From Actinomyces bowdenii (lineage in GTDB: Bacteria; Actinomycetota; Actinomycetes; Actinomycetales; Actinomycetaceae): 64,000 bases of DNA. This document shows positions 1-64,000 of the stretch, piece by piece. A program made the position numbers and the translations under genes. Within the stretch, counting starts at the first letter, position 1. Each line of letters begins with the position of its first letter. The stretch lies in contig NZ_JAGFOU010000010.1 in assembly GCF_017592395.1 (NCBI RefSeq), positions 1 through 64,000 of the forward strand. The letters are read 5' to 3'. The notes under the pieces are model-generated. The model worked only from the letters and a program-made list of their open reading frames with translations. It was not told the DNA's origin and searched no databases.

Positions 1-324
1 GTCGGCGCCTTGGATCTGGTAGTCGTTGGTCACCGGTTCCCAGGGGCCCAGGCCGGCCTGGTCCTCCAGGGCCTGGTAGATAGCCAGGAGCAGGTCGATG
101 GTCTGGGCCCGGGCCTCCGTGATAGGAGTATCATCCATCACCCCATCGAACATGGGAGGGGAGTTGACCTCGTCATACCGTGAGATATCCCAGGCCAGGT
201 ACGCGATGAAGCAGGCCAGGATCGTCACCAGGATCAGCGCGGTTATCGCGATGCGCTTGAGCGCCCGCATCCACCACGGGTCGGGGCTATCCGGGCTATC
301 AGCCGATGAGTCCTGATCGTTCAC
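1..324 (-). CDS. Small single-pass membrane protein, copy 1 (partial, runs off left edge)
   Basis: The GTG start is at 324 and the frame stays open to the window edge (108 codons seen). The protein starts MNDQDSSADSPDSPDPWW, has one hydrophobic segment at about residues 22-44, then continues outside the membrane. From about residue 57 it is almost identical to the copy at 791-1585, while the membrane segment has diverged. The start lies 3 nt after the stop of the truncated hydrolase upstream, and the Shine-Dalgarno GAGAAGG sits inside that gene's end, so translation is probably coupled. I do not recognise the family. By position it could be an immunity or partner protein of the hydrolase, which is inference. 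Confidence 0.75.
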   Translation of the reverse strand, partial: MNDQDSSADSPDSPDPWWMRALKRIAITALILVTILACFIAYLAWDISRYDEVNSPPMFDGVMDDTPITEARAQTIDLLLAIYQALEDQAGLGPWEPVTNDYQIQGAD

Positions 325-327
325 GTG

Positions 328-801
328 TCAGCCCTTCTCGGGGATGGTGACCCCGTCGCCGATGAGGACGCTGGCCCGGTTGTACAGCGAGGTGCTTGGG
401 GTGCCGTCCTCCCCGAGCCTGGAGTACTGGGAGTGCCCCTCGGACCCGGGCAGCTCTCGGCCTCCATGTTCTTTATGGCCGTCGTAGCGGGGGTTGCTGT
501 GGGCGTCGGTCTCCATATGAGCGAAGTCAGGACTCGTCTGTGGTGGTCTTCCGTGTGGCCCGGGAAATGTCACCGGGTCTTCGTCAGCGGAGGCCTCTGC
601 CAAGTGGTCGGGTAGCAGGCCCATGTCTGAGGCGTCGGCGCTTCCCGGTCCGGGTGAGCCGTGCACCTCCAGCTCATCGACCACGTCGGTCTGTTGCAGG
701 GCCAGGCCGTTGACGACCGACCCGTAGGAGTGGCCCGAAGCATCCAGGTGGGGGTCACCGTGGTGGGTGGCCCTGACATGATCGCCACTGTTATCCAGCA
801 C
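328..801 (-). pseudogene. Orphan C-terminal fragment of the DUF1023-type hydrolase
   Basis: This is a second copy of the 3' end of the hydrolase gene at 1589-3301. It keeps residues from VLDNSGDH onward, has an in-frame deletion of about 105 codons between VLDNSGDH and ATHHGDP, and then matches to the stop codon, including the GHSYGS nucleophile motif. It lacks the N-terminal helical domain and part of the hydrolase core, so it should be inactive as an enzyme. It may still be translated: a GTG at 801 is preceded by GAGGAG at a good distance and overlaps the TAA of the upstream gene. Orphan C-terminal cassettes of this kind are known from polymorphic toxin loci; that parallel is inference. Confidence 0.7.
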
Positions 802-1585
802 CTTGCTCCTCCTCGGGGGTGGTGGTGTTCTGGAGTGAGGGGCGCTCGGGTCGTGTGCTGGGGGTGGGTGTGGGTGTGGTCCAGCCTGGTGGGGGTGAGG
901 GTGTGGGGTTGGTGGGCTCCTGGGGGCTCCAGGTCTCGTGGTCGCGGTGTCGTCTGCCGATGCCGCGTAGGTGGGTGGGGATGTTCTCGGTTCCGGTGGG
1001 CCAGTCCTGGTAGATGGTGCCGGGGTGGCAGCCGGTGGTGATGACGACGGTGGTGTATCCGGGGGCGGCGGCATCGAACCAGATCCTGGCTCCGTCGGAG
1101 GCGCGCACGAAGACGCTGATGTTCTCCTTCATGCTGGCAAAGCCGTGGGGCTCTGCTACCTGGCCGATGATGGTGTTGGCCTGCTCGAAGGTGATGTCTC
1201 CTGGTGCGGTGGCTAGGAGGTATTCCTCGTTGGCGCCTTCTCCGGTGGGGCTGCAGATCAGGTCGGCGCCTTGGATCTGGTAGTCGTTGGTCACCGGTTC
1301 CCAGGGGCCCAGGCCGGCTTGGTCCTCCAGGGCCTGGTAGATAGCCAGGAGCAGGTCGATGGTCTGGGCCCGGGCCTCCGTGATAGGAGTATCATCCATC
1401 ACCCCATCGAACACAGGACGAGAATTGACCTCGTTATAGTGTTCAATATCCTGGGCCAGACGCACCACAAAATGACTTAGGGCCACTGCCAGGATCAGGA
1501 AGACCATGATGACTCCCAAGACCACCCGCACCCACCGCGGGGCGGGGCTATCCGGGCTATGAGCCGATGAGTCCTGATCGTTCAC
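791..1585 (-). CDS. Small single-pass membrane protein, copy 2
   Basis: 264 residues from a GTG at 1585. There is a short polar N-terminus, one membrane segment at about 19-41, an extracytoplasmic domain of about 150 residues (with LICSPTGEG and VVITTGCHPG, two cysteines that could pair), and a Pro/Thr-rich tail. The gene starts 3 nt after the hydrolase stop, like copy 1. The tail runs into the truncated hydrolase copy, so the true C-terminus may have been altered by the duplication. The family is not recognised. The one-to-one pairing with the hydrolase suggests a cognate partner or immunity protein; a lipoprotein-like accessory role is the alternative. Confidence 0.75.
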   Translation of the reverse strand: MNDQDSSAHSPDSPAPRWVRVVLGVIMVFLILAVALSHFVVRLAQDIEHYNEVNSRPVFDGVMDDTPITEARAQTIDLLLAIYQALEDQAGLGPWEPVTNDYQIQGADLICSPTGEGANEEYLLATAPGDITFEQANTIIGQVAEPHGFASMKENISVFVRASDGARIWFDAAAPGYTTVVITTGCHPGTIYQDWPTGTENIPTHLRGIGRRHRDHETWSPQEPTNPTPSPPPGWTTPTPTPSTRPERPSLQNTTTPEEEQGAG

Positions 1586-1588
1586 GTG

Positions 1589-3301
1589 TCAGCCCTCCTC
1601 GGGGATGGTGACCCCGTCGCCGATGAGGACGCTGGCCCGGTTGTACAGCGAGGTGCTCGGCGTGCCGTCCTGCCCGAGCCTGGAGTACTGGGAGTGTCCC
1701 TTGGAGCCGGGCAACTCGGGCCCGCCGTTCTTGGGGTTGCCGTCGTAGCGGGGGTTGCTGTGGGTGTCGGTCTCCATATGAGCGAAGTCAGAACTCAGAT
1801 GTGGTGATGGTCCGTGCCATCCGGATCGAGCAATCCAATCCTCATCTGCTGTGGCTTCCGCCATGTGATCGGGCAGTAGGCCCATGTCCGAGGCGTCGGC
1901 GCTTCCCGGTCCGGGTGAGCCGTGCACCTCCAGCTCATCGACCACGTCGGTCTGTTGCAGGGCCAGGCCGTTGACGACTGACCCGTAGGAGTGGCCCGAG
2001 GAATCCAGGTGGGGGTCGCCGTGGTGGGTGGCCTGAAGCCCGTTGTAGAAGGAGGACAGGCTCGCAGCCCCCTCCCGGGCCTCGGCCTGGATCAAGACCG
2101 AGTTCCTGGAGAGGGACTCCGCTAGATTCGGGGCGTCATAGCCCAGCCAGGTCACCCCGGCCACGGACTCGTCATCCCGGCCCTGCGCAGCCAGTTGCCG
2201 ACGAGCCTCATCAAGGGTGTTGTCCGTGTCGGTGACCCCACTGCCCCACTCGCCGGTCTTGGTCAAGGCCGATCCCACTGTTGAGTTCATCCCCGGGGTG
2301 AAGACCATGACATGGTCCGAGGTATCGATATTCCCCGAGCCCACCGCGGCCCGGAAATGATCACCACTATTATCCAGCACCAGGAGCGTGTGACGGTAGG
2401 TCTCCTCGTCCCGGTCTGGGTTGTTGAACTGGTTGTAGAGTGAGGTGATAGCCGCCTGGCGATTCAAGAGCGTTTGATACCCCGAGGTGTTCTCCGTGAT
2501 GACATGGTGCATTGTTGGATGCCGGTACTGAGTTGTCTTGGGCTTGTAGTCTTGGACTTGTTGGTCGATCTGGGCTTTCATGATGGGCAGCCAGACCATG
2601 TTGGCGGCGTGGCGGTCCTGGGCGGGGATGCCGTCGAGGTTGCCGATCCAGGCCGGGTGGGTGTCGATGATGTGCTGGCGCTGCTGGGGGGTCATGGCCG
2701 TCCACCAGTCGTTGACGTCCTGGGCCGACCAGGACGCGGGGGGCTGGCGATCGCCGTGGTTGACCACTGAGGCGCTGGGCCCCTGGGCGATCGTGCTGAC
2801 CTGGGCGATGTTGTTGTAGACCCCCTCCAAGAAGACCTCCACATCCCCCGCCTGCTCCAAGACCACCTCGATGCGAAGCTCAAGCGCGGTTCTTGCAATC
2901 GTCCGTGCATTGACACCGAACTCATCGTAAGTCTCACGTTCAGGATCGCCAGGAGGAAGGGTGTCGGTGACCTCGCCGCTGTCGCTGATGGTGAAGTCAT
3001 CGTTGGTGGCGGTTGCCTGGATATCCAGCGCCTCGGCGGCCAGCGCATCAGCGCTGTTGCCGGCGTCCTGCAGATCCTTGCCGCCGCGATCCAGGGCCGT
3101 CCACAGGTCCATCGCGTCATCGGCCAGGATCCGCCGCGCCTTGGCCTCGGCCTCAGCGATCTCACCCTCCAGGCCCTCCACCTTCAGTCCGTCGAGTTCC
3201 CCATAGACATACTCATAGCTCTTGGAGGCCGCCACCAGCTCCTCACCCGCATCACGCAAAGCCGTCCCATCCCACGTAAGAACATCCTTGAACGACGGCA
3301 T
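1589..3301 (-). CDS. DUF1023-type alpha/beta hydrolase with N-terminal helical export-like domain
   Basis: 570 residues from the ATG at 3301, with AGGAGG 8 nt upstream. Residues 1 to about 110 are predicted helical and alanine-rich (starting MPSFKDVLTWDGTALRDAGE), resembling WXG100/LXG-type N-termini of type VII secretion substrates. The C-terminal half carries DUF1023 hallmarks: VTWLGYDAP and the nucleophile elbow GHSYGS near residue 437. The substrate is unknown; esterase or lipase activity is a family-level guess. There is no signal peptide, so export would need a type VII-like route. It is followed at 3 nt by the membrane protein gene, and its 3' end is duplicated at 328-801. Confidence 0.8.
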   Translation of the reverse strand: MPSFKDVLTWDGTALRDAGEELVAASKSYEYVYGELDGLKVEGLEGEIAEAEAKARRILADDAMDLWTALDRGGKDLQDAGNSADALAAEALDIQATATNDDFTISDSGEVTDTLPPGDPERETYDEFGVNARTIARTALELRIEVVLEQAGDVEVFLEGVYNNIAQVSTIAQGPSASVVNHGDRQPPASWSAQDVNDWWTAMTPQQRQHIIDTHPAWIGNLDGIPAQDRHAANMVWLPIMKAQIDQQVQDYKPKTTQYRHPTMHHVITENTSGYQTLLNRQAAITSLYNQFNNPDRDEETYRHTLLVLDNSGDHFRAAVGSGNIDTSDHVMVFTPGMNSTVGSALTKTGEWGSGVTDTDNTLDEARRQLAAQGRDDESVAGVTWLGYDAPNLAESLSRNSVLIQAEAREGAASLSSFYNGLQATHHGDPHLDSSGHSYGSVVNGLALQQTDVVDELEVHGSPGPGSADASDMGLLPDHMAEATADEDWIARSGWHGPSPHLSSDFAHMETDTHSNPRYDGNPKNGGPELPGSKGHSQYSRLGQDGTPSTSLYNRASVLIGDGVTIPEEG

Positions 3302-3816
3302 GACCGAGACCTCCTCATCTCACACACTGTATCAATCTTCCTGTTCGATACGGGCTGTACCCGCTACAGGCGAGCGCAGCACCCCACCCCGGGTGCGCTG
3401 AATCCTCAGTGGCGCTCCCAGCCGTGACACGCCCGTGATTCTACCGGTCGTCGCCGATCGTGCCGGCCGTTCCCGACGGCCGGACGAAGCCCCTTCCGGT
3501 CTGCGGCCGTCCCCTCACCGCCACCCCGTCCCGGTGCCGGCCAAGGGGACAGTAGGGCCCATGTAGGGCCCGCAGCCGGGCGGCGCGGGGTGGTAGCGTA
3601 GGGCGGGCGCGCCGGGCGGCGACCACCACGACCGCCGAGCACGGCGCCCCTCGTCCTGTCCGTCCTCCTCCCAGAGCCCCGGCCCTCGCCCTGTGCTCAC
3701 CCGCCCAGGCCTGTGCCGGTCGCTCGCCCCGGAGCCCCACGGGTCCCGGCCCGGTGCGGCCGCCGACCGGCGGTGGGCGGCGAGCGGATAGGGCCCACTC
3801 AATCGAAGGATGTGTC
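3302..3816. other. Non-coding gap between divergent hydrolase and exporter genes
   Basis: About 515 nt without a convincing gene. Frames here are shadows with odd composition. It should hold the promoters of the hydrolase (minus) and the polysaccharide exporter operon (plus). A possible minus-strand -10 is TACAGT about 30 nt before the hydrolase ATG. I see no clear -35 and no repeat. Confidence 0.5.
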
Positions 3817-4647
3817 TTGTCGATCATCACTGATCTGCGGGAGTCCCGTGAGCTCCTCTACAACCTCACCATGCGCGAGGTCAAGGGCAAGTACAAGCGC
3901 ACGGCGCTGGGCCAGCTGTGGTCCTTGGCCAACCCCATCGCCCTGATGATCGTCTACTCCTTCGTCTTCCGCTTCATCATCAGGGTCCAGCCCGATGCGG
4001 GCGACCCCTCGGGCCTGGACGTCTTCGCCCTGTGGCTCATGTGCGGCCTGCTGCCCTGGTCCTTCTTCTCCAACGTCGTCAACGGCGGCATGGGGACCCT
4101 CGTGGGCAACGAGAACCTCATCAAGAAGGTCTACTTCCCCCGCTCCGCCCTGCTGGTGTCCAACTCCCTGTCCTGGCTCTACTCCTGGAGCATCGAGATG
4201 CTCGTGCTCGTCCTGGTGGTGGTGCTGCTGGGCGGGGCGCCCTACCTCTACATCCTGCCGGCGATGGCCCTCATGGTCCTGCTCACCCTCTTCGCCACCG
4301 GGGTGGCCATGATGCTGTCCATCGCCAACGTCTACTTCCGCGACACCCAGTACCTCGTGGGCATCCTCTTCCAGATCTGGTTCTACGCCAACCCGATCGT
4401 CTACCCCGCCTCCATGGTGCGCAAGGTCTCGGACTCCCTGGGCGCCCTCCACGGCATCACCGTCTTCCGCCTCTACGAGCTCAACCCCTTCTACCACTTC
4501 ATCGAGGCCTTCCGGAACCTGCTCTACGACAACCGGCTCCCCGATGCCAGCACGAGCCTCATCGTGCTGGCCCTGTCCCTGGGGGCCTTCCTCATCGGCT
4601 GGCGGGTCTTCGACCGCCACCAGTCGCGACTCGCGGAGGTGCTGTGA
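3817..4647 (+). CDS. wzm: ABC-2 type polysaccharide exporter, permease (Wzm/TagG family)
   Basis: 276 residues with about six membrane segments. The early LYNLTMREVKGKYKR and LGQLWSLANPI are typical of ABC2 permeases that export undecaprenyl-linked glycans. I choose the TTG at 3817 because GAAGGA lies 6 nt before it; an ATG at 3754 is in frame but would add 21 atypical residues. The stop overlaps the ATG of the ATPase gene by one base, so the two subunits are translationally coupled. It heads a run of glycosyltransferase genes, so the cargo is probably the glycan built by them. Confidence 0.9.
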   Translation: MSIITDLRESRELLYNLTMREVKGKYKRTALGQLWSLANPIALMIVYSFVFRFIIRVQPDAGDPSGLDVFALWLMCGLLPWSFFSNVVNGGMGTLVGNENLIKKVYFPRSALLVSNSLSWLYSWSIEMLVLVLVVVLLGGAPYLYILPAMALMVLLTLFATGVAMMLSIANVYFRDTQYLVGILFQIWFYANPIVYPASMVRKVSDSLGALHGITVFRLYELNPFYHFIEAFRNLLYDNRLPDASTSLIVLALSLGAFLIGWRVFDRHQSRLAEVL

Positions 4648-5867
4648 TGACCCAGCCGGCGATCACCATCGAGGGCGTGGCCAAGACCTTCCGCATCAAC
4701 AAGGAGCGCAACAACACCCTGAAGTCCGCGCTCCTGCGGCGCGGGCGCTCGGGCCACACCGAGTTCCAGGCCCTCAAGGGCATCGACCTGGACATCCCCC
4801 AGGGCTCGACCTTCGCCCTCGTGGGCGACAACGGCTCGGGCAAGTCCACCCTGCTCAAGTGCCTGGCCCGCATCCTGGTTCCCGACGCCGGGACCATCAC
4901 CCGCCACGGCCGCATCGCCGCCATGCTGGAGGTCGGCTCCGGCTTCCACCCCGAGCTCTCCGGGCGCGACAACGTCTACCTCAACGGCTCCATCCTGGGC
5001 ATGTCCCGCCGCGAGGTCGACGCCAAGTTCGACCAGATCGTCGACTTCTCCGGCGTGGAGGACTTCATCGACCAGCCCGTGAAGAACTACTCCTCGGGCA
5101 TGTACGTGCGCCTGGGCTTCTCCGTGGCCATCCACACCGAGCCCGAGATCATGCTCGTCGACGAGATCCTCGCCGTGGGCGACGCCTCCTTCCAGGACAA
5201 GTGCGCCCAGAAGTTCGCCGAGTTCCGCCGCGACGGGCGCACCGTCGTCGTCGTCTCCCACTCCCTGCCCCAGCTGCGCGAGATGGCCGACCACGCCGCC
5301 TACCTCGACCACGGCGAGCTGCGCGCCCACGGCGCCGCCGAGGTCGTCCTGGAGCAGTACGCCGACGCCGCGCGCACCAACATCCGCACAGATGAGAACG
5401 GGCGGGTGCGCTGGGGCACCGGCGAGGCCCTGGTGGAGCGGGTGGAGATCCTCGGCCCCCACGGGCCGGTGGGCGAGGAGGGCCTGCGCAGCGGCGAGCG
5501 CACCACCCTGCGGATCCACTACAGCGCCCGCTCGCCGATCCCCGACCCCAACCTCGGCATCACCCTGGACACCGCCGAGGGAGAGAACCTCTGGGCCTGC
5601 TTCTCCCGGGACCAGGGGGCGCGCCTGGAGGCCCTGGAGGGCCGCGGGCACGTCGACATCACCATTCCGGCCCTGCCCCTCCAGCGAGGCCTCTACCGGG
5701 TCCACGCCGGGATCGTGGGCACCGGGGCCGACGACGTCGTGGACTTCGTGCGCGACATCGCCTGGCTCCACGTGGGCCACGGCACCGGCCTGGACTCCGG
5801 GGGGCCGGTGGCCATGTCCGGGCAGTGGCAGGCGCAGGAGCCGGTACAGGAGGGCACCCAGTCATGA
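4647..5867 (+). CDS. wzt: ABC polysaccharide exporter, ATPase with C-terminal cargo domain (Wzt family)
   Basis: 406 residues. Walker A GDNGSGKST is at about 61-69, signature YSSGMYVRLGF at about 149, Walker B IMLVDEILAVGD at about 168, and the H-loop is VVVVSHSLPQ. After the nucleotide-binding domain (about 1-245) comes a beta-rich domain of about 150 residues, as in Wzt proteins that recognise the modified end of the finished glycan before export. That recognition role is known for the family and inferred here. The start codon overlaps the permease stop, and the end overlaps the next ATG (ATGA). Confidence 0.9.
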   Translation: MTQPAITIEGVAKTFRINKERNNTLKSALLRRGRSGHTEFQALKGIDLDIPQGSTFALVGDNGSGKSTLLKCLARILVPDAGTITRHGRIAAMLEVGSGFHPELSGRDNVYLNGSILGMSRREVDAKFDQIVDFSGVEDFIDQPVKNYSSGMYVRLGFSVAIHTEPEIMLVDEILAVGDASFQDKCAQKFAEFRRDGRTVVVVSHSLPQLREMADHAAYLDHGELRAHGAAEVVLEQYADAARTNIRTDENGRVRWGTGEALVERVEILGPHGPVGEEGLRSGERTTLRIHYSARSPIPDPNLGITLDTAEGENLWACFSRDQGARLEALEGRGHVDITIPALPLQRGLYRVHAGIVGTGADDVVDFVRDIAWLHVGHGTGLDSGGPVAMSGQWQAQEPVQEGTQS

Positions 5868-7348
5868 CCGAGCAGACAGAGCAGACCGGGCAGGCCGGGC
5901 AGGTCGGGCACGGCGGCGCCGCGGCCGGCCCCGGGGCGGCGGCCGCGATGCCGCAGGACCCCGCCCAGGACCCCGGCAGGGCCCCCACCGGGCCCCAGCG
6001 CATCCTCGTGGTCACCCTGGACACCCTGGGGGAGAGGATGGCGGGCCCGGCCATCCGCGCCTGGGAGATCTCCGCCCGCCTGGCCGCCGAGGGCCACCGC
6101 GTGCGCCTGGTGACCTTCGCCGACTGCCAGCGCCGCTCCGACAGCTTCCTGGTGGCGCGCACCAGCGTGGAGACCTTCCGCCGCGAGGTGGCCAGTGCCG
6201 ACGTCGTCATCATCCAGGGCTACATCGCCGCCACCTTCCCCTGGCTGCGGGAGGCGGAGCAGAGGATCGTCATCGACCTCTACGACCCCTTCCACCTGGA
6301 GTCCCTGGAGGTGGAGAAGTACCAGCCGCTGGAGGACCGCGACGCGGCCCTGGCCCGGGCCCTGGCCGAGCTGGGCGCCCAGGTCTCCCGCGGCGACTTC
6401 TTCATCTGCGCCTCGGACAAGCAGCGCGACCTGTGGCTGGGCCACCTGGCCGCCGCCGGGCGCATCAACCCCGTCACCTACGACGCCGACCCCTCCCTGC
6501 GCAGCCTCATCGACGTGGTGCCCTTCGGCACCTCCGATGAGGCCCCGGCCCAGACCCGCCACCCCATCAAGGGCACCATCCCGGGCATCGGCCCGGACGA
6601 CCCGGTGGTCATCTGGGGCGGCGGGGTCTACAACTGGTTCGACCCCCTCAGCGTGGTGCGCGCCATCGACATGGTGCGGGCCGAGGTGCCCAACGTGCGC
6701 CTGTTCTTCCTGGGCATGAAGCACCCCAACCCCGACGTGCCCGAGATGGACATGGCCCTGCGCACCCGCCAGGAGGCCGACCGCCTGGGCCTGACCGGGA
6801 CCACCGTCTTCTTCCACGAGGACTGGGTGGTCTATGAGGACCGCATCAACTACCTCATGGACGCCGACATCGGCATCTCCACCCACTTCGACCACATCGA
6901 GACGGCCTTCTCCTTCCGCACCCGCATCCTGGACTACCTGTGGGCGGGGCTGCCCATCGTGTGCTCGGCCGGGGACTCCTTCGGCGCCCTGGTCGAGCAG
7001 CGCGAGCTGGGCGCCACCGTCCCGGTGGGCGACACCGAGGCCCTGGCCAGTGCCATCACCCGGATCCTCACCGATGAGGCCCACGCCGAGCAGATCCGGG
7101 GCCGGGTCGCCCAGGCCGCCGAGGAGTTCCGCTGGCGCCGGAGCCTGGAGCCGCTGACCTCCTACTGCGCCCACCCCCGGCGCGCCGCCGACCATGATCG
7201 CCTCGCCGAGGCGGCGGGGGCGGCCGGCCTCTCCCTGGCAGCCGCCGCCCGCCGGGACCTGCGGGCCGCCGTGCGCGTCCTGCGCACCCGGGGCGTCAAG
7301 GGCGTGGCCGACAAGATCTCCTGGCGCCTGGCCAGGTACCGCCGATGA
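5864..7348 (+). CDS. Glycosyltransferase family 4
   Basis: 494 residues starting at the ATG overlapping the Wzt stop. The first 45 residues are a Gln/Gly/Ala-rich lead. A GT-B fold follows, with a Rossmann start RILVVTLDTLGERMAGPAIR and a C-terminal sugar-nucleotide half containing WGGGVYNWFDPLSVVRAI and TAFSFRTRILDYLWAGLPIV, the usual place of the GT4 E-x7-E region. It is a cytoplasmic enzyme building the polymer exported by the adjacent ABC system. Donor and acceptor cannot be read from sequence. Confidence 0.88.
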   Translation: MTEQTEQTGQAGQVGHGGAAAGPGAAAAMPQDPAQDPGRAPTGPQRILVVTLDTLGERMAGPAIRAWEISARLAAEGHRVRLVTFADCQRRSDSFLVARTSVETFRREVASADVVIIQGYIAATFPWLREAEQRIVIDLYDPFHLESLEVEKYQPLEDRDAALARALAELGAQVSRGDFFICASDKQRDLWLGHLAAAGRINPVTYDADPSLRSLIDVVPFGTSDEAPAQTRHPIKGTIPGIGPDDPVVIWGGGVYNWFDPLSVVRAIDMVRAEVPNVRLFFLGMKHPNPDVPEMDMALRTRQEADRLGLTGTTVFFHEDWVVYEDRINYLMDADIGISTHFDHIETAFSFRTRILDYLWAGLPIVCSAGDSFGALVEQRELGATVPVGDTEALASAITRILTDEAHAEQIRGRVAQAAEEFRWRRSLEPLTSYCAHPRRAADHDRLAEAAGAAGLSLAAAARRDLRAAVRVLRTRGVKGVADKISWRLARYRR

Positions 7349-8346
7349 CCGCCCGGCCCCAGGCCGGCCCGGGCAATGCGGTGGCCGCCGTCGTGGTCAC
7401 CTACCACCCCGATGGCGCCGCCCCCGCCCTCATCGAGGAGCTGTCCCGCCAGTGCCAGTGGGTCATCGTGGTGGACAACGGCTCCACCGGCGCCGAGCTG
7501 GAGCCCATCCGCCGGGCCTGCGGGCGCACCGGCGCCCAGCTCGTGGCCAACGGCGAGAACCTGGGCATCGCCGCCGCCCAGAACACCGGGATCGCGCGGG
7601 CGCGCGACCTGGGCGCGCGCTGGGTCCTGCTCTCCGACGACGACTCCGCGCCCCGCCCCGGGATGGTCGCTTCCCTCCTGGAGGCCTTCGCCGCCAGCCA
7701 GGCCCCCGCCCCCACGGGGGCGGCCCCCGGCTCCTCCAGTGCTCCGCCGGGGCCCCGCCCGGGCGCCGAGCCTCCAGGTCCCACCGCCGCCGTGGGGCCC
7801 CTGGTGGGGGAGGAGCGCGAGGGCCGCGACCAGCTCGTCTACGTCCCGCGCCGGTGGGGGCCGCGCCGCGCCACCCCCCAGGAGCTGGACCAGCCCCTGC
7901 TGAGCGTGGCCTTCCTGGTGGCCTCGGGCTGCCTCATCTCCATGGATGCCCTCGAGCGGGTGGGGGGCATGAACGAGGACCTCTTCATCGACCACGTGGA
8001 CCTGGAGTGGGGGCTGCGGGCCCGTCGCGAGGGCTACGAGCTCTACGTGGACACGCGCACCCCCATGGCCCACTCCCTGGGCGACTCCGTGGTGCGCCTG
8101 CCCGGGCGCGCCCAGCCCATCCACGTCCACGGGCCGGTGCGCAACTACTACCTGGCCCGCAACACCATCGCGCTCATCGCCTCCGGGCTGCTGCCACTGG
8201 CCTGGCGGGTGGGCTACCTGGTGTGGATGGCCAAGTACAGCGCCTTCAACGCCCTGCTGGCCCCCCCGCGCCGCCAGCGCGCCCGCGCCCTGGCCCAGGG
8301 CATCGCCCACGGCCTGCGCGGCCGTCTGGGACCCCGGCCCTCTTAA
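7345..8346 (+). CDS. Glycosyltransferase family 2 (rhamnosyltransferase-like)
   Basis: 333 residues; the start overlaps the previous stop (ATGA). GT-A features are AAVVVTYHPDG at the N-terminus, VVDNGSTG, NLGIAAAQNTGI and the metal-binding LLSDDDSAPRPG. The pattern resembles RfbF/WbbL-type rhamnosyltransferases, and rmlCD lies downstream, so dTDP-rhamnose is a reasonable donor (inference). The C-terminus has a weak hydrophobic segment, VGYLVWMAKYSAFNALL, that may sit on the membrane. It is the last gene of the wzm-wzt-GT4-GT2 operon; a large hairpin follows the stop. Confidence 0.88.
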   Translation: MTARPQAGPGNAVAAVVVTYHPDGAAPALIEELSRQCQWVIVVDNGSTGAELEPIRRACGRTGAQLVANGENLGIAAAQNTGIARARDLGARWVLLSDDDSAPRPGMVASLLEAFAASQAPAPTGAAPGSSSAPPGPRPGAEPPGPTAAVGPLVGEEREGRDQLVYVPRRWGPRRATPQELDQPLLSVAFLVASGCLISMDALERVGGMNEDLFIDHVDLEWGLRARREGYELYVDTRTPMAHSLGDSVVRLPGRAQPIHVHGPVRNYYLARNTIALIASGLLPLAWRVGYLVWMAKYSAFNALLAPPRRQRARALAQGIAHGLRGRLGPRPS

Positions 8347-8356
8347 GGGCGCCCGG

Positions 8357-8421
8357 AATGCGAGTTCGGGGTGCAGAATGCGACTGCAGGGCCATCGCAT
8401 TCTGCACCCCGAACTCGCATT
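8357..8421. terminator. Perfect 27-bp inverted repeat between convergent genes
   Basis: Arms 8357-8383 and 8395-8421 are exact reverse complements (27 of 27) around an 11-nt loop that contains CTGCAG. Each arm itself contains AATGCGA twice. It sits just after the stop of the plus-strand GT2 and before the end of the minus-strand double GT4. There is no T-tract, so it could be a bidirectional terminator or a dispersed palindromic repeat. Confidence 0.75.
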
Positions 8422-8458
8422 GTGGAGGAGCGGGCCCTCATATCGCCGCGGGCCGCCG

Positions 8459-11146
8459 CTACCCGTGAAGCCTGCGGGCCACCTTCTGGCGCGCACGGCG
8501 CAGCACCGGCCCCGCGCCCTCGGTGCGCGCCATGGCCACGGCCCGGCGCACCAGGCGCTTGGCCCGGTCGGTGGAGGTGGGGGCCACCAGGTGGTGGGGG
8601 GCCACGTCGGGGCCGTAGGGGTCGAGCTCCACGGGGATGGGGGAGGCGGGCTCGGGGTCGGAGACCGGCTCCCAGGCCGAGTCGGCGCGGTGGCCCTCCA
8701 GGCGCACCCTGATGGCCGCCCGGGCCAGCAGCTCCCGGTAGGCGCGCCCCTGGAGGAAGGGGGAGAAGCGCAGCAGCGCCTCGCGCCGCGCCATCGCCCC
8801 CATGCGGGTGCGCAGGCTCACCGAGGACACCAGCGCCTCCAGCGCCTCCTCCCACTCGGCGGTGGTGGATGCCAGCATGCCGGTGCGGCCCGGCTCGATG
8901 ACCTCCCGGAAGGGCTGGGTGGGGCTGGCGATCGTGGGCCGTGAGACCAGGGCCGCCTCCAGCCACTTGATCGCCGACTTGGCCTCGTTGAAGATCGAGT
9001 CCCCGGTCAGGGGCGCCAGGCAGATATCGGTGCGGCGCAGCAGCGTGGGCAGCTCCAGCCAGGAGGTGAAGGGCATGCGCGAGACCCGGTCCCCGAACTC
9101 GGCCAGGGCCCGGGTGGGCCTGAGGTGCCCGCCCAGGGTCAGGCGCACCTGGGGGTGGCGCCGCATGACGGCGATGACGGCCGGCTCGACGGCGGCCCAA
9201 TCGGCGTCATGCGTCGTCGTTCCCGAGAAGTAGCCGATGGTGACCGTCCGGGGGGAGGCGGCATCGGCCCCGCCTGCGGTTCTGCCGGGGCCCTGGGCCC
9301 CCGGGCCGCCCTGAGCGCCCTGGCCGCTGGGGAGCGCCCCCGCGCCGGAGTCGTTGCGCACCGCCGTGTCCGAGGCCCGCGCCAGGGGGATGCCCACCCC
9401 GTTGGAGAAGCGGTAGGCCGGCATGCCGGTCAGCCGCGTGGCCTCCTGGCACAGCGTGCGGGTCGAGCCCACGAAGCCGTCGCAGGCCTCCATGGTGGTG
9501 CGGTAGCGGTCCACGCCGTGCCACCACAGGTCCTCCTCGGCCTTGGACAGGGCCTTGAGTCCGTCGAGCCGCCCGCGCAGCGTGGAGTCGAAGATGAGGT
9601 CGTCGACGTCGAACAGGACGGGGACCGGCTCGGGGCGGGCCTTGACCTGCTCGATGATCCCCAGGATGCGGTCGGTGGCCGGCACGCGGTAGAGGACGAC
9701 GGCGTCGGCCTCGTGGATGTCCTGGTCCAGGCGCGGGTCGGAGTAGTGGCGCACCGTCACCTCGTGGCCGTGCAGGGCCAGGGCCTCGGCGGGCAGGTAG
9801 CAGCGGTAGCGCAGGGGCGCGCCATCGATGCCTACGATGAACAGGATGCGGTGGAGCAGCTGGGCCTGCGCCTGCAGGATGTCGGGCTGCTCGCCGGCGG
9901 GCTCCAGCAGCACGGGGCTGGAGGGGTCGGTGCCCCGGTCCTGGGCGAGCTCGTCGTAGATCTCCAGCAGCTCGGCGCCCTGCTGGGACAGCGAGCGGAT
10001 CGGGGAGGCCGAGCCCCGGCCGGTCAGGGCCCGGGCCGCGGCGGGGTCGTCGGCCAGGCGCTGGAGGACCTCGGCCAGGGCCCCGGGCTCCCCGGCGGGC
10101 ACCACATGCCCGTTGACGCCCTCGGCCACCGCCTCCTCGGGCCCCAGGGTGTCGGTGCACACCACGGCCAGGCCCGCGGCCAGGGCCTCCCGGGTGAGGA
10201 TCGAGTGGGACTCGCGCATGACCGAGGGCAGCACCAGGACGTCATGGTCCTCCAGGACCTCCAGGAGCTCCTCGGGCTTGAAGGCCTCGCGGGCGCGGAA
10301 CCAGGAGGGCAGGCCGCGCGCGGCCGAGGCGCCCACCCCGTAGGCATCCAGGCCCAGCCCCTCGCGAGGCCCGATGCCGCGCGCCGCCTGGGCCAGGATG
10401 TGGAAGCCCTTCATCTCCTGCTCGCCCCCGGCGTACATGAGGCGCAGGGGGCCGTCGCCGCTGCGCGCCCGGGGGCTGGCTCCCAGCCGGGCGAGCTGGT
10501 CATCGGGAAGGCCGTTCTCATTGACGCGCAGGCGATCGGGGTCCACCCCGTTGGCCGCGAAGACCCGGGCGGCGGAGGCCGAGGGGGCCAGGACCAGGTC
10601 GGCGCTGTGCAGGGCCCGCCGCAGCCGGGCGCCGCGCCCGCGCAGCTGGGGGGCGGAGTCGCAGTCGCAGGAGCCGCACTCGCTGACCAGCGAGCAGGGC
10701 CGCATGTCATGGTCCACCAGGAACTGGCGGGAGCCGAACCACCAGAAGTCGTGCATCGTGAGCACCACCTTTGCCCCGAAGCGGTGGGCGGCCTCCACCA
10801 GGCCCACCCCCAGGGTCTGCAGGGAGTGGATGTGCACGACGTCGGGGCGCACCTGCTCCAGCCAGGCGGCGAAGGCCTCGGCGGCGGCGGGGTTGTCGAA
10901 GTTGAGCGGGTCGCTCCAGGCCGTCCACGGCGTGGTCACCAGCCAGGTGACCTCCACCCCCTGGCCGTCGGCCTGCGTCCAGGTCTCCAGGGGGGCGCGC
11001 GATTCATCCAGGTAGCCGGCGTAGACGTGGGACTCGTGGCCTGCGGCCGCCACGAGGCGCGCGATGCGCTGGGGCACCAGGGTCCCCCCCGAGACGAAGT
11101 TCGGCGGGTAGTGGGCGGAGACCTGGGCAATCCTCATGGGCCTCAT
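8459..11146 (-). CDS. Two-domain glycosyltransferase (GT4-GT4 fusion)
   Basis: 895 residues. The first GT4 domain (about 1-400) begins MRIAQVSAHYPPNFVSGGTL and has VLPSVMRESHSILTREALAA, the GT4 E-x7-E motif. The second (about 430-770) begins RILFIVGIDGAPLRYRCYLP and has a degenerate donor site. Two in-line domains suggest successive sugar additions, or one catalytic and one structural domain. An in-frame ATG at 11137 with GAGG before it is an alternative start. It is transcribed alone, opposite to its neighbours, and shares a 46-bp upstream gap with the plus-strand coiled-coil gene. Confidence 0.87.
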   Translation of the reverse strand: MRPMRIAQVSAHYPPNFVSGGTLVPQRIARLVAAAGHESHVYAGYLDESRAPLETWTQADGQGVEVTWLVTTPWTAWSDPLNFDNPAAAEAFAAWLEQVRPDVVHIHSLQTLGVGLVEAAHRFGAKVVLTMHDFWWFGSRQFLVDHDMRPCSLVSECGSCDCDSAPQLRGRGARLRRALHSADLVLAPSASAARVFAANGVDPDRLRVNENGLPDDQLARLGASPRARSGDGPLRLMYAGGEQEMKGFHILAQAARGIGPREGLGLDAYGVGASAARGLPSWFRAREAFKPEELLEVLEDHDVLVLPSVMRESHSILTREALAAGLAVVCTDTLGPEEAVAEGVNGHVVPAGEPGALAEVLQRLADDPAAARALTGRGSASPIRSLSQQGAELLEIYDELAQDRGTDPSSPVLLEPAGEQPDILQAQAQLLHRILFIVGIDGAPLRYRCYLPAEALALHGHEVTVRHYSDPRLDQDIHEADAVVLYRVPATDRILGIIEQVKARPEPVPVLFDVDDLIFDSTLRGRLDGLKALSKAEEDLWWHGVDRYRTTMEACDGFVGSTRTLCQEATRLTGMPAYRFSNGVGIPLARASDTAVRNDSGAGALPSGQGAQGGPGAQGPGRTAGGADAASPRTVTIGYFSGTTTHDADWAAVEPAVIAVMRRHPQVRLTLGGHLRPTRALAEFGDRVSRMPFTSWLELPTLLRRTDICLAPLTGDSIFNEAKSAIKWLEAALVSRPTIASPTQPFREVIEPGRTGMLASTTAEWEEALEALVSSVSLRTRMGAMARREALLRFSPFLQGRAYRELLARAAIRVRLEGHRADSAWEPVSDPEPASPIPVELDPYGPDVAPHHLVAPTSTDRAKRLVRRAVAMARTEGAGPVLRRARQKVARRLHG

Positions 11147-11180
11147 GGTACCGATGTTCCTCCGGCCCCAGACGGGGCCC

Positions 11181-11186
11181 TATGCT
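11181..11186 (+). promoter_or_regulatory. -10 box TATGCT of a probable leaderless start
   Basis: TATGCT ends 6 nt before the ATG at 11193 and no Shine-Dalgarno is visible, so transcription would start at or next to the start codon. This arrangement is common in actinobacteria. No good -35 is visible. Confidence 0.5.
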
Positions 11187-11192
11187 GGGCGC

Positions 11193-11669
11193 ATGAGCAG
11201 GCAGGAGTCCTCCCACACCCAGTCCCGGGCGCAGGCGGCCCCCGACGCCGGCGGCCCCGGCGGGCCCCGGGCCGATGAGGCGCAGGCGCCTCAGGCGGCC
11301 GGCGACGGCCGAGGCGCGCAGCCGGCCCGGGCGGCGGTCCCGGGGCCGGGCCGGCCTGAGCCGGTGGGCCCCGCGCAGGACGCCATCTCGATGAGGGCGC
11401 TGTCCCTGCGCTGCGACGAGCTCCAGGCCCAGGTCACCTCCCTGTCCTCGGCGGCGGCGATACGGGCTGACATCATCGAGGAGCAGATCGCCCACATCGG
11501 CGATCTGGAGCGGCACCTCAAGGCCGTCGACGCCCTGGTCGCCGACCTCCAGAACCAGCTGGGCCAGGGAGCCGCACCGGCGGCCCCCTCGGCCGCCAGC
11601 CTGCGCAGCCGGGCCTACTGGGGCCTGCGGCGCCGCGCCGGCGGTGCCGTGCGGAGGCTCCTGCGATGA
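11193..11669 (+). CDS. Hypothetical coiled-coil protein in glycan locus
   Basis: 158 residues. The N-terminal 65 residues are low-complexity Ala/Gly/Pro. Residues about 68-125 form a predicted coiled coil (ALSLRCDELQAQVTSLSSA, then IEEQIAHIGDLERHLKAVDA). The C-terminus is basic, ending AGGAVRRLLR. I do not recognise a family. The stop overlaps the ATG of the next glycosyltransferase, so the two are co-translated and the protein may scaffold or tether that enzyme (inference). Confidence 0.75.
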   Translation: MSRQESSHTQSRAQAAPDAGGPGGPRADEAQAPQAAGDGRGAQPARAAVPGPGRPEPVGPAQDAISMRALSLRCDELQAQVTSLSSAAAIRADIIEEQIAHIGDLERHLKAVDALVADLQNQLGQGAAPAAPSAASLRSRAYWGLRRRAGGAVRRLLR

Positions 11670-13231
11670 GCGCCGCCGGCACCGGCCCGGGCCGCTCCAG
11701 CACTCAGGAGGCCGCCACCCCGGTCACTGCCGCCACCCCGCAGGCCGCCGGGGCCCCCGGCACCACCGGACGGCAGGCCCCTGCCGATGCGGACGGCCCC
11801 CGAGGCGTCGCGGTCCTGGTCCTGGACGGGGACCCGCAGGAGGTCGAGGCGACCACCACCAGTGCCCGCGTCGTGTCCTCACCCGCCGACGAGCTGCACG
11901 TGTGCACCACCTGGGGGCAGGGCGCGCGGCTCGCCCAGGCCCCCTACGCGATGCTGCTGCGGGCCGGGGACCGGCTGGAGCCCGGCAGCCTGCGGGCCCT
12001 GGAGGGCTTCGCCCGGGCGCGCTCGGCCCAGGTGGTCACCGCCGACCGCATCGAGCAGGGCAGTATCCGCCGCTGCCCGCGCTTCTCCCTGCGCCTCCTG
12101 GAGCAGCTGCCCTATGCGGGGCGCGCCCTGCTGGTGAGCACCGGGCTGCTGCGCGAGGTCACCGGCTCGGGGCAGGAGCCCTCCTCCGCCCGGGCCGAGA
12201 GCACCACTGCCCCGCAGCTGGGCGCCGACACCGAGTGGGACCTCCAGCTGCGCCTGGTGGGCGCCGCCGGCGTCGTCGAGCACTGCCCGGTGGTGGCCGT
12301 CAACCAGGCCGGCCCCGTGCAGGCCGGCGCCCTGGCCGACCGCCTGGCCACGGTCCGCCGCCACCTGGAGCGCCAGGGCCGCAGCGGCGAGGCCGTGCGC
12401 CCCGGGCCCACGGGCCTGCCCCGGGTCCTTCCCCGCACGCCGCGCGATCACCGCGTCTCCGTGGTCGTGCCCACCGCCTTCACCCGCCGCGACCTGGCCG
12501 GCGCCGGCCCGCGCGTCCTGGTCGAGGTGCTGGTGGCCGCCCTGGCGCAGACCGTCGAGGGCGTGGACTGCGAGATCATCCTCGTCGTCGATGAGGCCGC
12601 GCCCGAGGCGGCCATCGAGTCCTGCCGGGCCCTGTGGCGCGGTCCCCTGCGCGTGGCGCGCACCCGCGGGGGGTTCAACTTCTCCCGGGCCATCAACGCC
12701 GGCGTGGCCGAGGCCGGCGGCGACGTCGTCCTGCTGCTCAACGACGACGTCGAGCCCGTGCGCCCCGGCTGGATCCAGGACATGCTCGCCACCCTCGACC
12801 TGCCGGGAGTGGGGGCCGTGGGGGCCCGCCTGCTCTTCGACGACGGCGGCATCCAGCACCTGGGCGTGGTCTGCCCGCCCAGCATCCTGCCCACCCACCC
12901 CCGGCTCCACGAGCCCGACGACCCCGCCGAGCCGATGGCCCAGGCCGATGTGGACTACCTGGCGGTCACGGGCGCCTGCCTCATGTACCGGCGCGCCGAC
13001 CACGAGGCCGTGGGCGGGTGGGACGAGGAGCTCCCGCTGAACTTCAACGACACCGACTTCTGCCTGCGCCTGGCCAGCCGGGGGGCCTCGATCGTGTGCG
13101 TCAACAGCGTGCGCCTCATCCACCGCGAGTCCTCCACCCGCCAGGCCCGGACCCTGGACTCCGAGGCCGCCAGGCTCGCCCCCTGGGCCGGCCTCATGGC
13201 CGCCGACCCCCACATCGAGTACTGGGGCTGA
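11666..13231 (+). CDS. Glycosyltransferase family 2 with extra N-terminal domain
   Basis: 521 residues; the ATG overlaps the previous stop. Residues about 260-521 hold the GT-A core: RVSVVVPTAFTRRDL, GGFNFSRAINAGVAEAGG, LLLNDDVEPVRPGW (DxD-like), and a late FNDTDFCLRLASRG motif as in GT2 enzymes of rhamnan and O-antigen synthesis. The first 250 residues are a degenerate GT2-like or linker domain without clear motifs. It is the last gene before rmlCD, from which it is separated by about 180 nt. Confidence 0.86.
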   Translation: MSAAGTGPGRSSTQEAATPVTAATPQAAGAPGTTGRQAPADADGPRGVAVLVLDGDPQEVEATTTSARVVSSPADELHVCTTWGQGARLAQAPYAMLLRAGDRLEPGSLRALEGFARARSAQVVTADRIEQGSIRRCPRFSLRLLEQLPYAGRALLVSTGLLREVTGSGQEPSSARAESTTAPQLGADTEWDLQLRLVGAAGVVEHCPVVAVNQAGPVQAGALADRLATVRRHLERQGRSGEAVRPGPTGLPRVLPRTPRDHRVSVVVPTAFTRRDLAGAGPRVLVEVLVAALAQTVEGVDCEIILVVDEAAPEAAIESCRALWRGPLRVARTRGGFNFSRAINAGVAEAGGDVVLLLNDDVEPVRPGWIQDMLATLDLPGVGAVGARLLFDDGGIQHLGVVCPPSILPTHPRLHEPDDPAEPMAQADVDYLAVTGACLMYRRADHEAVGGWDEELPLNFNDTDFCLRLASRGASIVCVNSVRLIHRESSTRQARTLDSEAARLAPWAGLMAADPHIEYWG

Positions 13232-13317
13232 CGGCCCCGGGACGGCCAGGGCCCGCCTCCCCGCAGCCCGATCGGCCCCCGCGCCGACCGGGTGCCCGGG
13301 GCTGCCCGCTGAGGCGC

Positions 13318-13323
13318 TATGAT
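13318..13323 (+). promoter_or_regulatory. Candidate -10 box TATGAT upstream of rmlCD
   Basis: TATGAT lies about 90 nt before the rmlCD ATG in the 182-nt gap after the GT2 gene. The -10 match is strong but there is no recognisable -35, so the call rests on one box. Confidence 0.35.
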
Positions 13324-13413
13324 CGCCGGGCCGCGGCAGTTCCCAGTGCCTCCCAGTACGACGGCCGTGGCGAGCACGCCGGGAAGTCCTGAAGATCCTT
13401 GATAGGAGCGCCC

Positions 13414-14946
13414 ATGACCGTCCAGACCGCCAAGCCCCTGGGCATCGAGACCACGCCGATCCCGGGGTTCCTGCGGATCGACCTGACCGTCCATGGGGAC
13501 AACCGGGGCTGGTTCAAGGAGAACTGGCAGCGCGAGAAGATGCTCGCCCTGGGCCTGCCCGACTTCGGCCCGGTGCAGAACAACATCTCCTTCAACGATG
13601 AGACGGGCGTGACCCGCGGCATCCACGCCGAGCCCTGGGACAAGTACGTCTCGGTGGCCACCGGTCGGGTCTTCGGCGCCTGGGTGGACCTGCGCGAGGG
13701 GGAGACCTTCGGGGCGGTCTACACCTGTGAGATCGACCCCTCCGTGGCCGTCTACGTGCCCCGGGGGGTGGGCAACGCCTACCAGACCCTGGAGCCGGGC
13801 ACCGCCTACACCTACCTGGTCAACGACCACTGGTCGGCCGAGGCCCAGTACACCTTCCTCAACCTGGCCGACGAGACCGTGGCCGTGCCCTGGCCCATCC
13901 CGCTGAGCGAGGCGATCCTGTCCGACAAGGACCGTGCCCACCCGCGCCTGGAGGCGGTCACCCCCTTCCCCGCGGCCCTCGTGGCGCCCCGGGCCGAGCC
14001 GACCGGGGGCGCCGATGCGGCAGACCCCGCCGGCGCGGCCGATGCCGCTGGGGCGCCGACGGCGCCTGCGGGCCGGCGGGTCCTGGTCACCGGGGCCAAG
14101 GGCCAGCTGGGCCGCGAGCTCATGGGCCGCCTGCCGCGGGCGGGCTTCACCGCCACCGAGGTGGACCTGCCCGAGGTGGACATCTCCGATGCCGCCGCCA
14201 TGGAGGCCACCGACTGGGGCGCCTACGACATCATCATCAACGCCGCCGCCTGGACCAATGTCGACGGCGCCGAGACCCCCGAGGGGCGCCGCCTGTCCTG
14301 GAGGGCCAACGCCACCGGCCCGGCCAACCTCGCCCGGGCCGCCGCCCGCCACGGCCTGACCCTGGTGCACATCTCCAGCGAGTACACCTTCGATGGCACT
14401 GCCGAGATCCACACCGAGGATGAGGACCCCAGCCCGCTGGGCGTCTACGGCCAGTCCAAGGCCGGGGGCGACGCCGCGGTGGCCGCCGCCCCCCGCCACT
14501 ACCTCGTGCGCACCTCCTGGGTGGTGGGCGAGGGCAAGAACTTCGTGCGCACCATGGCCTCCCTGGCCGAGCGGGGGGTGGAGCCCAAGGTCGTGGCAGA
14601 CCAGGTCGGGCGCCTGACCTTCACCACCGACCTGGCCGAGGGCATCATCCACCTGCTGCGCACCGGGGCGCCGTGGGGCACCTACAACCTCTCCGGCGAG
14701 GGCGAGGTGGTCTCCTGGGCCGATGTGGCCAGGCGCGTCTACGAGCTGACCGGGCACAGCCCCGAGTCGGTCACCCCCATCACCACCGAGGAGTACTTCG
14801 CCGGCCAGGAGGCGGCACCCCGGCCCCTGAACTCGACCCTGGACCTGTCCAGGATCGAGGCCACCGGCTTCACCCCGGCCGACTCCATGCGCCGCCTGGA
14901 GGACTATGTCGCGGCCCTGCTCCAGGAAGGCGGAGAGCGTGCCTGA
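13414..14946 (+). CDS. rmlCD: Bifunctional dTDP-4-dehydrorhamnose 3,5-epimerase / reductase (RmlC-RmlD fusion)
   Basis: 510 residues. The ATG at 13414 follows AGGAG by 5 nt. Residues 1 to about 190 are RmlC: cupin strands, RGIHAEPWDKYVSVATGR with the catalytic His, and VYVPRGVGNAYQTL. After an Ala/Gly-rich linker (about 190-220), residues 225-510 are RmlD: VLVTGAKGQLGRELMGRL (NAD(P)H-binding) and GVYGQSKAGGDAAV (Y-x3-K). Together they do the last two steps to dTDP-L-rhamnose. rmlA is at 32156-33049; rmlB is not in the window. Such fusions occur in other actinobacteria. Confidence 0.93.
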   Translation: MTVQTAKPLGIETTPIPGFLRIDLTVHGDNRGWFKENWQREKMLALGLPDFGPVQNNISFNDETGVTRGIHAEPWDKYVSVATGRVFGAWVDLREGETFGAVYTCEIDPSVAVYVPRGVGNAYQTLEPGTAYTYLVNDHWSAEAQYTFLNLADETVAVPWPIPLSEAILSDKDRAHPRLEAVTPFPAALVAPRAEPTGGADAADPAGAADAAGAPTAPAGRRVLVTGAKGQLGRELMGRLPRAGFTATEVDLPEVDISDAAAMEATDWGAYDIIINAAAWTNVDGAETPEGRRLSWRANATGPANLARAAARHGLTLVHISSEYTFDGTAEIHTEDEDPSPLGVYGQSKAGGDAAVAAAPRHYLVRTSWVVGEGKNFVRTMASLAERGVEPKVVADQVGRLTFTTDLAEGIIHLLRTGAPWGTYNLSGEGEVVSWADVARRVYELTGHSPESVTPITTEEYFAGQEAAPRPLNSTLDLSRIEATGFTPADSMRRLEDYVAALLQEGGERA

Positions 14947-17143
14947 GAACAGCATGCCTGAGAGCACGGCCACGGCGCCGGGCGTCGGGAGCCCCACGAG
15001 CACGCAGCGCGCTGAGGGCATGGGGAGTGCGGAGAGCCCGCAGGGCCGCTCACCGGCCTTAGCGGGACGCACGGGAGCCGCGGCCTCCGCGGTCTCCGCG
15101 CCCAAGGAGTCCTCGTCTGCCGGTGGCCGCGGGCCCGGGCCCACCGCGCTGCGCAGGCTCGCCGCCACCCACGGCGCGCAGCACCGCTCCGGCCCGCGCG
15201 CCGACCGCCGTCGGGCGGGATCCAGGTGGGCCCTGGGACTGGTGCTGGCTGTGGCGGTCCTGGCCACCGGCCTGAGCTGGGTGGTGGCCTCCCCGGTGGG
15301 CGGGTCCCCCGACGACGACTTCCACCTGGGCAGCATCTGGTGCCCGCGGCCGGTGTCCTCCTCGGGCTGCGCCACGCGCGAGCACAACGGCGAGGTCCAG
15401 GTCCTGGTGCCCTCCCGCGTCTCGGAGACCGCCCGCTGCTACGCCTTCCAGGAGGAGGTGCCCGCCTCCTGCCAGGGCGCGGTGCCCGAGGACGCCGAGA
15501 TCTACTCGCGGCGCTACGACGACGGCAACTACCCCACGGGGTACTACCGCTTCCACCACCTGCTCATCGGCGACGACGTCGATGTCTCGGCGCTGACGAT
15601 GCGGGCGGTCAACCTGCTCATCGCGGTGGGCCTGCTGGGCGCCATCGGCTGGGCCATGCCCGCCCGCCTGCGCGAGCAGTACGCCCTGGCCGTCATCCTG
15701 GCCTGGATGCCCATGGGCCTCTACCTCGTGGCCTCGAACAACCCCAGCTCCTGGGCGCTGACCGGCGTGCTGGGCTACGCCGCGGGCATGTACGGCTCGC
15801 TGCGCAGCCGGGGCCGACGGCGCTGGGCGCTGCTGGGCCTGGCCCTGGTGGGCGCGCTGCTGGCCTGCGCCTGCCGCGGGGACTCGGCCTTCTACCTGCT
15901 GGTCGTCTCCCTGGCGCTGTTCATCGGCCTGAGGTGGCGCCGCCGGGTGCTCCTGCACGGGGCGGTGGCGGCCGCGGTCAGCGCCATCGGCGCCTGGATG
16001 ATGCTCCGCTCGGGCCAGTCCCAGGCGGTGGCCTCCTCCGAGCCCACCAGTGCGCTGTCGGACGGCACGCGCCTGAAGCTCATCATCCTGACCATTCCCG
16101 AGTACCTCGGGGGCTTCTACGGGGGCAGCCGCTGGGGCGCGGGCTGGTTCGACGTGCCCTTCGACGGCCCGATCGCCGTCATGGCCCTGGGCCTGGCGGG
16201 CATCGCCCTGTTCATCGGCGCGCGCACCGTGGGCTGGAGGAAGCTGCTGTCGGCTGGGGTCCTGGCCGGTGCCCTGGTCTGCCTGCCCGCCGTCCTGTCC
16301 TACACGCAGGGCTTCGAGTCCAACTACGAGCTCCAGCCCCGCTACCTGCTGCCGCTGCTGGCGCCCTTCTTCCTCGTGTGGCTGCCCCAGCGCGGCGGGG
16401 AGCGGATCCTGTCCACCCCGCAGGCGGTGCTCATCGTGGGCCTGTCCTCCCTGGCCCACGCCTACGCCCTGCACCGGATCCTGTTGCGCTACACCCACGG
16501 CCTGGTCAACCTGGGCAAGGAGACCGCCGGATGGCTGCCCATCAACCTGGACTTCCAGCCCCAGTGGTGGTGGGACATCCCCATCTCGCCCATGGGCGTG
16601 TGGATGATCGGCTCCCTCATGTACGCGGTGGCGCTGGTCTGCGCCCTCCTGCTGGCCCGCCGCCTCGGGGCCCTCGGCCAGGAGGGGCCGGTGGAGCCCA
16701 CCCGGCCGCAGGAGGATGGTGGCCAGGGCCGGCGGGCCGGGGCTCGGGCAGTGGACGCCTCTACTGCGGGCGAGCCGGCTGCGGTCGCCGCCGCGGGCGC
16801 CCAGGACTCCGGGGCCCGTGAGGAGGGGGCGCAGGAGACCGGTGCCGGTGGCAGCGCGTCTGGCCCGCTGGCCTCGTCGGAGGGTGGCGGGGGCCCTGCT
16901 GCACCCGGTGTCGAGGCCGGTCCAACCTCTTCCGAGCTGGCCGAGCGCTCCGAGGGCGCACCGGAGCAGGACCCTCCATCTCAGGGCGGGCGCCTGGCGG
17001 AGGCTGAGGCTCGGCCGGTGGAGCCGGGGGAGTGGGCGGATATCGAGCCGCAATGGGATCCGATGGTCATCGACCCCACGACCGCCGACTCGGGGCCCGC
17101 CTCCGTCAGCTCGGCGGCCTGCGCGGCCGGCGCCGCCGGGTAG
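14939..17143 (+). CDS. DUF2142 family multi-pass membrane protein
   Basis: About 734 residues from a GTG at 14939 overlapping the rmlCD stop; an ATG at 14954 is an alternative. A disordered N-terminus of about 90 residues is followed by a first membrane segment and the DUF2142 hallmark GSPDDDFHLGSIWC, then about ten further segments up to residue 570. The family is GT-C-like and usually sits in cell-surface glycan loci, so a lipid-linked sugar transferase role is plausible. The last 165 residues are low-complexity Glu/Ala/Gly and probably cytoplasmic. The operon with rmlCD supports a rhamnose-glycan role. Confidence 0.82.
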   Translation: MPENSMPESTATAPGVGSPTSTQRAEGMGSAESPQGRSPALAGRTGAAASAVSAPKESSSAGGRGPGPTALRRLAATHGAQHRSGPRADRRRAGSRWALGLVLAVAVLATGLSWVVASPVGGSPDDDFHLGSIWCPRPVSSSGCATREHNGEVQVLVPSRVSETARCYAFQEEVPASCQGAVPEDAEIYSRRYDDGNYPTGYYRFHHLLIGDDVDVSALTMRAVNLLIAVGLLGAIGWAMPARLREQYALAVILAWMPMGLYLVASNNPSSWALTGVLGYAAGMYGSLRSRGRRRWALLGLALVGALLACACRGDSAFYLLVVSLALFIGLRWRRRVLLHGAVAAAVSAIGAWMMLRSGQSQAVASSEPTSALSDGTRLKLIILTIPEYLGGFYGGSRWGAGWFDVPFDGPIAVMALGLAGIALFIGARTVGWRKLLSAGVLAGALVCLPAVLSYTQGFESNYELQPRYLLPLLAPFFLVWLPQRGGERILSTPQAVLIVGLSSLAHAYALHRILLRYTHGLVNLGKETAGWLPINLDFQPQWWWDIPISPMGVWMIGSLMYAVALVCALLLARRLGALGQEGPVEPTRPQEDGGQGRRAGARAVDASTAGEPAAVAAAGAQDSGAREEGAQETGAGGSASGPLASSEGGGGPAAPGVEAGPTSSELAERSEGAPEQDPPSQGGRLAEAEARPVEPGEWADIEPQWDPMVIDPTTADSGPASVSSAACAAGAAG

Positions 17144-17206
17144 GGCGCGCCGGATCGTCCCGATCATCTCAGCGACGCGGTTTCGCCCCTCTAGTGTCGT
17201 GTGCTG

Positions 17207-17611
17207 TTAGTTTGTTTCTGGTCGGCATTTGGTGAGGATCTCGTCGGGGGTCTTGGTCCAGGCAAAGGGGTGGCAGCGCTGGTTCCAGCCGTCGATGAAG
17301 GCGCGGATCTTGGCGTTGAGGTCCTTGAGCGAGGTGAAGACTCCCCGGCGGATGGCCGCGCGGGCGATGACGGAGAAGAAGATCTCGGCCATGTTGAGCC
17401 AGGAGGCGCTGGTGGGGGTGAAGTGGATGTGGATGCGGGGGTCGTCCTCCAGCCAGGCTTGTACCTGCGGGGTCTTGTGGGTGGCGTAGTTGTCCATGAT
17501 CAGGTGCAGCTCGACATCGGGGTAGGCCCTGGCGACTTGACGCAGGAAGGCCAGGAGCTCGGTGTGGCGGTGGCGGGGCCTGCAGGCGGCCGTGACGTGG
17601 CCGGTGGCCAT
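17207..17611 (-). pseudogene. IS630-type transposase, C-terminal fragment
   Basis: About 134 codons of a DDE_3/IS630 transposase. It has LHLIMDNYATHK (catalytic Asp) and ASWLNMAEIFFSVIARAAI (catalytic Glu) and ends normally with TAA. The first half, including the N-terminal helix-turn-helix, is missing; the gene stops being recognisable at the inverted repeat of the IS5-type element at 17616, so that insertion or a linked deletion removed it. Confidence 0.8.
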
Positions 17612-17615
17612 CTGA

Positions 17616-18517
17616 GGGTGTTATTCATGTGGGGGTTACCGGCCTGTTCTGTAGAGCTCGAGTTTGGTGACCAAGGTGATAATACTGGGCAGTTCTGACT
17701 GGCGGTGGCGATAGCCGGTGGATAGGATCTTCCATTTCTTCAAAGTGACGATCGTGTGCTCGATTGCGGCGCGTGTGGATGATACGGCTCTGTTGAACTC
17801 TTTTCCCATTCCAGGCGATCTCTGCCTGGAGTCTTCTTGATGGGGGTCAGTGCACCATGAGCAGTGTAAGCCGTATCGGCGATCCAATCGGCGCCGGTAA
17901 GGATCTCATCCCAACCGCACAAGCTCAAGGCAGCGCTATCGTGACGCGAGCCGGGCACTGGGTCTGAGACTGCTACGAGCAAGCCGTTGGTGGTGGCGTG
18001 GCCTGGACGCTCAGGCACTGGGCGTGGTGCTTGCCCCAATCAGTTGGCCTTCTCGATCGGCCTGCCGGCTGCGGGGTTGTTGCCAGTGGGGATCGGCGTG
18101 CCATCAACGAGCAGTAGGCCACCCTGGGTCACGGCTTGGGCCAGGGACATGCCAGTCATGGCCAGCACATGGGTGACCAGGGGCATCATGCGCCTGCCGA
18201 CCCTGGAGACGGTGGACTGGGAGATACCGTACATGTCGGCGGACAGAGCCTGGGAGATATTATGACGCGCCAGCACCAAGGTCAGTTCCACCTGCTGCCT
18301 GAGCCCCAGGCAGTAACCCGACAGGCTCTGACCCCGTGTTTCGAGGACCTCCCCGATGCGCCCGGCAAGCTCATCAACATCATCATCGCGCAGCCCCGTG
18401 GTAGACTGATAATGTATCGGCCGCCTCCCATGGGGATCGAGTGTGGTAACCCAATTATCTCCCGAGACGGCCGATGCACCCATTAACAACACGAGCAAAC
18501 CCCCATGAATAACGCCC
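17616..18517 (-). mobile_element. IS5-type insertion sequence with frameshifted transposase
   Basis: A 902-bp element bounded by imperfect inverted repeats: GGGTGTTATTCATG at 17616-17629 and the complement of GGGCGTTATTCATG ending at 18517. I see no clear target duplication at the edges. Inside is one transposase gene in three frames. Confidence 0.75.
17636..18498 (-). pseudogene. IS5-type (DDE_Tnp_4) transposase broken by two frameshifts
   Basis: Reading across three frames gives a transposase of about 287 residues. Its N-terminal helix-turn-helix is NISQALSADMYGISQSTVSR, then LLLVDGTPIP (first Asp), WIADTAYTAHG (second Asp) and FNRAVSSTRAAIEHTI (Glu). The first frameshift is near 18040, where PIEKAN is followed by a stop while the continuation YSGKHHAQ lies in another frame. 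The second is near 17815, a lost G between EWEK and EFNR. The element is therefore inactive unless supplied in trans. Confidence 0.78.
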
Positions 18518-18587
18518 GTAGATCATTCTGCCTAGTTTAAAGTTCATTTCGAATTGTTTACTTTGTGTATACCGAGGAGGTTTGATC

Positions 18588-19154
18588 ATGATTGAATTAA
18601 GAAAGATATGTGGCACCTGTGCTGGGATTGTTGCTGCAATCTGCGCTGCACTGGGTTTGGCGGGGTGTTCGGTTATGAGAAATGGGGTGCAGTCGGCTGA
18701 AGATGACCGTTTTGCAGAGTTCACTCAGTATGTTCCAGAGCCTCTAGAGATACAGACTGATGTCAAGCCGTTGACTAAGAGGATGCCTGCGTTAGAGGTA
18801 TCCTCAGCGAACTGGGTGGCACAGGCCCGACTCAGAGAACGCGAGTTGCTTCCTGAGCCAGACCGTCCAGTATGGTTGCATGCAGTCCTTAAAGTAGCTC
18901 CATACAGTGCTAAAGCCCTGGATGAAAAGTCGACAGGATCGGCGTCGCTACTGCCACCCGTTTACCCTGAGCTGCACCAGTATGTCCCCAAGAACTGTGC
19001 TTTCTCTGCGGTGCCCTCTGGAGATGCTGATGGCATAGTTGGTGCCGACCTGCTTCCAGTCGGATCGGACACAGAGAACCTTTATGTAAAAGAACTGGCG
19101 GTCTCTGTGGATTGCAATATTGTGGTGATGACTTCTGAAATAAGGAACCTGTAG
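18588..19154 (+). CDS. Orphan lipoprotein in AT-richer island
   Basis: 188 residues from the ATG at 18588, with AGGAGG 7 nt upstream. The signal peptide ends in the lipobox LGLAGCS (Cys at about 27), so it should be lipid-anchored outside the membrane. The mature part has no domain I recognise and contains two further cysteines, in PKNCAFSAV and SVDCNIVV, that may form a disulfide. Base composition and codon use are clearly less GC-rich than the neighbours. It sits between two dead insertion-sequence regions, which points to horizontal acquisition. Confidence 0.75.
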   Translation: MIELRKICGTCAGIVAAICAALGLAGCSVMRNGVQSAEDDRFAEFTQYVPEPLEIQTDVKPLTKRMPALEVSSANWVAQARLRERELLPEPDRPVWLHAVLKVAPYSAKALDEKSTGSASLLPPVYPELHQYVPKNCAFSAVPSGDADGIVGADLLPVGSDTENLYVKELAVSVDCNIVVMTSEIRNL

Positions 19155-19410
19155 CTCTCCGTGTCGCTGTGGCTGGAGTTAAATGAAGTGTGTTGGACTG
19201 CCTGGCGTTTTCGGGCAGTGGGAGAAAATGTTGTCCCGTTTGATCCGATAGGATAGAGGCCGTGTCGAGAGGGAAGTACTCCGAGGTCCGCCAGGAGAAC
19301 GAGTTATTAAAAAACGGCGGCCTTCGTGTGGCCTCAACGGAAGTAGGGCGCCGGTGTGAATCAGTGGCCTGTGGATGGTGTTGCATAGACGATGAGGGTG
19401 TGGCTTGGTG
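19155..19410. other. Insertion-sequence debris
   Basis: No intact gene. A small hairpin (ACTGCC / GGCAGT, about 19197-19219) may end the lipoprotein transcript. From 19262 a short frame reads VSRGKYSEVRQENELLKNG, reminiscent of the start and end of an IS3-type OrfA with the middle deleted; this is weak. Confidence 0.35.
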
Positions 19411-19487
19411 TCAAGAGGTGGGAGCAGCGAGGAGGCGTTCGAAGGCTTGGCGTGGGGTGAGGTGGTCCAGGGTGGTGCGGGGACGTC
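19411..19487 (-). pseudogene. IS30-type transposase C-terminal remnant
   Basis: The minus strand reads GGRPRTTLDHLTPRQAFERL, then LAAPTS and a TGA at 19411. This is the usual end of IS30-family transposases (RPR-x-TL-x5-TP-x-x-x-F). Only about 25 codons remain, and they are fused directly to the IS5-type fragment upstream. Confidence 0.65.
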
Positions 19488-20010
19488 CTCCCGTGGCCGG
19501 TGTGATCGGTCAGCACCTGGATGTTGGCGCCCAAGGCCCTGTGTTTGCCGGAGCACCACAGGCGGTCACCGGTATCGGGATCGCGTGATGCGGCCCTGTC
19601 GGTGCGGATCAGGGTCCCATCCAGGCAGCAGAAGGGCTCACCTTGCTGGCGCATCTGCTCGATGACCTGACTTCAGGCTCGGGGCCCGCTGGGCAATGAC
19701 CTCCAGGGCCTCACGGGTGGTAGCGGTAGGCGGTGGCCAGGCTGATGCCGCTATCGCGCGCCAGGGCCCTCATGCTGGTGACGCCGATGAGCCAGCGCAG
19801 CACCAGCACCGCCTGAGTCCAGGGTGCAGCAGCCCGCTGAGCCGGCCGGATGTCATGGGTCTTGCGGTGGGCGGTCAGCCACCCACTGATAGTGCGGGCG
19901 GTGGAGTCAGGGACCTCAAGAGTGGCATGATAGGACACCCGTGCGGGGCCTGCCTGTGGGAGTGCTTTCCTGGTCGAAAACAACACTCTGGCCCACGGCC
20001 CCGCACGCAC
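19488..20010 (-). pseudogene. Second IS5-type transposase fragment, frameshifted
   Basis: The N-terminal half of a DDE_Tnp_4 transposase in at least three frames. It has VLVLRWLIGVTSMRALARDS with GISLATAYRYHP (helix-turn-helix), then REALEVIAQRAPSL in another frame, then CLDGTLIRTDRAA (first Asp) and CSGKHRALGANIQVLTD. It then breaks off into the IS30 remnant. It differs in sequence from the element at 17616-18517. Confidence 0.7.
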
Positions 20011-20335
20011 CCGCCTGCGACACGCCCACTTCTCCCCAGCATCTCAACGATCCCCACCCCAACACCTCACCCCCGGCGAGAAAAGCTCAATCTCACCCGG
20101 CTGCACTTCGCACGGGGATACTGAACCCCCAACGGGGTCGAGCGTGAACTCCTTGGTAGACCAGAAAGCAGCCTGACCAATGCGACAATCACCGTCCGAA
20201 AAACACCCATAAATCCAGTCACCCATGTCGCGAGGCATTACACTACTGAAGTTTGCTTGTGATCTGGGGGGGGTGAGTTAAAAGGTGTGTGCGAATTGGC
20301 GTGAAGTTGATTGTGCGGGTGATTAAAGGGCGGCG
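20011..20335. other. Gap with possible gene remnant on the minus strand
   Basis: A 64-codon minus frame (20044-20238) starts MPRDMGDWIYGCFSDGDCRI and contains FWSTKEFTLDPVGG; it has a plausible protein composition but no family I know. It may be the 5' part of a gene cut by the transposon. The rest is AT-richer than its surroundings and shows no clear feature. Confidence 0.3.
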
Positions 20336-21445
20336 TCAGCGGGCGCCGTCGAGGACCTCCTGGGCGATCCGGCTGTACTGGCGGGCCCGCACCGGCCAGG
20401 TCCAGGGGGTGATGAGCTCGGGCGCGGCGGGCGCGGGCGGATCGGCCAGGAGCCCGCGCAGCGTGGCCACCAGCGAGGCGGTGGTGCGCTGGGCGCAGAT
20501 CATCACCGGGGCCCCCGAGTCGCGCAGCAGCCGCGCACCGGGAACCTCGAAGGTCACCACCCGGCCCCCCTCGGCGATGGCCTCCAGCAGCGTGGTCTGG
20601 AAGCCCTCGGACAGGACCGTGGGATTGACCAGCGTGGCGCCGTCGAGTCGCTTCCGCACCTGGGCGGCGGGCACCCGCCCGGGGATGTCGACGACACCGT
20701 CGAGTCCCAGCTCCGAGGCCCGCCGTCGCGCCAGGGCCAGGTCTGCGCCGTCGCCCAGCAGCTCGCCGTCGACCTCCAGGCCGCTGCGGCGCAGGGCCGC
20801 CAGCGCCTCCAGGAATGCGTCCCAGCCCTTGCCATCGACCACGCGCCCCACGAAGACCAGGCGGGAGGGACGATCGCTGTGCCGCCCGGTGCCCACCGGC
20901 GGCGTGATCGCGTTGTAGAAGACCTCCGCCTCCACCCCGCTCAGGCGCGTGACGAAGTCTGCCGCCTGGGGGGAGACCGCCAGGACGCGGTCGGCGCGGC
21001 GCAGGACGTGGCGCCCCCAGGTCAGGTCCACCGTCCGCGAGCCCGCGGCGATCACCGGGGAGGCGGAGGCCACGAAGCCGCTGCCGTGCTCGGTGTGGAT
21101 CACCGGGATGCCCGCGCGCCGGGCCGCCTGGAGCCCCACCAGGCTCATGGGGAAGAAGCGGGTATGGGTGGAGACCACCTCGATGCCCTCGGCGGCCAGG
21201 TAGTCGGCGATTCGCCGGGTGGTGCCCGGGGAGGGGAAGCTGATGACGTCGGCCACCGGCAGGCGGGAGCGCCCGGTCAGGACGGCGACGCTGCCATCAC
21301 GGCGCCGGCCCGGGCCCTCCTGGGAGACCGTGAGCACATGGACGCTGTGCCCCTGCTCCGCCATCCCCTGGGCCAGGTGCTGGACGTGGAACTCCAGTCC
21401 GCCGGTCCGGGGAGGGTAGGTGTTGGTGATGATGGCGAGCTTCAT
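20336..21445 (-). CDS. Glycosyltransferase family 4
   Basis: 369 residues. The N-terminal MKLAIITNTYPPRTGGLEFH and glycine-rich loop, VSPQAADFVTRLSGVEAEV, and the C-terminal half RLVFVGRVVDGKGWDAFLEA and LSEGFQTTLLEAIAEGG (E-x7-E) define a retaining GT4 enzyme. It is the last gene of the minus-strand licCA-licB-flippase operon, 83 nt after the flippase, so it should act on the glycan that receives phosphocholine. The donor is unknown. Confidence 0.88.
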   Translation of the reverse strand: MKLAIITNTYPPRTGGLEFHVQHLAQGMAEQGHSVHVLTVSQEGPGRRRDGSVAVLTGRSRLPVADVISFPSPGTTRRIADYLAAEGIEVVSTHTRFFPMSLVGLQAARRAGIPVIHTEHGSGFVASASPVIAAGSRTVDLTWGRHVLRRADRVLAVSPQAADFVTRLSGVEAEVFYNAITPPVGTGRHSDRPSRLVFVGRVVDGKGWDAFLEALAALRRSGLEVDGELLGDGADLALARRRASELGLDGVVDIPGRVPAAQVRKRLDGATLVNPTVLSEGFQTTLLEAIAEGGRVVTFEVPGARLLRDSGAPVMICAQRTTASLVATLRGLLADPPAPAAPELITPWTWPVRARQYSRIAQEVLDGAR

Positions 21446-21528
21446 GAGGTGATCCTTCTACCGCCCCCGGCGCATGGGGATCGAGCCGGGGCCGGGACCA
21501 TGCTAGCCGAGGAGCCCGGGGCCGGTCC

Positions 21529-22788
21529 TCAGGCCCCACCGGGCGCCCCGCCCCGCATCCGCGCCACGAGGAGGAGTGCGAAGACGGCGGCCAGGACGCC
21601 CATGGAGGCGCAGTAGGCGGCGCTGGCCCCCATGAGCCCGGCGCGGGGCACCAGCAGGCGGCACAGGCCCCAGGAGGTGGCGGCGGCCAGGGCATAGCCG
21701 AGGAGGACGACGCGCTGGTGGCGCATCGTCGTCAGCGCGTAGTAGAGGATGACCGCCGCGGCGTTGAGCGCGCCTCCGGCTAGGAGCACCATGAGCTCGG
21801 GGCGCAGCCCGGAGACGTCCTGGCCCAGGATCAGCTCCAGCAGGGGCGGGCCCAGCGGGTAGGCCACCGCCGCCACGATGGGCAGGACTGCCGTCGTCGT
21901 GGCCAGTCCCCGGCGGATGAGGCCGGTGAAGGCCTCACGGTCCCCCTGGGCCCAGCGCACCGCCATCGGCGTCAGCAGGGGCCGGAAGACCAGGAGCGAG
22001 AGCAGGTTGATGGTCACCGCCGGCATGTAGATGATCGCGAAGCAGCCCTGCGCCCTGAGATCCAGGTGGGCCGCGATGGCGTAGCGCGGCGCGTTGACCA
22101 GGTACATGGCCAGGAAGGAGGCCAGGAACAGCGGCAGGCACTCCAGGAGGAGCCCGCCGATGGCCCGCGCCCGCCACTGGGGCCGGCGGGAGATGAGACC
22201 GCGCGCCGGGGGCAGGAAGGCCGCCAGCACCGCCAGCAGGGACACCGGCAGTGCCACCAGGGCGGAGACGGCCAGGTCGCGGGTGAGCGCGAGGGCCAGG
22301 CAGAAGGCGCTCACGGTCACGGCCGTGCGCAGCGTGCTGGCCCGGCCGCCCAGGTCCAAGCGCCCCGCCCGCTGGAACTCCGCGAGGAAGACGTCCTCGA
22401 AGGCGTCGAAGACCCGCAGGCAGGCCACCACGATGATGACCAGGGCCGTGGTGGCGGTGGAGGAGACCCATAGGGCGTTGCCGATGATCCCCAGCACCAT
22501 GAGCCCCACCGTGACGAGCCTGGTGGCCAGGTAGACGCCCATGCTGAAGCGCCGGCGGACGTCGGTGGCCTGGTAGGCGCGCACCTCGTACATGCCCAGG
22601 GTCTGGAACAGCTGGCCGATCCCGATGGCCAGTGAGTACAGGCCCAGGGCCTCGATCCCGGCGGTCCGGTTGACCATGGCGAGCATGACCACCAGGGCCA
22701 GGGACCCCGTCAGGGAGGCCGCCGCATTCCACAGGTAGTCGCGCCTGGGCGGAGCGGCGCCCGATGCCCGGGGCCCGTCGCTGTGCAC
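21529..22788 (-). CDS. TacF/Wzx-like polysaccharide flippase A
   Basis: 419 residues with about 12-14 membrane segments and no soluble domain. The start RRDYLWNAAASLTGSLALVV and the motif YEVRAYQATDVRRRFSMG resemble Wzx/TacF flippases of the MOP superfamily; the second flippase at 29766 has a matching RLRTLQVTDVKGERSSG. It lies 25 nt after licB. In the pneumococcal lic locus the same neighbourhood holds tacF, which flips choline-bearing teichoic-acid units, so the same role is inferred here. Confidence 0.82.
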   Translation of the reverse strand: MHSDGPRASGAAPPRRDYLWNAAASLTGSLALVVMLAMVNRTAGIEALGLYSLAIGIGQLFQTLGMYEVRAYQATDVRRRFSMGVYLATRLVTVGLMVLGIIGNALWVSSTATTALVIIVVACLRVFDAFEDVFLAEFQRAGRLDLGGRASTLRTAVTVSAFCLALALTRDLAVSALVALPVSLLAVLAAFLPPARGLISRRPQWRARAIGGLLLECLPLFLASFLAMYLVNAPRYAIAAHLDLRAQGCFAIIYMPAVTINLLSLLVFRPLLTPMAVRWAQGDREAFTGLIRRGLATTTAVLPIVAAVAYPLGPPLLELILGQDVSGLRPELMVLLAGGALNAAAVILYYALTTMRHQRVVLLGYALAAATSWGLCRLLVPRAGLMGASAAYCASMGVLAAVFALLLVARMRGGAPGGA

Positions 22789-22813
22789 GGCCGCCCGCCT
22801 GGCAGTGGCCCGG

Positions 22814-23779
22814 TCAGTGCGTGAGGACCGGGGTGCCGGTGCCGGTGCGCGTGCGCGGGGGCCCCAGCCGCAGGTCGCTCCAGTCGGGGGTGGCCGCGAG
22901 CACGGTGCCCACGAGGATGACCACGCAGCACACCACCTGCAGGACGGTGGGCACGGTCCCCTGGAGGACCAGCGCGAAGACGACCGCCCACGCCGAGTAG
23001 GAGATGTTGAGGGCCATGCCGCGCGAGGCGCCGATCTGGCCGATGGCCTTGAAGTAGAACAGGTAGGACACCGCTCCGGCCAGGGAGGCCAGGAAGACCA
23101 TGCCCATGGATGGGGACAGGGCGGCCTGCGAGGAGAATCCGACGATCCCCGCCACGGGCGCGACCACGAGGATGTAGGCGAGTCCCGATGTCGTCTGGCG
23201 GATGTGCAGGGCCGTCTCGTTGTCCACCTTGTCGTCGCGCATCCCCCAGGCGAGGATGACGGCCTCCCCGCCCCATCCCAGGACGCATGCCAGGGCGGCG
23301 ATGACCCCGATGAGGGGGGAGGGGCCGGTCTGCGTGGTCGAGGACGACCAGGCGATGAGGATGATGGCGGTCAGCGCCACCATGAGGGCCACGATCTGGC
23401 GGGGCCGCATCCGCTCCTTGAGCAGTAGGAAGGCCAGGAGCGTGCCCACGGCGGGGTAGAAGGTGGAGATGATGGCGGTGTAGCCGGGACCGATGTTGTT
23501 GATGGCGATGAGGTACCCGCTCATCCCCACCGGTCCGCCCATGACGGCGCCGGCCATGACGGCCTTGCCGCTGCGGGTCCTGATGGCCTCCAGGGTGTGC
23601 CCCAGCCGTCCGCGCATCCCCATGTAGACCAGGAGGATGATGGCCGAGACGGCGTCGTGCAGCAGGGCGCTGGCCAGGGAGGCCTCACCGGCGCCCAGGA
23701 AGGGGGACATCGCCAGGGCTATGCCCAGGACCACAGTGTCCAGCCCCCACAGGCAGCCGGAGATGATGCCGAACCTCAT
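22814..23779 (-). CDS. licB: LicB-like choline permease (EamA/DMT family)
   Basis: 321 residues with ten predicted membrane segments. The sequence follows LicB closely: SGCLWGLDTVVLGIALAMSP, LHDAVSAIILLVYMGMRG, and GGPVGMSGYLIAINNIGPGY, the last being a LicB signature. It should import choline. The ATG overlaps the stop of the licC-licA fusion gene, and the flippase follows. Generic DMT transport is the fallback, but the neighbours make choline the obvious substrate. Confidence 0.88.
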   Translation of the reverse strand: MRFGIISGCLWGLDTVVLGIALAMSPFLGAGEASLASALLHDAVSAIILLVYMGMRGRLGHTLEAIRTRSGKAVMAGAVMGGPVGMSGYLIAINNIGPGYTAIISTFYPAVGTLLAFLLLKERMRPRQIVALMVALTAIILIAWSSSTTQTGPSPLIGVIAALACVLGWGGEAVILAWGMRDDKVDNETALHIRQTTSGLAYILVVAPVAGIVGFSSQAALSPSMGMVFLASLAGAVSYLFYFKAIGQIGASRGMALNISYSAWAVVFALVLQGTVPTVLQVVCCVVILVGTVLAATPDWSDLRLGPPRTRTGTGTPVLTH

Positions 23780-25632
23780 GATCCGCTCCTCGTGCTCAGT
23801 CGGTGGCTGTCCAGGGGGGAGGGCAGCTCGGTGGTGCCGGACTCATAGGAATCCAGCAGGGCGTCCACGTAGTTGGCGGCGTGGCGGTAGTAGATGAGGA
23901 GCCACTCCCCGGCGTCGTCGCCCTCGGCCGCCTTGACCAGGGCCCACACGTACCAGCACCACCCGGCGAAGACGACGTAGGCCCAGAAGTGGCGGCGCTC
24001 GACATCGGTGGGCCTGCGGCCGAAGTAGGAGCCCAGCGCCGCATCGGCGCGCTCCTCGGACAGCTCGGCGCACACCACCATGGTGCCGAAGTCGTTGGCC
24101 ACGTCGGACATGCCGGCGTACTCCCAGTCGATGAGGTGGATGCCGTCGCGGTCGTCGACCAGGAAGTTCAGGGGGAAGAAGTCGTTGTGGCTGGGCACCA
24201 GGGGGAATCCGTCGGCGTCGGCGTGGGCCTTGAGCCGCATCACCTTCTCGCGCAGCTCGGCGTAGCCGGGGACGTCGATGGGCCCGTGCTCCGTGAGCAG
24301 GGACTCGTAGCGGATGCCCTCGTCGATGAAGTCGAAGCTGCGCGACAGGGTCCGGCCGCTCTGGTGGAGGCTGCGCGCCATGATCATGGCCTGGGACAGC
24401 TCGTGGGTGCTGGAGGCATCCAGGTTGTGGGCGTCGGGGATGAAGCGGGAGATCTTCCAGCCCTTGAGCGGATCGCCGGTGAGGAAGGTTCCGTCCAGCC
24501 CCAGGTCGCGGGCCAGGTGCAGGGCCTCGAACTCGGCCTGGCGGTCCACGATCTTGTCCGTGCCGATGCCCGGGTGGCGGTAGACGTACTCCTCGCCTGA
24601 GACCGAGAAGTGACAGGACAGGTTGGTGATGCCCTGCTTGAGGGGGTAGAAGTCCTGGATCTCGGATTTGGCGCATCCCAGGGAGGATGAGATGTTGTCG
24701 AAGACCTCGGAGTCGAGGTTCTCCATGAACATGGGGTCGAAGCCGCGGATCTCATCGACCGAGTCGAACTCGTTGATGACTCCCGCCGGGTACTGGCGGA
24801 TGACCATGTCGAGCTCCTTGACGTGCTCGATGTAGATCGACTCCCACAGCTTGGGCAGGGTCTCGGGAAGGTGGTAGACCCGCTCCAGGATCCGGCGGAA
24901 GGCGGAGGAGAAGGCGCGGTCGAAGTAGACGTGCCCCAGCATCGTCCAGGCGTCGGCGCCGCCGACCCGGGCGCCGGTGATGCGCCCGCCGGGGCCGGTG
25001 GCCAGGCACCACTCCTGGGTGGGGCCCTCGACGTACTGCGCCGAGTAGTAGGCCTTGTAGACGTGGGAGTCGAAGGGGTTGACGGTGAAGTAGTCGTCGG
25101 AGGAGCACACATAGGTGTTGCCCAGGTCCTCGCGCACCAGCCACAGGGAGCCGTTGTTGTTGCGGGTGACGTAGTCGTCGTTGACCACGATGCGCACGCC
25201 CAGCTGCTCGGCCAGGTGGAAGAAGTACTCCTTCTTGTAGCCCACCACCAGGGTGATGTCGGCGATCCCGGCCTCCTGGAGCTGGCGGATCTGGCGCTCG
25301 ACGAGCACCTCCCCGCGCACGCGCAGCGTGCCCTTGGGGCGCTCGTAGGAGATCGGCGCGAATCGGCGCGAGAGCCCGGCGGCCATGATGATGGCGTTGT
25401 CCACCCGGTAGGGCTCCAGGGCCTGCCGGCCGGTATCGGTGATGCTGCGCTCGGCGATGTGGCCCAGGGCCTCGCACTCGCGCACCGCGGTGTTGACGGC
25501 TCCCAGGGACATGCCGGTGGTCTCGTGGATCTGCCGCTGGGTCAGGGCCGCCCCGGCCCGCAGGAGGGCGTAGAGGACGTCGAACTGGGGCTGGGTGAGC
25601 GCGCCCGCTGGGGTGGTCACGGAAGGCACCAT
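23776..25632 (-). CDS. licCA: Winged-helix / CTP:phosphocholine cytidylyltransferase / choline kinase fusion (LicC-LicA)
   Basis: 618 residues, three parts. Residues about 10-72 form a winged helix (TQRQIHETTGMSLGAVNTAV). Residues 78 to about 310 are LicC: MAAGLSRRF at 83-91, Lys100, IADITLVVGYKKEYF, CSSDDYFTVNPFD. Residues about 320-600 are LicA kinase: GEEYVYRHPGIGTDK, the Brenner motif PSHNDFFPLNFLV (about 480) and HLIDWEYAGMSDVAND (about 500). It should phosphorylate choline and activate it with CTP. The N-terminal domain may be autoregulatory or sense choline (inference). It heads the minus-strand operon. Confidence 0.9.
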   Translation of the reverse strand: MVPSVTTPAGALTQPQFDVLYALLRAGAALTQRQIHETTGMSLGAVNTAVRECEALGHIAERSITDTGRQALEPYRVDNAIIMAAGLSRRFAPISYERPKGTLRVRGEVLVERQIRQLQEAGIADITLVVGYKKEYFFHLAEQLGVRIVVNDDYVTRNNNGSLWLVREDLGNTYVCSSDDYFTVNPFDSHVYKAYYSAQYVEGPTQEWCLATGPGGRITGARVGGADAWTMLGHVYFDRAFSSAFRRILERVYHLPETLPKLWESIYIEHVKELDMVIRQYPAGVINEFDSVDEIRGFDPMFMENLDSEVFDNISSSLGCAKSEIQDFYPLKQGITNLSCHFSVSGEEYVYRHPGIGTDKIVDRQAEFEALHLARDLGLDGTFLTGDPLKGWKISRFIPDAHNLDASSTHELSQAMIMARSLHQSGRTLSRSFDFIDEGIRYESLLTEHGPIDVPGYAELREKVMRLKAHADADGFPLVPSHNDFFPLNFLVDDRDGIHLIDWEYAGMSDVANDFGTMVVCAELSEERADAALGSYFGRRPTDVERRHFWAYVVFAGWCWYVWALVKAAEGDDAGEWLLIYYRHAANYVDALLDSYESGTTELPSPLDSHRLSTRSGS

Positions 25633-25666
25633 CCGTTCATCGTGGAAGGGGTTGTGGGTGTGTTCG

Positions 25667-25701
25667 AGAATAGTGCTTCATGGGTGATAGGTGAACGTAT
25701 A
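25667..25701 (-). promoter_or_regulatory. Promoter of the licCA-licB-flippase-GT4 operon
   Basis: On the minus strand, -10 TATTCT (25667-25672) is preceded after 17 nt by TTCACC as -35. The expected transcript start is about 25-30 nt before the licCA ATG. Confidence 0.5.
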
Positions 25702-26048
25702 GGGCTGTGACGTCGGTCTCCGGTGGGGGAGTGGCCTCGGAGTGCCAGGCGCGGGGAGGCGCCACGGGCGCTGTGCCCGCCGCCCAATCCGCGGCCCCTC
25801 CGCCTGCCCGGGGCGGGACCAGGACGAGTCCCCGCTTCTGGCCGTGCTTTCCTGGGAGGGCGCGAATGCGGTCGGCCGGTGGAGGCTTCGATGCCGGTGT
25901 GGGGTCGGTGGTGGTTCCTGCCGTGGTGGGTGGCCCCGTGCTGTGCCGGCTGGGCTGGGACCGTGCTGAGGGAGGCCCGGTGCCCCGGGATGGCGGGCCG
26001 GCGCCAGTGGGCCAGGGCTGGCGGCGGCGGTGGGGCGGGTTCGATGGG

Positions 26049-26144
26049 GCGTCACTTCGCGACAGAGGCGTCACTTCGCGACATGGACGACACCTGCAGG
26101 TACCGTCCATGTCGCGAAGTGACGCGCTTTTCGCGAAACGACGC
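26049..26144. repeat. Palindromic intergenic repeat, CACTTCGCGACA type
   Basis: Perfect 22-bp arms at 26068-26089 and 26104-26125 enclose a 14-nt centre, most of which (ACCTGCAGGT) is itself palindromic. A further copy of GCGTCACTTCGCGACA precedes the left arm (26049) and a degenerate partner follows the right arm (to 26144), so the whole unit is a nested palindrome. A decayed relative lies at 42210-42305. Confidence 0.7.
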
Positions 26145-26287
26145 AGGGCCTGCGCCCCCACCATCCTCCCGAGCCTGCGGCCATCCCGGCGACACGCGAC
26201 CCTCCCGGAGCGCGTGGCCCTCCCGGGCCTCTTGCTCCCCCTGGCGCACCACTGCCAGCCCCGCCCACCCCGAAACCATCCAGCGCA

Positions 26288-26377
26288 CCAGGGCCACCCA
26301 GCCCAGAACCCCGACGCGGGACGCCGAGTGTTGCCCGCCGAGGTCGCTGCCAGGGCCACCCAGCCCAGAACCCCGAC
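26288..26377. repeat. 28-bp direct repeat, two copies 62 bp apart
   Basis: Identical 28-nt units at 26288-26315 and 26350-26377, each containing GGGCCACCCAGCCCAGAA. No coding frame explains it; a local tandem duplication is the simplest reading. Confidence 0.7.
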
Positions 26378-26430
26378 CCGCACCCCGGGCCAGCCCGAGC
26401 CGGGAAAGGGGCACCGTCCGGCCGCGCCGT

Positions 26431-26973
26431 TCACCCTCCGGGGAAGGGCGCCTCGCTCGCGGCAGTGGGTGGGGTGCCTGATCGCGGGGAATCGGCGGGC
26501 CCGGGGCGCGCAGGGGTCTGAGGGCCCTTGGCGTGGTGGGAGCGGCCTGTGGGGCCGGCTGGGTCTGCCGGGCCCGCCGGGGCGCCCGGGCCCACAGGGC
26601 CGGTGCGCGAGCGGGCCTCGCCGGTGAGGCGGTCGGTCAGCCCGGCCTCGGTGACGATGAGGTTGAGGATGGCGATGTTCTCCGCCAGGACCCGGGTCTC
26701 ATCCTCCATGCGGCTGATCTCCAGGGACAGGTGGAGGGCCACGCCCAGCAGCAGGAAGATCGCCAGGACGAAGAGCAGGTTGGAGGGCACCTCGAAGCCC
26801 AGGAGCTGGGACAGCGCCTTGAGCAGTCCCGGCACGGTGGCCAGGAGCACGATCGCCAGGCCGACGACGATCCACAGCGCGGCGTACTTCTCCCGCAGCC
26901 TCCGGCTGCGCAGCAGGGCCAGGATGAAGAAGACCGTCAGGGCCGCCACCAGGACGTAGAAGAGCTGGAGCAT
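26431..26973 (-). CDS. DUF2304 membrane protein
   Basis: 180 residues with AGGAGG before the ATG at 26973. Three membrane segments (about 1-18, 34-52 and 67-88) carry the DUF2304 pattern LREKYAALWIVVGLAIVLLA and SNLLFVLAIFLLLGVALHLS. A short helix follows (RMEDETRVLAENIAILN), then a Pro/Gly-rich tail. The gene starts 2 nt after the stop of a polyprenol-phosphate-type GT2, the usual partner of DUF2304 proteins in glycan loci. It probably anchors or assists that enzyme; its own activity is unknown. Confidence 0.85.
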   Translation of the reverse strand: MLQLFYVLVAALTVFFILALLRSRRLREKYAALWIVVGLAIVLLATVPGLLKALSQLLGFEVPSNLLFVLAIFLLLGVALHLSLEISRMEDETRVLAENIAILNLIVTEAGLTDRLTGEARSRTGPVGPGAPAGPADPAGPTGRSHHAKGPQTPARPGPADSPRSGTPPTAASEAPFPGG

Positions 26974-26975
26974 GG

Positions 26976-27734
26976 TCAGTCCTCCTGGGCGGCGCCGGGC
27001 GCCGCGGTGGGGCGCCGGGTGCGGTCGATGGGGCGGCGGGTCAGGGAGATGAAGAGGGCGAACATGCTGCGGCCCAGGTAGATGGCGGACTTCCACGGGT
27101 TGTTCGACGGTGTGCCGGCCTGTCGCGGGCGCATGGAGACCCCCACCTGGCTGACGGTCAGGCCAGAGCGCAGGGCGATGACCAGGGAGTCGATCGTGTC
27201 GCCCAGGTACTCGGCGGGGTAGTGCAGGCAGTACTGGTCGATGGCGGTGGCATCGGCGGCCCTGAAGCCGCTGGTGACGTCCGTCAGGCGCGTGCGCGCC
27301 ACCCGGCCGACGATGGCGGCGAGCATGACCATGGCCCACCGGCGCGGGCCGCGGGCCCGGTAGGTCCCCGCCTCGGCGAAGCGCGCCCCGATGGAGATGT
27401 TCGAGTGCTCCAGCCCCGCCAGGACGGCCTCGATGTCGCGCGGGTCGTGCTGGCCGTCGGCATCGACCTGGATGGCGCGCTCATAGCCGAAGCGGTGGGC
27501 GAACTTGTAGCCCGCCCGCATGGCGCCCCCCACGCCGAGGTTGTAGGGCAGGTCCAGGACGTGGGCCCCGGCCCGCCGGGCGACCTGGGAGGTGCGGTCC
27601 TGCGAGCCGTCGTTGACCACGAGGAGGTCGTATCCGGGGACGGTCTGCCGCAGTTCGCGAATGGTCTCGCCGATGGCCGCCTCCTCGTTCCAGGCGGGCA
27701 TGATGACGAGCGTTCGGGGGACATGTGTGGGCAT
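26976..27734 (-). CDS. Glycosyltransferase family 2, DPM1-like
   Basis: 252 residues. The start at 27734 is chosen because AGGAG lies just upstream; earlier in-frame ATGs give unusual residues. GT-A motifs are VIMPAWNEEAAIGETIRELR, LLVVNDGSQDRT, and AIQVDADGQHDP (DxD). It resembles dolichol/polyprenol-phosphate mannosyl- or glucosyltransferases without a C-terminal membrane domain. The DUF2304 protein encoded 2 nt downstream may supply the membrane anchor. It would make a lipid-linked sugar for decorating an exported glycan. Confidence 0.87.
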   Translation of the reverse strand: MPTHVPRTLVIMPAWNEEAAIGETIRELRQTVPGYDLLVVNDGSQDRTSQVARRAGAHVLDLPYNLGVGGAMRAGYKFAHRFGYERAIQVDADGQHDPRDIEAVLAGLEHSNISIGARFAEAGTYRARGPRRWAMVMLAAIVGRVARTRLTDVTSGFRAADATAIDQYCLHYPAEYLGDTIDSLVIALRSGLTVSQVGVSMRPRQAGTPSNNPWKSAIYLGRSMFALFISLTRRPIDRTRRPTAAPGAAQED

Positions 27735-27967
27735 GGGGCTCCTGACGGCCGGGGCGCAGACGGTACCCATGCTACGGCGGCGCGGCCGGTGCGCGCCGCC
27801 CCGCGCCACGCGATGGCTGTGCCAGCGGCGGGTATCGGGCCCGGCTGCTGCCGGCGGGCTGCGCACGGCGCGGGGGGAGTGCTCCAGCAGGTACCATCGT
27901 GGCGCCGATGCCGCCAGGACACTGGCCGGTGCGGCGGGCACGGACGTCGTGAAGGAAAGGGCCTGGG

Positions 27968-28822
27968 ATGGGTTCGCTCTCCTTGGAGGAGATCAAGAAG
28001 GTCGAGCTGGACTGCCTGCGCGAGCTGGACCGCCTGTGCGCGGAGCACGGCCTGACCTACGTCCTGGCCTACGGCACCCTCATCGGGGCCCTGCGCCACG
28101 AGGGCTTCATCCCCTGGGACGACGACATCGACGTGCACATGCCCCGGGCCGACTACGAGCGGCTCTACCGCCTCTACCAGGACGGCGCCCTGGACCCCCG
28201 CTTCACCATCGCCTCCTACCGGGACCGCTCCTCGATCTACCCCTTCTTCAAGCTGGTGGACACCCGCACCCGTGCCGAGGAGACCTTCATCGACGAGCGC
28301 AATGCCCTGGGCCTGTGGGTCGACATCTTCCCCCTGGAGCGCGTCGACCTCACCGACCCCCGTCTGGAGCGGATCAGGAGGCGGGCCTCCCGCCTCGTGT
28401 GGTGGCGCCACCTGGCGGCCACCGACCCCCGCTATGCCACCTCCTCCGCCGCCCGCCTGGTCAAGCGCCTCATCCACCCCTTCACCCGGCGCATCGACCC
28501 CTACGACGTCGCCCGCAAAGCCGACGCCCTGGCCCGCTCGGCCGATGCGGGCGCGGGCGCGCGCCAGGAGGACCTGCGCCACGTGCTGCTGGTCGATGAC
28601 CGCATGGACCGCAACATCCTGGCCCCCGACGACCTCCTGCCCACCCGCCGGGCCGCCTTCGAGGGGCAGTCCTTCGCCGTGCCCGCGCGGGCCGAGGAGA
28701 TCCTCACCTCCTACTACGGCGACTGGAGGCGCGTGCCGCCGCCCGAGGAGCGCCCGCCCTCCCACCTGCGATCGGTCACCTGGGTCCGCCCGGAGCATGG
28801 GGGCGGGGCCCGCCATGACTGA
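27968..28822 (+). CDS. licD: LicD family phosphocholine transferase, copy 1
   Basis: 284 residues from the ATG at 27968. The LicD hallmark is at 35-66: YGTLIGALRHEGFIPWDDDI followed by DVHMPRADYERL. DDDID (51-55) is the likely metal site, as in nucleotidyltransferase-fold LicD/fukutin enzymes. LicD transfers phosphocholine from CDP-choline to a sugar of the glycan precursor. It heads a plus-strand operon with a GT2 and a flippase. A LicD-like enzyme may move another phospho-alcohol, but licA, licB and licC homologues within 8 kb argue for choline. Confidence 0.88.
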   Translation: MGSLSLEEIKKVELDCLRELDRLCAEHGLTYVLAYGTLIGALRHEGFIPWDDDIDVHMPRADYERLYRLYQDGALDPRFTIASYRDRSSIYPFFKLVDTRTRAEETFIDERNALGLWVDIFPLERVDLTDPRLERIRRRASRLVWWRHLAATDPRYATSSAARLVKRLIHPFTRRIDPYDVARKADALARSADAGAGARQEDLRHVLLVDDRMDRNILAPDDLLPTRRAAFEGQSFAVPARAEEILTSYYGDWRRVPPPEERPPSHLRSVTWVRPEHGGGARHD

Positions 28823-29753
28823 GCACGCGAGCCGCCGGCCCGCCGGCGGGCCGGGAACCCCGGGCGAGGGGCCCGCCTCCGCGCCCCCCACCGTCTGCGT
28901 CTTCACCCCCACCTACGAGCGCGCCTACATCCTGCCCGTGCTCTACAAGAGCCTGGTGGCCCAGACCAGCCAGGACTTCGTGTGGATGATCGTGGACGAC
29001 GGCTCCACCGACTCCACCGAGGAGCTCGTGCGCTCCTGGATCGAGGAGGGCCGCATCGCCATCGACTACGTGCGCACCGAGAACGGCGGCAAGCCCCGGG
29101 CCATCAACCTGGGCGTGGCGCGCTCCAGCAGCCCCCTGTTCTTCGTCGTCGACTCCGACGACTGGCTGGTGCCCACCGCCATCGAGCATGTGCTCTCGGT
29201 GTGGGGGAGGATCGAGGGCCAGGAGCGCTACGCCGGCATCGTGGCCCTGCGCGGCACCGACGAGGCCACGCCCATGGACACCTGGATGCCCGAGGGCGCC
29301 GCGGACGTGAAGTACTGGGACCTGTTCGAGACCATGGGATTCCGGGGGGACACCTCCCTCATCCACCGCACCGAGGTGCTCCGCCGCTACCCCTACGACG
29401 TCGCCCCCGGGGAGATCTTCATCGCCGAGACCTCCGTGTACTACCGCCTCGATGAGCACTACGACATGCTCGCCGACAACACCATCCTCACCATCTGCCA
29501 CTACCTGCCCGACGGGCTGACCCACAACTTCGCGGCCAACGCCAAGCGCAACCCCATCGGCTACTGGAAGCACAAGCGCTACTGCGCCCAGCGCTCCACC
29601 ACGCTCAAGGGCGTGGCCCGCGAGACGCTGCTCTACCTCGTGGGATGCCGGCTGGCGGGCCAGCGCGGAGCCATCTCCATGGCCCCGAACAAGGCCGTGG
29701 CCCTCGCCTGCTACCTGCCGGCCCTGGTGGCCCGCCACACCATCTTCAGGTAG
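28815..29753 (+). CDS. Glycosyltransferase family 2
   Basis: 312 residues; the ATG at 28815 overlaps the licD stop by 8 nt. A flexible N-terminus of 25 residues precedes TVCVFTPTYERAYILPVLYK, then MIVDDGSTDSTEE, ENGGKPRAINLGVA, and VVDSDDWLVP (DxD-like metal site). The C-terminal part has QRSTTLKGVARETLLYLVG and may touch the membrane. Co-translation with licD suggests it adds the sugar that LicD modifies (inference). Confidence 0.87.
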   Translation: MTEHASRRPAGGPGTPGEGPASAPPTVCVFTPTYERAYILPVLYKSLVAQTSQDFVWMIVDDGSTDSTEELVRSWIEEGRIAIDYVRTENGGKPRAINLGVARSSSPLFFVVDSDDWLVPTAIEHVLSVWGRIEGQERYAGIVALRGTDEATPMDTWMPEGAADVKYWDLFETMGFRGDTSLIHRTEVLRRYPYDVAPGEIFIAETSVYYRLDEHYDMLADNTILTICHYLPDGLTHNFAANAKRNPIGYWKHKRYCAQRSTTLKGVARETLLYLVGCRLAGQRGAISMAPNKAVALACYLPALVARHTIFR

Positions 29754-29765
29754 GGGGTGCGGACC

Positions 29766-31064
29766 GTGTCAGCCACCCCCGGGAGGATCGGGAGGCCGGG
29801 AGAGCCCGCGGCCTCCCGCAGGACGCAGGCGGACCAGGCGCCCCAGGCGCTGTCCCTGCGGACCAACATGCTGTGGAACTCCGCGGGCTCCATCACCAGG
29901 CTGGGCTGCAACTACATGCTCAGCATCGTGGTGGTCTGGCTCTCCCGCGGTTTCGACGCCGCCGGCGTCCTGACCCTGGCCGTGGCGGTCTCCAACCTCG
30001 TCACCCCCTTCGCCGACTTCCGCCTGCGCACCCTCCAGGTCACCGATGTCAAGGGCGAGCGCAGCTCGGGGGCCTACGTGGGCCTGAGAATCGCCACCAC
30101 CGCCCTGGCCTTCGCCGCCGGGGCGGTCTATGCCCTGGCCACCACCGCCCTCGATGCGTTCCCCGTCATCATCCTGTACCTCATCTACAGCCTGGCCGCC
30201 AACTTCATCGAGGTCCTCCACGCCATTGATCAGCGGCACCGGCGCATGGACTACATCGGCCGGTCCTACATGATGCAGGGCCTGCTCAGCTTCACGGGCT
30301 TCTGCCTGGGCCTGTGGCTGACCAACTCACTGGAGGTGGCGGTGGGGCTCATGGCAGTGGCCACCATCGCCATCGGCGTCCTCTACGACGCGCCCCGGGC
30401 GGCCCTCTTCGAGCCCCTGCGCCCGCAGATCGACATCCGGCCCGCCCTCAGGATCCTGGCCGGCCTGCTGCCCCTGGTCATCGCCCAGGTGTGCTCCAGC
30501 GCCGTCCTGGTCATCCCGCGCCAGTACCTGGCCGCCACCTCCGGCGAGAGCGACCTGGGCATCTACAACTCGATCGCGGCGCCGGTGCTCCTGGTCCAGA
30601 CAGGGGCGGCCTTCGTCTACGGCCCCCTCATGGGGGAGTTCGCGGAGAAGTTCCAGACGGACAAGCGGGGGGCCATGAGGCTGCTGCGCAAGACGACCCT
30701 CCTCCTGCTGGCCGTCACCGGTCTCATCGCCCTGGTGCTGCTCCTGGTGGGCGAGCCGCTCCTGGAGCTCGTCTTCGGCCCGGAGATCCTGCCCCATGTC
30801 GGCCTCCTCCAACCGACACTGCTGTGCACGATCATGACGGCCTTCGCCTGGTTCATGAACGACCTGCTGCTGGCCCTGCGGGACTACACGGCCAGTTTCG
30901 TGGGCAATGCGCTGGCGGCCCTGACCACTCTGGCCCTGTCCACCACGATCGTGGACGCCTTCGGCATGAACGGCATCAGCTGGATGGGGGTCATCGCCTA
31001 CGGCATCGCGGTCCTGAGCCTGCTGGCCTTCCTCATGCGCGACTACCGCCGCCTGGAGGCCTGA
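29766..31064 (+). CDS. TacF/Wzx-like polysaccharide flippase B
   Basis: 432 residues from the GTG at 29766, with AGGGGG 8 nt before it; a GTG at 29757 is the alternative. About 12-14 membrane segments; NMLWNSAGSITRLGCNYMLS and RLRTLQVTDVKGERSSGAYV align with flippase A (21529-22788), so the two are paralogues. It is the third gene of the licD-GT2-flippase operon and should flip the phosphocholine-bearing lipid-linked unit (inference). The end is convergent with the second licD. Confidence 0.82.
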   Translation: MSATPGRIGRPGEPAASRRTQADQAPQALSLRTNMLWNSAGSITRLGCNYMLSIVVVWLSRGFDAAGVLTLAVAVSNLVTPFADFRLRTLQVTDVKGERSSGAYVGLRIATTALAFAAGAVYALATTALDAFPVIILYLIYSLAANFIEVLHAIDQRHRRMDYIGRSYMMQGLLSFTGFCLGLWLTNSLEVAVGLMAVATIAIGVLYDAPRAALFEPLRPQIDIRPALRILAGLLPLVIAQVCSSAVLVIPRQYLAATSGESDLGIYNSIAAPVLLVQTGAAFVYGPLMGEFAEKFQTDKRGAMRLLRKTTLLLLAVTGLIALVLLLVGEPLLELVFGPEILPHVGLLQPTLLCTIMTAFAWFMNDLLLALRDYTASFVGNALAALTTLALSTTIVDAFGMNGISWMGVIAYGIAVLSLLAFLMRDYRRLEA

Positions 31065-31070
31065 GCCGCG

Positions 31071-31125
31071 GGGCACCGGCGGCACCGGCGCACCGGCGCA
31101 CCGGCCATGTGGCGGCCGGCCGGCG
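31071..31125. repeat. GC-rich tandem CACCGGCG repeat with hairpin potential
   Basis: Between the convergent flippase B and licD2 stops, CACCGGCG-like units repeat four times (from about 31074) and are followed by GGCCGGCCGGCGGCC, which can pair with them. It could act as a terminator for both strands. Confidence 0.4.
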
Positions 31126-31136
31126 GCCCGCCAGGC

Positions 31137-32081
31137 TCACATGGCGTCGGGGTCGTGACGGCCGAAGTCCACCCGCACCGGCTTGTGATTGACCCGTTCC
31201 TCCTGGGGCGGCAGCGCCATGTAATCGCCGTAGCCGCGCCGCAGCACGGCATCGTAGCCGCGGGGCAGCTCGACCATGATGTCCTCGAAGGGCACGCGGG
31301 AGGTGGGGAAGAGCTCGGCCTCGCTGGCGGACCAGCGCAGCGGCTCCTGGGTGGAGTAGTCCCCCAGGACCCGGGAGCCCCCCGCACTGCGGCCCGAGCC
31401 GTCCTCGTACAGGCGCGCGGCCCGCTCCCAGCGCTGGTAGAGGGCGGCGGGGGAGACCCTCAGCCCCCGCATCGTCCCGTGCACCGCGTGGAACACGGCG
31501 GCGGCGGCGGCCCCGACCGCGCCCGTCAGCCCCGTCTCCGGGGTGGCGCTGCCGTGGAGGAAGAGCATGCGCCCCCACACCCAGGTGCGCCGGCTCTGGC
31601 GGCGGAAGGCCCTCCGGTCCCGCGGCACCCGGTCCAGGGGGAAGACGTCCACGCCGATGGGCACGGGGAAGGACCGCTGGGCCGCGGCGGCCGGGACGAA
31701 CTGCGTGCCCACCAGGCCCATGACCGCGAAGGTCTTGGGGTAGTCGCGGTGGGAGCGCTGGCTCATCACCACGAAGTCCTCCCCGATCGCCCCGGGGGCC
31801 AGCTCCAGGAAGCGCTCGTAGTCGGCCCGGGGCATGCACACGTCGACGTCGTCGTCCCAGGGGATGAAGCCCTGGTGGCGCACGGCGCCGATGGCGGTGC
31901 CCCCGTAGACGGCGTAGGCGATGCCCAGCTCGCCGCATACGCGGTCCAGCTCGCGCAGCACGCAGGTGGTCGCGCGCTGCACCCGGCGCAGCGTCGCCTC
32001 GTCCTCGATGGGGCCGCTCGGGGCCGGGCCGGTGCGCCGACCGGAGGGCGCGCCGGACGCGCCGGGATCAGTGGGGCTCAT
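31137..32081 (-). CDS. licD: LicD family phosphocholine transferase, copy 2
   Basis: 314 residues. LicD motif GGTAIGAVRHQGFIPWDDDV at 60-79, then DVCMPRADYERF; DDDVD at 76-80. It is distinct from copy 1 and longer by an N-terminal disordered lead (1-25) and an inserted helical region (about 160-230). The gene follows rmlA by 74 nt on the same strand, so it is probably co-transcribed with it. Two LicD proteins in pneumococcus modify two different GalNAc residues of one repeat; the same division of labour is possible here (inference). Confidence 0.86.
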   Translation of the reverse strand: MSPTDPGASGAPSGRRTGPAPSGPIEDEATLRRVQRATTCVLRELDRVCGELGIAYAVYGGTAIGAVRHQGFIPWDDDVDVCMPRADYERFLELAPGAIGEDFVVMSQRSHRDYPKTFAVMGLVGTQFVPAAAAQRSFPVPIGVDVFPLDRVPRDRRAFRRQSRRTWVWGRMLFLHGSATPETGLTGAVGAAAAAVFHAVHGTMRGLRVSPAALYQRWERAARLYEDGSGRSAGGSRVLGDYSTQEPLRWSASEAELFPTSRVPFEDIMVELPRGYDAVLRRGYGDYMALPPQEERVNHKPVRVDFGRHDPDAM

Positions 32082-32155
32082 GGTGACTCTCTTCTCCTTC
32101 TCTTCCCCGGCGCCGGGTCCGCCGGCCGCCTCCGCGCTTGTCGGCGCCCGCCGCC

Positions 32156-33049
32156 TCAGTGCCCCTCGGCCCCGTGGCCTCGCCGGGAGCGGGCCAGGAT
32201 GTCCAGGAGGTACTGGCCGTAGCCGGACTTCACCAGCGGCTCGGCGCGCTGGCGCAGTCCGTCGTCGTCGATGAAGCCCATGCGCCAGGCGACCTCCTCG
32301 GGGCAGCCGATGTTGAGGCCCTGGCGGTGCTGGACGGTGCGGATGAAGCTCGTGGCGTCGGCCAGGGAGTCGAAGGTCCCGGTGTCCAGCCAGGCGGTGC
32401 CGCGGGGCAGCACCTCCACGCTCAGGCGCCCCGCCTCCAGGTAGGTGCGGTTGACGTCGGTGATCTCGTACTCCCCGCGCGCCGAGGGCTTGAGGGCCTT
32501 GGCGATCTCGACGACGTCGTTGTCGTAGAAGTACAGGCCCGGCACCGCGTAGTCGGACTTGGGCTCGGCGGGCTTCTCCTCGATGGAGACCGCCCGGAAG
32601 TCGGCGTCGAACTCCACCACGCCGTAGGCGGAGGGGTCGGCCACCTGGTAGGCGTAGACGACGCCGCCGTCGGGGCTGGTGTGACGGCGCAGCTGGGTGC
32701 CCATGCCCGGGCCGTAGAAGATGTTGTCGCCCAGGACCAGGGCAGCGCTCTCGCCACCGATGAACTCCGCCCCCAGGACGAAGGCCTGGGCCAGCCCGTT
32801 GGGGACCTCCTGGACGGTGTAGGACAGGTTGACGCCCAGCTGCGAGCCGTCGCCCAGGAGACGGTGGAAGCTGGGGGCGTCATGGGGCGTGGTGATGATG
32901 AGCACGTCCTGGATGCCCGCGAGCATGAGGGTGCTCAGCGGGTAGTAGATCATCGGCTTGTCGTAGACCGGCACCAGCTGCTTGGAGGTGCCCAGGGTGA
33001 TGGGGTTGAGTCGCGTGCCGGAGCCGCCGGCCAGGATGATGCCTCGCAT
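32156..33049 (-). CDS. rmlA: Glucose-1-phosphate thymidylyltransferase
   Basis: 297 residues starting [20 protein letters not shown]; the ATG at 33049 is chosen over upstream ATGs because it gives the family N-terminus directly. GGSGTRL (nucleotide loop), [30 protein letters not shown] and [20 protein letters not shown] are RmlA signatures. It makes dTDP-glucose from Glc-1-P and dTTP, the first step to dTDP-rhamnose, completed by RmlB (not here) and RmlCD (13414-14946). Confidence 0.95.
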
Positions 33050-33237
33050 GGGCCTAGTGTGGCCCATCTGGGTCCCATGTGGCACTTCTGAGCCCTCCGG
33101 GTCACGTGCGCGCCCATGCGGCCCCCGCCCCGCCGGCCCTGCGCGGCGCGTCCGCACTGCCCGGCGCCGCGGCCCCGGCCCCGCGGCCTGACGTGATTGT
33201 GATCCGGCCCCTGCAGGGCCCGGGGAGCCGTGGCGGG

Positions 33238-33243
33238 TACGGT
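33238..33243 (+). promoter_or_regulatory. -10 box TACGGT of a probable leaderless manA
   Basis: TACGGT ends 8 nt before the manA ATG and there is no Shine-Dalgarno, so transcription may begin at the start codon. The -35 region is not recognisable. Confidence 0.35.
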
Positions 33244-33251
33244 GTGCGCCT

Positions 33252-34442
33252 ATGGAATCCCTTGAGCCCGCACGCCAGCGCTATGACTGGGGGTCGCGCA
33301 CCGCGATCCCCGAGCTGCTGGGCTGCGCGCCCGACCCCGATCCCTGGGCCGAGGCCTGGTACGGCACCCACCCCGCGGGGCGCACCCGGCTGGCCGACGG
33401 CACCAGCCTCAGCGAGCACATCGAATCCGACCCCCAGCGGCTCCTGGGGGAGGACGTCATGCGCCGCTTCGGCACCGGGCTGCCCTATCTGCTCAAGATC
33501 ATCGCCCCCGAGCGCGCCCTGTCCCTCCAGGTCCACCCCAGCCTGGAGCAGGCCGCCTCGGGCTACGAGCGCGAGCAGGAGGCCGGGCTGGCCCTGGACG
33601 ACCCCGCTCGCAGCTACAAGGACGCCAACCACAAGCCGGAGATGGTCCTGGCCCTCACCCGCTTCGAGGCGGTCGCCGGATTCCGCGCGCCGCGCCGCGC
33701 CGTCGAGGTCCTGTCCGACCTGGACACCCCGCTGGCCCGGCGCATGCGCCGCAGCCTGAGGCTCAACCCCACGCGCTTCGGCATCCGCCAGGTCTTCACC
33801 GACCTGGTCAGCGCGGACACCCGCCCGGGCCCCGGGGAGATCGAGGAGCTCGTGGCGCAGATCTCCGCCCGCCATGAGGCCGGCGCCTCACCCTCGGCGA
33901 GGGTGGACGCCAATGCGGTGGCCATGGCCCGCACCTTCCCCACCGACCCCGGAATCGCCGCCTCCCTCCTGCTCAACCCCGTCACCCTCCAGCCGGGGGA
34001 GGCGCTCTTCGTGCCCGCGGGATGCGTCCACGCCTATGTCGGCGGCCTGGGGGTGGAGATCATGGCCTCCTCGGACAACGTGCTGCGCGCGGGGCTGACG
34101 ACCAAGCACATCGATGTTCCCGAGATGCTGGCCTGCGTGGACTACGTGGCCGCGCCCCCGGTGCGTCCCGCGCCCGAGTACCTCTCGCGCGCCACCCGCG
34201 CCTACTACGCCCCGGTGGACGACTTCGAGCTCATGGTCACCACCGTGGTCCCCGCCGACGGCGCCCTGCAGGTCCCCGGCCGGGGGCCGCGCATCGTCCT
34301 GGCCGTCGAGGGGACCACCACGGTGACCAGTCGCCGGGGCAGTAGGCGGATGACCCGGGGGGGCGCCGTCTTCGTCGGTGCCGACGAGCGGGTCCTGAGC
34401 GTCGAGGGCGAGGGCACGCTCATCCAGGCCGACCTGCCCTAG
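33252..34442 (+). CDS. manA: Mannose-6-phosphate isomerase, class I
   Basis: 396 residues. Metal-site motifs of type I PMI are present: [22 protein letters not shown] and [20 protein letters not shown], followed by [14 protein letters not shown]. It interconverts fructose-6-P and mannose-6-P and feeds GDP-mannose and glycan synthesis. The gene is divergent from rmlA and near whiB, as in mycobacteria, where manA lies close to whiB2. No phosphomannomutase gene is in the window. Confidence 0.94.
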
Positions 34443-34581
34443 GCGTGCCTCTCCGTGAGGCTGTGCGCGGGGCCGGTGGGCCCTGGCCCGGGGCGCGATG
34501 CCACCATCCCCGCCGTTGGCCCCGGCCGCAGCGACCGCGACCCCCCGGGGCCGGACATCGAGGAGCCTTCCGCGGAGCCCT

Positions 34582-35430
34582 CTAGGAGCGGTGCTCGTCG
34601 TTCCGGGGCACCGGGGAGCCGGCGGCGCCCTCCTGGCGGGCCGCGGCTGCCGCCAGGGCGTCGTCGGCCCCGGGGGCCAGTAGGACGGCGGTGGCGCCCC
34701 GGCTCCAGGCCCCCAGCACCTCCAGCAGGGCCCGGCCCGGGTGCGCGGCGCGCACCAGTTGAGCGCCCGGGGCGGGCTGCGGCGGCCCTGCGCCACCGCC
34801 GGCAGCGGTCGGGGGCGCGGCCAGGCGGGCGCGCGTGAGCGTGATGGGGCCGCCGGCCCCCGCCTCCCGCAGGAGGATCAGGCCGGACTCCCGGCCGGGC
34901 CTGGGCACCGCGGTGAAGGCATCGGCGTGCGACATCAGCTCGGCGGCGCCGTCGATGACCAGCGGGGGCAGATCGCCGGGCCAGCGCACCGCCAGGGACT
35001 GCGCGGGCAGGAGCACATGGATGCCCGCCTCGGGATCGAGGCGCCGCTCCTCGAAGGCCACGCTCATCCCGATCTCGGGCAGGTCCTCCGGCAGGGCGAC
35101 GGCGTCAGCACCGTCAGCACTGTCAGTGCCGTCAGGGCCGTCAGGGCCATCAGGGCCGGCGGCCCCGGGGGCGGCGTCCGAGACGACCACCGGCCGCCCG
35201 GCCAGCCAGGCCCCGCAGGCCCAGGCGATGGTGCGCCAGTGGGTGGGGCAGCCCAGGTGAACCGCGGTGCCGGGCTCGGACTCCGCGGTGATGAGGCCCG
35301 CGGCCTTGGACTGCCACATCGACAGCACATGGCCGCTGAGCTCGATGCGCTCGGCCGGGCTGTACCACACGATGCGGGGCTGCTGACCCTCGTGGGCGTC
35401 CAGGAGCTGCTGAAGGGCGTCTGGGGGCAT
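34582..35430 (-). CDS. TIGR03089 family protein
   Basis: 282 residues. MPPDALQQLLDAHEGQQPRI, RIVWYSPAERIELSGHVL, and TAVHLGCPTHWRTIAWACGA followed by WLAGRPVVVSD match the TIGR03089 family, which looks like the N-terminal part of an acyl-adenylating enzyme without the AMP-binding core. The function is unknown. A Gly-Pro-Asp run (GPDGPDGPDGTD) sits in the middle as a low-complexity insert. The family is usually found near rml and whiB genes in actinobacteria, as here. Confidence 0.8.
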   Translation of the reverse strand: MPPDALQQLLDAHEGQQPRIVWYSPAERIELSGHVLSMWQSKAAGLITAESEPGTAVHLGCPTHWRTIAWACGAWLAGRPVVVSDAAPGAAGPDGPDGPDGTDSADGADAVALPEDLPEIGMSVAFEERRLDPEAGIHVLLPAQSLAVRWPGDLPPLVIDGAAELMSHADAFTAVPRPGRESGLILLREAGAGGPITLTRARLAAPPTAAGGGAGPPQPAPGAQLVRAAHPGRALLEVLGAWSRGATAVLLAPGADDALAAAAARQEGAAGSPVPRNDEHRS

Positions 35431-35698
35431 GAGGGGATTGAACCAGATCTACAGGCCCGGGGGCCGCAGGGGCCGGGGTCTCGGAGCGGTGTCGGCGCCG
35501 CCGGGGCGGGTGGGGTGCGTGTCACACCCCAGTAATTAAGCCGGAAAAGACGGGATGATGCCCCTATCAGGTTCACTGCGGCATCCTCCCAGGGGTTTTG
35601 TAGGAAGTCGCCATACTGTGTCCTCCAGATGGGGATCTCCGCGGCATATCAAGGAACGATGTCAATGGTCACGAGAGGGTGAAGTTTCCCTCCCGGGC
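35431..35698. other. Upstream region of whiB
   Basis: About 270 nt without a gene, less GC-rich than the surroundings. It separates the divergent TIGR03089 and whiB genes and ends in the whiB promoter. I see no clear operator pair. Confidence 0.5.
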
Positions 35699-35728
35699 TT
35701 GACTGGCCTCATCTCACACACTTGTAAT
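35699..35728 (+). promoter_or_regulatory. whiB promoter
   Basis: -35 TTGACT (35699-35704), 18-nt spacer, -10 TGTAAT (35723-35728). This is the best canonical promoter in the window. The 5' leader would be about 30 nt and carries GGGAGG 6 nt before the ATG. Confidence 0.7.
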
Positions 35729-35766
35729 TCTTCTGGCACGCACGTCGAACTGAAGGGAGGCCGATC

Positions 35767-36087
35767 ATGTGGAACATTCTCGGCGAGGGACCACTGACGC
35801 ACCCTGAGGAGCCGGACACCGACGCTCTCCTCCTCCTCTTCGGCAGCGGCGAGGAGCTTGATGAGGGGCCGCTGGCCTGGCAGGAGCGCGCCCTGTGCGC
35901 GCAGACGGACCCCGAGGCCTTCTTCCCGGAGAAGGGCGGGTCCACGCGCGAGGCCAAGCGGGTGTGCGCCACGTGCGAGGTCCGCGAGGAGTGCCTTGAG
36001 TACGCCCTGGCCAACGACGAGCGCTTCGGCATCTGGGGCGGCCTGTCGGAGCGCGAGCGCCGCAAGCTCAAGCGTCGCGCCGTATGA
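35767..36087 (+). CDS. whiB: WhiB-family iron-sulfur transcription regulator (WhiB2/WhmD-like)
   Basis: 106 residues. The four cluster-binding cysteines are at 44, 67, 70 and 76 (CATC then C), followed by GIWGG (88-92) and the basic ERERRKLKRRAV tail that contacts DNA. The length and the neighbours (manA, TIGR03089, DUF3499, zincin-like) match the WhiB2/WhmD group, which controls septation and cell division in other actinobacteria. The stop overlaps the ATG of the large glycosyltransferase gene, so the regulator is co-transcribed with it. Confidence 0.92.
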   Translation: MWNILGEGPLTHPEEPDTDALLLLFGSGEELDEGPLAWQERALCAQTDPEAFFPEKGGSTREAKRVCATCEVREECLEYALANDERFGIWGGLSERERRKLKRRAV

Positions 36088-39000
36088 GCGCGGTGGACTC
36101 CATAGGCGGGGTTGATCGAGTTGGGGCCCTGGCTGTCGTCGTGACAGCCGGGGCTACCCCGTTTCTGGCTCCTGCTCTGCGCGCCGTCGCCACGCAGAGC
36201 CGCGTTCCCGACATCGTCCTCATCGTCGACGTCGCCTCGCGGGCTAACGGCCTGGGGGACGGCACCCCCATCGAGGAGATCGTCGAGTCCTGCGGCCTGG
36301 ACGACGTCAGTCCCGTGCGCATCGTGCGCTCCGGCGAGGCCGCCACCTTCGGCGACGCCGTGGCCCGGGGGCTGGAGTCCTACTCCCGGCTCATCGCCTC
36401 GGGCAACCGCCGCCGCTCAGGGGCCGCGGATCGCCGCAAGCATGCGGCTCCCGGGCAGATCACCGGCCCCACCGGGGCCATGTCCCCCATCACCGTCCAC
36501 GAGTGCGAGCTGGTCTCCGAGATCGTCGAGGGCCAGGAGTCCCCCGGCCAGCAGCTGTGGCTCTGGCTCCTCCACGACGACTGCGCCCCGGAGCCCGGAT
36601 GCCTCGAGGCCCTCATGAGCACCGCCACCAATGCCCGCTCGGTGGGCATCGTGGGCCCCAAGCAGGTCTCCTGGGACCGCCCCGACCACCTCCTGGAGGT
36701 CGGCCTGCGCGCCACGGCCTCGGCTCGGCGCGCCAACGACATCGTTCCCGGAGAGGTCGATCAGGGGCAGTACGACGACCGCAGCGATGTCCTGGCGGTG
36801 GGCACCGCCGGGGCCCTCATCGACCGTGCCGTGTGGGACGAGCTGGGCGGCACCGCCCCCTGGCTGGGCCCCTTCGGCGACGGCCTGGAGCTCTCCCGTG
36901 CCGCGCGCCTGGCCGGCTACCGCGTCGTCGTCGAGCCCGGGGCCGTCATCCGCCACCGGCGCGCCTCCTACCTGGGGCTGCGCCGTGCCCCCGGGGCGGA
37001 GGGGGGCGAGCAGGCGGCACCGGTGACGGCGCTGCCCGAGCAGGACCCCGAGCGCTCCTACCGCGCGCGCCGCATCGCCCAGCTGACCAACTGGGCCGCC
37101 TTCTCCAACCGCCCCCTGCCGCTGCTGCTCGCCTGGTTCCTCATCCTGGGCCTGGTCCGCTTCGTGTGGCGGATGGTCCTCAAGGCCCCCTCCCTGGCCC
37201 GCGACGAGCTGGCCGCCGCCGTGGCAGTGGCCGGCCGCGGCGGTCTCATCCGCGCGGGCCGACGCCGTCTGGCCCGCCACAGCGAGGTGCCCCGCTCCGC
37301 CCTGGGTCGCCTCTACGTCGAGCCCGCCCAGATCCGCGCCTATCGGCGGGACCGGGTGCGCCAGGACCGGGAGCGCCGCGCCCGCGAGAAGGCCCCCAGC
37401 GAGCTGGAGCTGCGCGAGCTGGCGGCCCTGGCGCGTGCGCGGCGCCGCACCCTGGGGGCCGTGACCCTCGTGGCGCTGATGGTGGCGGGCGCGGGACTGT
37501 CCCACGTGGTGCTCACCCGCTCGATCGTCGGAGGGGCCCTCACCGGGCTGGACATGACCTGGTCCCAGGCCTGGTCCGCGGCCTGGAGCGGCTGGCTGCC
37601 CACCTCCGACGGCTATGCCGGGGGCCCCGCACCGCTGCTGGCCATCCTGGCCCTGCCCCTGGCGCTGGCCGGGGCCCTGGGCCTGGGCGGCGCCACCGTC
37701 ATCCAGGTCCTCCTCCTGACCGCCATCCCCCTGGCGGCCCTGGGCGCCTGGTTCGCCGCGGGCGCCCTCTCGCGCCGCGTGGCGCTGCGCGCCGGGGCCG
37801 CCCTGGCCTGGGCCCTGACCCCCACCGGACTGCTGGCCGTGGGGCAGGGCCGGCTGGCCGCCGTCCTGGTCCACCTCGCCCTGCCCTGGGCCCTGCTGGC
37901 CCTGGCCCGCGCGGTGGGTGCTGATCGGCGCGATGTCGTCGTCTCCGGCATGGTGGGGGCCCATCAGCTCACCGATGAGGAGCGCGCCGAGCTCGACCGC
38001 TTCTCCCAGGGGCGCCTGGAGGACCTGGCCCATCTCGACGAGGAGGCCGCCGGCACCGATCCGGCCGAGCCCGGGGCGGGGGAGGAGCCGGCCCCCACCC
38101 CGGCCGGCACTGCTGGCGCTGAGGCCGGCCAGGCCGGGTCCTTGGACGCGGAGCAGGCCAGCGCCGGGCGGGACGAGGAGGCCGTTTCGGCGCCCGGCAC
38201 CCGTGAGGGGAGCCGCTCCGGCGTCCCGGAGCCCGGTGCCGCCAGGGCCGAGGGCATGGCGGCCCACGGCCCCGGATCGGCCACTGCGGCGGCCGCGGCG
38301 GGCCTGCTCCTGTCCATCGTGGTGGCGGCGGCGCCCGCCACGGCGGTCATCCTCCTGGCACTGCTCGTCATCCTGACGATCCTCACCCGCGGAGGCCGGC
38401 GCCTGGTCCTGACCATCCTGCCCCTCGTGGCCACCGCGGCCCCCGCCTGGTGGCGGGCCTGGCAGCTGGGCCGGGACGCCGGCTGGGGCGAGGGGCTGCG
38501 CCTGCTCCTGACCGACCTGGGAGCCCCCCTGGCCGTCTCAGCTCCCAGCAGCACCGACCTCCTCCTGGGGTCCCCCATCGACCTCGACGTGCTCCTGCCC
38601 GTCTCCTGGCTGGCCGTGCTCGCCCGGATCCTCCTGGTCCTCGTGCCGCTGGCGGGGCTCATCGGGCTGCTCATCCCCGGTGCGGCCGGCGCGCGCAGCC
38701 GCACCGGCATCCTGCTGGCCCTGGGCGGACTGGCCCTTGCGGCCCTGAGCATCCGGGTGGTCACCGCCGTGGGCACGACGGTGCAGGACCCCTCGGTGGT
38801 CCTGGTCACCGGATGGGCCGGAACCGGGCTGTCGCTGAGCCTGGCGGGCTTCCTCATCGCGGCCCTGGCCGCCGGGGATGCGGCCGTCGCGGCCCTGCGC
38901 CCCCGGCGCGCGGCCCAGCGGCGCACGGTCCTGGCCGTGGCGGGCGCCCTGGCGCTGGCCGGCCCCATCCTCATCGGGGCCGCCTGGAGCTGGCAGTCCC

Positions 39001-39905
39001 TCAGCGCCCCGGGCACCCAGCTCATGGCCCTGCGCCCGGGCAGCCAGCAGGTGCCCATCATCGCCGCCCAGGCCCAGGCCTCACCCACTGCCGGCCGGGT
39101 CCTGCTCCTGGCCTCCACCCCCCAGGGGCTGCGCGCCTCGGTGTGGCGGGGGCCCGGCCTCCAGATCACCGACGCCCTGCCCTCGGTGCTCAACACCGAG
39201 CTCAGGCAGCGCGCGGGGACGAGCCTGGACCGGCTCCTGCTCAGCCCGGCGGCCCCGGGGGCCCGGCCCCTGGACCTCCAGGACCGGGCGGACGCGGCCA
39301 TGGCCCAGCTCGTGGCCCGCGCCACCTCCGGGCAGGACGAGGGCGTCGCCCAGGCCCTGGCCGACCACGGGATCGCTGTCATCCTGCTGCGCAACGCGGC
39401 AGGCGATGAGGTGACCGCCGATGCGCGCTCGGCCATGGCCTCCACCCCCGGCCTGGAGCAGCTGGCCCAGACCGAGTCGGGCACCGCCTGGCGCGTGGCC
39501 CCCGACGGCGAGCAGAGCGCCGCCCGCCTGCGCGTCATCGAGACCGGGGCCGCCCCCGCCGGCTCGGGCAGCCCGGCGGCGTCGACGGCGCTGCCCTGGA
39601 GCGGTGGGGCCTCGGGCACCACGGTGCAGCTGCCCGAGGGCAGGGGGGAGCGCCTCCTGGTCCTGGCCGAGCGCAGGAGCCACGACTGGAGCGCCACGCT
39701 CAACGGCCGTCCGCTGAGCGCCACCACCGTGCCCCATCCCGAGGGCGGCTGGGCGATGGCCTTCTCCCTGCCCGCCTCCGGGGGCGAGCTCACCGTCACC
39801 CACGCCAGCACCGTGGCAGTGCTCCTGAGCCGAGCGATCTGGGTGGTCTGGGCACTGACACTCATCGCGGCCCTGCCGCTGCGCCGCGGGAAGGAGTCCG
39901 CATGA
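36084..39905 (+). CDS. Large membrane glycosyltransferase (GT2 plus multi-pass membrane domain)
   Basis: 1273 residues; the ATG overlaps the whiB stop. Residues 1 to about 310 are a GT2 domain (ALAVVVTAGATPFLAPALRA, LWLLHDDCAPEPG, AGALIDRAVWDELGG). A membrane segment follows at about 345, then a basic linker (about 400-450), then some twelve membrane segments (about 455-960). Between these is an acidic insert at about 655-725. The last 300 residues look extracytoplasmic and beta-rich (LPEGRGERLLVLAERRSHDW). Such proteins sit beside WhiB2 in several actinobacteria and are thought to act on the cell envelope; the substrate is unknown. Confidence 0.82.
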   Translation: MSAVDSIGGVDRVGALAVVVTAGATPFLAPALRAVATQSRVPDIVLIVDVASRANGLGDGTPIEEIVESCGLDDVSPVRIVRSGEAATFGDAVARGLESYSRLIASGNRRRSGAADRRKHAAPGQITGPTGAMSPITVHECELVSEIVEGQESPGQQLWLWLLHDDCAPEPGCLEALMSTATNARSVGIVGPKQVSWDRPDHLLEVGLRATASARRANDIVPGEVDQGQYDDRSDVLAVGTAGALIDRAVWDELGGTAPWLGPFGDGLELSRAARLAGYRVVVEPGAVIRHRRASYLGLRRAPGAEGGEQAAPVTALPEQDPERSYRARRIAQLTNWAAFSNRPLPLLLAWFLILGLVRFVWRMVLKAPSLARDELAAAVAVAGRGGLIRAGRRRLARHSEVPRSALGRLYVEPAQIRAYRRDRVRQDRERRAREKAPSELELRELAALARARRRTLGAVTLVALMVAGAGLSHVVLTRSIVGGALTGLDMTWSQAWSAAWSGWLPTSDGYAGGPAPLLAILALPLALAGALGLGGATVIQVLLLTAIPLAALGAWFAAGALSRRVALRAGAALAWALTPTGLLAVGQGRLAAVLVHLALPWALLALARAVGADRRDVVVSGMVGAHQLTDEERAELDRFSQGRLEDLAHLDEEAAGTDPAEPGAGEEPAPTPAGTAGAEAGQAGSLDAEQASAGRDEEAVSAPGTREGSRSGVPEPGAARAEGMAAHGPGSATAAAAAGLLLSIVVAAAPATAVILLALLVILTILTRGGRRLVLTILPLVATAAPAWWRAWQLGRDAGWGEGLRLLLTDLGAPLAVSAPSSTDLLLGSPIDLDVLLPVSWLAVLARILLVLVPLAGLIGLLIPGAAGARSRTGILLALGGLALAALSIRVVTAVGTTVQDPSVVLVTGWAGTGLSLSLAGFLIAALAAGDAAVAALRPRRAAQRRTVLAVAGALALAGPILIGAAWSWQSLSAPGTQLMALRPGSQQVPIIAAQAQASPTAGRVLLLASTPQGLRASVWRGPGLQITDALPSVLNTELRQRAGTSLDRLLLSPAAPGARPLDLQDRADAAMAQLVARATSGQDEGVAQALADHGIAVILLRNAAGDEVTADARSAMASTPGLEQLAQTESGTAWRVAPDGEQSAARLRVIETGAAPAGSGSPAASTALPWSGGASGTTVQLPEGRGERLLVLAERRSHDWSATLNGRPLSATTVPHPEGGWAMAFSLPASGGELTVTHASTVAVLLSRAIWVVWALTLIAALPLRRGKESA

Positions 39906-42022
39906 GCCGCACGCCCGGCCAAGGGCCCGACGAGGACTCGGCGCGCCCGCAGGACGCGAGGGAAGCGCAGGAGATCCGCACGGTGGGGCCCGAGGCCCCG
40001 CCCGCTCAGGGAGCGTCGCAGGGCCCGTCGCAGGATGCCGCTGATGCGGCCGCGCCCGTGGGGGACGTGGAGGACGGGTCCCCGGGCGCCTCGCACGCCC
40101 GCGGCGGCCGGCCTGCCGGGGCGGAGGGATCCGACACGGCGGGCGAGGCCGGCGCCGGGGCCGAGGAGCCGCAGGCCGGCGGCGACGGCGCCGGGACCGG
40201 GAGCGCAGCCGCCGGCAGCGGCGGGACCGGTGACGAGGAGTCCAGCGGCGCCGCGCAGGCCGAGGGCGCCGCGGCGACAGGCCCCGCCGAGGAGCGGGCT
40301 GAGAGCCCCGCGACCCAGGACGGCAGCGCCCCGGGGCCGGGGCACCGGAGCCGCGCGCCCCGGGACCAGGATCCCTCGGAGGACGGCGCGAAGGATGAGG
40401 CGATGTCCGAGGCCGAGCGCAGCGGGAGGGCCGCGGCGGGAGCAGCGTCCGAGGCACCCGCCGCGCCCACCGGGCCTGCCCGGCGCCGTCTGCGCACCCT
40501 GCGGGCCCGGCGCTCCCGCGCGCCGCTGAGCTGGCGCCGCCTCGCGCGCCGCTGCGTCGCCGCGGCCAGTGCCCTGGTGCTCGTCTCAGGCGCCGCGGGC
40601 CTGACCTGGTGGGGGCGCCACAGCCCCGCGCCGATGGCACCGGCGGGCGTCGAGGCCGTGACCATCGCCGAGCAGGGTGCCCGCACGGTCTACAGCTGCC
40701 CCGGCCGGCCCGGCAACACCCTGGCCGCCGCCGATGAGGGCGAGACCACTGCGCGCACCCTCATCACCCCCGTGGGCCGGGCCCGGGCCATCGACTACCG
40801 CGGCGAGGCCCTCAGGAGCGAGGGGACCACCTCCCTGGACACCGGCACCGGCGGGGTGCTGAGCATCGAGCCGGCGGAATCCCAGGCCGTCAGCGCCGCC
40901 ACGGTCATCACCAGCCTGACCAACGGTGGCGACCTGCGCGGCCTGACCGCCGCGCCGTGCCTCCAGCCCAGCGCCGTGTCCTGGATCGTGGGCGGCTCCG
41001 CCGACCTGGGGGCCTCGGCCGACCTGCGCCTGGACAACCCCGGCGTCACGGCGGTCACCGCCCGGGTCACCCTCTACGGCTCCTCAGGGCGCCTGTCCCT
41101 GCCCAGCAACGGGGAGGTGACCATCCCCGCGGGCAAGTCCCAGTCCATGCTCCTGGAGACCAGCGGCAGCCAGGACGAGCGCATCGCCGTGTCCATCGAG
41201 GCCGACGGCGGCTCCCTGGTGCCCAGCCTCGCCACCGAGTCCCTCGACGGGGAGACCGCCGCGGGCGTCGACGTCATCACCCCCGGTGCGGTCCCGGCCA
41301 CGGACCTGACCATCCCCGCCGTCCAGGTCGTCGAGGCCGCCAAGCAGGGGGAGACCCCCGAGGACTCCACCGGCGCGACATCCTCCGAGGCCACCGCTGT
41401 GCGCGTGGTCAACCCGAATGAGGAGCCCGCCTCCATCAGCATCACCATGCTGGGGCCCGAGGGGCCCACGCCCCTGCCCGGGGCCCAGGAGGTCGAGATC
41501 GACCCCGGCGCCGTGTTCGACCTCTCCCTGCGGGGCGTGGAGCCCGGCACCTACGGCGTGCGGGTCACCGCCGACCGGCAGGTGGCCGCAGCCGCCCGCC
41601 TCGTGCGCAGTGCGGGGGAGCACCCGGCCCGCTCCGGCGCCCTGGTCCACGACGAGGCCTGGATCCAGGCCGGCGCCGCGGACTCCGGGCCGCGCAGCAT
41701 CCTGGCCGTGCCCCGGGGCGGGGGACTGACCCCCCTGGTCGCCCTGGCCAACAGCGGCCCGCAGCGCACCGTGACCGTGGCCTCCCTCGACGGGGGCTGG
41801 AGCCAGGAGGTGAGCCTGCCCCCGGGTGCCGCGAGCACCGTCGAGGTCCCTCAGGACTTCAGCGCAGTGATCATCACCGACTCCGCAGCGGGGGAGGGGC
41901 TGGCCGCGGCCACCGTGGTGACCGCTGAGGCCACTGGGAATGCCGCAGGCACACTCATCTCCGCCGTCCCGGCGGTGCCCGACGCGGCCGCCAGCGCCCA
42001 GCGCGACATCCTGCTCGACTGA
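39902..42022 (+). CDS. DUF5719 family membrane-anchored protein
   Basis: 706 residues; ATG overlaps the previous stop (ATGA). The first 200 residues are low-complexity Ala/Gly/Glu/Asp and probably cytoplasmic. A single membrane segment at about 218-238 (VAAASALVLVSGAAGLTWWG) is followed by a 460-residue extracytoplasmic part rich in beta strands (TARVTLYGSSGRLSLPSN, SISITMLGPEGPTPLPG), consistent with DUF5719. The function is unknown. Tight coupling to the large GT2 suggests a joint role in the envelope. Confidence 0.78.
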   Translation: MSRTPGQGPDEDSARPQDAREAQEIRTVGPEAPPAQGASQGPSQDAADAAAPVGDVEDGSPGASHARGGRPAGAEGSDTAGEAGAGAEEPQAGGDGAGTGSAAAGSGGTGDEESSGAAQAEGAAATGPAEERAESPATQDGSAPGPGHRSRAPRDQDPSEDGAKDEAMSEAERSGRAAAGAASEAPAAPTGPARRRLRTLRARRSRAPLSWRRLARRCVAAASALVLVSGAAGLTWWGRHSPAPMAPAGVEAVTIAEQGARTVYSCPGRPGNTLAAADEGETTARTLITPVGRARAIDYRGEALRSEGTTSLDTGTGGVLSIEPAESQAVSAATVITSLTNGGDLRGLTAAPCLQPSAVSWIVGGSADLGASADLRLDNPGVTAVTARVTLYGSSGRLSLPSNGEVTIPAGKSQSMLLETSGSQDERIAVSIEADGGSLVPSLATESLDGETAAGVDVITPGAVPATDLTIPAVQVVEAAKQGETPEDSTGATSSEATAVRVVNPNEEPASISITMLGPEGPTPLPGAQEVEIDPGAVFDLSLRGVEPGTYGVRVTADRQVAAAARLVRSAGEHPARSGALVHDEAWIQAGAADSGPRSILAVPRGGGLTPLVALANSGPQRTVTVASLDGGWSQEVSLPPGAASTVEVPQDFSAVIITDSAAGEGLAAATVVTAEATGNAAGTLISAVPAVPDAAASAQRDILLD

Positions 42023-42441
42023 CCCGCCCACCGGAGTCGCTCACCGGCCCGCCCCCTCCTGCGGTGCGGGCACCTCCCTCCAGCGCGCATCGGACCGTGC
42101 TCGACCCTGCCGCTCGCACCGCGTGCTCCCTGGAAGGCGCGGCGATGGGATGCCGGGGTGAGGGAGGCGGGGCCGGGGTGGCTCAGGGGGTGCGTGTGGG
42201 CCGGTTGGACGTCACCGCGCGGCAAAGGCGTCACTTCGCGGCAATGACGGCGCCTGGAAGGTGCGTCCACTCCGCTGAGTGACACCGGAACCGCGAAGTG
42301 GCGCCCTTCTTGGGCCGGCGGGGGCGCGATGCGGTGGGTGGCCGCGGTGCTGGGCGCTGCCGCCTGCGCGCCCCTGCCCCGCCGCATCCCGGTGCTCAGG
42401 GCAGGACAGCCTCCACCACTGCTGCTGCAGCGAGTGGTCCT
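42023..42441. other. Gap between convergent genes with decayed palindrome
   Basis: About 420 nt with no gene. It contains a degraded version of the CACTTCGCGACA palindrome (see 42210-42305). It lies between the ends of the DUF5719 and zincin-like genes, so a terminator is expected, but only the palindrome can serve as one. Confidence 0.5.
42210..42305. repeat. Decayed copy of the CACTTCGCGACA palindrome
   Basis: GGCGTCACTTCGCGGCAATG at 42230-42249 matches the left arm at 26067-26085 with changes. The right half (GTCCACTCCGCTGAGTGACA, then CCGCGAAGTGGCGCC) matches the complementary arms loosely. The centre CCTGGAAGG corresponds to CCTGCAGG. The arm order is the same as in the intact copy at 26049-26144. 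Confidence 0.6.
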
Positions 42442-42897
42442 CTAGTGGTAGGAGCCCGGGTCGATCTCCTCGGGGCGGCGCCCCAGCATGAGGGCCACCT
42501 GCTCGACCACCACCAGGCGCACGATCTCAGCCAGCTCCTCGTCCCCCGAGACCCGGCTGACCACCGGGCGGCGGTAGATGATGACCCGGCCGGGCAGGCC
42601 CGCATGCGGCTCCGCCGCGAAGCCCCGCCCCAGCACCACCGAGTGCTCCCAGGGCGCGGGATCGGAGGGGGGCACCTCCTCCACGGCGAACTGGATCGCC
42701 TCGACCTGGGGCCAGCGGCGGCCCAGGTCCTGGGCGGTGGCCACCACCAGCGCATCGAAGCGCTCGGCCCGGGTGCGCCAGGCGGGCAGGCTCGGGGGCA
42801 TCAGCGGCCCGCGCAGGCCGCGGCCATGGCGATCGCGCCGCCGGCGCGGCCCCCTCCTCGACGGCCCGCCGGCCCCGGCGTGGTACAGGTCGGTCAC
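42442..42897 (-). CDS. Zincin-like metallopeptidase family protein lacking the zinc motif
   Basis: 151 residues. I start at the GTG at 42897 because TAGGCT lies 7 nt before it and the extension RRDRHGRGLRGPLMPPSLPA is the family's usual N-terminus; the ATG at 42801 is the alternative. RAERFDALVVATAQDLGRRW and PGRVIIYRRPVV match the family, but where HExxH is expected the sequence is RLVVVEQVALMLG, so it cannot bind zinc in the usual way. The homologue sits beside DUF3499 and whiB2 in mycobacteria too. The function is unknown. Confidence 0.8.
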   Translation of the reverse strand: MTDLYHAGAGGPSRRGPRRRRDRHGRGLRGPLMPPSLPAWRTRAERFDALVVATAQDLGRRWPQVEAIQFAVEEVPPSDPAPWEHSVVLGRGFAAEPHAGLPGRVIIYRRPVVSRVSGDEELAEIVRLVVVEQVALMLGRRPEEIDPGSYH

Positions 42898-42904
42898 AGT
42901 GTCC

Positions 42905-42910
42905 AGCCTA
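42905..42910 (-). promoter_or_regulatory. -10 box TAGGCT of a leaderless zincin-like gene
   Basis: TAGGCT on the minus strand is followed after 7 nt by the GTG at 42897, with no Shine-Dalgarno. It faces the mirrored arrangement of the DUF3499 gene 40 nt away. Confidence 0.55.
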
Positions 42911-42945
42911 GGGGCGAACCGGCTGCCTCCCGGGCATCGGCACGG

Positions 42946-42951
42946 TAGCCT
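42946..42951 (+). promoter_or_regulatory. -10 box TAGCCT of a leaderless DUF3499 gene
   Basis: TAGCCT is followed after 6 nt by the GTG at 42958; no Shine-Dalgarno is present. It is divergent with the box at 42905-42910. Confidence 0.55.
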
Positions 42952-42957
42952 GCGGGC

Positions 42958-43419
42958 GTGAGAAGAGTCCGACGCTGCCGCAGGCCCGGCTGTGAGCAAC
43001 CAGCCGTGGCCACCCTGACCTCCGTCTACGCGGACTCCACCATCGTCCTGGGGCCGCTGGCCACCGAGGCCCAGCCCGAGGCCTACGACCTGTGCGAGAA
43101 GCACGTCGCCTCCTTCACCGCGCCCCGGGGCTGGCAGGTGATCCGACTGGCCACCGAGTTCGCCCCCGCGCCCCCCAGCGAGGACGACCTGCTGGCCCTG
43201 GCCGACGCCGTGCGCGAGGCCTCCCGGACCCCCCGCCCCTCGCCCCAGCCGGCCGAGCACCGGCCCCGGCCCGGCGGGATCGTGCCCGGTCCCGTCACCG
43301 GCCCCGCCGGCGCCCAGGGGCAGGGCCTCCCGCAGCCCCCGGAGGTCCTGGCCGGCGAGATCACCCGCCGCGGGCACCTGCGCGTCCTGCGGGGGGACCG
43401 GGCGGGCGAGGAGGCATGA
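42958..43419 (+). CDS. DUF3499 domain protein
   Basis: 153 residues. The start [20 protein letters not shown] and later [20 protein letters not shown] carry the DUF3499 pattern: three conserved cysteines and a histidine that look like a small zinc site. The C-terminal half is Pro-rich and disordered. The function is unknown. It is divergent from the zincin-like gene, as in other actinobacteria, and followed by the Trm112-like gene rather than by the phosphomannomutase gene found there in mycobacteria. Confidence 0.87.
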
Positions 43420-43421
43420 GC

Positions 43422-43637
43422 ATGACCCAGGGCACCGGCCCCGCCAGGAGCGGGCCCGAGCGCATCGACCCCGGCCTGCGCGGCATCCTGCGCTGCCCCA
43501 TCACCGGCGAGGAGCTGGAGGACGGCGGCGACGCCGCCGCCCCCGTGCTCATCTCCCGGGGGGCCGCACTGGCCTACCCGGTGCGCGACGGCGTGCCGAT
43601 CCTCCTGCCGCACGAGGGCCGGCCCCTGCCCGCCTGA
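43422..43637 (+). CDS. Trm112-like small protein
   Basis: 71 residues. The ATG at 43422 has GGAGG 7 nt before it; an ATG at 43416 lies too close to that site. [18 protein letters not shown] and [16 protein letters not shown] match the Trm112 (YcaR) fold, though only one of its usual four cysteines remains. In bacteria these proteins are thought to partner methyltransferases or other enzymes; no partner is evident here. The start is within a few bases of the DUF3499 stop, so the two are co-translated. Confidence 0.82.
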
Positions 43638-43658
43638 GGCGGACCACCGGCAGGGGCG

Positions 43659-43699
43659 GCCCAGCGCCTCCGGGGCGAGGCCCCTCAGAGGCGCTGGGC
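43659..43699. terminator. Hairpin between convergent Trm112-like and RDD genes
   Basis: Arms 43659-43670 (GCCCAGCGCCTC with one more base) and 43688-43699 pair over 12 bp; the loop contains a second stem GGGGC/GCCCC. It overlaps the RDD stop codon and is well placed to end both transcripts. Confidence 0.6.
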
Positions 43700-44584
43700 G
43701 CCGCCCGCCCCGGTTCCCGTCCCCACTCCGAGGACCGGGCGCTCCATCTCCTGGCGCGCGACGTCCTCCAGCGCCCTGTCGCGCAGCTCCAGGATCAGCT
43801 CGCGGTTGCGCCGCTCGACCATGACGGCGGCCAGGAACCGCTCCGGGTGGGTGCCGGAGGGCGGCGGCGGGGAGACCAGGTCCTGCATCTGCTGGGCCAG
43901 ATCCAGGCCCAGGCGGTGACGGTGCTCGGGGCGCATCGTGCCGGCCCGGTGCAGGAAGGTGCGCACCGCCAGCGACAGTCCGCCCGGGATGCGCCGGATA
44001 TCCGTTCCCGCCGCCCAGGAGCTCAGCTCGGGGGGCATGAGGAGGGGGGCGCCGTCCCTCATGTCATGGCGCTCGCGCACGACATAGGTCCCCGCCAGCA
44101 GGTCTCCCAGGCGCTTGCCCCGCTTGGTGACCAGGCTGGTGCCCAAGGCCAGCAGTGCCTGGGACAGCCAGATCTCCACCACCCCGATCAGGACCCGGAC
44201 CAGGCTGTGGCGCCAGCGCACGGCGCCGCCGTCGTCGCGCACCACCCGGGTGCCCATGACCAGGCGGCCCGCGCTGCGCCCATTGCTGAGCAGCTCCACC
44301 GCCAGGGGGATGGCCACCATCCACAGGAAGACGATGAGGCTGATGAGCACGGCCAGCTGGGCACCGTCGGGCCTGCCCGCGCCCAGGGCGCCCTGCTCCG
44401 CGAGCATGGCGAGGGACATGGCGGTGGCCCACAGGCCGATCCCGTAGATGCCGTAGTCGATGACCCCCGACAGCAGGCGGGAGACGACGGTGGCGGGCAC
44501 GACCTCCAGGGCCACGGCCTCACCGGTGACCATGAGGTCCTGCTCGATCCTCCGCTCGGATGAGGGCGGTGCTTGAGTCGTCAT
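43685..44584 (-). CDS. RDD family membrane protein
   Basis: 299 residues; AGGAAG lies 6 nt before the ATG. The RDD domain (about 28-170) has VVSRLLSGVIDYGIYGIGLW (RDD arginine and aspartate), a second segment LISLIVFLWMVAIPLAVELL and the NGRSAGRLVMGTRVV motif. The C-terminal 120 residues are soluble and helical. RDD proteins are suspected ion carriers or membrane organisers. It is divergent from the SpoIIM-like gene, a pairing conserved in actinobacteria. Confidence 0.88.
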   Translation of the reverse strand: MTTQAPPSSERRIEQDLMVTGEAVALEVVPATVVSRLLSGVIDYGIYGIGLWATAMSLAMLAEQGALGAGRPDGAQLAVLISLIVFLWMVAIPLAVELLSNGRSAGRLVMGTRVVRDDGGAVRWRHSLVRVLIGVVEIWLSQALLALGTSLVTKRGKRLGDLLAGTYVVRERHDMRDGAPLLMPPELSSWAAGTDIRRIPGGLSLAVRTFLHRAGTMRPEHRHRLGLDLAQQMQDLVSPPPPSGTHPERFLAAVMVERRNRELILELRDRALEDVARQEMERPVLGVGTGTGAGGAQRL

Positions 44585-44598
44585 GACAGACTTCCTGT

Positions 44599-45594
44599 GT
44601 GGATGTTGATGCTTTCTCCGCGGCGCACCGCGACCAGTGGGACCGTCTCGACCAGCTCGTGTCCCGCAGGCGCCTCAGTGGTCAGGAGGCCGATGAGCTG
44701 GTCGCGCTCTACCGCTCCTGCGCCCGCCACCTGTCGCGGGTGCGCACCACGGCGCCGGACCCCCAGCTGGCAGCCGATCTGTCCCGCCGCCTGGCCTCGG
44801 CGCGCGGGCGCCTGACCGGCACCCGTGAGCTCAGCCTCGGCGATGCGATGCGCTTCCTCAGCACGACGATGCCGGCGGCCCTCTACCGCATCCGCTGGTG
44901 GACCATCGGGGTGACCATGGCAGAGATCGCGATCGCCGTCATCGTGGGGGTCTGGACGCTGCGCACCCCCGAGGCGATGAGCGCCCTGGGAACCCCCCAG
45001 GAGCTCGAGCAGTACGCCTCGAAGTCCTTCGAGGCCTACTACTCCACCTACGAGGCCCCGGACTTCGCCGCCCAGGTGTGGACCAACAACGCCCGCATCG
45101 CCGCGCTGTGCGTGGCCAGCGGCATCACCGGCGTGCTGCCCCTCTACATCCTGTTCCAGAACGCCGTGCTCCTGGGCAGCGCCGGAGCCGTCATGGCCGA
45201 CCACGGGGCCTTCCCCCAGTTCCTGGCGCTCATCAGCCCGCATGGCCTGCTGGAGCTGACCTGCGTCTTCATCGCGGGCGCCGCCGGGCTGCGACTGTTC
45301 TGGACCCTGCTGGTGCCCGGGCCCCGCTCCCGGGGCGCCGCTCTGGCCGCCGAGGGCCGCGCCCTCATCACCGTGGCCGTCTTCCTCACCGGTGCCCTGG
45401 CCCTGGCCGGTCTCATCGAGGCCTTCGTCACGCCCGCGCCCATGCCGTGGGCCGTGAAGATCACCATCGGGGTCCTGGCCCTGACCGCCCTGTGGGCCTA
45501 CACCCTCCTGCTGGGCAGGCGCGCCGCCGCCCGCGGTCACACCGGGGACCTGGGCGAGGAGGAGGCCGGGTACACCCTGCCCGAGGCCGGCTGA
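44599..45594 (+). CDS. Stage II sporulation protein M-like membrane protein
   Basis: 331 residues from the GTG at 44599, only 14 bp from the RDD start on the other strand. An N-terminal helical part (1-95) is followed by a SpoIIM-type domain of about five membrane segments: RWWTIGVTMAEIAIAVIVGV, NNARIAALCVASGITGVLPL, and LISPHGLLELTCVFIAGAAG with the conserved PHGLLE. The function in non-sporulating actinobacteria is unknown. It belongs to the RDD/DUF58/MoxR neighbourhood and may help assemble that membrane complex. Confidence 0.88.
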   Translation: MDVDAFSAAHRDQWDRLDQLVSRRRLSGQEADELVALYRSCARHLSRVRTTAPDPQLAADLSRRLASARGRLTGTRELSLGDAMRFLSTTMPAALYRIRWWTIGVTMAEIAIAVIVGVWTLRTPEAMSALGTPQELEQYASKSFEAYYSTYEAPDFAAQVWTNNARIAALCVASGITGVLPLYILFQNAVLLGSAGAVMADHGAFPQFLALISPHGLLELTCVFIAGAAGLRLFWTLLVPGPRSRGAALAAEGRALITVAVFLTGALALAGLIEAFVTPAPMPWAVKITIGVLALTALWAYTLLLGRRAAARGHTGDLGEEEAGYTLPEAG

Positions 45595-45626
45595 GCCGAC
45601 GCGGCCGCTGCTTCTCATGGCGCGGC

Positions 45627-46922
45627 TCATAGGCGGCCCGCGGCCTTGAGGTCGAGGTAGGCGTCGGCCAGGGCCGGCGCCAGGAACTGGTCGGGGGCCT
45701 CGACCACCTCCACCCCGCTGCGCCGCAGCCGCTGGCCCACCGCCTCGATATCGGCCAGCTCCTTGTCCGCCGCGGCCGCCACGTACACCGTCTCCGCGTC
45801 CCGCCCCTGACGGCGCAGCTCCTCCAGGGCGGGGTCCGTGGCCGAGGCCAGGACCACCGTGTGCCGCTGGGCCAGGGCGGACAGGCTGCGCAGCATCACC
45901 GGGTCGACGCCGGCAGCACCGTCCATGCCGGTGAGGATGACCACCAGGGCGCGCTGGGAGAGCTGGGACTGGGCCAGGGAGGCCATGAGCGTCCAGTCCG
46001 ACTCGATGAGCCGGGCCTCCACCCCGGCCAGGGAGTCCGCCAGGGCGCTCATGAGCGCGGGCCCCGACTGGCCGCGGACCTGGCCCCGCACCATGCTGTC
46101 CAGGGCCACGACATCGACCCGGTCCCCGGCGTGGGAGGCCAGGGCGCTGAGCAGGAGGGCCGCCTCGATCTGGGAGTCCAGGCGGGGGGCATCGGCCAGG
46201 CGGGCGGCCGCCAGGCGGCCGGTGTCGATGAGGATGAGCACCCGCCGGTCGCGCTCGGGGCGCCAGGTGCGCACCACGACCTCACCGCGGCGCGCCGAGG
46301 AGCGCCAGTCGATGGAGCGCACGTCGTCGCCGACGACGTACTCGCGCAGGGAGTCGAACTCGGTTCCCGCCCCGCGGACCATGACCGCGCTGCGCCCATC
46401 CATCTCGCGCAGGCGGGCCAGCCTGGAGGGCAGGTGGCGCCGGGAGCGGAAGGCCGGAAGGACCCGCAGGACCGCCGGGGCCCAGAGCGAGGCCTGCCGG
46501 CCGGCGATGCCCAGGGGGCCGGCGGAGCGCACGGTGACCGGGCCGGCCTCGCGGTCCCCCCGGCGCCAGGGGGCCAGCCGGGTCCTGTGCCGACGGCGCT
46601 CACCGGCGGGGATGGTCAGGCGGCCGCGGTCGGCGGCGGCTCCGGCACTGGGGGGCCAGGCGTCGCGGAGCACCAGGCGCACGGCGCGGGTGCCGGTGTT
46701 GGTCACGCTCAGCGTGCACGTGGCGGCCTCGCCCAGGCGCACTGCCCGTGAGACGGTCCGCTCGCACTTCAGGACCCGGGGGGAGGGCGCGGCCACGACG
46801 TCGAGGACGATGAGGACCGCCAGGGCCAGGACCCAGAGCATCACCGTGGACGGGCTCGGCGCGAGGAGCACCAGGGGGATGCCGGCCAGCATCACCCACA
46901 CGGCGCGCATGGTCAGGAACAT
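45627..46922 (-). CDS. DUF58 domain protein
   Basis: 431 residues. Two membrane segments at the N-terminus (about 7-43), a beta-rich middle, then the DUF58 signature EFDSLREYVVGDDVRSIDWR (about 195-215) and a von Willebrand-like domain (VLILIDTGRLAAARLAD, ALVVILTGMDGAAGV). DUF58 proteins pair with MoxR ATPases and are thought to act as adaptors for membrane substrates. It is the last gene of the five-gene minus operon (49943 side to 45627). An ATG 12 nt downstream is an alternative start. Confidence 0.88.
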   Translation of the reverse strand: MFLTMRAVWVMLAGIPLVLLAPSPSTVMLWVLALAVLIVLDVVAAPSPRVLKCERTVSRAVRLGEAATCTLSVTNTGTRAVRLVLRDAWPPSAGAAADRGRLTIPAGERRRHRTRLAPWRRGDREAGPVTVRSAGPLGIAGRQASLWAPAVLRVLPAFRSRRHLPSRLARLREMDGRSAVMVRGAGTEFDSLREYVVGDDVRSIDWRSSARRGEVVVRTWRPERDRRVLILIDTGRLAAARLADAPRLDSQIEAALLLSALASHAGDRVDVVALDSMVRGQVRGQSGPALMSALADSLAGVEARLIESDWTLMASLAQSQLSQRALVVILTGMDGAAGVDPVMLRSLSALAQRHTVVLASATDPALEELRRQGRDAETVYVAAAADKELADIEAVGQRLRRSGVEVVEAPDQFLAPALADAYLDLKAAGRL

Positions 46923-46952
46923 GCCGCTCCTTTCACAACGACCCCCTGCGCC

Positions 46953-48027
<1,075 letters not shown>

Positions 48028-48035
<8 letters not shown>

Positions 48036-49257
48036 AGGAGAGAACCTTGCTTTCGAGTCGGTCGAGATTGGCGGCCAGGCCGGCCAGGGACTGGTCGTTG
48101 GCGGGGGCGGGCCCGTACAGGAGCTCGTCGAGGAAGGGGCGCGGCAGACCGGTGGCGGTGGTCAGGGCCTGCAGCAGATCATCCCCGCTGGCCGCGGTGC
48201 CCAGGCCCAGAGCCCGGCCCAGGCGCCTGGCGCTGCCGGTGCGCAGGGCGGTGGCGGCGCGCAGGCGGTCCCCGCCGCGGCGGTAGAGCCGGCCTCGCGC
48301 GATGGTGGTCTCCGTGGACCGCACGACGACGGGCAGCCTCTCGGGGATGATCCTGCCCATGCGGCGGCCCTGGACGATGGCCAGGACGAGGGCCGCGATC
48401 ATGAGGTGGATGAGCAGCAGCGGCAGCCACGGCGGGGTGGAGGGGTCGGACTGGCCGCCGGCCGGGTCCGGTTGGAGGGCCCGGGAGGCATCGAGCCATA
48501 CGAGGGTGTCGTGATGCCCCAGGGATCGGATGCCCAGGGCCGCATGGCCCTCCTGGGCCAGCCGCGCATTGGTCAGGATGCTGGGGTCGGAGATGACCCT
48601 GAGGGTGCCGCCCCCCGGAGTCGGCTCGGTCATGTAGGAGAAGTGGGTCCCATCGACGGCGAAGCAGCCCTGGGCCTGCGGGGCCTGCTCGAGGCCCACC
48701 GAACCCTTGGTCGCTCCGATGGACTGGGCGGCCTGGGCATCGGGGTCCTCGCAATCGGCCTCCAGCGCCTCGGGCGAGGACGCGCCGGCGGTCCGGGCCC
48801 GGGTCAGCCCGCTGAGATCCTCGTAGAGCGCCCCGACCACGACGATATCGCCCCCCGAGTCGGCCAGGGCCTCGCGCTGGGGGGCGGTGAGGTACGAGGG
48901 CCGGACCACGGCCACGGTGCCCCCCTGCCGGGCTGCGTAGATCGCATCCTCGACGGTGGTGGCCTGGGAGACCCCGATGCCCTCCTGGCGCAGGAGCTCT
49001 GCCAGCGCCATCGTGCCGTCATCCTTGGGATTGTCGATGGCCAGGGGGATCGAGGAGGTCTGCGGGCGCGCCCACATCGTGGCCAGCGTGACTGCCAGGA
49101 GGAGGAGCAGGGCCAGGACCAGGGGCCGCCAGCGCCGCAGCCTGGCCGTCAGGGGCTCGTCGATGACCCGGCCCGCGCCTGTGCCGGCACCCGGGTCCGC
49201 CGATGCGGGCCGGCGCGCTGCGGACTGCGGGGGGGCCGCCGCCCGGGGGGCGCTCAT
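48028..49257 (-). CDS. DUF4350 membrane protein
   Basis: 409 residues. Membrane segment at about 44-63 (RPLVLALLLLLAVTLATMWA), DUF4350 core with PLAIDNPKDDGTMALAELLR and GGTVAVVRPSYLTAPQREAL, a second segment at about 276-297 (LPLLLIHLMIAALVLAIVQG), then a cytoplasmic helical tail. It resembles the GldG/ABC-type extracytoplasmic domain and is a fixed member of the MoxR cluster. The precise role is unknown. It overlaps DUF4129 upstream (ATGA) and moxR downstream. Confidence 0.85.
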
Positions 49258-49940
49258 GGGGCGGACTCCGCCAGCGCCGGGGCCGCAGTGGCCCTAGCGC
49301 GCGGGGCCCGCGCGCCGGTGACGTCCCGGGCCAGGCCCCGCATCCACTCGTCCTGCTGCGAGGAGGGCTCCACCCGGCCGTAGCGCACGGCGTCGAACAG
49401 CTCGGCGCCCTGGCCCAGGCGGGTGATGATCTCACAGTCCCCCAGGGACCGGGCGGCCAGGGGCACCGACTCGTCGGCGGTCATGCCCGGGTACTCCTCG
49501 ATGAGGCCGCGCTCGTCGAGGGAGCGGATGATGGCGCGGAAGCGCTCGACGACCGCGGTGGCGAAATCGGCCCGGGAGGCGGCCGCATCCGCGGCCCGGG
49601 TCAGGTCCGCGGAATCCCGGTCATCGCCGAAGAGCGCATCGCCCTGCGTGCCGGCCTTCGCGGGCAGCGTGATCCGGCGCGCCAGCCTGAGGATGAGCAC
49701 CAGGGCGGCGATGATCAGGGCCGCGCACAGGACCATGATGGCCGTGGAGACCCAGGGCGGGGCCCCGGCCACCAGCTGGCCGTCCTCCAGGAGGCTGCGC
49801 AGCCAGGCCCACAGGCGGGCGAGCAGCCCCTCGCGCTGATCGTAGATGGGGCGGGACAGCTCGATCTCGGCGGCCTGGCGGGCCTCATCGGCCTGCGGCG
49901 TGGCGGGCGCCTCGATGCGGGGCAGAAGGGATCCCAGCAC
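49254..49940 (-). CDS. DUF4129 membrane protein
   Basis: 228 residues. One membrane segment (about 64-86, STAIMVLCAALIIAALVLIL) and the DUF4129 pattern DFATAVVERFRAIIRSLDER followed by GLIEEYPGMTADE. The family often accompanies MoxR/DUF58 and transglutaminase-like proteins. The C-terminus is unusually Arg/Ala-rich. It starts 2 nt from the stop of the upstream membrane protein gene, within the same operon. Confidence 0.87.
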   Translation of the reverse strand: MLGSLLPRIEAPATPQADEARQAAEIELSRPIYDQREGLLARLWAWLRSLLEDGQLVAGAPPWVSTAIMVLCAALIIAALVLILRLARRITLPAKAGTQGDALFGDDRDSADLTRAADAAASRADFATAVVERFRAIIRSLDERGLIEEYPGMTADESVPLAARSLGDCEIITRLGQGAELFDAVRYGRVEPSSQQDEWMRGLARDVTGARAPRARATAAPALAESAP

Positions 49941-49942
49941 GG

Positions 49943-51163
49943 TCAGACCCCGGCCGCCCTGCGCAGCTCGATGTCCAGGCCCTCGGAGCGCATGCGCACA
50001 TCGGTGTACTGCAGGGCGATGACGGCGGCATCGAAGGGCTGGATGAGGGCGGCCACCAGCATCCCCAGGAAGGTGGACAGGGTGGCGGAGACCTGGGCGG
50101 CCAGGATCGGATCGGAGCTCAGGGCGATGGCGGTGAGGAACCCTGCCAGCGCTCCTACGGGGGCTGAGATGAAATAGGAGGCGAAGCTGATGATGAGCAA
50201 CGAGACTATGCGGATGCCAGCGGTGCGCCAGAAGTGGCCCCGGGTCAGGGCCCAGGAGCGCCGGATGCCCTCCATGATGCCCACATGCTCCAGGATGAGG
50301 GCCGCGGGAGCCAGGCAGAACTTGAAGTACAGGGTCATGGAGACGAGCGCTGCCACAACGATGCCGAGGAAGCCCAGGATGAGCGCGGCACCGGCCCCGG
50401 CGGGGCCGGTGCTGTCATCGGTGATGACCAGGACCGCGGGGATCATCGCGAGTGCCGTGATGACTACTAGGACCCCGCTGGTGATGAGCGTGGTGAGCAC
50501 CGCCTGGCCGATGAGTGCCCACAGGCGCCCCTTGGTCCGCTCCCACACCTCCCCGGGAGTCGCCAGCCTGCCCAGGATGGTGCGGGAGACGGTGACGATG
50601 AGCAGGCCCGTGAGGATGGCCGTGGCCAGGGTGGAGAGCACTCCGATGACCCCGTACTGGGTGAGCAGGCCGAGCATGAAGTCCTCCGCGACAGCGGCCG
50701 TCTCCTCCTCGCTGGCCGCATTGAAGGAGGGGTCGAACAGGGACGCGTAGTCCCGGCTGCCCAGGAACCAGAAGATGATCGCCGAGATGGCCCCGGTGAT
50801 GGACATGACGACCAGGGCGGGGACGAACATGGCGCGGGGGTTGGCGCGCAGCGACTCGAAGGCGCCCCCGAGGATCTCGCCGAAGGCCAGGGGGCGCAGG
50901 GGGATGATGCCGGGGCGCGGGGCTCCGAGCATGCCGGCACCGTAGGGCGCCCCGCCGTAGGGGCCGCTGCCGTAGGGCGGGCCGCTGGGGGCGCTGTAGC
51001 CCTGATAGCCGCCCTGGGGGTAGCCGGGCTGCCCGACGGGGGCGGTGCCGTAGTCGCCGTAGCGGGGGCTCCCGTCCTGCTGCCCGCCGGGGCTCTGGGG
51101 AGGCTGGGGATAGGGCGGGTTGGAGCTGGGCGGCTCCCAGCCGGGGAGGTGCGTGCTGCTCAT
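49943..51163 (-). CDS. Multi-pass membrane protein, glycerophosphoryl diester phosphodiesterase membrane-domain type
   Basis: 406 residues from the ATG at 51163 (an upstream ATG at 51202 gives an atypical lead). The first 95 residues are Pro/Gly/Tyr-rich (PYGSGPYGGAPYGAG). Six to seven membrane segments follow, with PLAFGEILGGAFESLRANPR and a late GIMEGIRRSWALTRGHFWRT, which are typical of this membrane domain family. No catalytic phosphodiesterase domain is attached. It is the first gene of the MoxR-cluster operon and divergent from mtrA. Confidence 0.8.
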   Translation of the reverse strand: MSSTHLPGWEPPSSNPPYPQPPQSPGGQQDGSPRYGDYGTAPVGQPGYPQGGYQGYSAPSGPPYGSGPYGGAPYGAGMLGAPRPGIIPLRPLAFGEILGGAFESLRANPRAMFVPALVVMSITGAISAIIFWFLGSRDYASLFDPSFNAASEEETAAVAEDFMLGLLTQYGVIGVLSTLATAILTGLLIVTVSRTILGRLATPGEVWERTKGRLWALIGQAVLTTLITSGVLVVITALAMIPAVLVITDDSTGPAGAGAALILGFLGIVVAALVSMTLYFKFCLAPAALILEHVGIMEGIRRSWALTRGHFWRTAGIRIVSLLIISFASYFISAPVGALAGFLTAIALSSDPILAAQVSATLSTFLGMLVAALIQPFDAAVIALQYTDVRMRSEGLDIELRRAAGV

Positions 51164-51397
51164 GCGACCATCGTGGCACGGCGGTCGGGCTCGCTCCTCC
51201 ATCTGGGGGAGGAGAGTCCGGGGCGGGGGAAGGGGCGAGCAACGTGATCATTCCCACTATTCAGGCGTTTCTCAGGTAGTCTGAGGGCAGCGTTGAGGGG
51301 ACTGCGGGATGGTTTCAACGGTTCTGTGAAATATCCCAGCGCCACCCCGGGCGGTCGCCTCGCCCGCAACGGCCGCTGCTCGTGTCAGGATAAGCCC

Positions 51398-52078
51398 ATG
51401 AGCACGCGCATTCTGGTAGTTGACGACGATGCCTCCCTCGCTGAGATGATCGGCATCATGCTGGAGTCGGAAAACTACACCCCTGCACTTTGTCACGATG
51501 GGGCCCAGGCTCTCGAGACATTCCACGAGGTCACCCCCGACCTGGTCCTGCTGGACCTCATGCTCCCGGGCATGGACGGCGTCGAGATCTGCAAGCTGAT
51601 CAGGGCGGAGTCGGATGTCCCCATCATCATGCTGACCGCCCGCACCGACACCCAGGACGTCGTCGCGGGCCTGGAGGCGGGCGCCGATGACTACGTCACC
51701 AAGCCCTTCAAGTCCAAGGAGCTCCTCGCCCGTGTCTCGACCCGGCTGCGCCGCACCAACCCCGGCGCCGCCGAGCACGTGCGGGCCGGCGACCTGGACA
51801 TCGACGTGGCCGGCCACCAGGTCAAGCGCGGGGATACCGCCATCTCCCTGACCCCCCTGGAGTTCGAGCTGCTGGTCACCCTGGCCCGATCCCCCTGGAA
51901 GGTCTTCACCCGTGAGGAGCTGCTCAGTCAGGTGTGGGGCTATCAGCACCCCGCCGACACCCGTCTGGTCAACGTCCACGTCCAGCGCCTGCGCGCCAAG
52001 ATCGAGAAGGACCCCGAGCGCCCGACCATCGTGGTCACTGTGCGCGGTGTGGGGTACCGGGTCGGCGAGACCTCGTGA
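51398..52078 (+). CDS. mtrA: Response regulator MtrA
   Basis: 226 residues. The ATG at 51398 gives the family start MSTRILVVDDDASLAEMIGI. Receiver domain with acidic pair at 9-11, phospho-acceptor Asp53 (VLLDLMLPGMDG) and the Lys of YVTKPFKSKELLARV. The OmpR-type winged helix begins near 135 (SLTPLEFELLVTLARSPWKV, ADTRLVNVHVQRLRAKIEK). MtrA controls cell-wall and division genes in actinobacteria. It is followed by mtrB and lpqB, the conserved order. Confidence 0.95.
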   Translation: MSTRILVVDDDASLAEMIGIMLESENYTPALCHDGAQALETFHEVTPDLVLLDLMLPGMDGVEICKLIRAESDVPIIMLTARTDTQDVVAGLEAGADDYVTKPFKSKELLARVSTRLRRTNPGAAEHVRAGDLDIDVAGHQVKRGDTAISLTPLEFELLVTLARSPWKVFTREELLSQVWGYQHPADTRLVNVHVQRLRAKIEKDPERPTIVVTVRGVGYRVGETS

Positions 52079-52109
52079 GACCGGGCGCTGAGCGCGCCCC
52101 GTCCCGGTC

Positions 52110-53984
52110 GTGATGAGTCCGACGCGAATCCCGGTGGGAGCCACCCAGGAGCGCCTGGCACGGGCGATGCCAGGCTTCCTGCGTCGCAGCCTGGAGCTGC
52201 GCATGGTCTTCGCCGCCACTGCGATCGGGCTGCTGCTCATCGCCCTGCTGCTCACCTTCGTCACCGACCGCATCCGCTCGGAGGTCTTCGAGGACCAGAG
52301 GGACGCGATCCTGGTGGATGCCCGCCAGCGCGTGTCCGTGGCCCAGGCCGAGTTCGACTCCACCACCGCCGTGGCCACGGTCGATGAGGTCAACGCCGAG
52401 GTCCAGGACCAGGTCAACTCCATCAAGGACTCCATCTCCGCCTCCGGTGGTATCGGCGTCATCATGGAGCGCAGCCGCAACGAGACCTCGGCGACGGTGG
52501 CCAACGACCTGAAGTCGGACACCAATCTCACCTACCTCATCTCCGACGAGCTGCGCCACCGGGTGGGCACCGGGGAGTCGGGCCGCCAGTACTGGCAGTC
52601 CGCCCAGGTGCCCAACAAGGACGGCGGCGTGGATCCGGGCCTCGTCGTCGGCTCGCGCGTCAGCCTGCCCATGGCCGGGGAGTACGAGCTCTACCTGGTC
52701 TACAGCCTGGCCGCCGAGCAGCGCATCGTCTCCCTGGCCTCCCGCAACATCACCATCGGCGGCCTGGGATTCCTGGCCATGCTCATCCTCATGGTCTGGG
52801 CCATCACCCGCTGGGTCCTCAGCCCCGTGCGGCACACCGCCCGGGCCGCCGAGCGCCTGGCCTCCGGGGAGCTGGCCGAGCGGCTCAACGCCCAGGGCGA
52901 GGATGAGATCTCCACCCTGGCCCAGTCCTTCAACCATATGGCCGCCTCCTTGGAGGACCAGATCGAGCGCCTGGAATCGCTCTCGAAGGTCCAGCGCCTC
53001 TTCGTCTCCGACGTCTCCCACGAGCTGCGCACCCCCCTGGCCTCCATCCGCCTGGCCACCGAGCAGATCGAGGACGCCCGCGAGGAGATCGCCGATCCCT
53101 TCGCCCTGCGCAGCATCGACGTGCTGTCCAACTCCGTGGACCGCTTCGAGAAGATGCTCACCGACCTGCTCGACATCTCCCGCATCGACTCCGGCAACGT
53201 CAAGCTGCGCCTGGAGGAGGTCGATCTGGCCGAGGTCATCGACACGGTCATCGAGACCACCATGTTCCACTTCAAGGCCACCGGCACGCCGCTGCGCCTC
53301 CACCTGCCTCAGGAGCCCGCCACCGCCGAGGTGGATGTCACCAGGGTGGAGCGGATCATCCGCAACCTGGTGGTCAACGCCCTGGAGCACGGCGAGGGCA
53401 AGCCCCTGGACCTGGCCCTGGCCGTCGACGCCGATGCCGTGGCGGTGCGCGTGCGCGACCACGGCATCGGAATGAGCCCGGATGTGGTGGCCAAGGTCTT
53501 CGACCGCTTCTACCGGGCCGACCCCTCGCGCCAGCGCAGCCTGGGGGGCACCGGCCTGGGCCTGTCGATCTCCATGGAGGACGCCATCCTCCACGGCGGC
53601 AGGCTCGCCGCATGGGGGTGGCCGGCCGACGGCGCCGCCTTCCTCCTGGTGCTCCCGCGCCGCCAGGGGCCCGACGGATCGCCCGGGCGCCTGAGCGGCG
53701 CCGGGCCGCTGGACCTGGTGCCCGAGGACGCTCCGGTGGTCGCGCGCGTGGGGGCCGCGGGATCCCGCGACGAGCACGAGACCGGCTCACTGGTCAGCCC
53801 GCTGGGCCCGGCCCCGGCCACGCGCCGGGCCCGTCAGAGCGTCGTCCTGGGGGACATCCCCATGGCCGGGGAGGCCCTCCCCCATGCGACCACCACCGAG
53901 GAGGGGCGCGTCGTCGTCGTCCTGCCGGGCCAGGAGCCCTCCGCGCGGACCCCCGCGGAGGCCGATGAGGAGGAGCGCCGATGA
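52110..53984 (+). CDS. mtrB: Sensor histidine kinase MtrB
   Basis: 624 residues (GTG at 52110 followed at once by ATG 52113; either may be used). First membrane segment at about 31-50, extracytoplasmic sensor to about 208, second membrane segment about 210-232, HAMP, then the H box VSDVSHELRTPLASIRLATE, N box RNLVVNALEHGEG and G boxes DHGIGMSPDVVAKVFDRFYR and GGTGLGLSISMEDAILHGG. The last 110 residues are a disordered acidic tail with no known role. The end overlaps lpqB. Confidence 0.95.
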   Translation: MMSPTRIPVGATQERLARAMPGFLRRSLELRMVFAATAIGLLLIALLLTFVTDRIRSEVFEDQRDAILVDARQRVSVAQAEFDSTTAVATVDEVNAEVQDQVNSIKDSISASGGIGVIMERSRNETSATVANDLKSDTNLTYLISDELRHRVGTGESGRQYWQSAQVPNKDGGVDPGLVVGSRVSLPMAGEYELYLVYSLAAEQRIVSLASRNITIGGLGFLAMLILMVWAITRWVLSPVRHTARAAERLASGELAERLNAQGEDEISTLAQSFNHMAASLEDQIERLESLSKVQRLFVSDVSHELRTPLASIRLATEQIEDAREEIADPFALRSIDVLSNSVDRFEKMLTDLLDISRIDSGNVKLRLEEVDLAEVIDTVIETTMFHFKATGTPLRLHLPQEPATAEVDVTRVERIIRNLVVNALEHGEGKPLDLALAVDADAVAVRVRDHGIGMSPDVVAKVFDRFYRADPSRQRSLGGTGLGLSISMEDAILHGGRLAAWGWPADGAAFLLVLPRRQGPDGSPGRLSGAGPLDLVPEDAPVVARVGAAGSRDEHETGSLVSPLGPAPATRRARQSVVLGDIPMAGEALPHATTTEEGRVVVVLPGQEPSARTPAEADEEERR

Positions 53985-55762
53985 GCCGGTCGACTGATCC
54001 GCGCGGCCAGCGCGCCCGTGCGGCCGCCACGGGAGCCGGCCCCGGCCCGCAGAGCGCCGTGAGGGCCGGCGCGGGCGGCGTGTCCCGGCGCGGGCTGCTG
54101 GGCCTGGCCGGCTCGGCCGCGGCCCTGGTGTCGGGCTGCACCGCCCTGCCCTCCTCGGGCGAGGTCCAGGAGTCCAATGTCGTGGTCACCGATACCAACG
54201 CGCTCATCGAGACCGCCCCCGGCCCGGTGGCCGACGCCAGCCCCGAGGAGATCGTGCGGGGCTTCCTCAGGGCAGTCAACGCCGGGTTCTCCGACGGATT
54301 CGACACCGCCCGCCAGTTCCTCACCGGCGAGGCCGCCGAGCACTGGAGGCCACTGGAGGCGGTCCAGGTCTACTCCAGCTCCACCGAGCCGCAGATCTCC
54401 GTGGCCGCCGACGGCTCCATCATGGTCTCCTTCGGCACCCTGGGGCGGCTGAGCGCCGACGGCGTCTTCGCCCCCGCCGTTCAGGACGCCATCTACGAGA
54501 CCTCCTTCTCCCTGGTGGCCCTCACCGCGGGGCAGTGGCGGATCGCCGGGCTGGAGTCCGGCATCCTGCTGCCCTTCAACCGGATGAGCAAGAACTTCGC
54601 GGTCCACGCCCTGCACTTCCTGACCAGGGATCACGCCCGCTTCATCCCCGAGCTGCGCTGGTACCCGCGCGATCCCGCGGGACTGGCGCGCTCCCTGGTG
54701 GCCGGGCTGATCGCCGGCCCCTCCGCCTGGTTGGCCCCGGGCACCGACGCGCTCCTGCCCGGCGGCGCCGCCCTCAGCGGCGAGGGCGTGGTCCTCCAGG
54801 ATGACAGGGCCCTCGTCCTGCTCAACAGCCAGGCCAACCCGGGGGACCGGGACAGCCGGGCCCTGGTGGCCGCCCAGATCCAGCAGACCCTCAGTCAGAT
54901 CAGCGGCATCACCCGCGTCGAGGTCCGCGCCGGCTCGGTGGAGCTGGGCCCGGCCGCGAGCCTGCCCTCGCTGTCGCCCGATATCGGCGGCGTGGTGGGG
55001 ATGGTCGAGGGCGGAGTCGTGCGGGGCACGGGGACCACGCGCTCCACCCTGGCCACTGCCCAGGCCCTGGGGACCACTGAGGCCGGCTCCCCGGTCCTGG
55101 CTGCGGATGGGAGCGTGTACGTGCTGTCGGCCTCCAGCCTCCTGCGACTGCCCCAGGGCAGCTCGGCCGCCAGCGTCATCCTGTCGGTGGGGGATCCCGC
55201 CGCCGGCGCCGGCGGCCTGAAGGCGCCGATCGCCGACCGCCACGGCTGGGTCTGGCTGCTGGCCGAGGGCCAGTTGGCCGCGGTCAACGCCTCGGGCCAG
55301 CGCGTGGACCCGCGGGCGTCGTGGTTCGAGGGCGACAGCGTGGAGGCCTTCGACCTGTCGGTGGAGTCCGAGCGCCTGGCCGTGCGCCTGGCCTCCGGCG
55401 CGGTCGTGCTGGCCGTGGTGCTGCGCGACGGCAACGGCCAGCCCACCGGGATCGGGCCCGGCCACGACCTGCCGCGGGCCGGCGGCGCCGGTGCCTCGGG
55501 GATCTCCTGGTGCACGGCGACCTCCGTGGGCACGCTGGTCCAGCCCGAGGAGGCCGACGGGCTGCCCGAGGTGCGCATGGTGCAGGCCGGTGGGCCGGTG
55601 ACCACCATGATCGGGGTGCGCTCGGCCCACAGCGTCATCGCCGACCGCTCCGAGGAGATGATCCTGCTCAACGACGACAAGGGGCAGACCTGGCAGCGCC
55701 GGGGCGCCACCTGGCGGGTGCTGACCGACGAGGTCACCGACCTGTCCTTCCCCCTGCCCTGA
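53981..55762 (+). CDS. lpqB: Lipoprotein LpqB
   Basis: 593 residues; ATGA overlap with mtrB. The signal peptide has twin arginines and a lipobox: SRRGLLGLAGSAAALVSGCT (about 35-54), so Tat-dependent lipoprotein export is likely. The mature part has the GerMN-like region (VVLQDDRALVLLNSQANPGD, ALVAAQIQQTLSQISGITRV) and a C-terminal beta-propeller-like LpqB domain (VLAADGSVYVLSASSLLRLP). In mycobacteria LpqB binds the MtrB sensor domain and modulates signalling. It ends 2 nt before a large palindrome. Confidence 0.94.
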   Translation: MSRSTDPRGQRARAAATGAGPGPQSAVRAGAGGVSRRGLLGLAGSAAALVSGCTALPSSGEVQESNVVVTDTNALIETAPGPVADASPEEIVRGFLRAVNAGFSDGFDTARQFLTGEAAEHWRPLEAVQVYSSSTEPQISVAADGSIMVSFGTLGRLSADGVFAPAVQDAIYETSFSLVALTAGQWRIAGLESGILLPFNRMSKNFAVHALHFLTRDHARFIPELRWYPRDPAGLARSLVAGLIAGPSAWLAPGTDALLPGGAALSGEGVVLQDDRALVLLNSQANPGDRDSRALVAAQIQQTLSQISGITRVEVRAGSVELGPAASLPSLSPDIGGVVGMVEGGVVRGTGTTRSTLATAQALGTTEAGSPVLAADGSVYVLSASSLLRLPQGSSAASVILSVGDPAAGAGGLKAPIADRHGWVWLLAEGQLAAVNASGQRVDPRASWFEGDSVEAFDLSVESERLAVRLASGAVVLAVVLRDGNGQPTGIGPGHDLPRAGGAGASGISWCTATSVGTLVQPEEADGLPEVRMVQAGGPVTTMIGVRSAHSVIADRSEEMILLNDDKGQTWQRRGATWRVLTDEVTDLSFPLP

Positions 55763-55763
55763 A

Positions 55764-55817
55764 CCGGTGGGCCCTCCTGAGCCCCGCCCCGGGGCGGGGC
55801 TCAGGAGGGCCCACCGG
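55764..55817. terminator. 54-bp perfect palindrome between lpqB and hpf
   Basis: The halves 55764-55790 and 55791-55817 are exact reverse complements with no spacer (27 of 27). It begins 2 nt after the lpqB stop and ends 6 nt before the hpf stop. It would form a strong hairpin in either transcript and is best read as a bidirectional terminator, although there is no T-tract. Confidence 0.8.
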
Positions 55818-55822
55818 GCGCG

Positions 55823-56482
55823 TCACATGACCGTGGCGTCCAGGCGGATGACGCCGTAGGTCCAGCCGTGGCGGTGGTAGACCGCGCAGGGCTGCTTGGT
55901 GGACTTCTCGATGAACAGGTAGAAGGGGTGGCCCACCAGCTCCATCTGGTAGAGGGCCTCATCCACCGTCATCTCGTGGGCCGCGTGCAGCTTCTGGCGC
56001 ACGATGACGGGGGAGTCGCCGAGCTGGGCCTCCACGGCCACGCCCGGCTCGGTGGGCGGGGTGGGGGAGTCCTCGATGGGGGCGTCGTCGGGCTCGGGCA
56101 CGGTGGGGCCGGAGGGCGCGGGGGCGGCCTCGCCGCGGCCGGGCGCCTGGGGGGCCTCGGGGAGGACCGGGTAGCGGCGGTGGTCCTTCTTCCGGTCGCG
56201 GGCCCGGCGCAGCCGCTCGGTGAGCTTGCCCATGGCGATGTCGAAGGCTGCGAAGCGGTCGGAGGAGGAGGCCTCGGCGCGGATGATCGGGCCCTTGGAG
56301 ACAACCGTGATCTCCACGCGCTCGGCGGTGTCGGCCTGGCGCGGGTTGCGCTCGTGGGTGACCTCGACCTCGACGCGCTGCACCCGGGGATCGAACTGCT
56401 CGACCTTGACCGCCTTGTCCTCGACATAGTCGCGCAGGCGGGGGCTGATCTCTGCGTTGCGGCCGACGACGGTGATGTCCAT
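55823..56482 (-). CDS. hpf: Ribosome hibernation-promoting factor, long form
   Basis: 219 residues from MDITVVGRNAEISPRLRDYV. N-terminal S30AE domain (1 to about 105) with SSSDRFAAFDIAMGKLTERL. An acidic Pro-rich linker (about 115-160) leads to the C-terminal dimerisation domain: SPVIVRQKLHAAHEMTVDEA, LVGHPFYLFIEKSTKQPCAV. Long HPF dimerises 70S ribosomes into 100S in stationary phase. It sits between comF and the lpqB terminator; comF-hpf-secA is a usual actinobacterial order. Confidence 0.94.
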   Translation of the reverse strand: MDITVVGRNAEISPRLRDYVEDKAVKVEQFDPRVQRVEVEVTHERNPRQADTAERVEITVVSKGPIIRAEASSSDRFAAFDIAMGKLTERLRRARDRKKDHRRYPVLPEAPQAPGRGEAAPAPSGPTVPEPDDAPIEDSPTPPTEPGVAVEAQLGDSPVIVRQKLHAAHEMTVDEALYQMELVGHPFYLFIEKSTKQPCAVYHRHGWTYGVIRLDATVM

Positions 56483-56754
56483 GGTGGAACCTCGTTTCTG
56501 GTGGTGTGGGCTGAGCCGGGTGGGCTCCGCAGTACTTGGGTGGGGCCCGCCGCGCATCGCGACGGGATGTGGAGAGGGCGGGGTCACCTCCTGCGGCTGT
56601 CGCGTCAGCATGGGCGCAGTGGTCCGGGCGGGCATCCTCGGCCCCGGGACCGCTACGGCGGCTGCTGTGTTCTGTGCCACAGAATCTACACCATTCGGGC
56701 TGGTCATGCCTGCTTTGTCAGGGAACTGATCGCCTGTGGCGGACGTGGCGGTCG

Positions 56755-57927
56755 TCACCTCCTGCGGCCTGCGCCCGCACTCCCACCGCCCGGCGGCGGG
56801 GTGGCGGCCAGGACCACCGCGCCCAGCACGCGGGCGCCCGCCCCCTCCAGGGCCCTGACGCAGGACTCCAGCGTCGCCCCGGTGGTGACGACGTCGTCGA
56901 CCAGGACCGCGGGCAGGCCGCGGATCTCGGCCAGGACCCGGGGCGCCCGGGACCGATTGGCCCGGCGCTGGTGCGCCGAGCGCCCGGCCTGGTGCGCGCC
57001 CGCGCGCCCGCGGCGCCGGAGCACATCGGCGCTGAGCACGCGCTGAGCAGGCCCCCCGGCCGCCGCCCCGTGCTCGGCGATGCCGCGGGCCACGGCGTCG
57101 GCCAGCCGGGCGGCGACCAGGCGCCCCCGCAGACGGCGGCCCGCGCCGGAGGGGGCGGGGATGACGAGCAGCGGGGGCGCCGCAGCGGCCGAGCCCTGCT
57201 CGGCCGCCTCGTCGGCGGTGCCACCGCGCCCGGAAGCGGCCGCCGCGGTCCGCACGGCGCCGTCACCGGCCAGCGGCGCGGGCGGGGAGGCGGCGCTGCG
57301 GGCCCTGCGCTCGGCCTGATGGGAGGCCCAGGCCCGGCCGAGCCCGCGCCCGATCCCGGATATCGCCTCATCGAGATCCTCCCGGGCCCCGTTCTTCCAC
57401 CCCAGCACCAGGTTGCGCACCGGGCCCGCGTAGGTGGCCGCCGCCAGGATCTCCAGGTCCCCGGCCGCCTCGGCGTGCTCGACCAGGAGGGCGCCGGCCT
57501 CCAGCAGGCCCCGGCACTGCGGGCACAGCGCGGTCTCCCAGCGCCCGCAGCCCGCGCAGGACGCCGGCAGCCCCAGGCCCAGCAGGCCTCGGGCCAGCCC
57601 CGCCCCCAGGCTGAGCATCCGGTGCGGGCCCGCCCGCGGTCCCGGGGCGCCGGCCCGCCGCTCATGCGCGGGAGCGCCATCCGCCGCACCATCCGTGTCC
57701 CCGTCCGGGCTCTCGTCCATGAGACCAGGGTGGGGCCCCGCCGCGGTGCCCGCACGGCCGGGGACGGGGCTGTCCACAGGCGCTCCGGTGCCGTTGCCCA
57801 TCGGGCGCGATGTGGACCCGACCCGGCGCGCCGGTGCGGCCATCAGGCGGGGCGGGCGGGTTGCGAGTGGGTCTCGGCGGGGCGGCGCCGTCCACGGTGG
57901 GAGGAATCTCCTGGGGCCCACCGGCAC
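56755..57927 (-). CDS. comF: ComF family phosphoribosyltransferase-like protein
   Basis: The recognisable protein starts around 57618 ([20 protein letters not shown]) with the zinc site [20 protein letters not shown] (four Cys) and ends with the PRPP-binding [20 protein letters not shown] give the GTG at 57927 because TACTCT lies 8 nt before it, suggesting a leaderless start, but this adds about 100 disordered residues; ATG 57720 is an alternative. A long Ala/Arg-rich insert separates the zinc site from the PRT core. ComF aids DNA uptake or primosome functions in other bacteria; the role here is unproven. Confidence 0.8.
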
Positions 57928-57934
57928 GGTCCAC

Positions 57935-57941
57935 TAGAGTA
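57935..57941. promoter_or_regulatory. Interlocked divergent -10 boxes of secA and comF
   Basis: TAGAGT on the plus strand (57935-57940) and TACTCT on the minus strand (57936-57941) overlap by five bases. The first faces secA, whose GTG is about 65 nt downstream with GGGAG before it. The second faces the GTG at 57927. Confidence 0.45.
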
Positions 57942-58005
57942 TGGGGCGCCTGTGCTCGGTGTGAGCCGGGCCCACCATGACGGATGTCCCAAGGGAGTAA
58001 GCAGC

Positions 58006-60873
<2,868 letters not shown>

Positions 60874-60903
60874 GACCGGCCAGGTGCTCTCTGCCGGGTC
60901 ACT

Positions 60904-60949
60904 CGCATCCCGCCCGCTGACATGTCGTCATCTGGCCCAGCGGGATGCG
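60904..60949. terminator. Hairpin between convergent secA and PIN gene
   Basis: CGCATCCCGC (60904-60913) pairs with GCGGGATGCG (60940-60949); the loop is 26 nt. It lies 30 nt after the secA stop. The stem is only 10 bp and no T-tract follows. Confidence 0.4.
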
Positions 60950-61017
60950 GGTCGGGCCTTGGGGCCGCAAGGGTGCCGCTGATCACGTCCCGCCGGTCAC
61001 CGGGTGCCGCCCTCAGG

Positions 61018-61557
61018 TCACCTGTGAGGCGTGTTGTGCCCGGTAGCGGCGTGTCCGGAAGGTGTTTCCCGGTCGACCAATGCGAACGCTTGAAGTTGAT
61101 GATCCAGGGTCCAGATCCGAACATCCCTCAGGCCTGTGCGCATCTGGTACTGCTCCCGCTCCACCAGGATGCTCATATCCCCACCGCCCAGGGTTTGCTG
61201 GCATGCATGCTCCACCCACTGTTGCTGGGTTGCGGCGCCGTTGAGAAAAGAGGCGAGGAAGTCATGATCCCACTGGACCTCGTTGAGGCGCCAGGGAGCC
61301 TCCCCGTCAATGATCTTCTGCAGGACTCCCCGGAAGCGCTCCGCGGCCCGCCTGCGCTGCTGGCCGTCGTCGAGTTGGCAGATGTGATTGCCGGTCTCGA
61401 TGACCGTGGTGATCGGGAGGAGGAAGATGTCCTTCTGGGCGGTTCTCGCACGGAGATCGGATAGTGCCTCATCGCGACTCGGATGGCCTGATTTCGACAG
61501 TCCGGGAATATCGAGGATGTGCACGAGGATGGATGTGTCTATGAACCAGACCGTCAT
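61018..61557 (-). CDS. PIN-domain nuclease of a two-gene ATPase module
   Basis: 179 residues from the ATG at 61557, which shares one base with the ATPase stop. The four acidic PIN positions are visible: Asp7 (VWFIDTSILVHI), Glu54 (TVIETGNHI), Asp127 (LGGGDMSILVEREQYQ) and Asp152 (IWTLDHQLQAF). It is longer than VapC toxins (about 130 residues), mainly by helices at 65-115. No VapB-like antitoxin is adjacent. It should cut RNA or DNA under control of the ATPase; that control is inference. Confidence 0.8.
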   Translation of the reverse strand: MTVWFIDTSILVHILDIPGLSKSGHPSRDEALSDLRARTAQKDIFLLPITTVIETGNHICQLDDGQQRRRAAERFRGVLQKIIDGEAPWRLNEVQWDHDFLASFLNGAATQQQWVEHACQQTLGGGDMSILVEREQYQMRTGLRDVRIWTLDHQLQAFALVDRETPSGHAATGHNTPHR

Positions 61558-62933
61558 CACTGGGCGCCGATCAGTGAGAGGAACTCCGAGTAGTCGGGGT
61601 CGGGCCCTGGGTGGGCCGCCTCCTCGAGGGCGCCGCTGGTGACCACCGCACCGAGTCTGCCCCCACTCATCGCCTGGGCGTAGCCAGGAAGATCGATAAG
61701 GCGGCTGACCTGGTCGTGGTGGCATACCAGGACGTCATGGAGCTGGTCCCCACTCAAGGCATCCAGCAGTGCTGGGGAGTGCGTGGTGATGAGGGCATTG
61801 ACGTTGATCCTCTCGGTAGCCTCATTGATGAGGTGCAGGAGTCTGCCGGCCTGTGAGGGGTGCAGTCCGTTCTCGATCTCCTCGATCGCCAGCAGTACGC
61901 CCGCCGAGGGGGCGGTCACATCACTGGAGTAGGCTGGTGCGAGGGCGTCAAGATCGAGGTCGGATACTGGGCTTGACAGGGCGGTGGCGATCGCCAGGAA
62001 TCGCAGGAGCCCATCGCTCATCGAGCGCGCGGTTGTCAGTGAGGCCTCCTGGCCCCGCCGCTCTCGAATGGCCAGCATGATCTCACCGGTATCGGTGGAG
62101 CTGAAATCCAGGGAGTCGATGTCGCAATCGGCGATCTGCTGTGCCAGCTGCTCCAGCCTTGAGAATGTGCCGGGCTCCTGGTCCTTCAGGTGCTTGAGGA
62201 TGGGTGCGAGGTTCTCCCCGCTGCGCCGCAGTCGGGCGCCTCTGAGGGGGACCCAGTCCCGCATGAGGCCCGGGGCGGGATCGAAGTGGAAGCTCCTGCG
62301 CAATGATGCGGAGATGTCCCTCTGGGCATCGAGGATGTCGCGCTCCGCCCGATTGGAGCCGGGGATCACCGTCGGCAGCTGGCTGAGAACCGATCGGTCA
62401 TCGCGGAGGTGGATGCGGCGGTTCGGCCCTCTTCGTCCACTTGAGACTGCCGCCTCCAGGCCCACTCCGCCGCTATCGGGCTGTGCATCGATAAGGACCT
62501 GCTGATTCCAGCGCCCACTCTTCGCTGCTCGCTGCGGTCCGCGAAGCGTCTCCTGGATGATATGAGGAAATGGGGAGGGGGCGACCTCCACATCGTAGTC
62601 GTAGGAGTACTTGCCGTGGGGGTGCGTGACGGTCACGGTGCACCCGAGGGCGAAGGAATCGCCCCCGTGCGGGACGCATCCAGAAGCACCCCCGCGGACG
62701 GGTCCGCCCTCGCGCCTGCGTCCATCAAGCGCATCGGAGAGGGGTTCGGCGTTCGTCAGTCGGTGTAGAACGTCGAGGGCGTCCAGGATATTGGATTTCC
62801 CGCTGGAGTTGCGTCCGGTGAGAATGGATGTCCTTCCCAGGGGGATGGTCGCATTCTCGAAGTTCTTGAACCTGGTGAGTCGAAGCTCCGAGATATGGGA
62901 TGCCGCGTCGTCGTCGGGCCCGTGCTTTCTCAT
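61557..62933 (-). CDS. AAA_21/OLD-like ABC-type ATPase of a two-gene module
   Basis: 458 residues from the ATG at 62933. Start ISELRLTRFKNFENATIPLG, Walker A TGRNSSGKSN (39-48), signature TARSMSDGLLRFLAIATALS, Walker B and D-loop LLAIEEIENGLHPSQAGRLL, H-loop NALITTHSPALLDALSG. This is a complete SMC/RecF-type ATPase with an inserted middle domain (about 65-290). Such ATPases partner an effector nuclease in many anti-phage modules (Septu, PARIS, Gabija types). The PIN partner differs from those, so the module may be undescribed. Codon use is less GC-extreme than the neighbours. Confidence 0.82.
   Translation of the reverse strand: MRKHGPDDDAASHISELRLTRFKNFENATIPLGRTSILTGRNSSGKSNILDALDVLHRLTNAEPLSDALDGRRREGGPVRGGASGCVPHGGDSFALGCTVTVTHPHGKYSYDYDVEVAPSPFPHIIQETLRGPQRAAKSGRWNQQVLIDAQPDSGGVGLEAAVSSGRRGPNRRIHLRDDRSVLSQLPTVIPGSNRAERDILDAQRDISASLRRSFHFDPAPGLMRDWVPLRGARLRRSGENLAPILKHLKDQEPGTFSRLEQLAQQIADCDIDSLDFSSTDTGEIMLAIRERRGQEASLTTARSMSDGLLRFLAIATALSSPVSDLDLDALAPAYSSDVTAPSAGVLLAIEEIENGLHPSQAGRLLHLINEATERINVNALITTHSPALLDALSGDQLHDVLVCHHDQVSRLIDLPGYAQAMSGGRLGAVVTSGALEEAAHPGPDPDYSEFLSLIGAQ
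62741..62780. repeat. 40-bp direct repeat, copy inside the ATPase gene
   Basis: This stretch encodes part of DVLHRLTNAEPLSD of the ATPase. It matches 62994-63033 at 38 of 40 positions. Confidence 0.8.
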
Positions 62934-62940
62934 AAGCAGG

Positions 62941-62946
62941 AGTATG
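62941..62946 (-). promoter_or_regulatory. -10 box CATACT (extended, TGG before it) of the ATPase-PIN operon
   Basis: On the minus strand TGGCATACT is followed after 7 nt by the ATG at 62933. No Shine-Dalgarno is visible, so a leaderless start is likely. Confidence 0.4.
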
Positions 62947-62993
62947 CCAGACAGGTGTCTGCTATTGGGTACTTCGAGGTGAGGCCCGGGGGA

Positions 62994-63033
62994 GGGGCTC
63001 GGCGTTCGTGAGTCGGTGTAGAACGTCGAGGGC
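62994..63033. repeat. 40-bp direct repeat, copy upstream of the ATPase gene
   Basis: Second copy of the segment at 62741-62780 (38 of 40 identical), same orientation, 253 bp away and outside the gene. It looks like a leftover of an earlier ATPase copy or of the insertion event. Confidence 0.75.
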
Positions 63034-63088
63034 GGTGCCGGAGGGTGCTGCACTGGTCTGATGCGGGGCATGGTGAGGGTGGGGCGGC

Positions 63089-63838
63089 TCAGGCGATCTC
63101 CAGGCCCGCCAGGATCCAGCGGCCGCGCTGGATGATGAGGCGCGCCGCCGCGGCGCGCACCCGGCCGCTGTCCTCCAGCAGGATCGTGGCCTCGCAGGCC
63201 CCCGAGACGGTCAGCTGGGTGTGCACCGAGCGCATCCGGGGCCGGTGCGAGCGCGGCCTGCTCCCCAGGACGCGGGTGGCCAGCCCGGCGCGCCGGGCGA
63301 TCGCCTCGAACATGGCCGGCGTGGTCCAGCGCGCCAGGTGGTCCGCCGGGCGCTGGCCCGCCAGCACCTCCGCAGCGGCGACGACGATCACCGCGGCGCT
63401 GCGAGCGGGATGCGGCGGCCTGGATGGCTCCTCCCGGCCGGCCAGGCCCATCTGGGCGGCGCGCCCACGGCTTGGGGGCCTGCCGGGGGCGCCGGCTCCG
63501 GTGGTGGAGGGGGCGCGGCCGCCGGCGGGGCCCGGGCTCTGGGACAGGTCGATCTGGTCCCGCCCTCGCCGACCCGCGCCGGTGCCTGGGCCGAGGAGCA
63601 GCTCCGGCTCGACCGCCCTCCCGGCGCTGCCCGTGACCGCCTCCGAGGACTCCTCCACGGTCGGGGCGGTGGCGGGCGACGATCCCGGGTGCGAGGGCGC
63701 CGGGCTGCTGGGCCGCGGGTGGGCGCGGCGGGCGGGGTGCCCTCCCGCGGCCGCGGGCTGCCTGGCAGGGCTCGCGGATGCGGTGGCGCTGCAGCCGGTG
63801 CGCCGGCCGGCGGGTGCGGTCATCGTCGTCGTGGTCAT
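63089..63838 (-). CDS. DUF6459 (Rv3242-neighbourhood type) protein
   Basis: 249 residues; GAGGAG lies 6 nt before the ATG. The N-terminal 140 residues are low-complexity Pro/Ala/Gly. The C-terminal domain (about 145-249) has AAAEVLAGQRPADHLARWTT and AARLIIQRGRWILAGLEIA, the DUF6459 pattern found near secA in actinobacteria. No catalytic motif is visible. The ATPase-PIN module lies between it and secA, which probably marks an insertion into an otherwise conserved neighbourhood. Confidence 0.8.
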   Translation of the reverse strand: MTTTTMTAPAGRRTGCSATASASPARQPAAAGGHPARRAHPRPSSPAPSHPGSSPATAPTVEESSEAVTGSAGRAVEPELLLGPGTGAGRRGRDQIDLSQSPGPAGGRAPSTTGAGAPGRPPSRGRAAQMGLAGREEPSRPPHPARSAAVIVVAAAEVLAGQRPADHLARWTTPAMFEAIARRAGLATRVLGSRPRSHRPRMRSVHTQLTVSGACEATILLEDSGRVRAAAARLIIQRGRWILAGLEIA

Positions 63839-63911
63839 GGCGGGCTCCTCAACGTCACTGGATGATGGCTGGAGGTTCAGTACGGCGGGAGGGAGGAGGG
63901 GATGCGGGCGC

Positions 63912-64000
63912 TCAGCCCGGTGCGCTCGTGGCCGGGGCGGCCCCCGGGAGATCTGTGGGGATGGTCAGGACGGTGCCGGGGGTGATGAGGGAGGGGTCGG
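63912..64000 (-). CDS. LysM-domain protein, C-terminal end (partial, runs off right edge)
   Basis: Too short for a large open frame but clear: the minus strand reads DPSLITPGTVLTIPTD, the end of a LysM peptidoglycan-binding repeat, then LPGAAPATSAPG and a TGA at 63912. A LysM protein upstream of the DUF6459 gene is usual in this neighbourhood. Confidence 0.65.
   Translation of the reverse strand, partial: DPSLITPGTVLTIPTDLPGAAPATSAPG

What the first reader, a model, noticed from the sequence alone, without database searches (positions are those of the whole stretch)
20336..33049. Complete phosphocholine-decoration (lic) pathway in a high-GC actinobacterium
The sequence shows a LicB-type permease, a LicC-LicA fusion, two LicD transferases, two TacF-like flippases and glycosyltransferases within 13 kb, interleaved with rmlA. 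LicABCD is established in pneumococcus, Haemophilus and related bacteria for host-mimicking phosphocholine on teichoic acid or LPS. Here it is tied to a rhamnose-type cell-wall glycan locus. That this strain displays phosphocholine on a wall polymer is inference.
Basis: partly seen in the sequence, partly recalled or inferred. Interest (0 to 1): 0.85.

Follow-up and report, generated by a model that had tools for sequence, protein, structure and literature searches.

The report
Choline-tagged cell wall system in Actinomyces
This Actinomyces-like bacterium carries a complete gene set for putting the host-like molecule phosphocholine on a surface sugar polymer, together with surface proteins that look built to grip that tag, which suggests a pneumococcus-style cell surface in an unrelated group of bacteria.

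Summary
In detail: 20.3-33.2 kb encodes LicB, a LicC-LicA fusion, two LicD transferases, two flippases, glycosyltransferases and RmlA. Lic genes and anti-phosphocholine reactivity are already in print for A. gerencseriae and A. viscosus (PMC10434233). New here: (1) the genome encodes four proteins with 35 pneumococcal-type choline-binding repeats, one an amidase/glucosaminidase. (2) In 213 Actinomycetaceae genomes the fusion and such repeats co-occur (54 both, 20 fusion only, 5 repeats only, 134 neither); on an rpoB tree they change together (13 independent pairs: mean 9.4 same, 0 opposite), while Cas1 and sialidase do not. (3) lic looks like a replaceable cassette beside rmlA, and an orthologous autolysin carries the repeats in 23 of 28 lic+ and 0 of 18 lic- genomes. 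(4) The fusion starts with a winged helix, and GTTC-N27-GAAC lies upstream of it in 52 of 81 loci (about 0.25 expected). Best reading: an autoregulated phosphocholine surface-polymer system with choline-docked proteins. Phosphocholine itself, its acceptor, docking and the regulation are inferred.

The parts
25662..25696 (.). Putative operator GTTC-N27-GAAC upstream of the fusion gene, 29 nt before the ORF's first ATG
   Evidence: Only hit in the 64-kb window; same motif and spacing in 52 of 81 upstream regions of the fusion (80 loci + window) against 23 hits in 1.51 Mb of the rest of the 80 loci
23776..25632 (-). Winged-helix + CTP:phosphocholine cytidylyltransferase (LicC) + choline kinase (LicA) fusion, 618 aa
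   Evidence: PF12802 residues 12-67; 1jyk E=1e-37; 4r77 E=5e-28; AlphaFold model pLDDT 89.6 and Foldseek; choline-box residues
22814..23779 (-). LicB-type choline importer (DMT/EamA), overlaps the fusion by 4 nt
   Evidence: PF00892; PDB 7b0k LicB E=2e-32
21529..22788 (-). MOP/Wzx-type polysaccharide flippase A
   Evidence: AlphaFold model pLDDT 91; Foldseek WzxE 9g9p E=3e-9, TM 0.76; 29% identical to flippase B
20336..21445 (-). GT4 family glycosyltransferase, last gene of the unit
   Evidence: PF13439 E=8e-26
26976..27941 (-). GT2, polyprenyl-phosphate glycosyltransferase type (PpgS/AglJ-like); start uncertain; not part of the conserved core
   Evidence: PF00535; NCBIfam PpgS E=5e-27, below that model's cut-off
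26431..26979 (-). DUF2304 small membrane protein; start uncertain; not part of the conserved core
   Evidence: PF10066 E=6e-24
27968..28822 (+). LicD1 phosphocholine transferase candidate
   Evidence: PF04991 E=5e-42, full length
28815..29753 (+). GT2 glycosyltransferase; start uncertain
   Evidence: PF00535 E=1e-19
29757..31064 (+). Flippase B
   Evidence: PF01943 E=2e-4, below the curated cut-off; 29% identical to flippase A over 333 aa
31137..32081 (-). LicD2 phosphocholine transferase candidate, directly after rmlA
   Evidence: PF04991 E=7e-33; NCBIfam Mf1 diacylglycerol cholinephosphotransferase E=1e-14, below that model's cut-off
32156..33157 (-). RmlA glucose-1-phosphate thymidylyltransferase; start uncertain (33049 likely)
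   Evidence: PF00483 E=6e-73

Best explanation
The locus imports choline (LicB), phosphorylates and CTP-activates it with one protein (LicA and LicC domains) and transfers phosphocholine by two LicD enzymes onto lipid-linked repeat units of a surface glycopolymer, which MOP flippases export. The displayed phosphocholine is the docking site for choline-binding proteins encoded elsewhere in the genome, including an amidase/glucosaminidase autolysin. The block is a replaceable cassette beside rmlA, and the autolysin's wall-binding repeats change with it. The winged-helix domain of the fusion probably binds the conserved palindrome upstream of its own gene, so that the enzyme regulates its own operon. 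Shown by sequence: the genes, the repeats, the co-occurrence, the repeat differences and the conserved palindrome. Inferred: phosphocholine on the wall, the acceptor sugar, docking, and autoregulation.
For: Family, PDB and fold matches. Seven of twelve LicA active-site positions that I mapped are kept in at least 51 of 53 fusions, among them Y505, W560 and W563 of the aromatic choline box (residues from passages of PMC4364537). Own genome: four choline-repeat proteins on three contigs, 35 GW-x6-WY repeats, no LPxTG-like motif in the last 60 residues, repeats matching the pneumococcal consensus in PMC4929436 (passage). Fusion x PF19127 over 213 genomes: 54/20/5/134, p=1e-27; x PF01473: 48/26/4/135, p=6e-24. 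Tree-corrected: 13 independent pairs, mean 9.4 same, 0 opposite, median p 0.002; controls Cas1 1.8 v 0.8 and sialidase 3.3 v 3.1. Autolysin ortholog with choline repeats 23 of 28 lic+ v 0 of 18 lic-. Cassette replacement. Operator 52 of 81 at N27, 73 of 81 at N26-28. A. gerencseriae, reported reactive with anti-phosphocholine antibody (PMC10434233), carries the orthologous genes (L052, fusion 78% identical).
Against: No chemistry: phosphocholine was not seen here. LicA pocket residue E213 is Cys in 51 of 53 fusions, Q31 is Leu and K45 Arg in all 53, so the kinase pocket is not identical. Of 74 genomes with a fusion match 20 lack PF19127 repeats; in genus g1 these are G010, G011, G043, G049, in g27 G156 and G172; five g27 genomes have repeats without lic. 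The repeat family also has glucan-binding members (PMC4929436), and by E-value the best PDB matches of the C14 protein are long repeat regions of clostridial toxins (E=3e-86), ahead of pneumococcal CbpJ (5e-42) and CbpF. Five lic+ genomes have an autolysin without choline repeats, two of them with LGFP like some lic- ones. The autolysin difference alone, corrected for the tree, gives 6 pairs (3.9 same, 0 opposite), p 0.125, not significant. Part of the co-occurrence could be co-transfer, since a choline-repeat gene often lies within 31 kb of lic (23 of 26 genomes that I selected). That the winged helix binds the palindrome is untested; 8 of 81 loci lack it at spacing 26-28, and none was found in the fetched stretches around the four choline-repeat genes.
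Confidence: 0.82

Rival explanations
1. The enzymes make CDP-choline, but LicD transfers phosphocholine to a membrane glycolipid (as the name of the Mf1 family of Mycoplasma fermentans suggests) rather than to an exported wall polymer.
For: LicD2's only NCBIfam hit at E<=0.1 is Mf1 diacylglycerol cholinephosphotransferase, E=1e-14, far below that model's cut-off.
Against: Two flippases and several glycosyltransferases sit in the block; choline-repeat proteins and the repeats of an autolysin track the locus, which calls for surface-exposed phosphocholine. A glycolipid displayed on the outer face is not excluded.
Confidence: 0.1
2. The repeats in the four proteins bind another ligand (glucan, as in streptococcal glucosyltransferases) and their co-occurrence with lic reflects shared ecology.
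For: The repeat family includes glucan-binding members (PMC4929436); the C14 protein also matches clostridial toxin repeats and glucosyltransferase-S in PDB.
Against: Sialidase, taken as a host-associated control trait (my assumption; some sialidase frames themselves carry the repeats), shows no association on the same tree (37/13/19/14, p 0.15; pairs 3.3 v 3.1); the repeats match the pneumococcal choline-binding consensus and CbpF, CbpJ, LytA; none of the 18 lic- genomes of g1 has PF01473 or PF19127 at E<=1e-5.
Confidence: 0.07
3. The locus handles a different amino alcohol (for instance ethanolamine or an N-methylated analogue) instead of choline.
For: The conserved E213-to-Cys, Q31-to-Leu and K45-to-Arg changes in the LicA domain.
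Against: The aromatic cation box (Y505, W560, W563, W577) is kept in 49 to 53 of 53, the LicB match is to the choline importer, the best fold matches are LicC and choline-bound LicA, and antibody reactivity for phosphocholine is reported for a species with the orthologous genes.
Confidence: 0.05
4. The palindrome upstream of the fusion is bound by another, unlinked regulator rather than by the fusion's own winged helix.
For: No binding data; the Pfam class (MarR_2) is broad.
Against: The site is conserved upstream of the fusion across two classes (Actinomycetes, Coriobacteriia), and S42 L43 G44 N47 of the winged-helix domain are nearly invariant in 32 fusions.
Confidence: 0.25

Closest known systems
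Streptococcus pneumoniae lic1/lic2 + TacF with choline-binding proteins (LytA, LytB, Pce, CbpA)
   Same: LicA, LicB, LicC domains, two LicD, a MOP flippase in the block; an autolysin with GW-x6-WY repeats
   Different: LicC and LicA fused behind a winged helix; flippase orthology to TacF not established; linked to rml genes; the autolysin is Amidase_2 + repeats + glucosaminidase, a different domain order from LytA
Haemophilus influenzae lic1 (licABCD), phase-variable
   Same: Same four activities
   Different: Separate genes there (figure legend in PMC10434233); tandem-repeat scan of 20.0-33.5 kb found no tetranucleotide array of the kind recalled for lic1A
Lic-1 genes of Actinomyces gerencseriae and A. 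viscosus (Zhang et al. 2023, PMC10434233)
   Same: Same pathway in the same genus; A. gerencseriae DSM 6844 (L052) has ManA, RmlA, fusion, LicB, LicD and flippase side by side
   Different: In L052 the LicD follows LicB, in the window it follows rmlA, and no LicD1-GT2-flippase B unit was found in L052. The passages of that paper that I read do not mention a winged-helix fusion, choline-binding proteins, cassette replacement or an operator
NadR of enterobacteria (recalled; no call)
   Same: Architecture: helix-turn-helix + nucleotidyltransferase + kinase in one protein
   Different: Different substrates (NAD salvage); analogy only

Membership tests
Lic-1 phosphocholine pathway | Choline kinase (LicA) | tested here: met
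   PDB 4r77 E=5e-28; D176, N181 and D194 equivalents kept in 53 of 53; E213 not kept
Lic-1 phosphocholine pathway | CTP:phosphocholine cytidylyltransferase (LicC) | tested here: met
   PDB 1jyk E=1e-37, Foldseek TM 0.92 by target
Lic-1 phosphocholine pathway | Choline importer LicB | tested here: met
   PDB 7b0k E=2e-32
Lic-1 phosphocholine pathway | LicD transferase | tested here: met
   Two PF04991 genes, only these two in the genome
Lic-1 phosphocholine pathway | Phosphocholine on a surface glycan | not testable with these tools
   Needs TEPC-15, CRP or 31P NMR
TacF-type choline-dependent flippase | MOP-superfamily fold | tested here: met
   Flippase A model matches WzxE, TM 0.76, then MATE and MurJ structures; flippase B not modelled
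TacF-type choline-dependent flippase | TacF orthology and phosphocholine gating residues | not tested
   TacF sequence not fetched; sequence searches of PDB gave nothing for flippase A and only WzxE at E=0.92 for the profile
Choline-binding proteins | Tandem ~20-aa repeats TGW...GSWYYL...GxM | tested here: met
   11, 8, 6 and 10 repeats in four proteins; PF01473/PF19127 E from 1e-33 to 1e-69
Choline-binding proteins | Binding of choline | not testable with these tools
   Needs choline-affinity chromatography or elution from cells
Autoregulated enzyme (NadR-like logic) | DNA-binding domain in the enzyme | tested here: met
   PF12802 residues 12-67 E=2.5e-9; three helices, strands, helix at pLDDT about 93-96
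Autoregulated enzyme (NadR-like logic) | Conserved operator-like site upstream of its own gene | tested here: met
   52 of 81 at N27, 73 of 81 at N26-28
Autoregulated enzyme (NadR-like logic) | The domain binds that site | not testable with these tools
   Gel shift needed

The most novel reading that the evidence does not exclude
Across host-associated Actinomycetota, surface phosphocholine is a switchable wall chemotype: a cassette swapped in and out beside rmlA, run by a self-regulating enzyme (winged helix + cytidylyltransferase + kinase) that senses choline status at its own promoter, while autolysins and surface proteins gain or lose choline-binding repeats to match. It would be a second, independently elaborated choline-anchored cell surface besides that of streptococci.
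Probability: 0.55. Interest if true: 0.87.

Novelty: new variant of a known kind. Interest (0 to 1): 0.78.

Why it matters
If true, a large group of actinobacteria (the fusion is in records named Actinomyces, Schaalia, Arcanobacterium, Bifidobacterium, Gardnerella, Olsenella, Collinsella and others) may show a host-mimicking tag of the kind bound by C-reactive protein, and use it to hold autolysins and surface proteins. It makes an old serological finding (anti-phosphocholine reactivity of oral Actinomyces, cited in PMC10434233) mechanistically testable, gives lic+/lic- sister species for comparison, and offers a candidate choline-responsive operator that can be tested in vitro.

Tried and rejected
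Phase variation by tandem repeats: scanned 20.0-33.5 kb, no tetranucleotide array. A link of the PpgS/DUF2304 pair to the acceptor sugar (a GalNAc-type residue): close matches of the GT2 (score 440 or more) lie in only 2 of 80 loci (L056, L059; the others score lower or have none), so I do not build on it. TacF orthology by sequence: nothing useful. My first regular expression for repeats was too strict and gave 0, 2, 0, 3 repeats; corrected. Operator at the four choline-repeat genes: none in L011-L013. Papers: ten searches showed, in their listings and the passages I opened, no report of the winged-helix fusion, its operator, or the autolysin repeat difference in Actinomyces; the library lacks most subscription journals. 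Choline-binding proteins as such had been noted in A. odontolyticus XH001 (PMC6166536, passage) and in a group of Arcanobacterium phocae (PMC8235330, passage), and LicD in Gardnerella (PMC2928729, passage).
Full report
OBSERVATION. A codon-position scan and family searches give this order on the window: GT4 20336-21445(-), flippase A 21529-22788(-), LicB 22814-23779(-), winged helix-LicC-LicA fusion 23776-25632(-), DUF2304 26431-26979(-), PpgS-like GT2 26976-27941(-), LicD1 27968-28822(+), GT2 28815-29753(+), flippase B 29757-31064(+), LicD2 31137-32081(-), RmlA 32156-33157(-), then ManA 33252-34442(+). By position and strand I read three units: rmlA-licD2, licD1-GT2-flippase B, and fusion-licB-flippase A-GT4. 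The fusion and licB overlap by 4 nt. The matches are far beyond chance: LicC 1jyk E=1e-37 and LicA 4r77 E=5e-28, LicB 7b0k E=2e-32, LicD E=5e-42 and 7e-33. These are the only two LicD matches of the genome.

STRUCTURE. AlphaFold of flippase A (34-row alignment, pLDDT 91) matches the lipid III flippase WzxE best (9g9p, E=3e-9, TM 0.76) and then MATE and MurJ structures: a MOP flippase. The fusion model (32 rows, pLDDT 89.6) has a winged-helix-like N-terminus (H14-26, H32-39, H43-55, short strands, H66-75), and Foldseek ranks LicC 1jyk and choline-bound LicA 4r7b first and second. LicA residues that bind choline or nucleotide, taken from passages of PMC4364537, were mapped through the alignment onto 53 fusions (window plus 52 of the 80 loci; 28 not entered): T29, D176, N181, D194, W251, W254 identical in 53 of 53; Y197 in 51; Y268 is W in 49; V178 is F in 48; E213 is C in 51 and S in 2; Q31 is L and K45 is R in 53 of 53. 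The aromatic cage is kept; the acidic rim residue is not.

CHOLINE-REPEAT PROTEINS IN THE SAME GENOME. PF01473 gives 33 repeat matches at E<=0.001 in the window's genome, in four open frames on three contigs. I read them: 467 aa and 486 aa neighbours on C32, 340 aa on C53, 965 aa on C14. Their N-termini look like signal sequences by eye; no signal-peptide program was run. By Pfam the last is Amidase_2 + choline-binding repeats + glucosaminidase, and the gene beside it looks like rmlB (epimerase/dehydratase family). Counting GW-x6-WY gives 11, 8, 6 and 10 repeats, and no LPxTG-like motif in the last 60 residues. The repeats follow the pneumococcal consensus TGW-b-(K,Q)DNGSWYYLN-x-SG-z-M given in PMC4929436 (passage), a source that also says that the repeat family contains glucan-binding proteins and clostridial toxins. 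In the PDB the C14 protein's best matches by E-value are indeed long clostridial toxin repeat regions (3e-86), then CbpJ (5e-42), Pce (1e-41) and CbpF (5e-41) among others; long repeat arrays score high whatever their ligand, so this ranking does not settle the ligand.

CO-OCCURRENCE. The 213 held genomes of the family were searched. Fusion at E<=1e-10: 74 (a few of these are partial or distant matches). PF01473 at E<=1e-5: 52. PF19127: 59. LicD: 79. Fusion with PF19127: both 54, fusion only 20, repeats only 5, neither 134 (p=1e-27); with PF01473 48/26/4/135 (p=6e-24); with LicD 74/0/5/134. In the window's genus (49 genomes) 27/4/0/18; in g27 (35 genomes) 18/2/5/10. One of the five repeat-only genomes (G149) is 70% complete; in the other four the PF19127 match and the BNR_2 sialidase match lie in one open frame. 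Because relatives are not independent, I built an rpoB tree (quick IQ-TREE search, SH-aLRT support, no bootstrap) of 83 of the 84 genomes of the two genera (G039 had no rpoB match). Each trait needs 15 changes. Of 13 independent pairs differing in lic on well-supported branches, the repeats go the same way in 9.4 on average, the other way in 0, and do not differ in 3.6 (median p 0.002, range 0.002-0.016). Two control traits on the same tree show nothing: Cas1 45/5/26/7, p 0.21, pairs 1.8 v 0.8; sialidase 37/13/19/14, p 0.15, pairs 3.3 v 3.1.

CASSETTE AND AUTOLYSIN. Comparing stretches of two lic+ (G032, G027) and four lic- (G019, G042, G012, G034) genomes, rmlA and the gene after the block are orthologous, while the block in between is lic and other genes in one set and, in G019, G042 and G012, one other large gene (DUF2142 in G019, to which the G042 gene is 90% identical; DUF7657/DUF7654 in G012); G034 has none. 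About 25 kb from rmlA in both lic+ genomes lies the amidase. Its catalytic region has an ortholog in 46 of 49 genus genomes at 61-92% identity; the three without (G010, G014, G018) are lic+. Its frame carries at least two choline repeats after the amidase match in 23 of 28 lic+ and in 0 of 18 lic- genomes (p=2.4e-8); in three of the 18 the frame is cut by the end of the stretch (G003, G019, G023). Nine repeat-free amidase frames were scanned with Pfam. Six lic-: LGFP repeats in G042, G012, G024; a sub-threshold FG-GAP-like hit in G025; no known repeat in G050, G013. Three lic+ exceptions: LGFP in G004 and G049, no known repeat in G011. The five lic+ exceptions are G004, G006 (incomplete fusion; frame ends with the amidase), G011, G043, G049; of these G011, G043 and G049 have no PF19127 repeats anywhere. 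On the tree this trait alone has 6 pairs, 3.9 same and 0 opposite, p 0.125: in the right direction but not significant by itself. Between the block and the amidase most genes are orthologous in lic+ G032 and lic- G042, so for that pair a single-block transfer does not explain the change; for G027 and G012 the intervening genes differ more. A choline-repeat gene lies within 31 kb of the fusion in 23 of 26 genomes that I picked from the listings (not a random set).

OPERATOR. Upstream of the fusion in 80 named loci plus the window, GTTC-N27-GAAC occurs within 200 nt in 52 of 81, against 23 hits in 1,513,439 nt of the rest of these loci, that is about 0.25 expected. With spacing 26-28 it is 73 of 81. 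Many loci are close relatives, so these are not 81 independent cases. The consensus is tGTTCA..tt...............ta.a.TtGAACAt: a wide inverted repeat with a -10-like TA.a.T just before the second arm. In the window the only hit is 25662-25696, 29 nt from the first ATG of the fusion. That the winged helix binds there is my inference.

SPREAD. In full-length loci LicB lies in 21 of 24 (Actinomycetes) and 24 of 27 (Coriobacteriia), a LicD in 23 of 24 and 17 of 27, a flippase in 17 and 18. The LicD1-GT2-flippase B unit of the window is present as such in L053 and L060 among the named Actinomyces loci, so the commonest core there is fusion-LicB-LicD2-flippase A.

WHAT IS KNOWN. PMC10434233 (abstract, passages and the whole of its Lic-1 section) states that A. 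gerencseriae and A. viscosus contain Lic-1 enzymes, and lists them among species for which antibody recognition is the only evidence of phosphocholine (it cites Gmur 1999, seen as a reference entry only). A. gerencseriae DSM 6844 carries the orthologous genes (L052, 78% identity of the fusion). So the pathway in the genus is known; the coupling with choline-repeat proteins, the cassette nature, the autolysin repeats and the self-regulating enzyme were not found in my ten paper searches. I rate it a new variant of a known kind.

Noticed in passing
window 13399-14946: RmlC and RmlD are fused in one 515-aa frame (dTDP_sugar_isom + RmlD_sub_bind), followed by a DUF2142 membrane protein 14906-17143; DUF2142 is also what stands in place of the lic block in lic- G019.
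   Followed up: partly
window 17207-18498: Transposase remnants (DDE_3, HTH_Tnp_4) at the edge of the lowest-GC stretch (0.588 at 18-20 kb), between the rml genes and the lic block.
   Followed up: no
G151:C2:1015403-1017091, G157, G160, G163: A lic-negative clade of g27 keeps a choline-repeat match in a ~800-aa frame that also holds the sialidase match: a possible relic, or repeats with another ligand.
   Followed up: no
G154:C1:1257184-1269353 and similar in G146, G159, G162: Series of ~1300-aa frames with choline-binding repeats about 4 kb apart in g27 genomes: an expanded family of such proteins.
   Followed up: no
G006:C3:61879-62745: The lic fusion matches only residues 11-147 and 220-373 in a 446-aa frame, and the amidase frame ends right after its catalytic domain: both parts of the system seem to decay together.
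   Followed up: no
phage record NC_048022.1 (Eggerthella phage PMBT5) 23581-24003: An Eggerthella phage endolysin carries repeats 51% identical to the C14 choline-binding repeats, which hints at choline in the wall of some Eggerthellaceae; records named Paraeggerthella and Gordonibacter carry the lic fusion.
   Followed up: no
window 43685-60873: SpoIIM/RDD/DUF58/MoxR-type AAA/DUF4350 cluster, then a response regulator-histidine kinase pair, a Germane-domain protein and SecA: ordinary actinobacterial neighbourhood.
   Followed up: no
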